From Bacteroidota bacterium (GTDB lineage: Bacteria > Bacteroidota > Bacteroidia > Chitinophagales > Chitinophagaceae), in NCBI GenBank assembly GCA_030706635.1, contig JAUZOD010000038.1:1-39213 (forward strand): 39,213 bases of DNA, written 5' to 3'. Below the pieces are notes generated by a model. It searched no databases, had not been told where the DNA came from, and worked only from the letters and a program-made list of their open reading frames with translations. How positions within the stretch are numbered: the first letter of the stretch is position 1; each line of letters opens with the position of its first letter. The position numbers were made by a program, and so were the translations under genes. Shown here one piece after another: positions 1 through 39,213 of this stretch.

Positions 1-133
1 ACAGAGGATATAAGGCATCGACCTATACTCTATTGCAAATGATAAGCCGCATTGGGTTTGCATTCACCCGGACCTACTGGTTAAAGCGGTATTCATCACG
101 TTTATGAAGGTCTTCGCCGTCACCAGCCGGATT
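1..133. other. Window edge, no assignable gene
   Basis: These bases lie downstream of the slipin gene on the minus strand. One plus-strand frame is open from position 3 to a TGA at 102-104 (about 33 codons, including a stretch reading SRIGFAFTRTYWLKR). It could be the 3' end of a gene that begins outside the window, but I recognise nothing in it. No convincing terminator hairpin is visible. Confidence 0.2.
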
Positions 134-910
134 TCAATCCAGCTTCTTCTGATGTTCAAAGTTTAGAAATGGCTTCAGCAGGTCGATGGGAACCGGGAAT
201 ATGGTTGTCGAATTGTTCTCGGTGGCGATTTCTCTCAGCGTTTGCAGATATCGCAACGTGATCGCACTGGGCTGTTCGGCAAGCACTTTTGCCGCATCGG
301 CCAGCCGCTGGGAGGCCTGGAATTCCCCTTCAGCAGCGATAACCTTCGAGCGGCGTTCTCTTTCGGCCTCCGCCTGTTTGGCCATTGCCCTTTGCATTTC
401 CTGCGGCAGGTCAATTTGTTTAACTTCTACGTTAGATACTTTAATACCCCAGGGTTCCGTATGACCGTCGATAATCTGCTGCAGACGCTGATTGATTTTT
501 TCTCTTTGCGAAAGCAGATCATCCAGTTCTGATTGTCCCAGCACACTTCTTAAAGTTGTCTGTGCGATCTGGGAAGTGGCTATCAGATAATTTTCAACTT
601 CTACAATGGCTTTATCCGGCTGGAGCACGCGGAAATAGATCACTGCATTCACTTTGATAGATACATTATCCTGCGTGATCACGTCCTGCGGAGGCACATC
701 CATCACCACGGTACGCAGACTCACTTTCACCATCTTATCCAGAATGGGAATAAGAAAGATAAGTCCGGGGCCTTTTTCCCCGCCTCCCACCAGCCGTCCC
801 AGCCTGAAGATCACACCCCGTTCGTATTCCCGGAGCACGCGCACCGCATTCGCCAGGATAATGACGCAGAAAAGAATGATAACCAGGGTAAATACGGGAA
901 CCGTTTGCAT
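134..910 (-). CDS. Slipin (SPFH/stomatin-like membrane protein)
   Basis: A 258-residue protein of the stomatin/prohibitin (SPFH) superfamily. It has one N-terminal membrane segment (about residues 5-23), then the SPFH domain with the family hallmarks [21 protein letters not shown] and a [13 protein letters not shown] segment, then a charged Ala/Glu/Arg-rich helix ([20 protein letters not shown]) that drives oligomerisation in this family. Slipins form membrane-associated rings and are known to pair with NfeD-type proteins. That partner lies just upstream here: the NfeD gene stops 11 nt before this start, so the two are almost certainly co-transcribed. The length is normal for a bacterial slipin. 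The family call is secure; the physiological role (membrane microdomain or quality control) is inferred from the family. Confidence 0.93.
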
Positions 911-921
911 GAAATGTATTT

Positions 922-2202
922 TTAAATGTTAGAATGAATATTTTCAACGCAGAGCGTCAGGTCTTTCACTTCCACTACGCGTACTTTTTCTCCTTTGTTT
1001 ATATTCCCGGATACGGACACGGCATTCCAGGTTTCGCCATGAACCCGCACCCGCCCTCCCGGCTGAAGGGAATCAATGGCTTCACCGGTCTCGCCCATCA
1101 TGCCTTCAACCCCGGTGACCGGTTTCGCGCGCTGCGCTTTTAATCCCATGCCTATGATAAAAAGAAAAAAACAGGCACTCACCGCAACGGAAGATACAAT
1201 CAACGCACGGGATATCCTTACAAACTCCAGAGTAGAGACGGGCCGGATAAGCATCAGCGAGCCAATGGCGAGTGCAGTTATCCCTCCGATAGCCAGCATG
1301 CCGTGGCTCGTTACTTTGACTTCCAGCAAAAGCAGGACAACCCCAAAAACAATCAGCGCCAGGCCGGCATAATTCACAGGCATCGTATTCAAGGCGTAAA
1401 AGGCCAGGATGAGGGAAATAAAACCGATAATACCCGGAAAAATAATCCCCGGATTAAACAGCTCGAAGACCAGGCCAAACAGGCCCAGCATCAACAGGAT
1501 ATAGGCCACATCCGGATCACTGATCAGATCGAGCATCTTCTCTGTAAACCCCATCTCCAGGGTTTCTATGGTTGCTCCCCGGGTATGCAGTACAACCGTT
1601 GCGGAATCACGGGTTATGGATTTTCCGTCTGCCAGGTTAAGCAGTTCCCGATCATTCGGGGTGATAAAGTCTATAATATTTTTCTCCAGCGCTTCCTTCG
1701 CCGTGATGGCAACACTTTGCCTGACGGCCTCTTCGGCCCAGATCAGGTTGCGTTTTCGGTATTCGGCGATCGTCCGGATAAATGCCGCAGCATCATTGGT
1801 TGCCTTGCTGTTCATGATGCTATCCAATCCACCCTGCATATTGACCGGGTGGGCCGCACCGATATTCGTTCCGGGAGCCATGGCAGCTATATCCGCGGCC
1901 AGGGTAATGAATACGCCGGCAGATCCGGCGTGCGCCCCGGGCGGCGAAACGTACACAATAACCGGTATCCGGGATTCCAGTAAATCACCTACGATCAGAC
2001 GTGTTGATTTCAGCAGGCCGCCAGGCGTATTGAGATGGATCAGCAGGCATACCGCCTTTTCACTAACGGCTCTTTCCAGACTACGGTGGATATAAGCTGC
2101 TGCTACAGGATTAATGGTTCCATCAATTTTTATGGAAATAACCGTTTGCGCCGGAAGCAGCAAAGGCAGGAAAAAGACGATGTATAAAAAAATACGCTTC
2201 AT
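922..2202 (-). CDS. NfeD-family membrane-bound serine protease (ClpP-class)
   Basis: A long-form NfeD protein of 426 residues. The start at 2202 is preferred over a further-upstream one because AGGAG lies 9 nt ahead of the ATG and a clean signal peptide follows (hydrophobic to about residue 18, ending in LPAQ). The N-terminal half is a ClpP/SppA-like protease domain with [18 protein letters not shown] and [12 protein letters not shown]. By comparison with the archaeal 1510-N protease, Ser94 (HAGSAG) and Lys133 (NSKATND) should be the catalytic dyad. Several membrane helices follow (about 215-335), then a small C-terminal OB-like NfeD domain. Archaeal homologues cleave the C-terminus of the partner stomatin, and the slipin is the next gene. 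Whether the same cleavage occurs here is inference. Confidence 0.92.
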
Positions 2203-2256
2203 AAAAAATAGCTCCTGCCGGAGTGAAGCTCTGAGCAAGTGACAAGACCTTGTTGT

Positions 2257-2290
2257 AATTTACCGGAATCCCGGGTAAATAAAAAGTTTA
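2257..2290 (-). terminator. Possible weak hairpin between esterase and NfeD genes
   Basis: Arms ATTTACC (2258-2264) and GGTAAAT (2274-2280) flank a GC-rich loop that can add further pairs with a bulge, and five T residues precede the hairpin in the minus-strand transcript. There is no T tract after the stem, so this is at best a weak or attenuating terminator for the esterase gene. It could equally be a structure in the NfeD leader. Confidence 0.25.
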
Positions 2291-2301
2291 ACCTTGACTG
2301 G

Positions 2302-3054
2302 CTATAGCAGCGGGTGCAAAATCTTCCACACATTATCGGCTACAATCTTTTCCCCCTGCGCATTTGGATGGATACCATCCGCCTGGTTCAATGCGGGAAT
2401 CCCACCCACCCCATCAAGCAAAAAAGGAATTAAATACAAACTGTCGTTGGCGGCTAATTGCGGAAAAGCGGCCTTAAAAGCAGAGGCATAGGCCTGGCCC
2501 AAATTGGCCGGTACCTGCATGCCGGCCAGTATAATTTTGCAGGAAGGATATTTCTTTCTGACTTTGTCAATGATCGTCTGCAGATTTTGAGTCATAGACG
2601 AAACGGGGAGTTTCTGTAATCCGTCATTTCCGCCAAGTTCCAGAACGAAGATGTCAAAAGCTGTGGATAAAACCACATCAATACGGGTGTCACCACCCGC
2701 CGTGGTTTCACCGGAAAATCCGGAATTGATCGCTTTATAAGGCAATTTAAGCGAATCAATTTTTTGCTGTATCAGATATGGAAAGCTGGATGCGGAATCA
2801 AGACCAAGGCCCGCTGTAATACTATTCCCGAAAAAAAGAATATTTTTAATTTTTACCGGCTGACCGTGTAATGATGTATCGGCAAGGCCACCGGTGGAAT
2901 CCGGAAGGGTTACGGCCTTGTATCTGTTTCCATTGGGATCACATCCCGAAAAAAACAGAATCGCTAAAAACAAAGCGGGTGAAATCCATTTCAGCAACAC
3001 GGCTTTTTTTCTGTTCGAAAACAGGACAGCAGCTTCATTACACATCATGGCCAT
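2302..3054 (-). CDS. SGNH/GDSL lipoprotein esterase (TesA-like arylesterase)
   Basis: A 250-residue SGNH-fold hydrolase. Its N-terminus has a hydrophobic segment ending in LFFSGC, so Cys38 would be lipidated and the enzyme anchored at the cell envelope. The SGNH blocks are in order: FFGNSITAGLG (block I, Ser near residue 77), an Asn/Gly region around the SGFSGETTAGG segment (block II), ELGGNDGLQ (block III) and DGIHPNAQGE (block V, Asp/His near residue 227). The arrangement matches TesA-like lysophospholipase/arylesterases, which hydrolyse acyl or acetyl esters. The true substrate cannot be read from the sequence. The N-terminal region before the hydrophobic core is long (about 17 residues), and several Met codons lie close together, so the exact start is uncertain by a few residues. 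Confidence 0.88.
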   Translation of the reverse strand: MAMMCNEAAVLFSNRKKAVLLKWISPALFLAILFFSGCDPNGNRYKAVTLPDSTGGLADTSLHGQPVKIKNILFFGNSITAGLGLDSASSFPYLIQQKIDSLKLPYKAINSGFSGETTAGGDTRIDVVLSTAFDIFVLELGGNDGLQKLPVSSMTQNLQTIIDKVRKKYPSCKIILAGMQVPANLGQAYASAFKAAFPQLAANDSLYLIPFLLDGVGGIPALNQADGIHPNAQGEKIVADNVWKILHPLL

Positions 3055-3179
3055 TTTAGGTTCAGGGATAAGGTATTCAAAAAATGTAAACAGCCAAAAT
3101 TTTTACCGGGAAGAACTTGCACAATAACCAGAATATAACATTCATTTATTGCGAAGCCGGCAAGTAATCCCGATATAAC

Positions 3180-5096
3180 TTAATATTCGCCCCCCACCTT
3201 GCGTTGATTCAGCGCCTTGTTTGAAGACGGAGGCAGCTCTCCCGGCGGATCTTCAAAAATGATCTTTTCGTTCAGGGCATGCAGAAAGGCGATGAGTTCG
3301 CTTTTTTCTGCAGTACTCAATTTCAAAGAATCTCCGGGTAGTGTTTGGTTATCAACCCGTATTTTTTTCCCGAGACCTCCGCCCGCGTCATAAAAATCAA
3401 TTACCTGATCCAACGTGCTAAATACGCCATTGTGCATATAGGGCTTTGTATATTGAGCATTCCGAAGTGAGCCGGTACGGAATGCATTGAGTGTTTCGGG
3501 CGCCGGGTTGATCAGAAACCTTCCCTTATCAATACTTAATTCAGCAAAGGAGCTGTCTTCCGGAACGCCCAGCACTTCAAACTCGGAACTGACATACGGC
3601 GGCTTTACTCCGTTAAAATAAGGAACGAAATGGCAGGTGCCGCATTTCGCCTTACTCATGAAAAGATTAAAACCCTTCCTCACATCATCCGCCAGCCTTA
3701 CTTTGTTGTTCATGGCATCATCAAACGGTGCATAAAAACCGCTGAAACTTCCATAGTAAAAAGTAACCGCCGAAACGATATGATTCAGTGATATCTCCCT
3801 TTCTTCGGGAGTCAGCTTTAAAAACTTTTCGAATGCCTTTTTGTATTCTTTACAGCTCAATACTTTTTTCAGCACTTCTTTTGGGTCGCTGCCCATTTCG
3901 ATCGGATTGGCAATCACATCCTTGCCCTGGTCCTGAAGAGAAATATGCTTACCATCCAGCATCAGCAGGTGATTGTAAATCGCGTTGATGAGCGTGGGTG
4001 TGTTCCGTGGCAGATGCTGCCGATGATCAAATTGAAAAGAGGTTCTTTGCGATGTATCATTAAAATATTCGCCGGACTTATGACAGGATGCGCAACTACG
4101 TAAATTATTTCCCGATAAAATAGGATCGTAAAAGAGCAGTTTGCCAATATGCCTTATTTCGGATAAAGTCTTTTCATCATCTACCATAGAATAAACCCCT
4201 TTTATGCTTTGCGAAGTGTACAGGGACTTGTCAAATATGGATTGGTTGCTGTTGTTTAAGGTATAGTCATTAAAATTTATTGAAACCACCTGGTAACCAT
4301 TGATGAATTGCTGGTTCAGGGCAAACAGCGGGTTCACATACTCTTTTATAAAATCAAAATGATCAAACTCGCTGAAATCAACGGGCTGCCCATTTACAAA
4401 GGAAACGGCTTTATCATAAAGATCCAGGTAGGCCGGTGTAAGGGGTGTTTGCGGGAAGCTGAGATCATAACTGTCGTAGATTTTTTTTGTTCCGGCAAGC
4501 ATAGATCGCAGTTCCGGAATAATATGGCTTGTGTCCGGGCATTCAAATCCGGTAGTGTAAACAGCCGCCAGGTTTAACAGAAACAAACGGTTGGCCAGGA
4601 AAAAATGCTGGAAAGTATTCAGCTGGCTGGTTATAGAATCTGCTTCAAATGTGTTTATTGCCTTTATACTTTTTGTGATGAGCAGCAGCAGGGAATCTTT
4701 ATTGAGCAACTTATCATCCAGGAACAATTCTGCCAGTGAAAGTCCGGCTCCCTCCCTTCTGTAAGGGGGTTCAAATTTTTCGAAAACCTCATTTTCCCAT
4801 TCTACTGGAAGTGGGCCATTAATCCGGTTATAGGCAATAGGCTCAAAATAACGCAGCCAGAAATCAATGTTTTTCAGTTTGAGACGCGCCGCTTCAATGC
4901 CAGCCCTGATCTGCTGAATATTTTCCGGCAAAGAGAGATTTGCAGCGGCTATGCTGTTTCGCAGAGTAGTCTCCTGCTGTTTGAATTCTGCCAGTGCGTG
5001 GGTATATAAATTATTATAGGGTTGGTTATTCCTAAAGTTGAAGGAGAAGCAAAATACGGTTACGATAACAATTATGATCAGGAATAGGGTTTTCAT
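3180..5096 (-). CDS. Di-haem cytochrome c peroxidase with N-terminal extension
   Basis: A 638-residue exported protein. I place the start at 5096 (MKTLFLIIIV), which gives an immediate signal-anchor; an upstream in-frame Met would put a charged stretch ahead of it. The C-terminal half is a bacterial di-haem cytochrome c peroxidase/MauG-type domain with two CXXCH haem sites: Cys335-Cys338-His339 (CASCH) and Cys485-Cys488-His489 (CGTCH). Typical flanks are present (LFYDPILSGNN, FRTGSLRNAQYTKPYMHNG). The family reduces hydrogen peroxide with electrons from small cytochromes, or oxidises protein or small-molecule substrates. About 300 residues before the first haem form a helical region that I cannot assign, unusually long for this family. 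The gene stands alone and has a good -7 promoter element just upstream. Confidence 0.93.
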   Translation of the reverse strand: MKTLFLIIIVIVTVFCFSFNFRNNQPYNNLYTHALAEFKQQETTLRNSIAAANLSLPENIQQIRAGIEAARLKLKNIDFWLRYFEPIAYNRINGPLPVEWENEVFEKFEPPYRREGAGLSLAELFLDDKLLNKDSLLLLITKSIKAINTFEADSITSQLNTFQHFFLANRLFLLNLAAVYTTGFECPDTSHIIPELRSMLAGTKKIYDSYDLSFPQTPLTPAYLDLYDKAVSFVNGQPVDFSEFDHFDFIKEYVNPLFALNQQFINGYQVVSINFNDYTLNNSNQSIFDKSLYTSQSIKGVYSMVDDEKTLSEIRHIGKLLFYDPILSGNNLRSCASCHKSGEYFNDTSQRTSFQFDHRQHLPRNTPTLINAIYNHLLMLDGKHISLQDQGKDVIANPIEMGSDPKEVLKKVLSCKEYKKAFEKFLKLTPEEREISLNHIVSAVTFYYGSFSGFYAPFDDAMNNKVRLADDVRKGFNLFMSKAKCGTCHFVPYFNGVKPPYVSSEFEVLGVPEDSSFAELSIDKGRFLINPAPETLNAFRTGSLRNAQYTKPYMHNGVFSTLDQVIDFYDAGGGLGKKIRVDNQTLPGDSLKLSTAEKSELIAFLHALNEKIIFEDPPGELPPSSNKALNQRKVGGEY

Positions 5097-5485
5097 TTCA
5101 GCTTTTAACCAGGAACCTAAAATTGAGGAGGCCAATCACCGGACGGAAAGCGCAAAGATAAAAAATCCCTTCCCAATAATTTGGCTTTTAAATGGGTGGC
5201 CTTACCCCGCACTCTGAAATGCAACGTGGTTGTTCTGCCCTTGTTGGCCTTCACAGGGAATTCCTTTCACGGGGTAGCATCTCTCCTATATATCAACCGC
5301 GAAGCCATTGTAAATGATCGTTTTATGGAGAACCGACTAATTCAAGCCGGGGTCAGTCAATTTGTTCAAAAACAACCCGGTACCTTATACATTTCAGGAT
5401 ATTTTATTATCTTGGTCGGCATATATCCTCTGCATCATCCATCCGGCATTTTCAAAGAAGAACCCTTATTGAAAATTTTCGCTTT
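5097..5485. other. Divergent intergenic region with one doubtful small ORF
   Basis: This 389-nt stretch separates the divergent peroxidase and Tat-signal genes. It holds the peroxidase promoter element at 5153-5160. A plus-strand frame from a TTG at 5181 to a TGA at 5489 (102 codons) overlaps the next start as ATGA. It has no recognisable domain and lacks a convincing ribosome site, and the AT-rich second half looks like leader DNA. I do not call it a gene, but the coupled overlap keeps it open. Confidence 0.25.
5153..5160 (-). promoter_or_regulatory. Candidate Bacteroidota -7 element for the peroxidase gene
   Basis: On the minus strand these bases read TATCTTTG, an exact match to the Bacteroidota -7 consensus TAnnTTTG. 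They lie 57 nt upstream of the chosen peroxidase start, giving a short leader. I do not see a matching TTTG -33 box at the expected distance, so the call rests on the -7 element alone. Confidence 0.4.
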
Positions 5486-5884
5486 ATGAAAAGACGGACT
5501 TTCATCGTGGCTGCGGCTGCATTGGGATTGGCCATCGCAATTCCCTTTCTATACAAGAGATATAGAATTTCCAGGTGGGAAAATTTGCCGCCATTAATTC
5601 ATCCACTGGTACTGTCTCATTTTCTGGAGGAAGAAGCCATTCGGAAGATAGGTACTGCTTACAGGTCTCTTGTTCCTGCTGAAGATTCTGAAAAACAATT
5701 GCTTCGGGTACTCTCGCCGGGTGATAAATCCGAGAATCCAACACAGGCTGAAAACTCAGTTGAAGGTCAGATGCTGGAAAAGAAAATTGAACAGGAATTC
5801 AGAGCCGAGAATGTCACCATTATAAATGGATGGGTACTGTCGGTTACAGAAGCACGTCAGTGTGCACTCCTCTCCTTTTCTTAA
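5486..5884 (+). CDS. Small Tat-signal protein, probable subunit of the GMC dehydrogenase
   Basis: A 132-residue exported protein. Its N-terminus KRRTFIVAAAALG has the twin-Arg, Phe and hydrophobic core of a Tat signal. The rest is helical and charged, ending with INGWVLSVTEARQCALLSF. This W-x-L-S-x-TEAR-x-CAL type of ending is, as I recall it, shared by small proteins encoded next to GMC oxidoreductases in Bacteroidota. It is functionally analogous to the Tat-exported small subunit (subunit 3) of gluconate 2-dehydrogenase, which carries its cofactor-loaded large subunit across the membrane. The GMC gene begins 163 nt downstream on the same strand and has no signal peptide of its own, which fits hitch-hiker export. 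The gene is convincing; the subunit role is inference. Confidence 0.72.
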   Translation: MKRRTFIVAAAALGLAIAIPFLYKRYRISRWENLPPLIHPLVLSHFLEEEAIRKIGTAYRSLVPAEDSEKQLLRVLSPGDKSENPTQAENSVEGQMLEKKIEQEFRAENVTIINGWVLSVTEARQCALLSFS

Positions 5885-5898
5885 AAATTGAAATCGTG

Positions 5899-5944
5899 CC
5901 GGTTATCCACATCAGGTGCAAATAAGGAACCTGACAGTTACCGG
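5899..5944 (+). other. Nested inverted repeats between Tat-signal gene and GMC gene
   Basis: An outer pair CCGGT (5899-5903) / ACCGG (5940-5944) encloses an inner pair CAGGT / ACCTG (about 5913-5917 and 5929-5933). Together they could fold into one interrupted stem-loop in the mRNA between the two genes. There is no T tract, so it is not a standard terminator. It may be an mRNA-processing or stability element, or chance. Confidence 0.25.
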
Positions 5945-6047
5945 ATATGGAGTAATTTATACTCATCATCAGGAATATGTTCATTGGCAAACCCGTGGCA
6001 TCCTGGTCTGAAGTGATATTAAAATAGTTAACACTTACATCCAATTT

Positions 6048-7643
6048 ATGCATATTGATGCCCGTAGATTAGAAAATGGTTCAGTCATGGAAGCTGATAT
6101 TTGTATTGTAGGTGCCGGTGCTGCGGGAATCAGCATAGCACTGGAATTTCTGAATACAGGCTATAAAGTCATTCTGCTGGAAGGCGGCGGCTTCGAATAC
6201 GACGACCGGGTTCAGGAACTATACAGTGGCAAAACTACGGGGCAGCCTTATTATCCGATAAAATCCTCCGAGCTGCACTATTTTGGCGGCACTACCGGTC
6301 ACTGGGGTGGCATGTGTTCACTTTTTGATCCAATCGCTTTTCAGAAAAGGGACTGGGTTGATAAAAGCGGATGGCCGATTACTCAGGACACCCTGATTCC
6401 CTATTATAAACGGGCGCACATAAACCTGGATATTGACACTTATCAGTTTGATCTGGAATATTGGCAGCGGAGGGATCCGACCCTCCTGTCCCTGCCATTT
6501 GATGACGATGTGATCTGGACGAAAATATGGAAATTCAGTCCGCCCACGAGGTTTGGCACGAAGTATAAGGATACGATTGTAAATGCCAAAAATATTCATT
6601 TATATACGTATGCAAATATGGTGGATATAACCGCCAACGAAACCGTAACTAAGGTTAATTCGGTAACCGTAAAGAATTTTGCAGGAAAAACACACCAGGT
6701 GAACGCCCGGTATTTTGTTATTTCCTGCGCGGGCATTCAAAATGCAAGAGTATTGTTAGCTGCCAATAAGCAGGCGCCAAAGGGCCTCGGGAATGACAAT
6801 GACCTGGTGGGAAAGTATTTCATGGAGCATATTGAAATTAAATCAGCAGAATTATGGCTTAAGGAAAAAAGCGAATTAAAACTGTACATGTTTGCCTCTC
6901 CCAGGGTTCAGGGGGAACTCGCCATTATGCCTAAGAAGCAGGCTGAACACGAAATATTAAACGGAATCGTTTCCTTTACGCCTTTGGAAATAGCAAAGAA
7001 AATGCCTTCTTATATTCAACTCTGGTCGAAAGCCGATCCCCGGGAAAATGAAAAGCAGGTTAATGATGCGTTAGGTAAAATATATAAAAACCGGCTCGCC
7101 CGTTTTCTGGAATCTTTTAAGTCGGAAAAAAGTAAAAATGCGCACCAGGCATTTCAAATGACCATGCGGCTTGAGCAGGCGCCCAATCCCCTGTCCCGGG
7201 TCACCTTGAGTACCGAAAAGGACGAATTGGGCGTACCCCGGGCAGCACTAAACTGGTCTTTCACGTCGCTTGAAAAAAAGAGCATCCGGAAGATATACGA
7301 GATTATCGGTGAGCAGGCGGGCGCTTCCGGAATCGGAAGGGTGCGGTTTATGGAAGAACTTTGGGATGAAAAAGATCAGGCCCTGCCTACTACCACCAGC
7401 GGCGGCTGGCACCACATGGGAACTACCCGCATGAATGATGATCCTAAAAACGGTGTAGTGGATGCCAATTGTAAAATACATGGTATACAAAATATATTCA
7501 TCGGAGGTTCCTCCTGCTTTCCGACGGGAGCGGGCGTTAATCCTACTTTTACAATAGTCGCCCTATCCATAAGGCTCGCGGATCATCTGAAAGAGATACT
7601 AAAGGCCAGCGGATCCTCCCTGAAAAGCACAAAATCGGTATAA
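6048..7643 (+). CDS. GMC-family FAD-dependent oxidoreductase
   Basis: A 531-residue glucose-methanol-choline oxidoreductase. The N-terminal FAD-binding motif is GAGAAG (residues 22-27), followed by LLEGGG at the end of the Rossmann strand and the substrate-side segment HYFGGTTGHWGG typical of GMC enzymes. The C-terminal GMC domain holds GGWHHMGTTRM (His455/His456) and GAGVNPTFTI (Asn498), the positions of the catalytic His and the His/Asn partner. It oxidises an alcohol, probably a sugar or polyol, and passes electrons to a quinone or cytochrome; the exact substrate is unknown. No signal peptide is visible, so export would rely on the preceding Tat-signal protein. The start gives MHIDARRLENGS directly before the FAD strand, as in close relatives. 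A two-way terminator follows. Confidence 0.92.
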   Translation: MHIDARRLENGSVMEADICIVGAGAAGISIALEFLNTGYKVILLEGGGFEYDDRVQELYSGKTTGQPYYPIKSSELHYFGGTTGHWGGMCSLFDPIAFQKRDWVDKSGWPITQDTLIPYYKRAHINLDIDTYQFDLEYWQRRDPTLLSLPFDDDVIWTKIWKFSPPTRFGTKYKDTIVNAKNIHLYTYANMVDITANETVTKVNSVTVKNFAGKTHQVNARYFVISCAGIQNARVLLAANKQAPKGLGNDNDLVGKYFMEHIEIKSAELWLKEKSELKLYMFASPRVQGELAIMPKKQAEHEILNGIVSFTPLEIAKKMPSYIQLWSKADPRENEKQVNDALGKIYKNRLARFLESFKSEKSKNAHQAFQMTMRLEQAPNPLSRVTLSTEKDELGVPRAALNWSFTSLEKKSIRKIYEIIGEQAGASGIGRVRFMEELWDEKDQALPTTTSGGWHHMGTTRMNDDPKNGVVDANCKIHGIQNIFIGGSSCFPTGAGVNPTFTIVALSIRLADHLKEILKASGSSLKSTKSV

Positions 7644-7701
7644 GCTCCTGTCTGGAGATGAATATAATTCACTCCTCGCCAATGCCGGCGTCTTTGTAAA
7701 T

Positions 7702-7746
7702 CAAAAAGAGGCCGTCTCTTCGTTTTGAGACGGGCCTCCTTTTGTA
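7702..7746. terminator. Bidirectional rho-independent terminator
   Basis: Arms GAGGCCGTCTC (7708-7718) and GAGACGGGCCTC (7727-7738) pair with one bulged G. An A tract precedes the hairpin (T tract on the minus strand) and CTTTTGT follows it on the plus strand. It lies between the convergent GMC and giant PKD-repeat genes, so it can end transcripts from both sides. Confidence 0.85.
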
Positions 7747-7766
7747 TTATCCAAACCGACCGTATG

Positions 7767-10700
7767 CTAATTTTTAATGAACTTCCTGACCATGGTTTTC
7801 CTGTATCCGATATTTATCCGGACGGTGTACATACCGGGAGCCAGCTGACTGACGACGAATGTTTTTTCAACGATGTCTCCGCTTTTTTCAATCTGGTCGG
7901 TTAATACCGCTCTGCCGTTCATATCATACATATTCACCCGCACGGTACCCCTGACAGAGCTGGTGATTCTACCGTTAATCACATCATGTGCAGGATTGGG
8001 ATACAATACCAGCCGGTCGGCGATGCCGGATTCCTGTATCACCACCAGCTTCATGCTGGCCGTTGACGTAGCACCCTGATTATCGGTCACGGTAACCTGG
8101 AATTCATATTCTCCCGCCTGCAGGTCACTGATATTTACTTTCGCGCTGCTCATCGACGTACTGGTAACCGTATTGGGTCCGTTCACTTCCTCCCACTGGT
8201 AAGAACTGATATTCCCGTCAGGATCTGATGATCCGGAAGCATCCAGCAGAAAATTACTCGTGGGAAGATTCAGTGTATCGCTGCGGCCCGCGTCGGCCAG
8301 CGGTGTCTGATTAGCCTTGGGAACTTGCGCATTTACCGTTACGGTAACCTGATCCTTGGCCGTGGCCCCGCTATTATCCGTCACAGTCACCTCGAATACA
8401 TACTGACCAACCGTCAACAACTGGGAAACCGTTGGCTTTACCGAGTTGCCTGCAGTGATTGTAGCGGTTGATGGTCCGGAGATCTGCTTCCAGCTATACG
8501 CCGTAATGGTTCCATCCGGGTCAAAAGAACTGCCGGCGTTCAGCGCTATGCTGCTTACCGGAGACGTGATGGTCAGGTTATTTCCTGCATTGGCTACCGG
8601 CAGCTGATTGGCCGCGATGGCTTTAGGATTCACGGTGATGGTCACCTGATCCTTGGCTGTCGCTCCCTTGTTGTCGGTTACCGTCAGCTCGAATACATAA
8701 GTTCCCGGTTGCAATCCGATCACGGAAGGCGTAGCGGTATTAGAGTTGCTGATGGTAGTAGATCCGGGACCGGATGCCATGGCCCAGCTGTACACCGTTA
8801 TGGAACCATCGGGATCATAAGAAGCCGATCCATCGAGATTCACCGTACTGGCGGGTGCCGTAATGGTTTGATTGCTGCCTGCATTGGCATAAGGCAATTG
8901 ATTTGGCGCAGCGGCCACGATGATTTTTACCTGAGCCGTGGCACTGGCTCCCTTATCGTCTGTCACCTTTAATTGATACGTATATTGACCGGCAATCAAT
9001 CCGCTCAGGCTTAACGAAACGGTGTTCGCACCGGTTGCAGCAGGAGTATTGGGTCCTGAAACTTCAGTCCAGCTATAAGAACTAATCGTACCATCCGGAT
9101 CCGAAGACGCAGAACCATTCAGGTTTGCTGTATTAACCGGCAGCGTAATGGTCACACCGGTACCTGCATTGGCAACAGGCGCTATGTTCGCGGCAGCATT
9201 TACCTTGATGATCACGGAATCAATACCCACACCGGCATGATTGTCCGTTACAGCTAAATAGAATATATAGGTGCCGGCAACCAGGTTATTCAGAGTATTT
9301 TGTGCTGTATTGGTAAGGGCAATGCTGGATGGACCTGAACTTTCCGTCCACACATAACTGATTATGCTATTCCCCGATGCAGCGGAGGAAGCGCTTCCGT
9401 CAATGATAACGCTGTTCGTTGGCAGAGTAATCGTTTGATTAGCCCCGGCATTGGCGATCGGTGGTTGAAGTCCTGCGGCGGTAACATTAACTTTTACCTG
9501 CGCGTTGGCCGTCGCTCCATTATTATCTGTTACTGTCAGCCCGAAAATATACTGACCGGCAACCAGATTGCCGGCAGTCGCCGCAGCCATGGCTCCGTTG
9601 CTGATTGTTGATGCGGAAGGCCCCGAAATCTGCAACCAGCTGTAGGAAGCGATGCTGCCATCGGGATCGGATGAAAGTGAGCCATCCAGGGTTACACTAT
9701 TGGTTGGAAGGGTAATTGATTTACCACTTCCTGCATTGGCGACCGGGGGTTTGTTGGCCGCAGCATTTACCGTAACCGTTACGGAATCCGTGCCTGTCGC
9801 CCCGCTATTGTCTGTAACTTTTAAAACGAAATTATATACACCGCGCTGTAGCCCGGATATGCCACTGGATGCTGTAGCGGGTGATGCAATAGCGGCTGCG
9901 GATGGGCCGGAAGACTGGCTCCAGGCATAGGCTGAAATGGTTCCATCGGGATCTTGCGACGCAGTCCCGTTTAAATTTGCCGTAGTTGCCGGTAAGGTGA
10001 CCGTGATATTGGCGCCCGCATTTGCAACCGGAGGTTGATTTTGGACAACTGCAGCATTCACCGTCACTTTAACAGTATCCAGCGCCGTTGCGCCCGCATT
10101 ATCCGTCACCTTCAGCTGGAATGAGTACACACCCGCCACCAGATTGCTCAAACCTGGACTGACTAATGAACTATTGGCTAAAGTGAACTGGGAAGGGCCC
10201 CCGATTTTTGTCCATGCGTAAGACGCTATTGAACCGTCCGGGTCATTTGACAAAGTCCCATTCAAATTCGTTACATTTGCCGGTAGAGTTAAGCTGATAT
10301 CTGCACCTGCACTCGCAACCGGAGGTTGATTTTGGGCAACTGCAGCATTCACAGTTACATTCACAGTATCCAGCGCTGCTGCGCCTGCGTTATCCGTAAC
10401 CTTCAGCTGGAATGAATATACACCAGCCACCAGATTACTTAATCCTGTGCTGGCTGATGAGCTATTGGCTATAGTGAACTGGGAAGGGCCACTAATTTTA
10501 GTCCACGCGTAAGATGATATAGATCCGTCCGGATCGCTGGAAGAACTACCGTCTAAATTCGTTGCATTGGCTGGCAGGGTTATACTGATATCTGATCCGG
10601 CCTTGGCAACAGGCAGCTGATTGCCGGTAGCGGCAACGACAGTTATCTGAATACTCGCTGTTGCGGAAGCACCCTGATTATCGGTAACTGTCAAATTAAA

Positions 10701-12461
10701 AACATATACACCCTGAACCAGGCCGGTAATATTTGTATTGGCTGTTGCAGGAGAGGATATCGTTGCTCCGGCAGGGCCAGACTGTTTCGTCCAGGCATAA
10801 GTAGAGATCGTGCCATCTGCGTCCTTACCCGTTCCGGTAAGAGCAGCCGTAGTCGCCGGCAGCTGTATCGTCTGGTTGGAACCGGCGCTTACCGTGGGCG
10901 CCTGATTACCGGTTCCTGTTCCGACGGTAATATTGCTTTTCAATAAATAACTGCCATCGGCATTCCGTCCGCTAATGGCCAGGGGCAGCGGTTTTTTATA
11001 ACCCACCGGATCTTTGACAATCAGATACATATTGTAAGTACCGGCAGCAACAGTGCCTAAAGTAAAGTTATCGGATGCGGGCGTTGCAGCACCCGGTTCG
11101 AACAATCTGGGTACAAATGCAGAATTTCCCGTCCACACCACTTTTCCGCTGGCGTCTCGTAATTCGTACACCACGTTCCAGTTTTCATAAACGGGTGCAA
11201 CACCGATATTCTGCCAGTTCAGCGTGATGTTAAACGCACTGCCACTCGAAAGCGTGGATGTTATGCTGCCTCCGGTTAATACCAACCGGTAACCGCTGGC
11301 TTTGGCTGCAGCCAGAATATTTGCCACAAAAGCCGTGTTGCTCGTATTCAATCCCGGATAATTACCATTACCAAAAGAACTTACGTGAAAAGAAGTTACC
11401 TCATTTAATAGATCGCAATAGGGAGATCCGCAGGTTGAAACAGCATCCAGACCATTATTTGGCTCCCCGTCGATCGGAGCATATTTGTACTTGTTCATGA
11501 TCAGCGGCGTGAAAGAGATGCCGTTGTAGATCCCTGGCGAATTAGTGAGCCAGTCATTGTAATCCGGATCTCCGTAGTTATCCCTTCGCCATCCGATTTG
11601 GCCGTAGTTATTGGATGTAGTAAGAACATAATATCCGAATTGAGCCGGGAGTCTGCTGGAATGACCAGGATCCGTATCAAATGCGCCCATCGGAATGATC
11701 AGCTGATTATTCGGGAAGGCGCTCTTGTTGGCATTTACAATAGACTCCAGAGATGTTTCGGTAGCTGCCGTTCCCGCAGGCTCCGTGCCTACCCATGGGT
11801 AAGTATGCCACTCACCAAAATCACCATAGCCCCTGATATCAACATAATAGATCACATTCTTATAAGGAACGCCATTGTAAGAAGAGCTGTTGATGTGCGC
11901 GGCCAGTGCATTTAACAAAGCTGCATAATGGCTTTGATAACTCGGACTATTCCAGTTCGGAACCCACAGATCATACCCGTTGCCTGAATAATGCCAGTCA
12001 GGCTGAGATTCAGAGGCCATCAAATTGTGCAGGTAAGTGGGATAACCGTACGTTGGCATCATGTCGCAGGATGAACAGATGGACATAACCCCAAATGAAA
12101 ACATCTGGCCTTTTGCGATGGCCCGATTCACATATCCGTCAAAGTCTGTAAAGCTGTATACACCCTGAGCAGTTTCAATCTGACCCCAAACGAATCGTTG
12201 ATAACTGTTCATAGAGGAGGCATTCCCTGCCGGAACAAGGGGAACGTTGATGTTATCCCAGTCCGTCGTTCCCCATTGCTCAGCCCCGCGATCCGGGGCC
12301 GGAAAATCTGAACTTAACTGAGTAAACGATAAAGTGCTGGTTTGCGCACTTGCCGGCAGAAACCCGGCAGAGAGTAAAAAGATGATTGTCAAAATCCTGC
12401 AAAGCCTAGCTCGAATTGTGGCGGAACATGGGTTCCGGTCTGTGTAGAAATTAGTTCCCAT
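7767..12461 (-). CDS. Giant secreted protein: glycosidase-like domain, ten PKD repeats, T9SS sorting domain
   Basis: A 1564-residue secreted protein. A signal peptide ends near residue 40 (LPASAQ). Residues about 45-390 look like a TIM-barrel glycosidase-type domain (RFVWGQIETAQGVYSF, IRGYGDFGEWH), followed by a beta-rich domain up to about 510 (LNWQNIGVAPVYENWNVVYE). Together these resemble the DUF4874/DUF4832 pair. Glu217 (GDFGEWH) and Glu333 (IDGEPNNG) sit where acid/base and nucleophile residues of a retaining glycosidase could lie. Ten PKD/Ig-like modules of about 90-97 residues follow (about 517-1475), each beginning PxANAG-like and ending VTDNxGA. The last 80 residues (LYPNPAHD, MNGR, LAPGMYTVRI, KFIKN) are a type A type IX sorting domain. 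The protein is therefore surface-exposed or released. Enzyme activity is inference; it lies beside the polysaccharide locus but has its own transcription unit. Confidence 0.9.
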   Translation of the reverse strand: MGTNFYTDRNPCSATIRARLCRILTIIFLLSAGFLPASAQTSTLSFTQLSSDFPAPDRGAEQWGTTDWDNINVPLVPAGNASSMNSYQRFVWGQIETAQGVYSFTDFDGYVNRAIAKGQMFSFGVMSICSSCDMMPTYGYPTYLHNLMASESQPDWHYSGNGYDLWVPNWNSPSYQSHYAALLNALAAHINSSSYNGVPYKNVIYYVDIRGYGDFGEWHTYPWVGTEPAGTAATETSLESIVNANKSAFPNNQLIIPMGAFDTDPGHSSRLPAQFGYYVLTTSNNYGQIGWRRDNYGDPDYNDWLTNSPGIYNGISFTPLIMNKYKYAPIDGEPNNGLDAVSTCGSPYCDLLNEVTSFHVSSFGNGNYPGLNTSNTAFVANILAAAKASGYRLVLTGGSITSTLSSGSAFNITLNWQNIGVAPVYENWNVVYELRDASGKVVWTGNSAFVPRLFEPGAATPASDNFTLGTVAAGTYNMYLIVKDPVGYKKPLPLAISGRNADGSYLLKSNITVGTGTGNQAPTVSAGSNQTIQLPATTAALTGTGKDADGTISTYAWTKQSGPAGATISSPATANTNITGLVQGVYVFNLTVTDNQGASATASIQITVVAATGNQLPVAKAGSDISITLPANATNLDGSSSSDPDGSISSYAWTKISGPSQFTIANSSSASTGLSNLVAGVYSFQLKVTDNAGAAALDTVNVTVNAAVAQNQPPVASAGADISLTLPANVTNLNGTLSNDPDGSIASYAWTKIGGPSQFTLANSSLVSPGLSNLVAGVYSFQLKVTDNAGATALDTVKVTVNAAVVQNQPPVANAGANITVTLPATTANLNGTASQDPDGTISAYAWSQSSGPSAAAIASPATASSGISGLQRGVYNFVLKVTDNSGATGTDSVTVTVNAAANKPPVANAGSGKSITLPTNSVTLDGSLSSDPDGSIASYSWLQISGPSASTISNGAMAAATAGNLVAGQYIFGLTVTDNNGATANAQVKVNVTAAGLQPPIANAGANQTITLPTNSVIIDGSASSAASGNSIISYVWTESSGPSSIALTNTAQNTLNNLVAGTYIFYLAVTDNHAGVGIDSVIIKVNAAANIAPVANAGTGVTITLPVNTANLNGSASSDPDGTISSYSWTEVSGPNTPAATGANTVSLSLSGLIAGQYTYQLKVTDDKGASATAQVKIIVAAAPNQLPYANAGSNQTITAPASTVNLDGSASYDPDGSITVYSWAMASGPGSTTISNSNTATPSVIGLQPGTYVFELTVTDNKGATAKDQVTITVNPKAIAANQLPVANAGNNLTITSPVSSIALNAGSSFDPDGTITAYSWKQISGPSTATITAGNSVKPTVSQLLTVGQYVFEVTVTDNSGATAKDQVTVTVNAQVPKANQTPLADAGRSDTLNLPTSNFLLDASGSSDPDGNISSYQWEEVNGPNTVTSTSMSSAKVNISDLQAGEYEFQVTVTDNQGATSTASMKLVVIQESGIADRLVLYPNPAHDVINGRITSSVRGTVRVNMYDMNGRAVLTDQIEKSGDIVEKTFVVSQLAPGMYTVRINIGYRKTMVRKFIKN
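10024..10605 (-). repeat. Recent in-phase tandem duplication of one PKD module (2 x 291 bp)
   Basis: Two neighbouring modules inside the giant protein gene are strikingly similar at the DNA level. The same run GCAACCGGAGGTTGATTTT begins at 10024 and again at 10315, exactly 291 bp (97 codons) apart, and long matching stretches follow in both copies. The proteins differ at only a minority of positions. Other modules in the array are far less alike, so this pair is the youngest duplication. Confidence 0.8.
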
Positions 12462-12640
12462 AGATATGATATTGGATTGTCGAATATGTATAAAAAATGT
12501 ACCTGGAATACAAATCTTAACTGCGTTACACGAACCAAATTTCTTGCCAGAATTGATTTCAAAAAGGGGAAAAAATACTTAGGGGTTTTCCTATCGGTCG
12601 TTAATTGGCTGATTGTTAGATCACAAGGAAGATCAATTAA

Positions 12641-12662
12641 TATGGATAACTATTTATCCATA
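12641..12662. promoter_or_regulatory. Perfect 9-bp inverted repeat, possible operator
   Basis: TATGGATAA (12641-12649), a 4-nt spacer CTAT, then TTATCCATA (12654-12662). The symmetry and short spacer fit a homodimeric regulator site, about 180 nt upstream of the giant secreted protein start on the minus strand. It could also form a hairpin in that gene's leader. No regulator gene is nearby. Confidence 0.4.
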
Positions 12663-12777
12663 CTTTATTCACATTTTTTGCCGGGTTTTTTAAATGGGGC
12701 GCACGTCAACTATTTTGCCAACCGAGCCAAAGTCACTATAAAAAATTATTTTTATCAAAAATTTTGCACAGATGTGG

Positions 12778-12792
12778 CAATAAAATTTATTG
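12778..12792. repeat. AT palindrome at the end of the left arm
   Basis: CAATAAA-A-TTTATTG is a perfect 7+1+7 palindrome 13 nt after the stop of the left-arm last gene on the minus strand. It may serve as a weak transcript end. It has no GC clamp and no clean T tract directly after it. Confidence 0.3.
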
Positions 12793-12804
12793 GCTGACGT
12801 TTTT

Positions 12805-13965
12805 TTAACTTCGTCCCTCGGGAAGAGATTGATTTTTATTTTGGGTTGAGGGGTTATGTGAAGCCCCGATCAGTTTATTGTAAAGATCTATATACTCATC
12901 TGTTTTTTCTTCAATATCGAATTTCTTTCTTACCCATGAATAGGCTTGCCGCCCCATGCTTGTTCTCATCCCTTCGTTATTCAAAAGCAGTTCAATTTTT
13001 TCTTCTATCTGCACCTCGCTTTTCTGGTCCACCAGATAGCCGTTGATGTTGTTGCTGACTAATTCCCCCGTGCCGCCGCCACGGCTGGCAATCACCGGTT
13101 TTCCCATGGCCATATATTCAATGATGGCATTGGAAATGCCTTCATAAAAGGTAATCAGCATGCCAATATCAATAATCTGCAAAATAGATTCAATATCGCT
13201 TCTTTTTCCCGTAAATATGATTTGCCGGTCCAGCAGCTCTGACGGCACTTTTGCTTTTAATGTTTCCAGAAGAGGCCCGTTGCCGATTAATAAAAACACC
13301 AGGTCTTTTCTCGATGGGCACATTTTCAAAGCAACATTGATCAGGGATTCAAAATCCTTTCTCTTATCGAAACCGGCCACCATGGCGACTACGACCCGTC
13401 CGTTTTTCGGACCGCCAAGAATTTCATTCTCTATTTCTGCCGGCGGTCTCAGATTTTCAAACCGATTAAAGTTCACGCCATTGTAAATACAAATGGATTT
13501 ATGCAGCGGGGTATGGTAAGCGCGTATGCCCGCTTCAGAATTGGAAACCAATACCGCTGAAAACGGTGTGGTCAGTTTTACCATCAGATAATTTTTATCC
13601 GAGAGATTTAAGTTAGCATACGCATCGGCTAAAACGGCATTAACCAGTGGTATTTTAGTAAACAAATTCGCCGCGGATAAATAAACGCTCGCCATGGTAC
13701 TCCAGGAATGGATAATATCCGGCTGGTAGGCAGAAATAATTTTTTTTAGCTTAAATACAAGGGATGGGTCCCTTTTATATTTTCTTTGCAGAACTTCAAA
13801 TTTGATGGGCAGATCGTACACATATTCATACTCCACAATGTCGATTAACACAATAAGGTATATATCAAAGTGATCCCCCCGGCTTTTCAATCCTTTGATG
13901 ATCTCCAGCATCCGCCTTTCCTTCCCTCCCCTGATCAGGGAATCATTAACCATTAAAATTTTCAT
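12805..13965 (-). CDS. Glycosyltransferase family 4
   Basis: A 386-residue GT-B enzyme of family GT4. The N-terminal domain begins MKILMVNDSLIRGGKERRM with the Gly-rich acceptor loop. The C-terminal GT1-type domain has VVAMVAGFDKRKDFESLI, LIGNGPLLETLK, and the donor-binding signature near the end (YEGISNAIIEYMAMGKPVIAS then GGTGELV), where the EX7E-type glutamates bind the nucleotide sugar. It would add a sugar to the lipid-linked repeat unit at the cytoplasmic face of the membrane with retention of configuration. It is the last gene of the minus-strand arm, 18 nt after the amidotransferase. Donor and acceptor cannot be predicted. Confidence 0.92.
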   Translation of the reverse strand: MKILMVNDSLIRGGKERRMLEIIKGLKSRGDHFDIYLIVLIDIVEYEYVYDLPIKFEVLQRKYKRDPSLVFKLKKIISAYQPDIIHSWSTMASVYLSAANLFTKIPLVNAVLADAYANLNLSDKNYLMVKLTTPFSAVLVSNSEAGIRAYHTPLHKSICIYNGVNFNRFENLRPPAEIENEILGGPKNGRVVVAMVAGFDKRKDFESLINVALKMCPSRKDLVFLLIGNGPLLETLKAKVPSELLDRQIIFTGKRSDIESILQIIDIGMLITFYEGISNAIIEYMAMGKPVIASRGGGTGELVSNNINGYLVDQKSEVQIEEKIELLLNNEGMRTSMGRQAYSWVRKKFDIEEKTDEYIDLYNKLIGASHNPSTQNKNQSLPEGRS

Positions 13966-13983
13966 AACTTTCGTTAAGTGTAG

Positions 13984-15900
13984 CTATCCGGCATTCATCC
14001 ATTTGTCGTACCACATTTGAAAGACCAGCAAGAACCAGATTTTATAATCATTTTCTTTTTTCCCCCTGTAATAACTTTTTTTTATGTGGGAGATATACGC
14101 TTCATTAAAAATATCTTGCTTCCTGATAAATGCCGCATCCAGGTAGGTATCCACTAACGGTTTCAAGGCGTTGTTTAACCAGTCTTTTACGGGCACGGCA
14201 AACCCCATTTTTGGCCTGTCCATCAGTTTTTCAGGTAGATACTGATGAACGATCTGGCGCAATATATATTTGCGCTTCCCTTTATATATTTTATACTCCG
14301 CTGGCAAACCCGCCGCCCACTCAATCACGTGCTGGTCAAGGAAGGGCTCCCTCCCTTCGAGGCTTACCGACATCGTAGCCCGGTCCACTTTCTGAAGGAT
14401 ATCATCCACCAGGTAGGTCTCGTAATCCTTTACCATGGCGAAGGTTAACGGATCAAAATGCGCGGTCGTTAATTCCTGGCTGACATGTGCCGTAAAAATA
14501 GATTCCGGCTTTTCTTTAAAAAGGCTTTTCCGTTCGCGGTCATTATAATATACTGACATGCCCATGAATATATTTTGCGGACTTGGATCGCGGAGTATGG
14601 TGACCAGTTTTTCGTACTTTTTCTGGAATATGTAATCGTTCCGCTTAACAGGCCACATCTCCACCGGCACGGCATTTAACAGGGCCGCTGCACTTTTTCT
14701 CCCCACCGCCGGAATGGAATTCATTTTGTGATAATATTTCAGCATCCATTCATACCGGTCATAACCCCCGAATATTTCATCCCCCGCATCGGCAGACAAA
14801 GCAACCGTCACATGCTCCCGGGCCATTCTGCTCACCAGTATGGTGGGTATGGCACTGCTGTCGGCAAAGGGCTCATCATAATAAAATGACAGATCCTGAA
14901 CAACATCCAGGGCATCTTTTTCGCTGCAGTAATATTCCCTGTGATCCGTACCCAGAATAGTCGCTATTTCCCTGGCATATTGCGCCTCATTCAGTTTCTC
15001 GTCTTCAAAACCGATGGTAAATGTTTTTAACTTTTGGGAGCTGTTCTTTTGAAGCAGGGCCACAAGACAGGAACTATCGTACCCGCCACTCAGGAAAACA
15101 CCCACCGGCACGTCTGCCACCATCCTGTAATTAAACGCCTTCTCAAGTATTTTTTCGGTTTCCGAAACAGCGTCTTCGATGGATATCTTTGTTTTTTCCC
15201 GGTTATAATAATCATATACATTCCAATATTTAACCGGATCAATCACCCGTTTATTCAGATCAAATGAAAGGAAATGCGCCGGCAACAGTTTAAACGTATT
15301 TTTAAAAATGCTATGGGGCGCAGATATATATCCGTATTGCATAAATGATCCCACGGCATTGATGTCTATTTCCTTCTCAAAAACGGGATTTGCCATCAGG
15401 GCTTTCAATTCCGAACCAAACAAAAAAACATCATTCTTCCAGTAATAAAAAAATGGCTTAACACCAGCCCTGTCCCTGCAGCAGAATATTGTTTTTTTCT
15501 GTGTATCGTAAATAACAAAAACAAACATGCCGATAAAGTGCATTAACGCATCAGCACCCCATTCATGGTAGGCATGAAGGATTACTTCCGTATCCGAATG
15601 CGTCTCAAACCGATGCCCCAGCCCGGTTAACAGGTCCTTTATTTCAGCATAGTTATAGATTTCTCCATTGAATATGATCCAATACCTGCCATTCAAAAAC
15701 TGCATGGGTTGATTTCCCGCCGGGGAAAGGTCAATAATGGAGAGTCTCCTGTGACCCAGTCCGACGGAATACTGATCCGTCTGATCGCAAAAATATCCGC
15801 TGGCGTCCGGTCCCCGATGCGTTAAGGAATCCGTCATGGCAACGAGCTCCGGCTTACCCGCCTTCGCCTTAAAGTCAATAAATCCGGCAATTCCGCACAT
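13984..15900 (-). CDS. asnB: Asparagine-synthase-like glutamine amidotransferase
   Basis: A 638-residue class II glutamine amidotransferase/asparagine synthase. The mature N-terminus is MCGIAGFIDF with Cys2 as the glutaminase nucleophile. The glutaminase domain carries HRGPDASG, GHRRLSIIDLS, FNGEIYNY and DTEVILHAYHEWG. The synthase domain has the PP-loop VFLSGGYDSS near residue 268 and SADAGDEIFGGYDRY further on. Classical AsnB makes asparagine from aspartate, glutamine and ATP. Homologues inside capsule and exopolysaccharide loci are common and probably amidate a uronic acid or another carboxyl group on the polymer. Its position between two GT4 genes in a single minus-strand operon favours that second role. 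The symbol reflects the family, not a proven function. Confidence 0.9.
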   Translation of the reverse strand: MCGIAGFIDFKAKAGKPELVAMTDSLTHRGPDASGYFCDQTDQYSVGLGHRRLSIIDLSPAGNQPMQFLNGRYWIIFNGEIYNYAEIKDLLTGLGHRFETHSDTEVILHAYHEWGADALMHFIGMFVFVIYDTQKKTIFCCRDRAGVKPFFYYWKNDVFLFGSELKALMANPVFEKEIDINAVGSFMQYGYISAPHSIFKNTFKLLPAHFLSFDLNKRVIDPVKYWNVYDYYNREKTKISIEDAVSETEKILEKAFNYRMVADVPVGVFLSGGYDSSCLVALLQKNSSQKLKTFTIGFEDEKLNEAQYAREIATILGTDHREYYCSEKDALDVVQDLSFYYDEPFADSSAIPTILVSRMAREHVTVALSADAGDEIFGGYDRYEWMLKYYHKMNSIPAVGRKSAAALLNAVPVEMWPVKRNDYIFQKKYEKLVTILRDPSPQNIFMGMSVYYNDRERKSLFKEKPESIFTAHVSQELTTAHFDPLTFAMVKDYETYLVDDILQKVDRATMSVSLEGREPFLDQHVIEWAAGLPAEYKIYKGKRKYILRQIVHQYLPEKLMDRPKMGFAVPVKDWLNNALKPLVDTYLDAAFIRKQDIFNEAYISHIKKSYYRGKKENDYKIWFLLVFQMWYDKWMNAG

Positions 15901-15954
15901 AATATAAAAGTTGAGAGATTCGGGTAGTTTATTGGATCCGCCGCATATAAAACA

Positions 15955-17082
15955 TTACGATATAGCAGCGGAAAAAACGGATTGGTATTTCTCCATCATG
16001 CCTTCATAAGAATATTTACAGCTGAAATCCCTGAAAGCTGTCTCCGCCAGTTTTTCTGCCAGCAACCGGTCGGTAAAGATCCGCTTTATTGTGTCAGCCA
16101 TTTGTCCGGTGTTCTTTGTCTCATACAATAACGCATTCTGCTCATGCTTTAGCATGCCGTTGATTCCCGGGGCATCTGACGCAATGATGGGCAGTTGATT
16201 AAACATGGCTTCCATCAGGGACAGGGAAGTTCCTTCGTAATCGGAAGAAATGATATATACTTCTGCGGCCCGGTAATAATCCGGCATGGCTTCCCTGCTC
16301 ACCAGCCCCGGCACCCGGATGTATTTGGCTAATTGGTAATTTTCAATCCTGGCCTTTAATTCTGTTTCCATATCTCCCCTGCCCGCAAGGATCAGACGGA
16401 TATTATGCTCTTCAAGGAATGAGGTCCCCAGTTCACGAAAAGTTTCAACTATTTTATCCGGATTCTTCATCGCCTTCAGCGAGCCGGCAAAAAGTAGTAT
16501 TCTTTCTTCCTGCTCATATCCCAGCTGTTTTTTGGCTTCCGGTTTTGTTTTCGGAGCATGCTGAAATGGGATAAGGGGAGGAATATACAGAAAATCCCGC
16601 TGCGGTATCGCCTTTTTGAAGGCAATACAAATAGGCTCTGAAACACCGATAACCGCATGCGCCTGACTGAAGTAAAAAACATAAGGAAACCTGAATTTCC
16701 AATCGGGCTCTTTACCCCAGTGGATCGTTATGATATAGGGTATTTTAAACATCTTCAACGTAAGCGCCCGCAAATAAGAAATAACAACAGACTCTTCTGC
16801 ATAACTTAAATAGGCATAATCCAGCGTTTTACGCAGCCTGAATACGGCTAAAAAGAATTGGACCGGGTTAAAAAATGTCGCAGGCCACCAGTTTTTCATA
16901 GGAACAAAACAGCCGTTCGGGTTTTCCGTTCTGTTTTCGCCGAGATAGTATATCGTTTCCTTTTCCCTGTTAAGCCGGTTATTGAGAAAGTAATAATTAA
17001 AAATCTCCATTCCGCCTGTAACCTGGGGATACAGACGACCCAAAACATACAGTCCCGCGGCAGTATTTGCTTTATTTACCAT
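15955..17082 (-). CDS. Glycosyltransferase family 4
   Basis: A 375-residue GT4 enzyme. The N-terminal half has LGRLYPQVTGGMEIFNYYF, an acceptor-side Gly loop, and TIHWGKEPDWKF. The C-terminal half has ILLFAGSLKAMKNPDKIVE, LILAGRGDMETEL, IRVPGLVSREAMPDYYRAA, and the donor signature SSDYEGTSLSLMEAMFNQLPIIASDAPG. It likely adds one residue of the repeat unit in the cytoplasm. It starts only 2 nt after the stop of the Wzy-like gene, so the two are translationally linked. The amidotransferase follows 54 nt downstream. Donor sugar unknown. Confidence 0.92.
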   Translation of the reverse strand: MVNKANTAAGLYVLGRLYPQVTGGMEIFNYYFLNNRLNREKETIYYLGENRTENPNGCFVPMKNWWPATFFNPVQFFLAVFRLRKTLDYAYLSYAEESVVISYLRALTLKMFKIPYIITIHWGKEPDWKFRFPYVFYFSQAHAVIGVSEPICIAFKKAIPQRDFLYIPPLIPFQHAPKTKPEAKKQLGYEQEERILLFAGSLKAMKNPDKIVETFRELGTSFLEEHNIRLILAGRGDMETELKARIENYQLAKYIRVPGLVSREAMPDYYRAAEVYIISSDYEGTSLSLMEAMFNQLPIIASDAPGINGMLKHEQNALLYETKNTGQMADTIKRIFTDRLLAEKLAETAFRDFSCKYSYEGMMEKYQSVFSAAIS

Positions 17083-17084
17083 TT

Positions 17085-18461
17085 TTAGGGACTGTTTTCG
17101 ATTTTTATCGTCGGCCCTGCAGGTGGCACATCATTCAGCCTGTTTCTTTTTTCCACCCGCAGATATTGCACTTCCGTTGCGAGATTAATAACAAACAGGT
17201 AGGTAATTAAACTGGTCCATTCCCTGTTTTGACCCAGACCGTATATCAGAATAAAACAGATAACCGCCAGTGATGGAGAAAAATTCTTCCAGAGTATTGA
17301 CTGAACAATCGCCCCCCCCACAAGCAGAAAATAGATACAGAATCCCACAATTCCGTTTTCAATCAGCAACAGCAGCGTGGCGTTGTGCGCATTGAATCCG
17401 TGCCCCAGATTTCTTTTCTCGAAACCACCGCTTCCGATACCGAACAATTGTTCGTTTAAATCCATATTCATATAGGCGATGTAGGCATTCTCAGCCGATT
17501 CTTCCCGCCAGTCCATGGAACCCAGATTGTTCACATTGTACGATTGCCCCATGGCTTTTTGAATGATGGCTACCGGCTCCTGCGTTAACCGGGAAGTTAT
17601 TTCATCAACAATTTTGCTGTTCAGATTTACATATTTTCCCACCGATGCAAAAAGCAAGATGCTTACCACCGCAACACCAATACTGAACGTTCCCACCTTG
17701 GCAAGTTTTTTTTTCTGCTCCTGATAATTTATGCTGTTTAAAATGATCAGTATGGAGATGATCAGGAGGGCCAGGATGGCGCTTCTGGAGGTGGACATCA
17801 TTACACCCCCCAGCATAACGGGCAAAAGCCAAAGGGTATATTTATTTGCTGACTTGTTCTTTACATAATCGCAAAGAATATACACAAAGCCCATTCCACA
17901 CATCTGACCAAAATAATTCCAGTTGGCCATTTCATCCAGGTCTTCCTCCGCTAAACTGTCCGCCAGGCCGGAGATCTGATAATATATCCTGTGCATCGGA
18001 AACGACCCAAAGACCACATAGGTGTAAACCAGATCTGAAAAACAAATAATACCCGAGATGATCAGCGCCGCCTTCAGCTGTTTTGCCGCATGCAGTTTAA
18101 AATAGAAATGGTAAATACAAAAGGTAGTCATCACGTCGCCGATGCTTTCCTTCAGGAAATCGACCTTGAACACATCCTGCCATAAGGAAATAAAAATAAC
18201 ATAAACCAGAAATACAATCAGCAGTTTTACATAGGGAACGCCAAGGAATTCCGAAAACTGCAGCCGGGTTTCTTTATCCACCATGATTCTGCCGAATAAG
18301 GCCATCGTGATCAGGGCTTTCGTGTTTAAGGGTAATGCCTTCACATCAAAATTGATCTTGGCCATGATGAAGGTAAACAGCAAAACGGCAATGATCTCCG
18401 GCTTTCGGACAAGTATATAGAAGAAAAAAACAATCCCGGGAAGTAGTATAATCAGGCTCAA
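17085..18461 (-). CDS. Wzy-like O-antigen polymerase/ligase family membrane protein
   Basis: A 458-residue inner-membrane protein with roughly ten to twelve hydrophobic helices. A long loop near the C-terminal third (about residues 270-360) carries NAYIAYMNMDLNEQLFGIGSGGFEKRNLGHGFNAHNATLLLLIENG; the GxGxxxF and HNxxL-type pattern is the signature of the O-antigen ligase/Wzy (Wzy_C) superfamily. In a Wzx/Wzy locus it would polymerise the flipped repeat units in the periplasm. The start is a TTG, 14 nt after the upstream GT2 stop; the next in-frame Met is inside the second helix, so TTG is preferred. WaaL-type ligase activity cannot be excluded by sequence, but the locus context supports the polymerase. 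Confidence 0.85.
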   Translation of the reverse strand: MSLIILLPGIVFFFYILVRKPEIIAVLLFTFIMAKINFDVKALPLNTKALITMALFGRIMVDKETRLQFSEFLGVPYVKLLIVFLVYVIFISLWQDVFKVDFLKESIGDVMTTFCIYHFYFKLHAAKQLKAALIISGIICFSDLVYTYVVFGSFPMHRIYYQISGLADSLAEEDLDEMANWNYFGQMCGMGFVYILCDYVKNKSANKYTLWLLPVMLGGVMMSTSRSAILALLIISILIILNSINYQEQKKKLAKVGTFSIGVAVVSILLFASVGKYVNLNSKIVDEITSRLTQEPVAIIQKAMGQSYNVNNLGSMDWREESAENAYIAYMNMDLNEQLFGIGSGGFEKRNLGHGFNAHNATLLLLIENGIVGFCIYFLLVGGAIVQSILWKNFSPSLAVICFILIYGLGQNREWTSLITYLFVINLATEVQYLRVEKRNRLNDVPPAGPTIKIENSP

Positions 18462-18475
18462 GGTTCAGGTGTTAG

Positions 18476-19501
18476 TCAGCTTGTTAACGATCTGGTTTGC
18501 GTTCTCATTAACCTACCGGAAATGCGTTTGCGCAGGCAGTTGAAATAGAGGCGCCTGTTTAATGGCATTATCGCGTTGTAAAATAACTTCTTATACCGCC
18601 TGGTTTTATAGGCGACAATGATCCATTTTTCAGCAATCAACTCAAAGAGGAGCTGGTTGTTATATTTCTCACTCCGGCTTAGCTGGTTATAGAATTTATC
18701 AATCCAGGCCTCCAGATCATTAAATTGAGTTTCGCTTTTAAAAAAACCAACGCTCCCATTCAGGAAACTGGCATGTGTTTCCAATTCCTGCTCTGAAAAC
18801 GGTATAGACAAATCGGTTAATATCTGACCGTTTATTTTTTTCACCAGGGCAAACATATCATTCATTTTGGCGACACTGATATTATTTCCGTGCACCCGGT
18901 AATACGTGCCGTAAAATGTCAGGTTGGCCACTTTTGACCTTTGAGAAATTCGGTACCACAATTCATAATCCTCCACAATATCATATTTCTCCCTGTATTT
19001 CAATTCCTGGGCCAGTTTGGTTCTGATCATCATCGTTGAATTGCAAAAACAATTGCCGATGATCAGGTGGGTTTGTATATCCCTGTTGCTGCTACAAAAC
19101 CGCATTTCCCTGAGTAGCTTCCCGTTACTGTCAACTGTATAATAAAAGGTTCCGCACATCCCGTAATCCCGGTTGTTGTCTAAAAAAAATACCTGCTTTT
19201 CGAGCCGTTCCGGCAAAGCCATGTCATCACTGTCCAGCGTGGCAATATATTCACCCGTTGCCGCCGCAAGACCTTTATTTCTCGAAAAGACAATTCCTGA
19301 ATTAAATCCGTTTTCAAGCAGCCGGATGCGGGGATCCCTGTAAGACAAAATGATTTCTTTGCTCGAATCTGAAGAGCCATCATCCACAACAATCAATTCA
19401 ATATTTTTATATGATTGGGATAAGACGCTGTCAATCGCCGCTTTTAAGTATTTCTCACCGTTATAAACCGGCATAACCACGGAAACCAAAGGAAGATTCA
19501 T
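18476..19501 (-). CDS. Glycosyltransferase family 2
   Basis: A 341-residue GT-A fold enzyme. The opening VSVVMPVYNGEKYLKAAIDSVLSQ and VVDDGSSDSS are the nucleotide-binding core of GT2, ATLDSDD is the DXD-type metal motif, and IVEDYELWYRIS provides the usual ED catalytic region. The C-terminus is soluble and basic, with no membrane helix. It is the first gene of the minus-strand arm, followed 14 nt later by the Wzy-like gene. It likely adds an internal residue to the repeat unit; donor and linkage are not predictable. Confidence 0.92.
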   Translation of the reverse strand: MNLPLVSVVMPVYNGEKYLKAAIDSVLSQSYKNIELIVVDDGSSDSSKEIILSYRDPRIRLLENGFNSGIVFSRNKGLAAATGEYIATLDSDDMALPERLEKQVFFLDNNRDYGMCGTFYYTVDSNGKLLREMRFCSSNRDIQTHLIIGNCFCNSTMMIRTKLAQELKYREKYDIVEDYELWYRISQRSKVANLTFYGTYYRVHGNNISVAKMNDMFALVKKINGQILTDLSIPFSEQELETHASFLNGSVGFFKSETQFNDLEAWIDKFYNQLSRSEKYNNQLLFELIAEKWIIVAYKTRRYKKLFYNAIMPLNRRLYFNCLRKRISGRLMRTQTRSLTS

Positions 19502-19867
19502 GTAAAATGATCAATTAGGGCCTTAAGATATTCATTTTTTCCCCTTATTAAAATATGGAGTACCTACCCGCCAGCCGGAAACTCCAATTCCCCAGTTATG
19601 CCTTATTCTGAAGCAGGTAATCATTCCTTAACCACCCTGGATAATTCTTTTTACTTATCCTTTGCAACTTAAATAAGTTTTGCTACTTTTAGTCCCTAAC
19701 TTACGTTAAATATTTTTACGTAATCATTTGATTGTCTGCTAATTACCCTCCAATAATCTTCCTGAAAAGCGCGTACTTTTTTAAAACCGGCATAACCCCA
19801 ATTGTCATATATTTTGATTTACTCAATATTCAGGGCGATCAAGGCCTTCCCGCTAATCACCATCAGG
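19502..19867. other. Divergent control region of the exopolysaccharide locus
   Basis: This 366-nt AT-rich region separates the two arms. It holds two overlapping plus-strand promoter candidates (19661-19691 and 19679-19709). I did not find a TAnnTTTG element facing the minus-strand arm. The distance from the predicted plus-strand transcript start to the export gene ATG is about 170 nt, a long leader. An upstream in-frame TTG at 19802 would extend the export protein, but it would hide the lipoprotein signal. Confidence 0.5.
19661..19691 (+). promoter_or_regulatory. Candidate Bacteroidota promoter for the right arm
   Basis: TTTG at 19661-19664, a 19-nt spacer, then TACTTTTA at 19684-19691, which matches TAnnTTTG at all but the last base. 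This is the spacing expected for the Bacteroidota primary sigma factor. A second, weaker pair overlaps it: TTTG at 19679-19682, 19 nt, then TACGTTAA at 19702-19709. Either would drive the export/Wzc operon. Confidence 0.45.
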
Positions 19868-20650
19868 ATGAACAAACTGCTTGTGTATGGAATATTTATA
19901 ATTTTATTTGCCTCCTCCTGTGCCAGCACCAAGAACGTAAATTACTTCCCTGATATTCGCGATGTTACGTTAAAAGAAAAAAGCTTTGCCCCTGAGCCGA
20001 TCGTGCAGGTCAATGATCTGTTAAGTATTATTGTGAGCAGCTCCAGTCCGGAAGCCTCGGCGATCTTTAATGCCCCGAATGAATCCGCTTCCGTTACCAG
20101 TTCAGCGGCTGTCGGCGCGGCCAATACGCTGACCATCGGCTACCTGGTGAATCAAAACGGGGACATCCTCTTCCCGGTGTTGGGCCAGATACATGCAGCA
20201 GGGTTAAGCAAATTTCAGCTGGCCAGCTTGTTGACACAGAAAATAATTGACCGGAAACTCTTAATTGACCCCATTATTACCATCCGATATCTGAACTTCC
20301 GGGTGAGCGTAATGGGTGAAGTAACCAGGCCGGGCGTTTTTACGACCCCTACAGAAAAACTGAGCATATTGGAAGCGCTCAGTTTTGCGGGCGACATCAC
20401 CGTTTATGGCAAAAAAAATGATGTTCTTTTAATCAGGGAAGGTGATAAAGGAGAGAAATTGGTTAAACATCTGGATCTGACAAAAAATGATATATTGAGT
20501 TCTCCTTTCTATTACCTTAAATCGAATGATGTGGTGATTGTGGAATCCAGCGGAGGTCGATTGGCGAAAGAAAAGAGTTCACAGGTCATTCCCATTGTGT
20601 TCAGTATTATGTCTTTTTTGATCGTGGCCATAAGCCAAGTAAAATTTTAA
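19868..20650 (+). CDS. Polysaccharide export lipoprotein (Wza-like OPX protein)
   Basis: A 260-residue outer-membrane export protein. I place the start at 19868 because it yields a lipoprotein signal peptide with FASSC and lipidated Cys18; an upstream TTG would bury it. Residues about 44-142 form the polysaccharide export (PES) domain (VQVNDLLSIIVSS, GDILFPVLGQI). Residues about 145-195 form an SLBB domain (VSVMGEVTRPGVF, LSILEALSFAGDI). A C-terminal hydrophobic helix at about 239-257 is common in the short Bacteroidota versions and absent from E. coli Wza in this form. It would make the outer-membrane end of the export channel with the Wzc-like protein encoded just downstream (43 nt gap from stop to its ATG). 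Confidence 0.92.
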   Translation: MNKLLVYGIFIILFASSCASTKNVNYFPDIRDVTLKEKSFAPEPIVQVNDLLSIIVSSSSPEASAIFNAPNESASVTSSAAVGAANTLTIGYLVNQNGDILFPVLGQIHAAGLSKFQLASLLTQKIIDRKLLIDPIITIRYLNFRVSVMGEVTRPGVFTTPTEKLSILEALSFAGDITVYGKKNDVLLIREGDKGEKLVKHLDLTKNDILSSPFYYLKSNDVVIVESSGGRLAKEKSSQVIPIVFSIMSFLIVAISQVKF

Positions 20651-20692
20651 TTGGAGCGCGGGCTCAGTTTTAGTATTAAACCTGTTCTTGAT

Positions 20693-23050
20693 ATGGAAAA
20701 GTCAAACCACAATGCTCTGGAAAAAGAGAATAATGGTTTTCAACAGCTACTTACAAAATATTTACCTTACTGGCCTCTGTTTATTTTTCTCTTAATCGTC
20801 AGCGGAGCGGGCTTATACTTTTATTTGAAATTTACGCCCCCCATCTACGAAACCAAGGCCAGCGTTTTAATTAAGGATGAGACCAAGGGACAGGAAGATT
20901 CTAAAATGGAAGAAGTGCTCAATGTTTTTGGCACCAAGAAAATTGTAGAAAACGAACTTGAAATCTTCCACTCCAACTCGTTGATCAGTTCTGTAGTAAA
21001 AACGCTTGGTTTATATGCACCGATGTATGAAGAGAAAGGATGGAGGGGCCTGGGCACCACTTCCGCTTATTTAACCAGCCCTATAACCGTTACGGTGCCA
21101 AATCCGAATGAAATAGACGAAGCGCGAAACATATATTTTAATTTCTCAAAGGCAGATAGCACCGTCCAGATCGCCGGGGAGAAGTATCCTTTGGATAAAT
21201 GGGTTAATACTGCCTGGGGGCCTTTAAGATTTACTGCCAATCCCCATTATTATCCAAATACAAAAAAAACACACGAGTCCGTTAAATACTACTTCAACCT
21301 GATTTCGCTGGATCACGCAACCAATGATATTCTCGGAAACTTGATGGTTACCGCGGCGAGTAAACAATCTTCCATCATCAACCTGTCTATAAAAGATCCG
21401 GTTGCCCAGAAATCCGAATCCATTATTTCTGAAATCGTTTTGGCTTATAACAAGGCTTCGGCAGACAGAAAAAGCGGCGTTGCCCTAAAGACCCTTAAAT
21501 TTATTGAAGACAGACTAAAAAATGCTTCCAAGGAACTGGATTCAGTGGAAAACAGTATCCAGAAATACAAAGATGCAACCGGCGTGGTTGATATCAGCGA
21601 GCAAAGTAAATTGTATTTATCAAGTATCGAATCCAACGACAAACAGTTAAGCAATCTGAACCTGCAACTGTCGGCGCTGGATGAGGTGGAAAAATACGTA
21701 AAGGCAAAGAACAATAATGGCAATATTGTTCCCTCTACCTTCAATATCAATGATCCGTCCTTATCCAAGCTGCTCAATGATCTATCTACGGCGGAAGCGC
21801 AATACGAAAGGTTAAAAAGAACCACTGCAGAAAACAATCCGATCATGCTTTCCCTGCAGGAGGAAATCAACCGGATCAGGCCCAACATCCTGGAAAACAT
21901 CAACAGCCAGCGGAGAAACATTGAAGCGGGCAAAACGACCCTGCTGGAGTCGAAAGACCGTTATTCCGCCATGCTCAATTCCGTTCCGCAGAAAGAAAGA
22001 CAATTGGTTGAAGTAAGCCGCCAACATAATATCAAAAATGATATTTATTCCTTTCTTTTGCAAAAGAAAGAAGAGACCGCTTATTCCATCACGTCTATCC
22101 TTCCCGATTGCTATATTGTAAGCAATCCGACCACTTCGGGAGACCCGGTAAGTCCTAAAAAATTATTCCTGGTTCTGTTAGCTCTTATGGCTCCTGTTAC
22201 GATCGGCATTCTGATGATCTCTTTAAAGGACATTTTTAACGGTAAGATCTTATACAGAGCCGATATTGAAAAGTTAACTACATTCCCCATCATCGGAGAA
22301 CTCATCCACGAGAAGCTGAAAAAACCCATCGTCACGGAAAATGCGGAACGAAGTTTTATTATTGAACAGTTCCGGCTGATCAGGACTTCACTGAAGCATC
22401 AGGGAAATCCGCCGGGCAATATAAAAAGAATACTCGTCTCGTCCAGTATAAAGGGCGATGGCAAAAGCTTTGTTTCCGCCAACCTCGCCATCAGCATCGG
22501 GCGCAGCGGAAAAAAGGTGGCCTTGCTGGAACTCGACCTGCATCAGCCGACCTTAAGCGAGATCTTCGAGGTACCCAAATGCGACGGCATCACGGATTAC
22601 CTGCTGGGGAAAGTAAAGGCTGATGAAATCATTGTCCCAACCTCAAAACACGAAAATGTGTATTTGATACCTGCCGGCTACCTGGTGGATGAACCTTCCG
22701 AACTGTTGATTCCAGATAAGCTGGAAGCCCTATTTAAGGTACTGGACGCCCAGTTCGATTTCCTGGTGATTGATACGGCGCCATTAAAAGTGCTGTCGGA
22801 CGGACTGACGATCGCCCCCCTCTGCAATCTCCTTTTATATGTTATCCGTCATAATCATACACCAAAATCCCATATTGAACTGCTGAGTAAGGATTTGGAC
22901 GCCTATGATATTAAAAATGTCGCCATTATCTTCAATGACGTGAAGAACAGAGGCATTGGCAAATACAGCTATGGATATGGATATGGCTACGGCTACGATA
23001 TTCGCTCCACCTATGAGGAATACGGAAAACGAAAAAAGAAAATATCGTGA
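20693..23050 (+). CDS. Wzc-like chain-length determinant and tyrosine autokinase
   Basis: A 785-residue polysaccharide co-polymerase. The ATG at 20693 is preferred to a TTG 42 nt upstream. A first membrane helix (about 30-50) is followed by a Wzz-type periplasmic domain with long coiled coils (about 270-450), a conserved Pro/Gly-rich stretch, and a second helix near 490-510. The cytoplasmic BY-kinase has Walker A GDGKS (588-592, Lys591), Walker A' LLELDLHQP, and Walker B LVIDTAP (Asp694). The C-terminus is a tyrosine cluster with alternating Tyr-Gly: Tyr758, 760, 762, 764, 766, 768, 774 and 777. Cyclic phosphorylation of this tail controls polymer length in the family. No cognate low-molecular-weight phosphatase gene is in the window. 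Confidence 0.94.
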   Translation: MEKSNHNALEKENNGFQQLLTKYLPYWPLFIFLLIVSGAGLYFYLKFTPPIYETKASVLIKDETKGQEDSKMEEVLNVFGTKKIVENELEIFHSNSLISSVVKTLGLYAPMYEEKGWRGLGTTSAYLTSPITVTVPNPNEIDEARNIYFNFSKADSTVQIAGEKYPLDKWVNTAWGPLRFTANPHYYPNTKKTHESVKYYFNLISLDHATNDILGNLMVTAASKQSSIINLSIKDPVAQKSESIISEIVLAYNKASADRKSGVALKTLKFIEDRLKNASKELDSVENSIQKYKDATGVVDISEQSKLYLSSIESNDKQLSNLNLQLSALDEVEKYVKAKNNNGNIVPSTFNINDPSLSKLLNDLSTAEAQYERLKRTTAENNPIMLSLQEEINRIRPNILENINSQRRNIEAGKTTLLESKDRYSAMLNSVPQKERQLVEVSRQHNIKNDIYSFLLQKKEETAYSITSILPDCYIVSNPTTSGDPVSPKKLFLVLLALMAPVTIGILMISLKDIFNGKILYRADIEKLTTFPIIGELIHEKLKKPIVTENAERSFIIEQFRLIRTSLKHQGNPPGNIKRILVSSSIKGDGKSFVSANLAISIGRSGKKVALLELDLHQPTLSEIFEVPKCDGITDYLLGKVKADEIIVPTSKHENVYLIPAGYLVDEPSELLIPDKLEALFKVLDAQFDFLVIDTAPLKVLSDGLTIAPLCNLLLYVIRHNHTPKSHIELLSKDLDAYDIKNVAIIFNDVKNRGIGKYSYGYGYGYGYDIRSTYEEYGKRKKKIS

Positions 23051-23309
23051 AATCGCGGGAACGCCAAATACCGCGGGAAGGCTTCAACTTCAGAGATAAA
23101 TTTTATCTATTTAACTGTCATTCACACAATTAAGATGGTTTTTTAGAGTTTATCTGTAGGAAAAACGAGCAATTTATTGTTACCTGAATTTCCACAGCCC
23201 TTTTCCTGGGATCAACCAATTACTCTAAACGGGTAATAAATAAATAATTCATCGGGTTTTCCGAATTGGGGCTGAGATGGTAAGCTTTATCCGAACGAAA
23301 TAAACGAAC
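23051..23309. other. Intergenic gap between Wzc-like and flippase genes
   Basis: This 259-nt AT-rich gap interrupts an otherwise compact arm. It begins with short inverted CCGCGG-like pieces and holds a 7+1+7 palindrome at 23094-23108 (AGATAAA-T-TTTATCT). There is no T tract typical of a strong terminator and no good promoter that I can defend. It may allow separate control of the later genes. Confidence 0.4.
23094..23108. repeat. AT palindrome after the Wzc-like gene
   Basis: AGATAAA-T-TTTATCT is a perfect 15-nt palindrome, 43 nt past the Wzc-like stop. It shares the core ATAAA-W-TTTAT with the palindrome at 12778-12792, which lies after the last gene of the other arm. Confidence 0.3.
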
Positions 23310-24593
23310 ATGTTGCTTAGGGCAAAAAAACTACTTACAACCGATCTCGTAAAGGTTTCCTTCCTGAATGCCGTTGCGACCTTGATCAAAATGCTCACGG
23401 GTTTTGTAAGTGTTAAAGTGGTCGCAGCCATTATCGGGCCAGTTGGGGTTGCGCTGCTGGGGCAGTTGAACAATTTTGTTCAGATCCTGCTGAGTGTATC
23501 CAATGGCGGTATCAACTCCGGAATAACGAAATACACGGCCGAGTATGCCGATTCAGAAAAGGATTATATCCTTTACCTGGGAACGGGGTTCTGGATAACG
23601 GTCGTTTTATCGGTGCTAACCAGCCTGGTCCTGGTGCTTGGTGCCGGTTATTTTTCCATATCCATTTTGCACGACATTCAATATAAACCGGTCTTTTATA
23701 TTTTCGGCGGAACCCTGCTTTTCTATGCGTTGAATGCCTTGCTGACCTCGGTGATCAACGGCTTCAAGGAATATAAAAAATATGTCATTTCAAATATTGT
23801 TGGAAGCATTGTCGGTCTCCTGTTTTCGGTTGTTCTCGCAGTCAAATACACTGTTTTTGGCGCATTGGTAGCCACCGTCACTTTCCAGTCCATTGTATTT
23901 TTTATTACCCTGGGCTTAATCGCTAAATCCTACTGGTTTAAATGGAAATCATTCCTCCTGAAGTTCAATAAGGGCATAGCCGTTAAGCTGGGGCATTATT
24001 CCCTGATGGCTATCGTCAGTGCCGTAACGGTGCCGGCGGGACAGATCATCGTGAGAAGTTTTATCATCAGCAAAAATTCGATTACAGATGCGGGGTTGTG
24101 GGAAGGCATTAACCGGATATCAGGGATGTATCTGATGGTGATTACCGCCTCCCTGGGCGTTTACTTTTTACCCAAACTGTCCGAACTAAAAAGCAAAAAG
24201 GAACTCAGAAAAGAAGTTCTCACTGTTTATAAGCTGGTCATCCCTTTCCTGATTTTGACAACATCGGTCATATTTATATTCCGGGTTTTTATTATACACG
24301 TACTGTTCACCCAGGAGTTTATCGGCATGCGGGATCTTTTTGCCTTTCAGCTCATTGGGGACATTTTAAAGATCCTGGGATGGGTTTTGGGATATCTGCT
24401 GCTGGCCAAAGCAATGACCAAAATATACATCATCATGGAACTGGTGAATTTCGTTCTGCTGGTGATCATGAGTTACTTTCTGGTTAACCTGTATGGGAGT
24501 ATTGGAGCCACTCTGGCGTTTGCCATCGTTTACTTTATTTATTTCGCGGTTCTGTGTTTCGTGTTCAGAAATCTTTTATTCAATAAAAATTAA
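23310..24593 (+). CDS. Wzx-like flippase (O-antigen translocase)
   Basis: A 427-residue integral membrane protein of the MOP superfamily polysaccharide transporters, closest in feel to the WzxE/O-antigen translocase group. The N-terminus runs through VSFLNAVATLIKMLTGFVSVKVVAAIIGPVGVALLG, then GGINSGITKYTAEY, and later RISGMYLMVITASLGVYFLPKLSEL, all typical of that group. About ten to twelve helices span the length. It would flip the undecaprenyl-pyrophosphate-linked repeat unit to the periplasm for the Wzy-like protein. Start ATG at 23310 follows the 259-nt gap; the GT-C-like gene follows after 29 nt. Confidence 0.9.
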   Translation: MLLRAKKLLTTDLVKVSFLNAVATLIKMLTGFVSVKVVAAIIGPVGVALLGQLNNFVQILLSVSNGGINSGITKYTAEYADSEKDYILYLGTGFWITVVLSVLTSLVLVLGAGYFSISILHDIQYKPVFYIFGGTLLFYALNALLTSVINGFKEYKKYVISNIVGSIVGLLFSVVLAVKYTVFGALVATVTFQSIVFFITLGLIAKSYWFKWKSFLLKFNKGIAVKLGHYSLMAIVSAVTVPAGQIIVRSFIISKNSITDAGLWEGINRISGMYLMVITASLGVYFLPKLSELKSKKELRKEVLTVYKLVIPFLILTTSVIFIFRVFIIHVLFTQEFIGMRDLFAFQLIGDILKILGWVLGYLLLAKAMTKIYIIMELVNFVLLVIMSYFLVNLYGSIGATLAFAIVYFIYFAVLCFVFRNLLFNKN

Positions 24594-24622
24594 TATAGCA
24601 ACCATAGCAATTCAACCATTTA

Positions 24623-26509
24623 ATGATTCCCCTGAATATTCCTGAACAAATGGAAAAAACATATTCAAATAATCCAGGCAACCGTTTCCTGTTTCCCTTT
24701 TTTGGCAGGCTGAGCCCCCGTATGTTCTTTCTGCTGGTATTTGCTTTTCAGGTGATGCTGATTTTCCAGGGATTTGACCTGTCTGACGAGGGCTTTCTGT
24801 CCATCTTCTACCGGCGGATCTTCAGCGATCCGGTATCTGTATCTTATAATTTCATGTTCTGGCTGACCGGAATAATCGGTGGTCTCTGGGTAAAGCTGGT
24901 TTCGCCACTGGGCCTTTGGGGAATCCGGCTGGGTGGCGCGATCGTGAATACAATCACGGTTGCGATCACCTATAACCTGCTCAGGAAGTACCTGAATCCT
25001 GAATATTTAAAACTGGGGTTGCTGCTGGTGGTCCTGTCCCTGAACAATGATATCAAAGTATTAAACTACAATACCCTATCCTCCCTATTTTATGTCATCG
25101 CGATTTATTTCCTCCATTCAGGCCTGAAGAAAGCGCATTGGGGAAAGATATTCCTGGGCGGGTTTTTCGTGGGCTTAAATGTCTTCATCCGAACGCCGAA
25201 CATCCTGGAATTGGGCCTGGTGCTGGGAATAATTTATTACTGCCATCTAACCCATCAGCGGATCGGAAAAACAGTCTGGCAGATAACCGGATTCATCGCC
25301 GGATTCCTGGCAGGCGCAGGCTGCGTTCTCTTTGCCATGTACCTGACCGGCCATCTGGATATTTTTCTTGACTCATTGAAATTGTTATTTTCCATGGGGA
25401 AAGTGAAAACCGGAAATCCGGCTGCACAGAACGGTTATGGCTTATCCCGACTGCTTTATTTATTCTGGGCCAATAATATCCAATCCATAAAATACGCAGG
25501 CATTTTCTCTGCCGGCACCCTCGGAACCGCATTCCTGATGAGCAGATTTGAAAACCAGTCAAAACTTATAAAGCATATTGCAGGAACTGCCTTCTACGGT
25601 ATTGTCGCGTTGATTCTGCTGCTGATCATCATCCACAGAATTGACCATTTTACCATATTGTTTTTCATAACCGGCGTTGTCCTGATAACCGCTGTCTTTC
25701 TGGTATCCGCGCCCATTGACCTGGAGTTGAAAATATTGTTCTTTTTCGGGTGCTTCTTCCTGTTATCCTTTCCGCTTGGGAGTTCGGATGGCCTTTATAC
25801 AGCCGGCCGGTATTGCCTTTGGATTGCATTACCCGTTGCCATAGATTATCTGCTGCATCTTCATGCACTTCAAAATACACTGGTCATCAACCGGAATAAA
25901 CGGGAATATTCCAGGAAAGTATGGATTTCAGAAAAACAGCTTACCATTACCAAAAGGACTTTATTGTACCTGGTCATTTTCGGCGGTTTTTATCATGCCT
26001 ATTATTATCCCTTCTTTGACAGGCGGAACAGAACGGAAATGCACTATGCCTTACACAGCGATCATCTTAAGGGCATTTATACCACCCGCGGACGGGCCGA
26101 TGCCTTTAACGAGCTGTTGCAGGCAAGCGCGAAATACATAAGGCCAAATGATCATGTAATGGCCTATGACCGCATTGCCATGTACTACTATGCCAGCAAT
26201 ACAATTCCTTTTCTCGGCAATTCCCTTCCTTCTGTGTACAATGCAGATCTGTTTAGGTCTGACCTGCACAGATCCATTGAAAGAAACCCGGTTCTTCCCG
26301 TAGTGATCAGGCAAAAAATTGCCACTACCGGAACGGCCAGCAAGTGGCCGGAGGAAATTCTTCCCGGTGATTATTCCAGGGATGAGCTGAGCGTGGACCG
26401 GAATAATATTCTGGATAGTTTTCTCGTACAGTATGGCTATCGAGAGGTTTGGGAGAATGTGGCCTTTAAAATATTAATTCCGGATAAATCAAAAACTTCA
26501 TCTGAATAA
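24623..26509 (+). CDS. Multi-pass membrane protein, probable GT-C type glycosyltransferase
   Basis: A 628-residue protein with about ten to twelve hydrophobic helices and a soluble C-terminal domain of roughly 130 residues. After the first helix comes FQGFDLSDEGFLSIFY; the acidic pair Asp55-Glu56 in the first periplasmic loop is the kind of motif that binds the polyprenyl-phosphate sugar in GT-C enzymes (ArnT/PMT-type). The C-terminal domain (IRPNDHVMAYDRIAMYY) looks like the soluble domain of such proteins. It would transfer a sugar from a polyprenyl-phosphate donor in the periplasm. A GtrB-like synthase at 31152-32099 could make that donor. The start may instead be the Met at 24650. I do not recognise a named homologue; GT-C assignment is inferred from topology and the motif. 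Confidence 0.65.
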   Translation: MIPLNIPEQMEKTYSNNPGNRFLFPFFGRLSPRMFFLLVFAFQVMLIFQGFDLSDEGFLSIFYRRIFSDPVSVSYNFMFWLTGIIGGLWVKLVSPLGLWGIRLGGAIVNTITVAITYNLLRKYLNPEYLKLGLLLVVLSLNNDIKVLNYNTLSSLFYVIAIYFLHSGLKKAHWGKIFLGGFFVGLNVFIRTPNILELGLVLGIIYYCHLTHQRIGKTVWQITGFIAGFLAGAGCVLFAMYLTGHLDIFLDSLKLLFSMGKVKTGNPAAQNGYGLSRLLYLFWANNIQSIKYAGIFSAGTLGTAFLMSRFENQSKLIKHIAGTAFYGIVALILLLIIIHRIDHFTILFFITGVVLITAVFLVSAPIDLELKILFFFGCFFLLSFPLGSSDGLYTAGRYCLWIALPVAIDYLLHLHALQNTLVINRNKREYSRKVWISEKQLTITKRTLLYLVIFGGFYHAYYYPFFDRRNRTEMHYALHSDHLKGIYTTRGRADAFNELLQASAKYIRPNDHVMAYDRIAMYYYASNTIPFLGNSLPSVYNADLFRSDLHRSIERNPVLPVVIRQKIATTGTASKWPEEILPGDYSRDELSVDRNNILDSFLVQYGYREVWENVAFKILIPDKSKTSSE

Positions 26510-26561
26510 AAAATAACCGCTTAAAAGAAAAAAAATTCTACACCAATAAAACCTTATCAAC

Positions 26562-27575
26562 GTGTCAAATATCAATGTCGGTGTTGTTGGCTATGGCTAC
26601 TGGGGGCCTAATATCGTAAGAAACTTCTTTGCCAACGCGGCATGCACCCTTAAATCGGTGGCCGACGGGCGCCAGGAACGGCTGAATCTGCTGGCGAAAA
26701 TTTTCCCTTCAATAAACGGCGTCAAAGACGCTGAAGACGTGATCAGCAGCCCGGATATTGATGCCGTCGTGATTGCTACGCCGGTATTCACGCATTTCGG
26801 ACTCGCTAAACGCGCCCTCCAGCAGGGAAAGCACGTGCTCATCGAAAAGCCCATGACCTCCTCCGTGGCCGAGGCGGATGAGCTGATTGAACTGGCTGCC
26901 CGGAAAGGGCTCGTTCTTATGGCGGATCATACTTTTCTCTATACCGGCGCCGTGCAGAAGATGAAAGAAATCATCCAGACCGAAGTGATCGGAACGCCTC
27001 TGTACTTTGATTCCGCCCGTATCAATCTCGGATTGTTCCAGCCTGATATTAATGTACTCTGGGATCTGGCCCCCCATGATATTTCCATACTTACCTATCT
27101 GATAACCGAGGAACCGGAAAGCATCAATGCCACCGGCATTTCGCATACGCGCAACGAGGTGGAGAATATTGCTTACCTGACAGTCAACTACAGTTCGGAT
27201 TTTATCGCTCATTTCAATTGTTCCTGGTCCTCGCCAGTAAAAGTGCGGCAAACCCTGATCGGCGGTAATAAAAAAATGATCCTGTACAATGATCTGGAAC
27301 CTTCAGAAAAAGTAAGGGTTTACGACACGGGTTATAGTCATAAAACGGAGGAAGACAAAACCAGGATCATGGTGGACTACCGGACCGGGGACGTCTTCAT
27401 CCCGAAACTATCCAGCCGTGAAGCGCTGGCCGGTGTTGCGGATGATTTTATCCAGTCGGTTCTCCAGAAAAAAGATCCGCTGTCCAATGCGCAGCTTGGC
27501 AGAAGTGTAGTAAAAATACTGGAGGCTTCCCAGTTATCCATTAAACAAAAGGGTAAAGAAGTGAGAATAAAATAA
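26562..27575 (+). CDS. Gfo/Idh/MocA sugar-nucleotide dehydrogenase
   Basis: A 337-residue NAD(P)-dependent oxidoreductase with a GTG start. The Rossmann motif GYGYWGPN follows the first strand, then IATPVFTHF, the conserved EKP motif (HVLIEKPMTSSVAEADEL) and DLAPHDISIL with the family active-site His. In polysaccharide loci such enzymes (WlbA/WbpB, GnnA) oxidise the 3-hydroxyl of a UDP-GlcNAc-type sugar to a 3-keto product. The next genes are the matching hexapeptide acyltransferase (4 nt later) and DegT aminotransferase, the same order as in the 3-amino sugar pathways. No UDP-sugar 6-dehydrogenase is in the window, so whether the substrate is UDP-GlcNAc or its uronic acid is open. Confidence 0.87.
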   Translation: MSNINVGVVGYGYWGPNIVRNFFANAACTLKSVADGRQERLNLLAKIFPSINGVKDAEDVISSPDIDAVVIATPVFTHFGLAKRALQQGKHVLIEKPMTSSVAEADELIELAARKGLVLMADHTFLYTGAVQKMKEIIQTEVIGTPLYFDSARINLGLFQPDINVLWDLAPHDISILTYLITEEPESINATGISHTRNEVENIAYLTVNYSSDFIAHFNCSWSSPVKVRQTLIGGNKKMILYNDLEPSEKVRVYDTGYSHKTEEDKTRIMVDYRTGDVFIPKLSSREALAGVADDFIQSVLQKKDPLSNAQLGRSVVKILEASQLSIKQKGKEVRIK

Positions 27576-27579
27576 TATC

Positions 27580-28068
27580 ATGGAAAAGATCAGCATTAAT
27601 AACGACAGACAAAGCCTGAACAATGTACACATTGGCGAGAACGTCCGCATTTTCAATTTCGTTAATGCCTATGGCTGCAGTATCGGAGACAATTCAAAGA
27701 TCGGCGCCTTTGTGGAAATTCAGAAAGGTGCGTCCATTGGAAAGAATTGTAAAATTTCCAGCCATACCTTTATTTGTGAAGGCGTACACATTGAGGATAA
27801 TGTCTTCGTGGGCCACGGCGTCATGTTTACCAACGACCTGTTTCCCAGGGCGACCAATGCCGATGGCAGCGCGCAAACGGAAGCCGACTGGAAGGTTATT
27901 GAGACAACAGTAAAAAAAGGCGCATCCATTGGTTCCAATGCCAGCATTTTATGCGGCATCAGCATCGGCGAAAATGCGTTGATTGGCGCGGGTTCGGTAG
28001 TGACCAAAGATGTTCCGCCGAATACCGTGGTAGCCGGTGTTCCTGCAAGAGTGATTAAATCTATTTAA
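27580..28068 (+). CDS. Hexapeptide-repeat N-acyltransferase (WlbB/WbpD/FdtC-like)
   Basis: A 162-residue left-handed beta-helix acyltransferase. Hexapeptide repeats run through the protein (IGDNSKIGAFVEIQKGASIG, then IGSNASILCGISIGENALIGAGSVVT). The segment GHGVMFTNDLFPRATN is characteristic of sugar-nucleotide N-acetyltransferases of the WbpD/WlbB/FdtC group, and the end DVPPNTVVAGVPARVIKSI is the usual cap. It would acetylate the 3-amino group added by the aminotransferase encoded next, using acetyl-CoA, as a trimer. It starts 4 nt after the dehydrogenase stop and is followed after 15 nt by the aminotransferase. The acyl donor is inferred from the family. Confidence 0.88.
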   Translation: MEKISINNDRQSLNNVHIGENVRIFNFVNAYGCSIGDNSKIGAFVEIQKGASIGKNCKISSHTFICEGVHIEDNVFVGHGVMFTNDLFPRATNADGSAQTEADWKVIETTVKKGASIGSNASILCGISIGENALIGAGSVVTKDVPPNTVVAGVPARVIKSI

Positions 28069-28083
28069 ATACCTGTAAGCGTT

Positions 28084-29184
28084 ATGGATAAAAAAATACC
28101 CTGTCTGGATCTGAAAGGACAACATCAGCAAATCAAAAAAGAAGTTTTTGAGGCTTTTGAAAAAGTATATGATCAAACGGCTTTCTCCGGAGGACCCTTT
28201 GTGGAGGCCTTTGAGAAAAGCTTTGCCGGTTTTTGCGGCACAAACTATGCCGTTGGCGTGAACAACGGCACTACGGCCCTCCATTTAGCCATGCTGGCGC
28301 TTGGTATTGGCCGGGGCGATGAAGTGATCATTCCGGCAAATACCTTTATCGCGACGGCCTGGGGTGTATCATACACGGGAGCGATTCCCGTTTTTGTTGA
28401 TTGCGACCCCCTCACCTGGGAAATAGATGCTTCAAAGATAGAAGCAGCCATAACCCCAAAAACAAAAGCCGTCATCGGGGTTCACCTCTACGGGCAGCCA
28501 TTCGACATTCATGCCGTTAAGGCCATTTGTAAAAAACATAATCTTTATCTTATAGAAGATGCCGCTCAGGCGCAGGGCGCCGCATATCACGGTGTTCCTG
28601 TGGGTGGATTTAGCGAGATGGCCTGCTTCAGCTTTTATCCCGGCAAGAATCTCGGAGCCTGCGGGGAAGCCGGCGGCATAACCACCAACAAAGAAACCTA
28701 CAGCAGGCACCTGCAGAGCCTCCGCAATCATGGTTCGGTGGTGCGATATTACCATGATGAAATTGGTTATAATATGCGGATGGGCGGACTGGAAGGCGCT
28801 TCCCTGAGCGTAAAACTAAAATACCTGCCAAACTGGAATCAAAAAAGGAAGGAGATCGCCGGGAAATATCACGCCGCCTTAAAGAATCCAAAAATACAAA
28901 TGCAGCTTCAGCCGGAAGGACACGATTCTGTTTTTCACCTTTTTGTAATCACAACAGAAGACCGCGAGCAACTGACCAGGCACCTGAACGATAGGAATAT
29001 TTTTCCGGGACTGCATTATCCCGTACCCTGTCATTTGCAAAAAGCCTATGCCGGGCTCGGATATAAGAAAGGCGATTTCCCGAATTCAGAATACCTGGCC
29101 GATCACTGCCTTTCCCTGCCTATGTATGCTGAATTGACAAACGAAGAAGTGGATTATGTGATCAACACATTGAACAGTTACTGA
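28084..29184 (+). CDS. DegT/DnrJ/EryC1/StrS aminotransferase (3-amino sugar type)
   Basis: A 366-residue PLP enzyme. The internal aldimine Lys is Lys188 in SFYPGKNLGACGEAGG, a segment typical of the FdtB/QdtB/WlbC subgroup that aminates C3 of a keto sugar nucleotide. Other hallmarks are GVNNGTTALHLAMLALGIGRGDEVI, PANTFIATAW, and IEDAAQAQGAAYHG with the Asp that pairs with the PLP nitrogen. It would convert the 3-keto product of the Gfo/Idh dehydrogenase to an amine using glutamate. The unknown Rossmann-like gene begins 2 nt after its stop. Confidence 0.9.
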   Translation: MDKKIPCLDLKGQHQQIKKEVFEAFEKVYDQTAFSGGPFVEAFEKSFAGFCGTNYAVGVNNGTTALHLAMLALGIGRGDEVIIPANTFIATAWGVSYTGAIPVFVDCDPLTWEIDASKIEAAITPKTKAVIGVHLYGQPFDIHAVKAICKKHNLYLIEDAAQAQGAAYHGVPVGGFSEMACFSFYPGKNLGACGEAGGITTNKETYSRHLQSLRNHGSVVRYYHDEIGYNMRMGGLEGASLSVKLKYLPNWNQKRKEIAGKYHAALKNPKIQMQLQPEGHDSVFHLFVITTEDREQLTRHLNDRNIFPGLHYPVPCHLQKAYAGLGYKKGDFPNSEYLADHCLSLPMYAELTNEEVDYVINTLNSY

Positions 29185-29186
29185 AT

Positions 29187-30221
29187 ATGCTTATAGATAA
29201 ACTCGTTAAACAGGTCAGGGAGCTGCAGCTCAATTTAAAAGGCAAAACGGTTCTGACGGAAGCTGCTACCGGAGCCTATATTGTCACTCCGGTTTTAGCC
29301 GCCCTTGCCGGCGCAAAGGTTTTTGCCTTTTCAAAAACCACCCGTTACGGCACGGTGGACGAAGTGTTTGCCGCCACAAAACAACTGGCCTGCTCGTTCA
29401 AAGAATTCCCGCTCGATATCCATTACACCGATAAGCTCACCCCGGAAATTATCTCACAGGCAGATATCATCACCAATTCCGGACACCTGAGGCCATTGAC
29501 CGAAGCCGTGCTGGGCCATGCAAAAGATGAGGTGGTCATCCCGCTGATGTATGAAGCCTGGGAATGGCGGGAGGCGGACATGGATATAAACTACATAAGA
29601 AAAAGAGGGTTTAAGATCGGGGCCACCAATGAAAGACATCCTTCTGTTGATGTTTTCAACTACCTCGGTGATATGGCCTTAAAACAGATTTTTGATGCGG
29701 GAATCTGTCTCTATAAGAATAAGTTTATCCTGCTGTGTAATAACGATTTCGGTCCCTTCATCGCGAGGGTCATCGCAGCCGTCTGCGACGGACTTGCTGT
29801 GATAGACAAAGATGAAAACAAATCCCGGTACGATTTTAAAAACATTGAGTGGATCGGTGGATTTCCGGATATCCGCATACCGCCTGCATACAAAGATGCG
29901 GAAGCGGTTATTTTTACGGCTTACCCATTTGACCAGAACTGGATCGGAGATAAAACGCCGGTAAGCTTACAGAATATTAAGTCGCAGCTCACGGATCCCC
30001 TGATACTCCGGTATGCAGGCGATGTGGATGCAGAAGTTCTGAGAAAAGAAAACGTCCGGTTCTATCCCCAGGATGTACACAGCGGGCATATGGGCATACT
30101 GCCGTCCGCCGTCGGGTATGATCCCATCATCCGGTTGCAGTCCGGCGGATTGAAAGCGGGTGAAGCCCTGCTCAGTGGTAAACACGAATACAACAATATA
30201 AAAATACTGGATCTCGTATGA
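29187..30221 (+). CDS. Unrecognised Rossmann-like protein coupled to the formyltransferase
   Basis: A 344-residue soluble protein that I cannot assign to a named family. It has a helical lead-in, then a strand-loop-helix TEAATGAYIVTPVLAALAGA leading to AKVFAFSKT, which looks like a dinucleotide- or SAM-binding half. Further conserved-looking stretches are ITNSGHLRPLTE, PLMYEAWEWREADMDIN, LCNNDFGPFIARVIAAVCDG, WIGGFPDIRIP and FYPQDVHSGHMGILPSAVGYDP. The layout recalls adenosylhomocysteinase-like or NAD-dependent dehydrogenase folds, without a full match. It starts 2 nt after the aminotransferase stop and overlaps the formyltransferase start by ATGA, so it belongs to the amino-sugar cassette. 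A role as a sugar-modifying, cofactor-handling or scaffold protein is inference only. Confidence 0.75.
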   Translation: MLIDKLVKQVRELQLNLKGKTVLTEAATGAYIVTPVLAALAGAKVFAFSKTTRYGTVDEVFAATKQLACSFKEFPLDIHYTDKLTPEIISQADIITNSGHLRPLTEAVLGHAKDEVVIPLMYEAWEWREADMDINYIRKRGFKIGATNERHPSVDVFNYLGDMALKQIFDAGICLYKNKFILLCNNDFGPFIARVIAAVCDGLAVIDKDENKSRYDFKNIEWIGGFPDIRIPPAYKDAEAVIFTAYPFDQNWIGDKTPVSLQNIKSQLTDPLILRYAGDVDAEVLRKENVRFYPQDVHSGHMGILPSAVGYDPIIRLQSGGLKAGEALLSGKHEYNNIKILDLV

Positions 30222-31165
30222 GTACCGAAAATCATTTGATCGCCATCGGCCGTTCCCGCTATCTGTACGACGGAATAAAATACCTGCAATCCAAAGGATA
30301 TGTATTTAAGGCCATCGTCACGGAAGAAGCATATGAAGAATACGACGTGAAACACACCGATTTTGAATTGCTGGCCAGGAGCCTGGGCTGCCGGTTCTTC
30401 ATGATCAAATCGTTAAATAATGATGAATTAATCCAGATCGTCAAATCGAATCATATCCGGGCCGCCATCAGCGCCAACTGGAAATATACCATACCGAAGA
30501 GTTTCCTCGATCTTTTTGCCTGCGGCATACTCAATTTTCATTTGGGAAACCTGCCCGATTATAAAGGAAATGCCACCGTTAACTGGACCATCATCAACGG
30601 AGAGTATGAAATTTACGGGAATATTCATAAAATGGATCCCGAGCTGGATGCCGGGGACGTTATAGCCAGAAAATCAATACCACTGAGGGAGAATACGTAT
30701 ATTGCCGATGTCCTTCAGCAGGCAGCGCTGGATGTTCCGTTCCTCTATGAAGAAGCTTTAAAAAGGATATTTAAACAGCCCGATGCCTTTGAGGTGAAAG
30801 GTTCTTTAGAGGGCCTGCGCTGTTACCCGCGCTTACCTGAAGACAGCCGGATAAACTGGAATGAAACGGCGGAAACCATTTGCCGGCTTATCCGGGCCTC
30901 GGCCCATCCCTACCCCGGGGCGTTTAGCTATCTGAACGGGGAGAAAGTCATTATCTGGAAAGCTGCCGTATTTATACCGGGTGAGAGATTCCTGGCGGTA
31001 CCCGGACACGTAGTGGCCATACAAAAAGATACTAAAACCATACGGATCGCCTGCAGGGAAAATTTCCTCGAAATTCAGGAAATTGAATACCAGGGCAAAG
31101 TAATGGCCCCTGCCGAGTTTATTAAAAGCATCCGGGTCAGATTTAAAAACGATGCCAATGCATGA
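30218..31165 (+). CDS. Sugar N-formyltransferase (ArnA/Fmt-like)
   Basis: A 315-residue formyltransferase. The catalytic triad is intact and has the spacing of Fmt and the ArnA formyltransferase domain: Asn106 and His108 in GILNFHLGNLPDYKG, and Asp144 in MDPELDAGD. The substrate loop NATVNWTIINGE is the sugar-enzyme variant rather than the tRNA-enzyme one. The C-terminal part (about 210-310) resembles the Fmt C-terminal domain (SYLNGEKVIIWKA). It would transfer a formyl group from N10-formyltetrahydrofolate to the amino group of a sugar nucleotide, presumably one made by one of the DegT aminotransferases. It overlaps the preceding unknown gene by 4 nt and the following GT2 by 14 nt. Confidence 0.87.
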   Translation: MSTENHLIAIGRSRYLYDGIKYLQSKGYVFKAIVTEEAYEEYDVKHTDFELLARSLGCRFFMIKSLNNDELIQIVKSNHIRAAISANWKYTIPKSFLDLFACGILNFHLGNLPDYKGNATVNWTIINGEYEIYGNIHKMDPELDAGDVIARKSIPLRENTYIADVLQQAALDVPFLYEEALKRIFKQPDAFEVKGSLEGLRCYPRLPEDSRINWNETAETICRLIRASAHPYPGAFSYLNGEKVIIWKAAVFIPGERFLAVPGHVVAIQKDTKTIRIACRENFLEIQEIEYQGKVMAPAEFIKSIRVRFKNDANA

Positions 31166-32099
31166 TCTGAATAAAACCAAAATATCTGTTATCATACCCA
31201 TTTACAATGAGTATGAGGGCATCCCCTACCTGGTCGACAACCTGAATGCTTTTTTTGTGCAGTATCCGGAAATGGAGCCGGAGGTTATTTTCGTCAATGA
31301 CGGTTCGAGGGACCATTCGGTGGAAAGGCTGCTGGAAATGAAACACGGATCTTACAAAGCAAAGGTCATCAGCCTTTCCCGGAATTTCGGATCCCATGCC
31401 GCCCTACGGGCAGGTATTTCCATAGCCGGCGGGGAGCTGGTTTGTTTTAATTATGCTGACCTGCAGGATCCGCTCGAGCTCATTATCCGGATGGCAGAAA
31501 AAACAAAGGAAGGCAGCGACATCGTCTGGGCACACCGCGAAAGCACCAAAGTATCTTTCGGAGAGAAAACCTTCTCTTCTTTTTATGCGTATCTGATGAA
31601 AAAATTTGCTTTCAGCAATTTTCCGGAGAAAGGTTTTGACATCGTCATGTTCAACCGGAAAGTGACCGCCGAAGTCAACAGCAATGTGGAAGCCAATTCA
31701 TCCATTTTCTTACAAATACTGGGCATGGGCTTTCGGCAGGATTCCATTTCCTATAAAAAACGGGAAAGAAAATCCGGGGTCAGCAAATGGACCCTCTCTA
31801 AAAAGGTGAAATTATTTATCGATTCGTTTGTCGCGTTTTCCTATGCCCCTATCCGCATGGTGACCATCGTCGGCATTTCGATGTTCTTTGTTGGCCTGTT
31901 ATGGACGATCTATATCATCTTCCGCAAAATATTTTTCCATAACCTGGCCAGTGGCTGGCCGGCACTGATGTCTATATTGATGATCGGGTTCGGCATCACC
32001 AATATCTCCCTGGGTATTATTGCAGAATACCTCTGGCGAACCCTGGATGCCAGCCGGCGAAGACCGGTATTTATAATTGATAAAATAGTTGAATTATGA
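31152..32099 (+). CDS. GT2 with two C-terminal helices (GtrB/polyprenyl-phosphate sugar synthase-like)
   Basis: A 315-residue GT-A enzyme. The N-terminal catalytic domain has ISVIIPIYNEYEGIPYLVDNL, FVNDGSRDHS, and YADLQDP with the metal-binding Asp; RKSGVSKWTLSKK is the typical GtrB/DPM1-like juxtamembrane motif. Two C-terminal membrane helices follow (about 235-258 and 270-292). Enzymes of this shape move a sugar from UDP or GDP to undecaprenyl phosphate at the cytoplasmic face. The product could feed the GT-C-like protein encoded at 24623-26509. It overlaps the formyltransferase by 14 nt and the epimerase by ATGA. A second Met six nt downstream could be the real start. Confidence 0.87.
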   Translation: MPMHDLNKTKISVIIPIYNEYEGIPYLVDNLNAFFVQYPEMEPEVIFVNDGSRDHSVERLLEMKHGSYKAKVISLSRNFGSHAALRAGISIAGGELVCFNYADLQDPLELIIRMAEKTKEGSDIVWAHRESTKVSFGEKTFSSFYAYLMKKFAFSNFPEKGFDIVMFNRKVTAEVNSNVEANSSIFLQILGMGFRQDSISYKKRERKSGVSKWTLSKKVKLFIDSFVAFSYAPIRMVTIVGISMFFVGLLWTIYIIFRKIFFHNLASGWPALMSILMIGFGITNISLGIIAEYLWRTLDASRRRPVFIIDKIVEL

Positions 32100-33070
32100 A
32101 TAAAGTTAAAGACAGCATCATCCTGGTGACCGGAGGCGCAGGATTTATCGGATCCTATGTTATTGAAGAGCTCATTCCCTTAAAACCTAAGAAGATCATC
32201 ATTATAGATAATCTGATTCGCGGCAGCAGAGCCAATATGAAAAGCTTTCTCGATAATCCGGTTGTTGAATTCCATGAAGGCGATATCCGGGATCTTGTTT
32301 TGCTGGAAAAATGCATTGCCGGTACGGATTATATTTTTCATATGGCCGCCCTTCGCATAAACGCCTGTGCTGCCAATCCCAGCGACGGATTTGATGTGAT
32401 GCTGAAATCAACTTTTGAGGTTGCATCCCTAAGCGCAAAACATAAAGTAAAAAAAATAATATACAGCTCCAGCGCTTCCGTCTATGGTCTGGCTCAGCAT
32501 TTTCCAACGCCGGAAACGGATAACCCGTATAACAATCAGACCTTCTACGGAGCAGCCAAAATGTGGGGTGAACAACTCTTCCGAAGCTTTAAATTCATGT
32601 ATGGCCTCGATTATGTAGCCCTGAGATATTTCAATGCTTATGGACCACGTATGGATACCGATGGCAAATACACCGAAGTCATGATCAAATGGCTGGATTG
32701 TATCCGCGATGGAAAAACCCCACTAATCTTCGGGGACGGTTCAACGACGATGGATTTTGTGTATGTCAGGGACATTGCCAAAGCGAATGTAGCCGCCTTG
32801 CAGGCAGAAGTGACCGATGAAGCATTCAATATTGGCAATTGCGAGGAAACAAGTCTTAAAGGCCTGCTGGACGTCTTACTGAAAGTGAATCATTCCACCC
32901 TTTCTCCTGAATTCAGGGCGGAAAATTCAATCAATCCGGTCAGCCGCAGGCTGGCCGACATCAGCAAGGCAAAAAAATTGCTGGACTTCAGCCCAACGGT
33001 AAGCCTTGAAAAAGGAATGAAGGAACTTACCGAATGGTATTTTGAAAAAATAAAAATAACCACCGACTAA
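32096..33070 (+). CDS. NAD-dependent epimerase/dehydratase (extended SDR)
   Basis: A 324-residue extended short-chain dehydrogenase. The cofactor motif is GGAGFIG (13-19); the catalytic set is Ser125 region (YSSSASVYG) with Tyr151 and Lys155 (YGAAKMWGEQ). The substrate region LRYFNAYGPRM and FGDGSTTMDFVYVRDIAKAN matches UDP-glucose 4-epimerase-like enzymes and sugar 4,6-dehydratases. It produces an epimerised or keto sugar nucleotide. The next gene is a DegT aminotransferase that overlaps its stop by one base (TAATG), so the two likely act in sequence. The exact reaction, epimerisation versus dehydration, is not decided by the sequence alone. Confidence 0.88.
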   Translation: MNKVKDSIILVTGGAGFIGSYVIEELIPLKPKKIIIIDNLIRGSRANMKSFLDNPVVEFHEGDIRDLVLLEKCIAGTDYIFHMAALRINACAANPSDGFDVMLKSTFEVASLSAKHKVKKIIYSSSASVYGLAQHFPTPETDNPYNNQTFYGAAKMWGEQLFRSFKFMYGLDYVALRYFNAYGPRMDTDGKYTEVMIKWLDCIRDGKTPLIFGDGSTTMDFVYVRDIAKANVAALQAEVTDEAFNIGNCEETSLKGLLDVLLKVNHSTLSPEFRAENSINPVSRRLADISKAKKLLDFSPTVSLEKGMKELTEWYFEKIKITTD

Positions 33071-34197
33071 TGATACCCATAGCGAAACCTTACCTGACGA
33101 AGAAAGAAGCAAAAGCGGCTTACGATACCATCCTCAGCGGCTGGATCACCCAGGGACCCCGGGTGGCCGAATTTGAAGAAAAATTCGCAGCCTATACCGG
33201 AGCAAAATATGCTGTCGCCGTCTCAAACTGTACCACGGCCCTCCACCTGTCCATGATCGTGGCGGGTGTTGGTCCCGGAGATGAAGTGATCTGCCCGTCT
33301 ATGAGTTATATCGCGACGGCCAATTCAATCAAATACGTCGGTGCGAAACCGGTATTTGCAGAAATCAATCCGGCCAACTATAATCTGGACTTGAAAGACG
33401 TTGCCCAAAAGATAACCGGCAAAACAAAGGCCATCCTGCTCGTGCACCAGATCGGCATGCCGGCTGATATAGACGCTTTTAAGGAGCTTGCCGCCAAACA
33501 CCACCTGAAGCTGATAGAAGATGCCGCCTGCGCGGCGGGGTCCTCCTATAAAGGAGCTAAAATCGGCAGTCATTCGGAACTGGTTTGTTTCTCCTTCCAT
33601 CCCAGAAAAGTGATCTCCACCGGGGACGGCGGCATGATTACCACCAACAACGAAGCTTATTATAAGCGGATGAAATTACTCAGGCAACATGGCATGTCTG
33701 TCAACGACCGCGTACGGCACGAATCGTCAAAGATAATATTCGAAGACCATCTGGAGCTGGGATACAATTACCGGCTGACCGATATCCAGGCAGCGGTGGG
33801 CATCAAACAGCTTGAAAAATTAGACTGGATCATAGCCAAAAGAAGAAAGATAGCGCTCCGTTACCACAAGGCATTTAAGGGTATCGGGTGCATCCAGCTG
33901 CCGGTAGAAAAGAAAGGGTATTCGAGCAACTACCAGTCTTACAGCATCTATCTGAAAGACGATTGCTCCAAAAGCCGGAATGATATCATGCAGGCCATGC
34001 TCGATGCCGGCATCTCCACCCGCCGGGGAATTATGACAACCCACCGGGAAACAGCCTATAAGGAAGAATATGCGGGCCTGCGCCTGCCGGTTTCAGAAAA
34101 AGCCTGTGACCGCAGCATCATCCTGCCGCTGTATATTCCGATGCAGGATGAAGACATTGAAAAGGTTATCCATACATTTACTTCCTTATTACAGTAA
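33070..34197 (+). CDS. Second DegT/DnrJ/EryC1/StrS aminotransferase
   Basis: A 375-residue PLP enzyme of the perosamine-synthase-like branch. The PLP Lys is Lys180 in SFHPRKVISTGDGG. Other marks are ILSGWITQGPRVAEFE at the N-terminus, VSNCTTALHLSMIVAGVGPGDEVI, PSMSYIATAN, and IEDAACAAGSSYKG. This branch usually aminates C4 of a 4-keto-6-deoxy sugar, unlike the C3-type enzyme at 28084-29184. The overlap with the SDR suggests that the SDR makes its keto substrate. The initiating transferase follows after 15 nt. C4 specificity is an inference from the branch. Confidence 0.9.
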   Translation: MIPIAKPYLTKKEAKAAYDTILSGWITQGPRVAEFEEKFAAYTGAKYAVAVSNCTTALHLSMIVAGVGPGDEVICPSMSYIATANSIKYVGAKPVFAEINPANYNLDLKDVAQKITGKTKAILLVHQIGMPADIDAFKELAAKHHLKLIEDAACAAGSSYKGAKIGSHSELVCFSFHPRKVISTGDGGMITTNNEAYYKRMKLLRQHGMSVNDRVRHESSKIIFEDHLELGYNYRLTDIQAAVGIKQLEKLDWIIAKRRKIALRYHKAFKGIGCIQLPVEKKGYSSNYQSYSIYLKDDCSKSRNDIMQAMLDAGISTRRGIMTTHRETAYKEEYAGLRLPVSEKACDRSIILPLYIPMQDEDIEKVIHTFTSLLQ

Positions 34198-34212
34198 GCG
34201 CACCATCAGCCA

Positions 34213-35604
34213 ATGAAGAAATCCTCCTCCTTTATTTTTTTTCGCACCCTGTTGTGGTTGTGGGACATCATTTCCCTCAACCTCGTATTGTTTATTACCA
34301 GTCTTTTTATTACCCGGGTTGATGATGCATCCGGCCAGAACCCCTATCATTTCTATTTTGCCGTAATTAATCTCTCCTGGATGATCTCCGTTTACCTTAC
34401 GGCTTTGTACCTGAGTAAGAACTGGCTTGATTTTGATGTCTTTTTCAAGCGGACCATCAAATGCTATTTCTTAAACGCAGCGATCATTTTCCTGTTTGCA
34501 TTACTATACCCTTATCCCTATTCTCATTTTTTCACCACGGCCTGCCTGGTCGGCTTTGCTTTTGTGCTGATCATGAACAGGATCGTTTTTAATCTGCTGG
34601 TGATTTCGCTCAGGAGCCAGTTCAGGCTGGCCAAAAATGTGGTTGTGCTCGGATACAATGATGTTTCGATCCGGCTGATCCATTATTTTAAAAATGAAGC
34701 CAAACTGGTGCGGCTGGCAGGTTGCTTTGATGACAAGGGATTGATTGAAGATTCAGACGACATGCGGGTTATCCGTAAACTGGAGGATTGTATGCGTTTT
34801 GTAAAAGATAACAATGTAACGGAAATATATTCCACCCTCATTCCCGAATATTATCCTTACCTGTATGAACTCGCAAGAGAAGCGGAGAAACAATTCGTGT
34901 ACTTTAAATTCGTTCCGGACTACCAGATCTTCGTCAACCGCATCATATTCGTCGATTTTTTAAATGATATACCGGTTCTCTCTTTAAGAAAGGAGCCATT
35001 GGAAGATACCGGTAACCGGATTAAGAAAAGAACCTTCGATGTTTTATTCAGTTTCCTGGTAATTGTTTTTATCCTCTCCTGGCTGGTGCCATTGATTGCC
35101 CTCCTGATTAAACTGGACTCCCGGGGCCCTGTATTCTTTATCCAGCTCAGATCGGGAAAAAATAATCAGTCCTTCCGCTGTATAAAGTTCAGAAGCCTCA
35201 GGGTGAATGATGAAGCGGATTCCAAACAGGTAAGTCGGGATGACAACCGGATCACAAGACTGGGCCGGTTCATGCGCAAGACCAATATTGACGAGCTGCC
35301 CCAATTCTTTAATATTTTCTGGGGGGATATGTCCCTGGTTGGCCCCCGGCCCCACATGCTCAAGCACACCAAGCATTTCGCAGAACTTTACAAGGAATAT
35401 ATGATCCGGCATTTTGTAAAACCCGGACTCACCGGATGGGCCCAGGTGAATGGTTTCCGGGGCGAAATCAGGGACAACGACTTCTTAAAGAAAAGAGTGG
35501 AATACGATATCTGGTATATCGAAAACTGGTCTCTCTGGTTTGACATGAAGATCATTCTCCAGACCATCCTGGTCACCATCAAGGGAGATGAGAACGCCTT
35601 CTGA
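34213..35604 (+). CDS. Initiating phosphoglycosyl transferase (WcaJ/WbaP-like)
   Basis: A 463-residue polyprenyl glycosylphosphotransferase. Four to five helices fill the N-terminus (about 1-130), then a Rossmann-like middle domain (KNVVVLGYNDVSIRLIHYF), then one more helix (about 275-300) and the catalytic domain: KRTFDVLFSFLVIV, SRGPVFFIQLRSGKN, RKTNIDELPQFFNIFWGDMSLVGPRPHM (Asp-Glu near residues 360-361) and KPGLTGWAQVNGFRGEI. It transfers a sugar-1-phosphate from a UDP-sugar to undecaprenyl phosphate and so starts the repeat unit. It is the last gene of the right arm. The 195 nt downstream hold no strong terminator. Confidence 0.93.
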   Translation: MKKSSSFIFFRTLLWLWDIISLNLVLFITSLFITRVDDASGQNPYHFYFAVINLSWMISVYLTALYLSKNWLDFDVFFKRTIKCYFLNAAIIFLFALLYPYPYSHFFTTACLVGFAFVLIMNRIVFNLLVISLRSQFRLAKNVVVLGYNDVSIRLIHYFKNEAKLVRLAGCFDDKGLIEDSDDMRVIRKLEDCMRFVKDNNVTEIYSTLIPEYYPYLYELAREAEKQFVYFKFVPDYQIFVNRIIFVDFLNDIPVLSLRKEPLEDTGNRIKKRTFDVLFSFLVIVFILSWLVPLIALLIKLDSRGPVFFIQLRSGKNNQSFRCIKFRSLRVNDEADSKQVSRDDNRITRLGRFMRKTNIDELPQFFNIFWGDMSLVGPRPHMLKHTKHFAELYKEYMIRHFVKPGLTGWAQVNGFRGEIRDNDFLKKRVEYDIWYIENWSLWFDMKIILQTILVTIKGDENAF

Positions 35605-35799
35605 GTTCCTTCCATTTTCTTTTTGGCTCATTGAATTTTTCAGGTTTACAAAAAACGAGGATCGGGAGAGATTAACAGATATGCTTATAACCTCTCAATT
35701 TTTATTTGCCGAATATTATTATTTTTTAACTTCACGCACCTTCTCCTTGATTACAAAGTCTTATTGGTGTTATTTTACTTCCACGGCAACTAATTATTT

Positions 35800-38265
35800 A
35801 TGGATACAAGAAGAGAGTTCTTAAAGAAGATGACGATGCTTTCCGGTATGGCGGGCATGGCCAGTTTACAACCTTCCATCCTGCGGGCACTGGCGATTGA
35901 CCCAGAAGCCGGAAGCACGTACCTCGATGCGGAACATATTATTTTGCTGATGCAGGAGAACCGTTCTTTCGACCACACTTTAGGCACCCTGCGCGGTATT
36001 CGCGGCTTTAACGACCCCAGGGCCATCACCCTGCCTGACCAGAATAAAGTATGGCTCCAGAAAAATTCAGCGGGAGAAGTCTTTGCGCCCTTCCGGCTCG
36101 ACATCAAAGACACGAAAATAACCTGGATGGGCTCCTTGCCCCACAGCCGTCAGAGTCAGATGGGCGCCAGAAATAATGGCCGGCATGATAACTGGATCGA
36201 GGCAAAGAAATCCGGCGACGATGACTATAAAGATATGCCCATAACGATGGGCCATTATACCAGGGAAGACATCCCGTTCTATTATGCAATGGCGGATGCA
36301 TTTACTGTTTGTGATCAGAACTTCTGTTCGTCCCTGACCCCTACGGATCCCAACAGGCTTTATTTCTGGAGTGGTACGGTGAGACCGGAGAAGAAGGCCG
36401 AGGCACAGGCTTACGTGGATAACGACGATATCGAAAGCGGCGTAGAATGGCCAACATTTCCCGAGCTACTGGAGCAGCATGCCGTTTCCTGGAGAATATA
36501 TCAGAATGAACTTAGTGTTGACGGCGGCTTTACCGGTGAAGAAAATTCCTGGCTTGCCAATTTCGGCGATAACCCAACAGAATTTTTTAAGCAGTACCAC
36601 GTAGAACTTTCCAGGAGACATATTGATTACCTGCCAGTAAGAATCAGAAAACTGCAGCAGGAAACGGAAGACTTAAAATCCAGAATCCCCTCGCTGACCG
36701 CCGGAAGCGCCGAGCTGGAAAAGGCGCAGAAGCACTTAAAAAGAATGGAGGATTCGCTGAAAACCGCCGAAGAAGACCTGAAGAACTGTACGGTAGAAGA
36801 ATTTGATGGTCTCCCGGAATTCACGAAAACGATACATCAAAAGGCATTCTCCGTGAATTCCGGCGATCCTCACCAGCATGAGCTGACGCCTTTGGAATAT
36901 ACCGAAGGAGCGACGGACCGGAAAATAAATATTCCGAAGGGTGATGTGCTCCACCGCTTCCGGGATGATGTACAAAGCGGGCAGCTCCCGACTATTTCCT
37001 GGCTGGTGCCTCCGGAAGCTTTCTCTGACCATCCCAGTTCACCCTGGTTTGGCTCCTGGTTTGTTTCCGAAGTGATGGATATCCTCACGAAGAATCCCGA
37101 GACCTGGAAAAAAACGATCCTCATACTCACCTACGATGAGAACGACGGTTACTACGATCATGTACCGCCATTCACGGCGCCAGATCCCCGGGTCCCTTCT
37201 TCCGGAAAAGTCTCCGAAGGCATTGATACCAACCTTGAGATGGTGAACCTGGAAAAGGATGTTACCGGATCAATAGGTCTGGGGTTCCGGGTTCCGATGA
37301 TCATCGCCTCGCCGTGGAGCCGCGGGGGATATGTGAATTCGCAGGTGTTCGATCATACCTCAACCCTGCAGTTTATCGAGCATTTCCTGAACAGGAAATT
37401 TGGAAAAGATATAACCGAAACAAATATCACCGACTGGAGACGCACGGTATGTGGCGATCTGTCATCCATATTCCGGCAGTACAACGGAGAGCGCATAACC
37501 GGTCTCCCGTTTATTGAAAAAAATCCCTTTATTGAAGGTATTTATAACGCCAAGTTCAGAAATGTTCCTTCCAATTACAAAGCATTAACGGAAAGTGAAA
37601 TAGAACAGATAAACCATGCGCCCGCCAGTTCGGCTTATATGCCGCAACAGGAAAAAGGCATCCGGCCTGCCTGTGCCCTTCCCTATGAACTGTTTGCCGA
37701 TGGTAATTACGATGCCGCGAACAAGCAGTTTACAATCACCCTGGGAGCCGGAAATAAATTCTTTAAAGAACACGCCGCAGGAGCTCCCTTCATTGTTTAT
37801 GCACGAAATTACGGCCAGCGTGACTTTAAAGATTTCAACTACGCCGTGAAAGCAGGTGACCAGTTACAGGATGCCTGGCCGGTAAATGGGTTCGGAAATA
37901 ACCAGTACCATCTGCAGGTATATGGGCCAAATGGATTTTTCCGCGAGTTCGAAGGCAATGTCCATGATCCGATGATCGCCGTTTCCGTTAGGCATCTTGT
38001 CAATGGAAATGCGGAAATAAGCTTTACAAACAAGTCTTCCAAAGATTATCCGGTTGAAATTTCGGACAAGACATACCATAACCACCCGGTGACCAAACAC
38101 ATAAAAGCGAATTCGACCATCACCGTGATTCCTTTTGATCTCAGCAAGAGTTTCGGCTGGTATGATCTCGGAATAAGCCTGTCCGGGGTTAGCCTGTTTT
38201 CCAAGCGGTTTGCCGGTCGCGTGGAAACGGGCAAAGAGAGCAAAAGTGATCCTGCGTTCGGTTAA
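35800..38265 (+). CDS. Tat-exported phospholipase C, phosphocholine-type
   Basis: An 821-residue bacterial phospholipase C of the AcpA/PLC family. The N-terminus DTRREFLKKM is a Tat signal, followed by a hydrophobic stretch. The catalytic domain starts at ILLMQENRSFDHTLG and includes GHYTREDIPFYYAMAD, CDQNFCS, TYDENDGYYDHVPPF and FDHTSTLQFIE, the metal and nucleophile regions of the family. A coiled-coil insert at about 267-330 (RKLQQETEDLKSR and following) splits the domain. Two C-terminal DUF756-type domains (about 625 onward, and about 725 onward with NAEISFTNKSSKDYPVEI) match phosphocholine-specific enzymes. It hydrolyses phosphatidylcholine or sphingomyelin-like lipids, or scavenges phosphate. 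It is transcribed alone, after the polysaccharide locus. Confidence 0.92.
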   Translation: MDTRREFLKKMTMLSGMAGMASLQPSILRALAIDPEAGSTYLDAEHIILLMQENRSFDHTLGTLRGIRGFNDPRAITLPDQNKVWLQKNSAGEVFAPFRLDIKDTKITWMGSLPHSRQSQMGARNNGRHDNWIEAKKSGDDDYKDMPITMGHYTREDIPFYYAMADAFTVCDQNFCSSLTPTDPNRLYFWSGTVRPEKKAEAQAYVDNDDIESGVEWPTFPELLEQHAVSWRIYQNELSVDGGFTGEENSWLANFGDNPTEFFKQYHVELSRRHIDYLPVRIRKLQQETEDLKSRIPSLTAGSAELEKAQKHLKRMEDSLKTAEEDLKNCTVEEFDGLPEFTKTIHQKAFSVNSGDPHQHELTPLEYTEGATDRKINIPKGDVLHRFRDDVQSGQLPTISWLVPPEAFSDHPSSPWFGSWFVSEVMDILTKNPETWKKTILILTYDENDGYYDHVPPFTAPDPRVPSSGKVSEGIDTNLEMVNLEKDVTGSIGLGFRVPMIIASPWSRGGYVNSQVFDHTSTLQFIEHFLNRKFGKDITETNITDWRRTVCGDLSSIFRQYNGERITGLPFIEKNPFIEGIYNAKFRNVPSNYKALTESEIEQINHAPASSAYMPQQEKGIRPACALPYELFADGNYDAANKQFTITLGAGNKFFKEHAAGAPFIVYARNYGQRDFKDFNYAVKAGDQLQDAWPVNGFGNNQYHLQVYGPNGFFREFEGNVHDPMIAVSVRHLVNGNAEISFTNKSSKDYPVEISDKTYHNHPVTKHIKANSTITVIPFDLSKSFGWYDLGISLSGVSLFSKRFAGRVETGKESKSDPAFG

Positions 38266-38332
38266 CGACAAAAACAAAAGGCCGCTCACTCATTGTGATG
38301 ATACTGTTACACGTAAAAGCAGACTCACCAGG

Positions 38333-39067
38333 TTATTGAGCCTGAGAGCGAAGAAGCGACTGTGGCCGCAACCAGATCTTGAGTTTTTTACACTCGGGAA
38401 GACGGCCAAGATAGATCAGGCCACGGGTGGTTTTGGTTCGCCGTTTCGGCTCTTCCGGTGGTGTCGGTTCACTCCATGGAGATGCTGAAACATTCCTCCT
38501 GGTTTGTGGCAGAGGATCTGAACCGGAGAGTGAAAAATATCCGGCTGCTGACCGGCTTTCTGTGATCTTTTGAAGCAAAAGGGAGCGGCCTGCTCTTGTA
38601 ATCTTTCCGGAGCCTGAAGGTATTGGAAGATATGAAGTGAAATCCCTCATGCCTTTTACGCGGTCTCTTCTCACGGGTTTCTCAACCCTTCTGTTTCCGG
38701 AGTTCTTTTCCGGTGCATCCCGGAGCGGGTCAATATATTTTTTCTTCAGGGTTTTTGTAATAAGGGCTGCTTCCATGCCTTCTTTCAGCATTCTGATCGC
38801 TTCTCCCGTCAAGGTTCTGTAGAGCGCGTGCTGTTTTACCTCTCCGGGAACCAGTTTATACAGTGAAGCCGCGATCGGGGAAGCCTGCTTCAGCCTGCTG
38901 CTGCTCTGGCGAAACCCTTTAAAGGCAGGGTCCTTTCCGGTTCGCTCACCGGTAAGCGAAGACCCCCGGCGCCATATATTCTGACCAAAATAGGGAGAAT
39001 AATAAAGACATATCCTGAGGCCGGGATCGTTGCCGGTTATGATATTATATGTTAATCGTTTAGCCAT
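38333..39067 (-). CDS. Basic protein of a short Bacteroidota-specific family
   Basis: A 244-residue, strongly basic protein with no signal peptide. I place the start at 39067 (MAKRLTYN); the frame continues upstream toward the window edge, but that part is low-complexity leader. Residues about 30-55 read SSLTGERTGKDPAFKGFRQSS, which resembles, as I recall it, the core of a family of small Bacteroidota proteins beginning with a MAK-like N-terminus and bearing a GERIK-DPAF-R segment. The next region (ASLYKLVPGEV, YRTLTGEAIRML) also fits that family. The C-terminal half is Pro/Arg/Ser-rich and probably disordered. Function unknown. It converges on the phospholipase C gene. Confidence 0.6.
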   Translation of the reverse strand: MAKRLTYNIITGNDPGLRICLYYSPYFGQNIWRRGSSLTGERTGKDPAFKGFRQSSSRLKQASPIAASLYKLVPGEVKQHALYRTLTGEAIRMLKEGMEAALITKTLKKKYIDPLRDAPEKNSGNRRVEKPVRRDRVKGMRDFTSYLPIPSGSGKITRAGRSLLLQKITESRSAAGYFSLSGSDPLPQTRRNVSASPWSEPTPPEEPKRRTKTTRGLIYLGRLPECKKLKIWLRPQSLLRSQAQ

Positions 39068-39213
39068 TGGGACTATTGGAGGCAACGCAAACCCGGTCTT
39101 TTTAGTATGCAGCTGAAGGAAAAAATGTTTTATCATCAACACTTTTCCGTCAGAGCTGCGGTTCATCAGGCTTTGACTATACACATAAAGCGCAGTTTTG
39201 CCTTTTTGCAATG

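Follow-up and report, generated by a model that had tools for sequence, protein, structure and literature searches.

A Rossmann-like protein without a family name, linked to acylation genes in bacterial amino-sugar operons

Two kinds of described amino-sugar pathway come closest to the locus analysed here. Sugar N-formyltransferase operons (ArnA type and others) resemble it in carrying a formyltransferase with an Asn-His-Asp motif and in their glycosyltransferase, ArnC being among the matches of the GT2 protein of the locus. Pathways for 2,3-diacetamido and 2,3,4-triacetamido sugars, which we take to include Wbp and Wlb as systems of the same logic, share with it the combination of a Gfo/Idh/MocA oxidoreductase, a 3-aminotransferase and a hexapeptide N-acetyltransferase. 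The locus differs from the former in an unassigned protein (P0001, ORF 29187–30221; working label UNK) encoded between aminotransferase and formyltransferase, and from the latter in that UNK and special acylation genes stand where the last acetylation could act. To our knowledge, no UNK homologue is known in the ArnA-type and other N-formyltransferase pathways. A 2,3,4-triacetamido sugar has been described in a Psychrobacter O-antigen (PMC8040287).

The operon and its unassigned protein

The window is the whole stretch of DNA that was analysed, a 39,213 nt contig from a member of the Chitinophagaceae. The gene order in the operon is Gfo/Idh/MocA, hexapeptide acyltransferase, DegT, UNK, formyltransferase, PgfS/ArnC-like GT2, extended SDR, second DegT and WcaJ-type transferase. 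The features are:

24623..26509, + strand, PMT_2 membrane glycosyltransferase (Pfam), ArnT-like by our reading
26562..27575, + strand, Gfo/Idh/MocA oxidoreductase (Gfo), probable 3-dehydrogenase of a UDP-amino sugar (NF040723, 132 bits, below the cut-off of 450)
27580..28068, + strand, hexapeptide acyltransferase, probable 3-N-acetyltransferase (Pfam, NCBIfam and PDB matches)
28084..29184, + strand, DegT aminotransferase 1 (DegT1), probable 3-aminotransferase (best PDB match QdtB, 369 bits)
29187..30221, + strand, UNK, 344 aa, two Rossmann-like domains (ORF, alignment, predicted structure)
30218..31165, + strand, N-formyltransferase (Fmt; best PDB match ArnA, 94 bits)
31152..32099, + strand, GT2 glycosyltransferase, PgfS/ArnC-like (150.5 and 142.1 bits, both below cut-off)
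32096..33070, + strand, extended SDR, 4-epimerase-like, with the motif SSSASVYG (Pfam, NCBIfam and PDB matches)
33070..34197, + strand, DegT aminotransferase 2 (DegT2), PseC/ArnB-like, probable 4-aminotransferase (PseC, 343 bits, below the cut-off of 423.5)
34213..35604, + strand, WcaJ-type undecaprenyl-phosphate sugar-1-phosphate transferase (421.8 bits, above cut-off)

QdtB is a 3-aminotransferase. The PDB sequences nearest to the hexapeptide protein are WxcM-like, N-acetyltransferase, lipopolysaccharide acetyltransferase and QdtC entries; the Gfo protein had no PDB sequence match at E ≤ 1e-25, and DegT2 none at E ≤ 1e-75. Residues N106, H108 and D144 of the formyltransferase, the catalytic trio of the family, are kept in all 44 aligned members of its cluster. 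In the SDR cluster (63 members), the motif is acid-free in 45 (e.g., SSSASVYG), carries an acid in 12 (e.g., STSEIYG) and is of neither form in six.

Several neighbouring features vary. A small EamA/ArnE-like membrane protein is common in relatives (21 loci in all), mostly between the GT2 and SDR genes; the window has none at this place, and its GT2 and SDR genes overlap (31152–33070). The PMT_2 gene (24623–26509) shares the strand of the operon in the window and in two loci lacking UNK (L115 and L123), but the 11 relatives in which it was matched have it opposite to the operon. A 1564-aa protein with many PKD domains, a DUF4832 domain and a Por secretion tail (7767–12461) adjoins polysaccharide genes, and directly after the operon lies an 821-aa protein (35800–38265) with a Tat-like signal at its start, phosphoesterase/phospholipase C-like by eye.

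The UNK ORF begins with ATG and encodes 344 aa on the forward strand. It is separated by 2 nt from the end of the DegT1 ORF (29184), and its TGA overlaps the ATG of the formyltransferase (ATGA; ORF from 30218), so the position between these two genes given in the initial annotation agrees with the ORF coordinates. The same annotation had left the protein unassigned, and this also held: a Pfam search gave no match at E ≤ 1, NCBIfam gave only shikimate dehydrogenase (E 0.0073, residues 7–99; 15.7 bits against a cut-off of 432), PDB sequences gave no match at E ≤ 10, and a search of PDB sequences with the family profile reached a best E of 0.37. The fold of UNK is known; Pfam, NCBIfam and the PDB sequences, the libraries covered here, give its family no name. 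A literature search, with most subscription journals outside its reach, returned no paper recognised as treating UNK, and one around the Bordetella triamino-uronamide clusters returned nothing on it. The new point is the coupling of UNK to acylation chemistry.

Relatives, neighbourhoods and the acylation slot

A search of genome contigs with a three-sequence profile found 139 UNK relatives, of which the best 80 were kept, and tblastn found two plasmid records with a relative annotated only as hypothetical protein. The best 80 come from Bacteroidota, Cyanobacteria, Alpha- and Gammaproteobacteria, Actinomycetota, Planctomycetota, Gemmatimonadota, Chloroflexota and Omnitrophota; a scan of viral contigs and a search of phages gave no relative. 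The 61-row alignment A3 combines P0001 with sequences from 60 of the 80 contig loci; the other 20 loci and the two plasmid rows are not part of it. The 60 relatives are 37–74% identical to UNK, and 30 columns are invariant, 14 of them polar and 19 polar, glycine or aromatic. Because of the 139 relatives, the two plasmid records and the invariant columns, the ORF is regarded as real beyond chance.

The distribution of UNK is patchy. It was found in 1 of 395 genomes drawn from the phylum of the window (the window's own), in 7 of 195 genomes of its family (own genome included) and in 2 of 100 genomes of the family of G401, a Bradyrhizobium (G401 included). Genomes of these two families gave either matches with E below 1e-130 or none at E 1e-3, with no divergent paralogue.

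Neighbourhoods were compared at 82 relatives (the best 80 of the 139 contig loci and the two plasmid loci); L003, which is the window, was left out. Gfo is present at 66 of these 82, DegT1 at 59, the hexapeptide gene at 56, and SDR and DegT2 at 64 each. Two or more of the four genes Gfo, DegT1, SDR and DegT2 are in the locus at 68 of the 82, and none of them at 13, all alphaproteobacterial. Eight of these 13 split cases were tested (L052, L060, L062, L066, L069, L074, L078 and L083; L064, L070, L071, L072 and L077 were left out), and in all eight Gfo, the hexapeptide gene, DegT1, SDR and DegT2 lie together elsewhere in the same genome. In four, the cassette contig has the same length as the UNK contig, which places the two 22–31 kb from each other; in the other four, the contigs differ in length. 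At L028, the Gfo and SDR genes are on the contig of UNK and Fmt, and a DegT gene searched for on that contig was not found.

An acylation gene lies within 4.5 kb of UNK at 75 of the 82 relatives. The partners are a formyltransferase (46), a FemAB-like protein (10), FkbH with GNAT (8), an LpxD-like hexapeptide protein (6), GNAT alone (2), FkbH alone (2) and FemAB with formyltransferase (1); 47 of the 82 thus have a formyltransferase, and 28 have LpxD-like, GNAT, FkbH or FemAB genes without one. The listed acylation genes are absent within this distance at the remaining seven (L002, L021, L025, L063, L070, L075 and L076). The contig ends soon after UNK in L025 and L076, the slot of L021 contains a 267-aa hexapeptide protein, and L002 carries an Fmt on the opposite strand at a distance of about 5 kb. 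The initial annotation had placed UNK in an amino-sugar and formylation operon. This is borne out, a link to acylation genes is seen across several phyla (75/82), and the linkage is stronger than is visible from sequence alone. The more specific link to formyltransferase stands at the 47 loci but was too narrow, given the 28 relatives with other acylation genes and the seven with none; formyltransferase is one partner of several.

At L029 and L030–L035, DegT1 and the 3-N-acetyltransferase are missing from the locus, and the sugar is therefore not the same everywhere. UNK stands alongside a 222–229 aa hexapeptide protein in L030–L035 and L020. That of L034 is of NeuD type (163.6 bits, cut-off 160.8), and a NeuD-type protein and UNK can thus occur together. 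The genes after UNK in these seven loci encode a methyltransferase, the hexapeptide protein, a 305-aa protein weakly similar to GH130 and one of FemAB-like type.

Further genes were seen close to UNK in single loci. Two cyanobacterial proteins adjoining UNK carry a metallo-beta-lactamase domain, one of 514 aa together with SCP2-like (Rv3818) and Rieske domains (L148:4246–5790), the other of 296 aa with this domain only (L046:9075–9965). They resemble N-acetyl hydroxylases, and an N-glycolyl group is therefore possible at these loci. A 464-aa flavin-reductase-domain protein lies between DegT1 and UNK at L067:8535–9929, with FemAB-like and methyltransferase genes after UNK. A MaoC-SDR fusion (L024:12190–13377) adjoins FkbH and GNAT genes after UNK, a composition that suggests a built hydroxyacyl group. 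At a Bradyrhizobium UNK locus (L060:18896–20640), a gene with a weak formyltransferase match (26.9 bits, cut-off 26.1) overlaps one for a polysaccharide deacetylase, and the two form an ArnA/ArnD-like pair.

To avoid looking only at UNK sites, cassettes were also collected through the SDR. A close SDR (E ≤ 1e-80) was found in 11 of 195 genomes of the window's family and in eight of 396 genomes of its order, four of them new; 291 genomes of the class of Nostoc carneum gave 11 SDRs at ≥67% identity, the remaining 8 of 19 matches (44–47%) being left out. Of the 26 SDR loci, 24 were classed (L125 and L126 were left out: contig end; SDR alone), 12 with UNK and 12 without. The slot of the UNK-positive cassettes holds a formyltransferase (9), FemAB with formyltransferase (1), FemAB with methyltransferase (1), or GNAT, glyoxalase-like and FkbH genes (1; L167, where the SDR is on another contig). 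That of the UNK-negative cassettes holds a hexapeptide acyltransferase (10) or no ORF of at least 80 aa (2). A formyltransferase is accordingly found in 10 of 12 UNK-positive and 0 of 12 UNK-negative cassettes, and across the 24 compared cassettes the presence or absence of UNK predicted the acyl genes of the slot. The hexapeptide protein is a NeuD-type acetyltransferase in the UNK-negative Bacteroidota that have one (n = 4; 160.8–198 bits, cut-off 160.8) and of another type, below the cut-offs of the listed models, in the Cyanobacteria (n = 6). UNK was sought in the whole genomes of all 12 UNK-negative cases and was absent from each. Among these, the L154 cassette is incomplete, and the slot of L117 also contains a third DegT and a gene resembling glycosyltransferases.

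A core-enzyme tree (Gfo, DegT1 and DegT2; 'quick' method) was built from the 63 of 96 loci with all three genes (52 UNK-positive, 11 UNK-negative; L154 was among those dropped). Subject to one long row (L053) and composition warnings, it requires at least nine changes of UNK state, which are also forced by the starred branches alone, and the state clusters barely more than shuffled labels do (mean 10.4; between 64 and 68 of 500 shuffles gave a number as low). Among seven cassette proteins, Fmt tracks the identity of UNK best (r 0.955; DegT1 0.941), in correlations that ignore shared ancestry, and over the same pairs UNK is more conserved than Fmt (0.52 vs. 0.43). From the slot contents and the at least nine state changes it follows that UNK and the special acylation genes swap as one unit in an otherwise similar pathway, a swap tested in two phyla, Bacteroidota and Cyanobacteria. 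UNK is not a core pathway gene. Its assignment to the same pathway as its neighbours holds in a particular sense, the core pathway being found also where UNK is absent.

Fold and conserved residues of UNK

The AlphaFold model of UNK (61 rows; pLDDT 95.5, pTM 0.91) has two Rossmann-like domains. Dipicolinate synthase subunit A (PDB 2rir, 3d4o), likewise of two Rossmann-like domains, is first among the 50 matches listed in a Foldseek search of the PDB (E 4.2e-9, TMq 0.53–0.60 over its chains). Further matches among the 50 are formate and phosphoglycerate dehydrogenases, SAH hydrolase and transhydrogenase domain I, at 9–14% identity; a structure search against BFVD gave nothing useful. Dipicolinate synthase subunit A serves sporulation, not a sugar pathway. 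It is 11–13% identical to UNK, which lacks GxGxxG, and its NCBIfam model (TIGR02853) gave no match above cut-off, one of the 61 members matching at E 0.031. Three loops of UNK are:

29256..29279, + strand, domain-1 strand-loop-helix TEAATGAY, residues 24–31 (T24, E25, A26, A27, G29 and Y31 invariant in 61 rows)
29736..29753, + strand, domain-2 loop CNNDFG, residues 184–189, at the usual place of GxGxxG (N186 invariant, F188 in 60/61)
30084..30095, + strand, GHMG loop, residues 300–303, before the last long helix (H301 in 60/61, M302 invariant)

The initial annotation had called the protein Rossmann-like, in agreement with model and Foldseek, and had quoted ATGAYIVTPVLAALAGA (residues 27–43) as a nucleotide-binding-like strand-loop-helix. 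A strand (21–25) and a helix (29–40) are indeed present in the model, but the loop between them reads T-E-A-A-[T/S/N]-G. The domain-2 loop, placed by hand from the model strand 179–184 and helix 188–199, has the consensus [C/S/T]-[D/N]-N-x-[F/Y]-x in the 61 rows. GxGxxG was sought in both domains and found in none of the 61 rows, so that an intact canonical cofactor pocket is not borne out and an ordinary NAD-dependent reaction is less likely. Invariant or near-invariant residues include E25, Y31, N97, H100, R102, E123, W125, E126, D131, N148, E149, H151, N186, H301, R316 and Q318. These features favour an enzyme with a putative polar cleft over an ordinary NAD-dependent dehydrogenase.

D-2-hydroxyacid and formate dehydrogenases and SAH hydrolase have the same overall fold. 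UNK differs from all of these in that [C/S/T]-[D/N]-N-x-[F/Y] replaces the nucleotide loop and that no profile match is confident. The D-2-hydroxyacid dehydrogenase profiles (PF00389/PF02826) had no significant match to UNK and matched 9 of 61 members weakly (best E 0.0024); 2-Hacid_dh also matched residues 78–146 of the family consensus weakly (E 0.019, 15.1 bits, cut-off 24.6). Profile comparison of UNK with four 2-hydroxyacid dehydrogenases of its own genome gave a probability of 7%, and hhalign with the SAH hydrolase of that genome 3.3%. Shikimate dehydrogenase and FolD profiles had no match above cut-off, a FolD domain being seen in one of 61 members (E 7.2e-6). By hand alignment only, H301 may match the His of the catalytic Arg-Glu-His, and the likely place of the Arg (277) is W, A, C, D or F.

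Proposed role of UNK

UNK is about as likely as not a dedicated enzyme of an N-acylation module whose substrate is a UDP-linked 2,3-diacetamido-4-amino sugar, and would prepare the acceptor amine for non-acetyl acylation; the reaction itself is inferred. In the proposed pathway, Gfo would oxidise C3, DegT1 would aminate it, the hexapeptide protein would acetylate the C3 amine, and the SDR and DegT2 would install an amine at C4. In cassettes lacking UNK, the C4 amine would stay free or be acetylated by a hexapeptide enzyme. Where UNK is present, the sugar nucleotide would first be converted, in the interdomain cleft, to a different acceptor, which would then be formylated or given another acyl group. 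The UNK step would coincide with C4 amination or follow it, and would precede the last acylation, a placement based on the DegT1, hexapeptide and SDR matches and on the 2,3,4-triacetamido sugar described in PMC8040287.

The partner genes imply different donors, pointing to a shared acceptor step, and isomerisation of the acceptor was chosen in view of the differing donors, the unchanged core and the missing cofactor loop. Our guess at the new acceptor, drawn from the missing motifs and the conserved acid/base residues, is an isomer, positional or stereochemical, with the change at the amine or beside it; candidate acid/base residues are E25, Y31, H100, E123, E126, D131, E149, H151 and H301. 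The acceptor role is supported by the presence or absence of UNK together with the special acylation module, the core sugar genes existing without both. Further support comes from the acylation genes near 75 of the 82 relatives, the cassettes of the eight split genomes, the close tracking of UNK by Fmt and the 30 invariant columns. Counting against it, formylation in the other sugar pathways known to us needs no UNK-like protein, seven relatives have none of the listed acylation genes nearby, and some loci lack DegT1 and the 3-N-acetyltransferase or combine UNK with a hexapeptide protein.

In the best surviving alternative, although an unlikely one, UNK would work on the sugar nucleotide as an NAD(P)-dependent oxidoreductase or epimerase with a non-canonical cofactor site. 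FolD binds NADP without GxGxxG, NAD(P) enzymes make up nearly all of the 50 PDB fold matches listed, and weak matches were found to shikimate dehydrogenase, FolD (1/61, E 7.2e-6) and 2-Hacid_dh (9/61, best 0.0024). Basic residues also follow the second strand (R/K at position 50 in 56/61 and at 53 in 54/61). Against this reading are the lack of GxGxxG from either domain in all 61 rows and the low probabilities in the profile comparisons with the dehydrogenases (7%) and SAH hydrolase (3%) of the same genome.

The tight linkage, with overlapping genes in the window, would also fit a role of UNK beside the acyltransferases, as a partner or specificity subunit without catalysis of its own. This is improbable: UNK pairs with acyltransferases of unrelated families, and it keeps 30 columns unchanged across many phyla, which, with 19 being polar, glycine or aromatic, look more like an active site than an interface. 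Lower still stands the possibility that UNK makes or activates the acyl donor, e.g., a one-carbon unit for the formyltransferase, which it adjoins and with which it swaps, and to which the weak FolD match in one member could point. UNK is also found beside LpxD-like, GNAT/FkbH and FemAB genes, whose products should, we assume, use different donors, and donor supply was rejected as the main reading on this ground. That UNK hitchhikes in the locus as an ordinary D-2-hydroxyacid dehydrogenase, as its fold and the weak 2-Hacid_dh matches might suggest, is very improbable in view of the lack of GxGxxG and of any significant family match for the window protein, and of the at least nine state changes coupled to acylation genes.

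Returning to the acceptor-preparing enzyme, UNK is probably a missing enzyme of cell-surface amino-sugar acylation, with an old dehydrogenase-like fold minus the usual cofactor loop. A bolder reading, doubtful at present, is that it founds a new enzyme class, in which a dehydrogenase fold without a dinucleotide site would rearrange a UDP-triamino sugar and so give free choice of acyl machinery (formyl, hydroxyacyl, FkbH-type or aminoacyl) where otherwise only acetylation would occur. Annotation of surface-sugar operons usually proceeds one gene at a time. Should the enzyme role prove right, UNK would add a missing step to bacterial glycan biosynthesis and provide a fold-function case of a dehydrogenase scaffold minus its cofactor loop. 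If the new-class reading is also true, UNK, whose relatives occur in at least six phyla, would act as the switch gene for a plug-in acylation slot.
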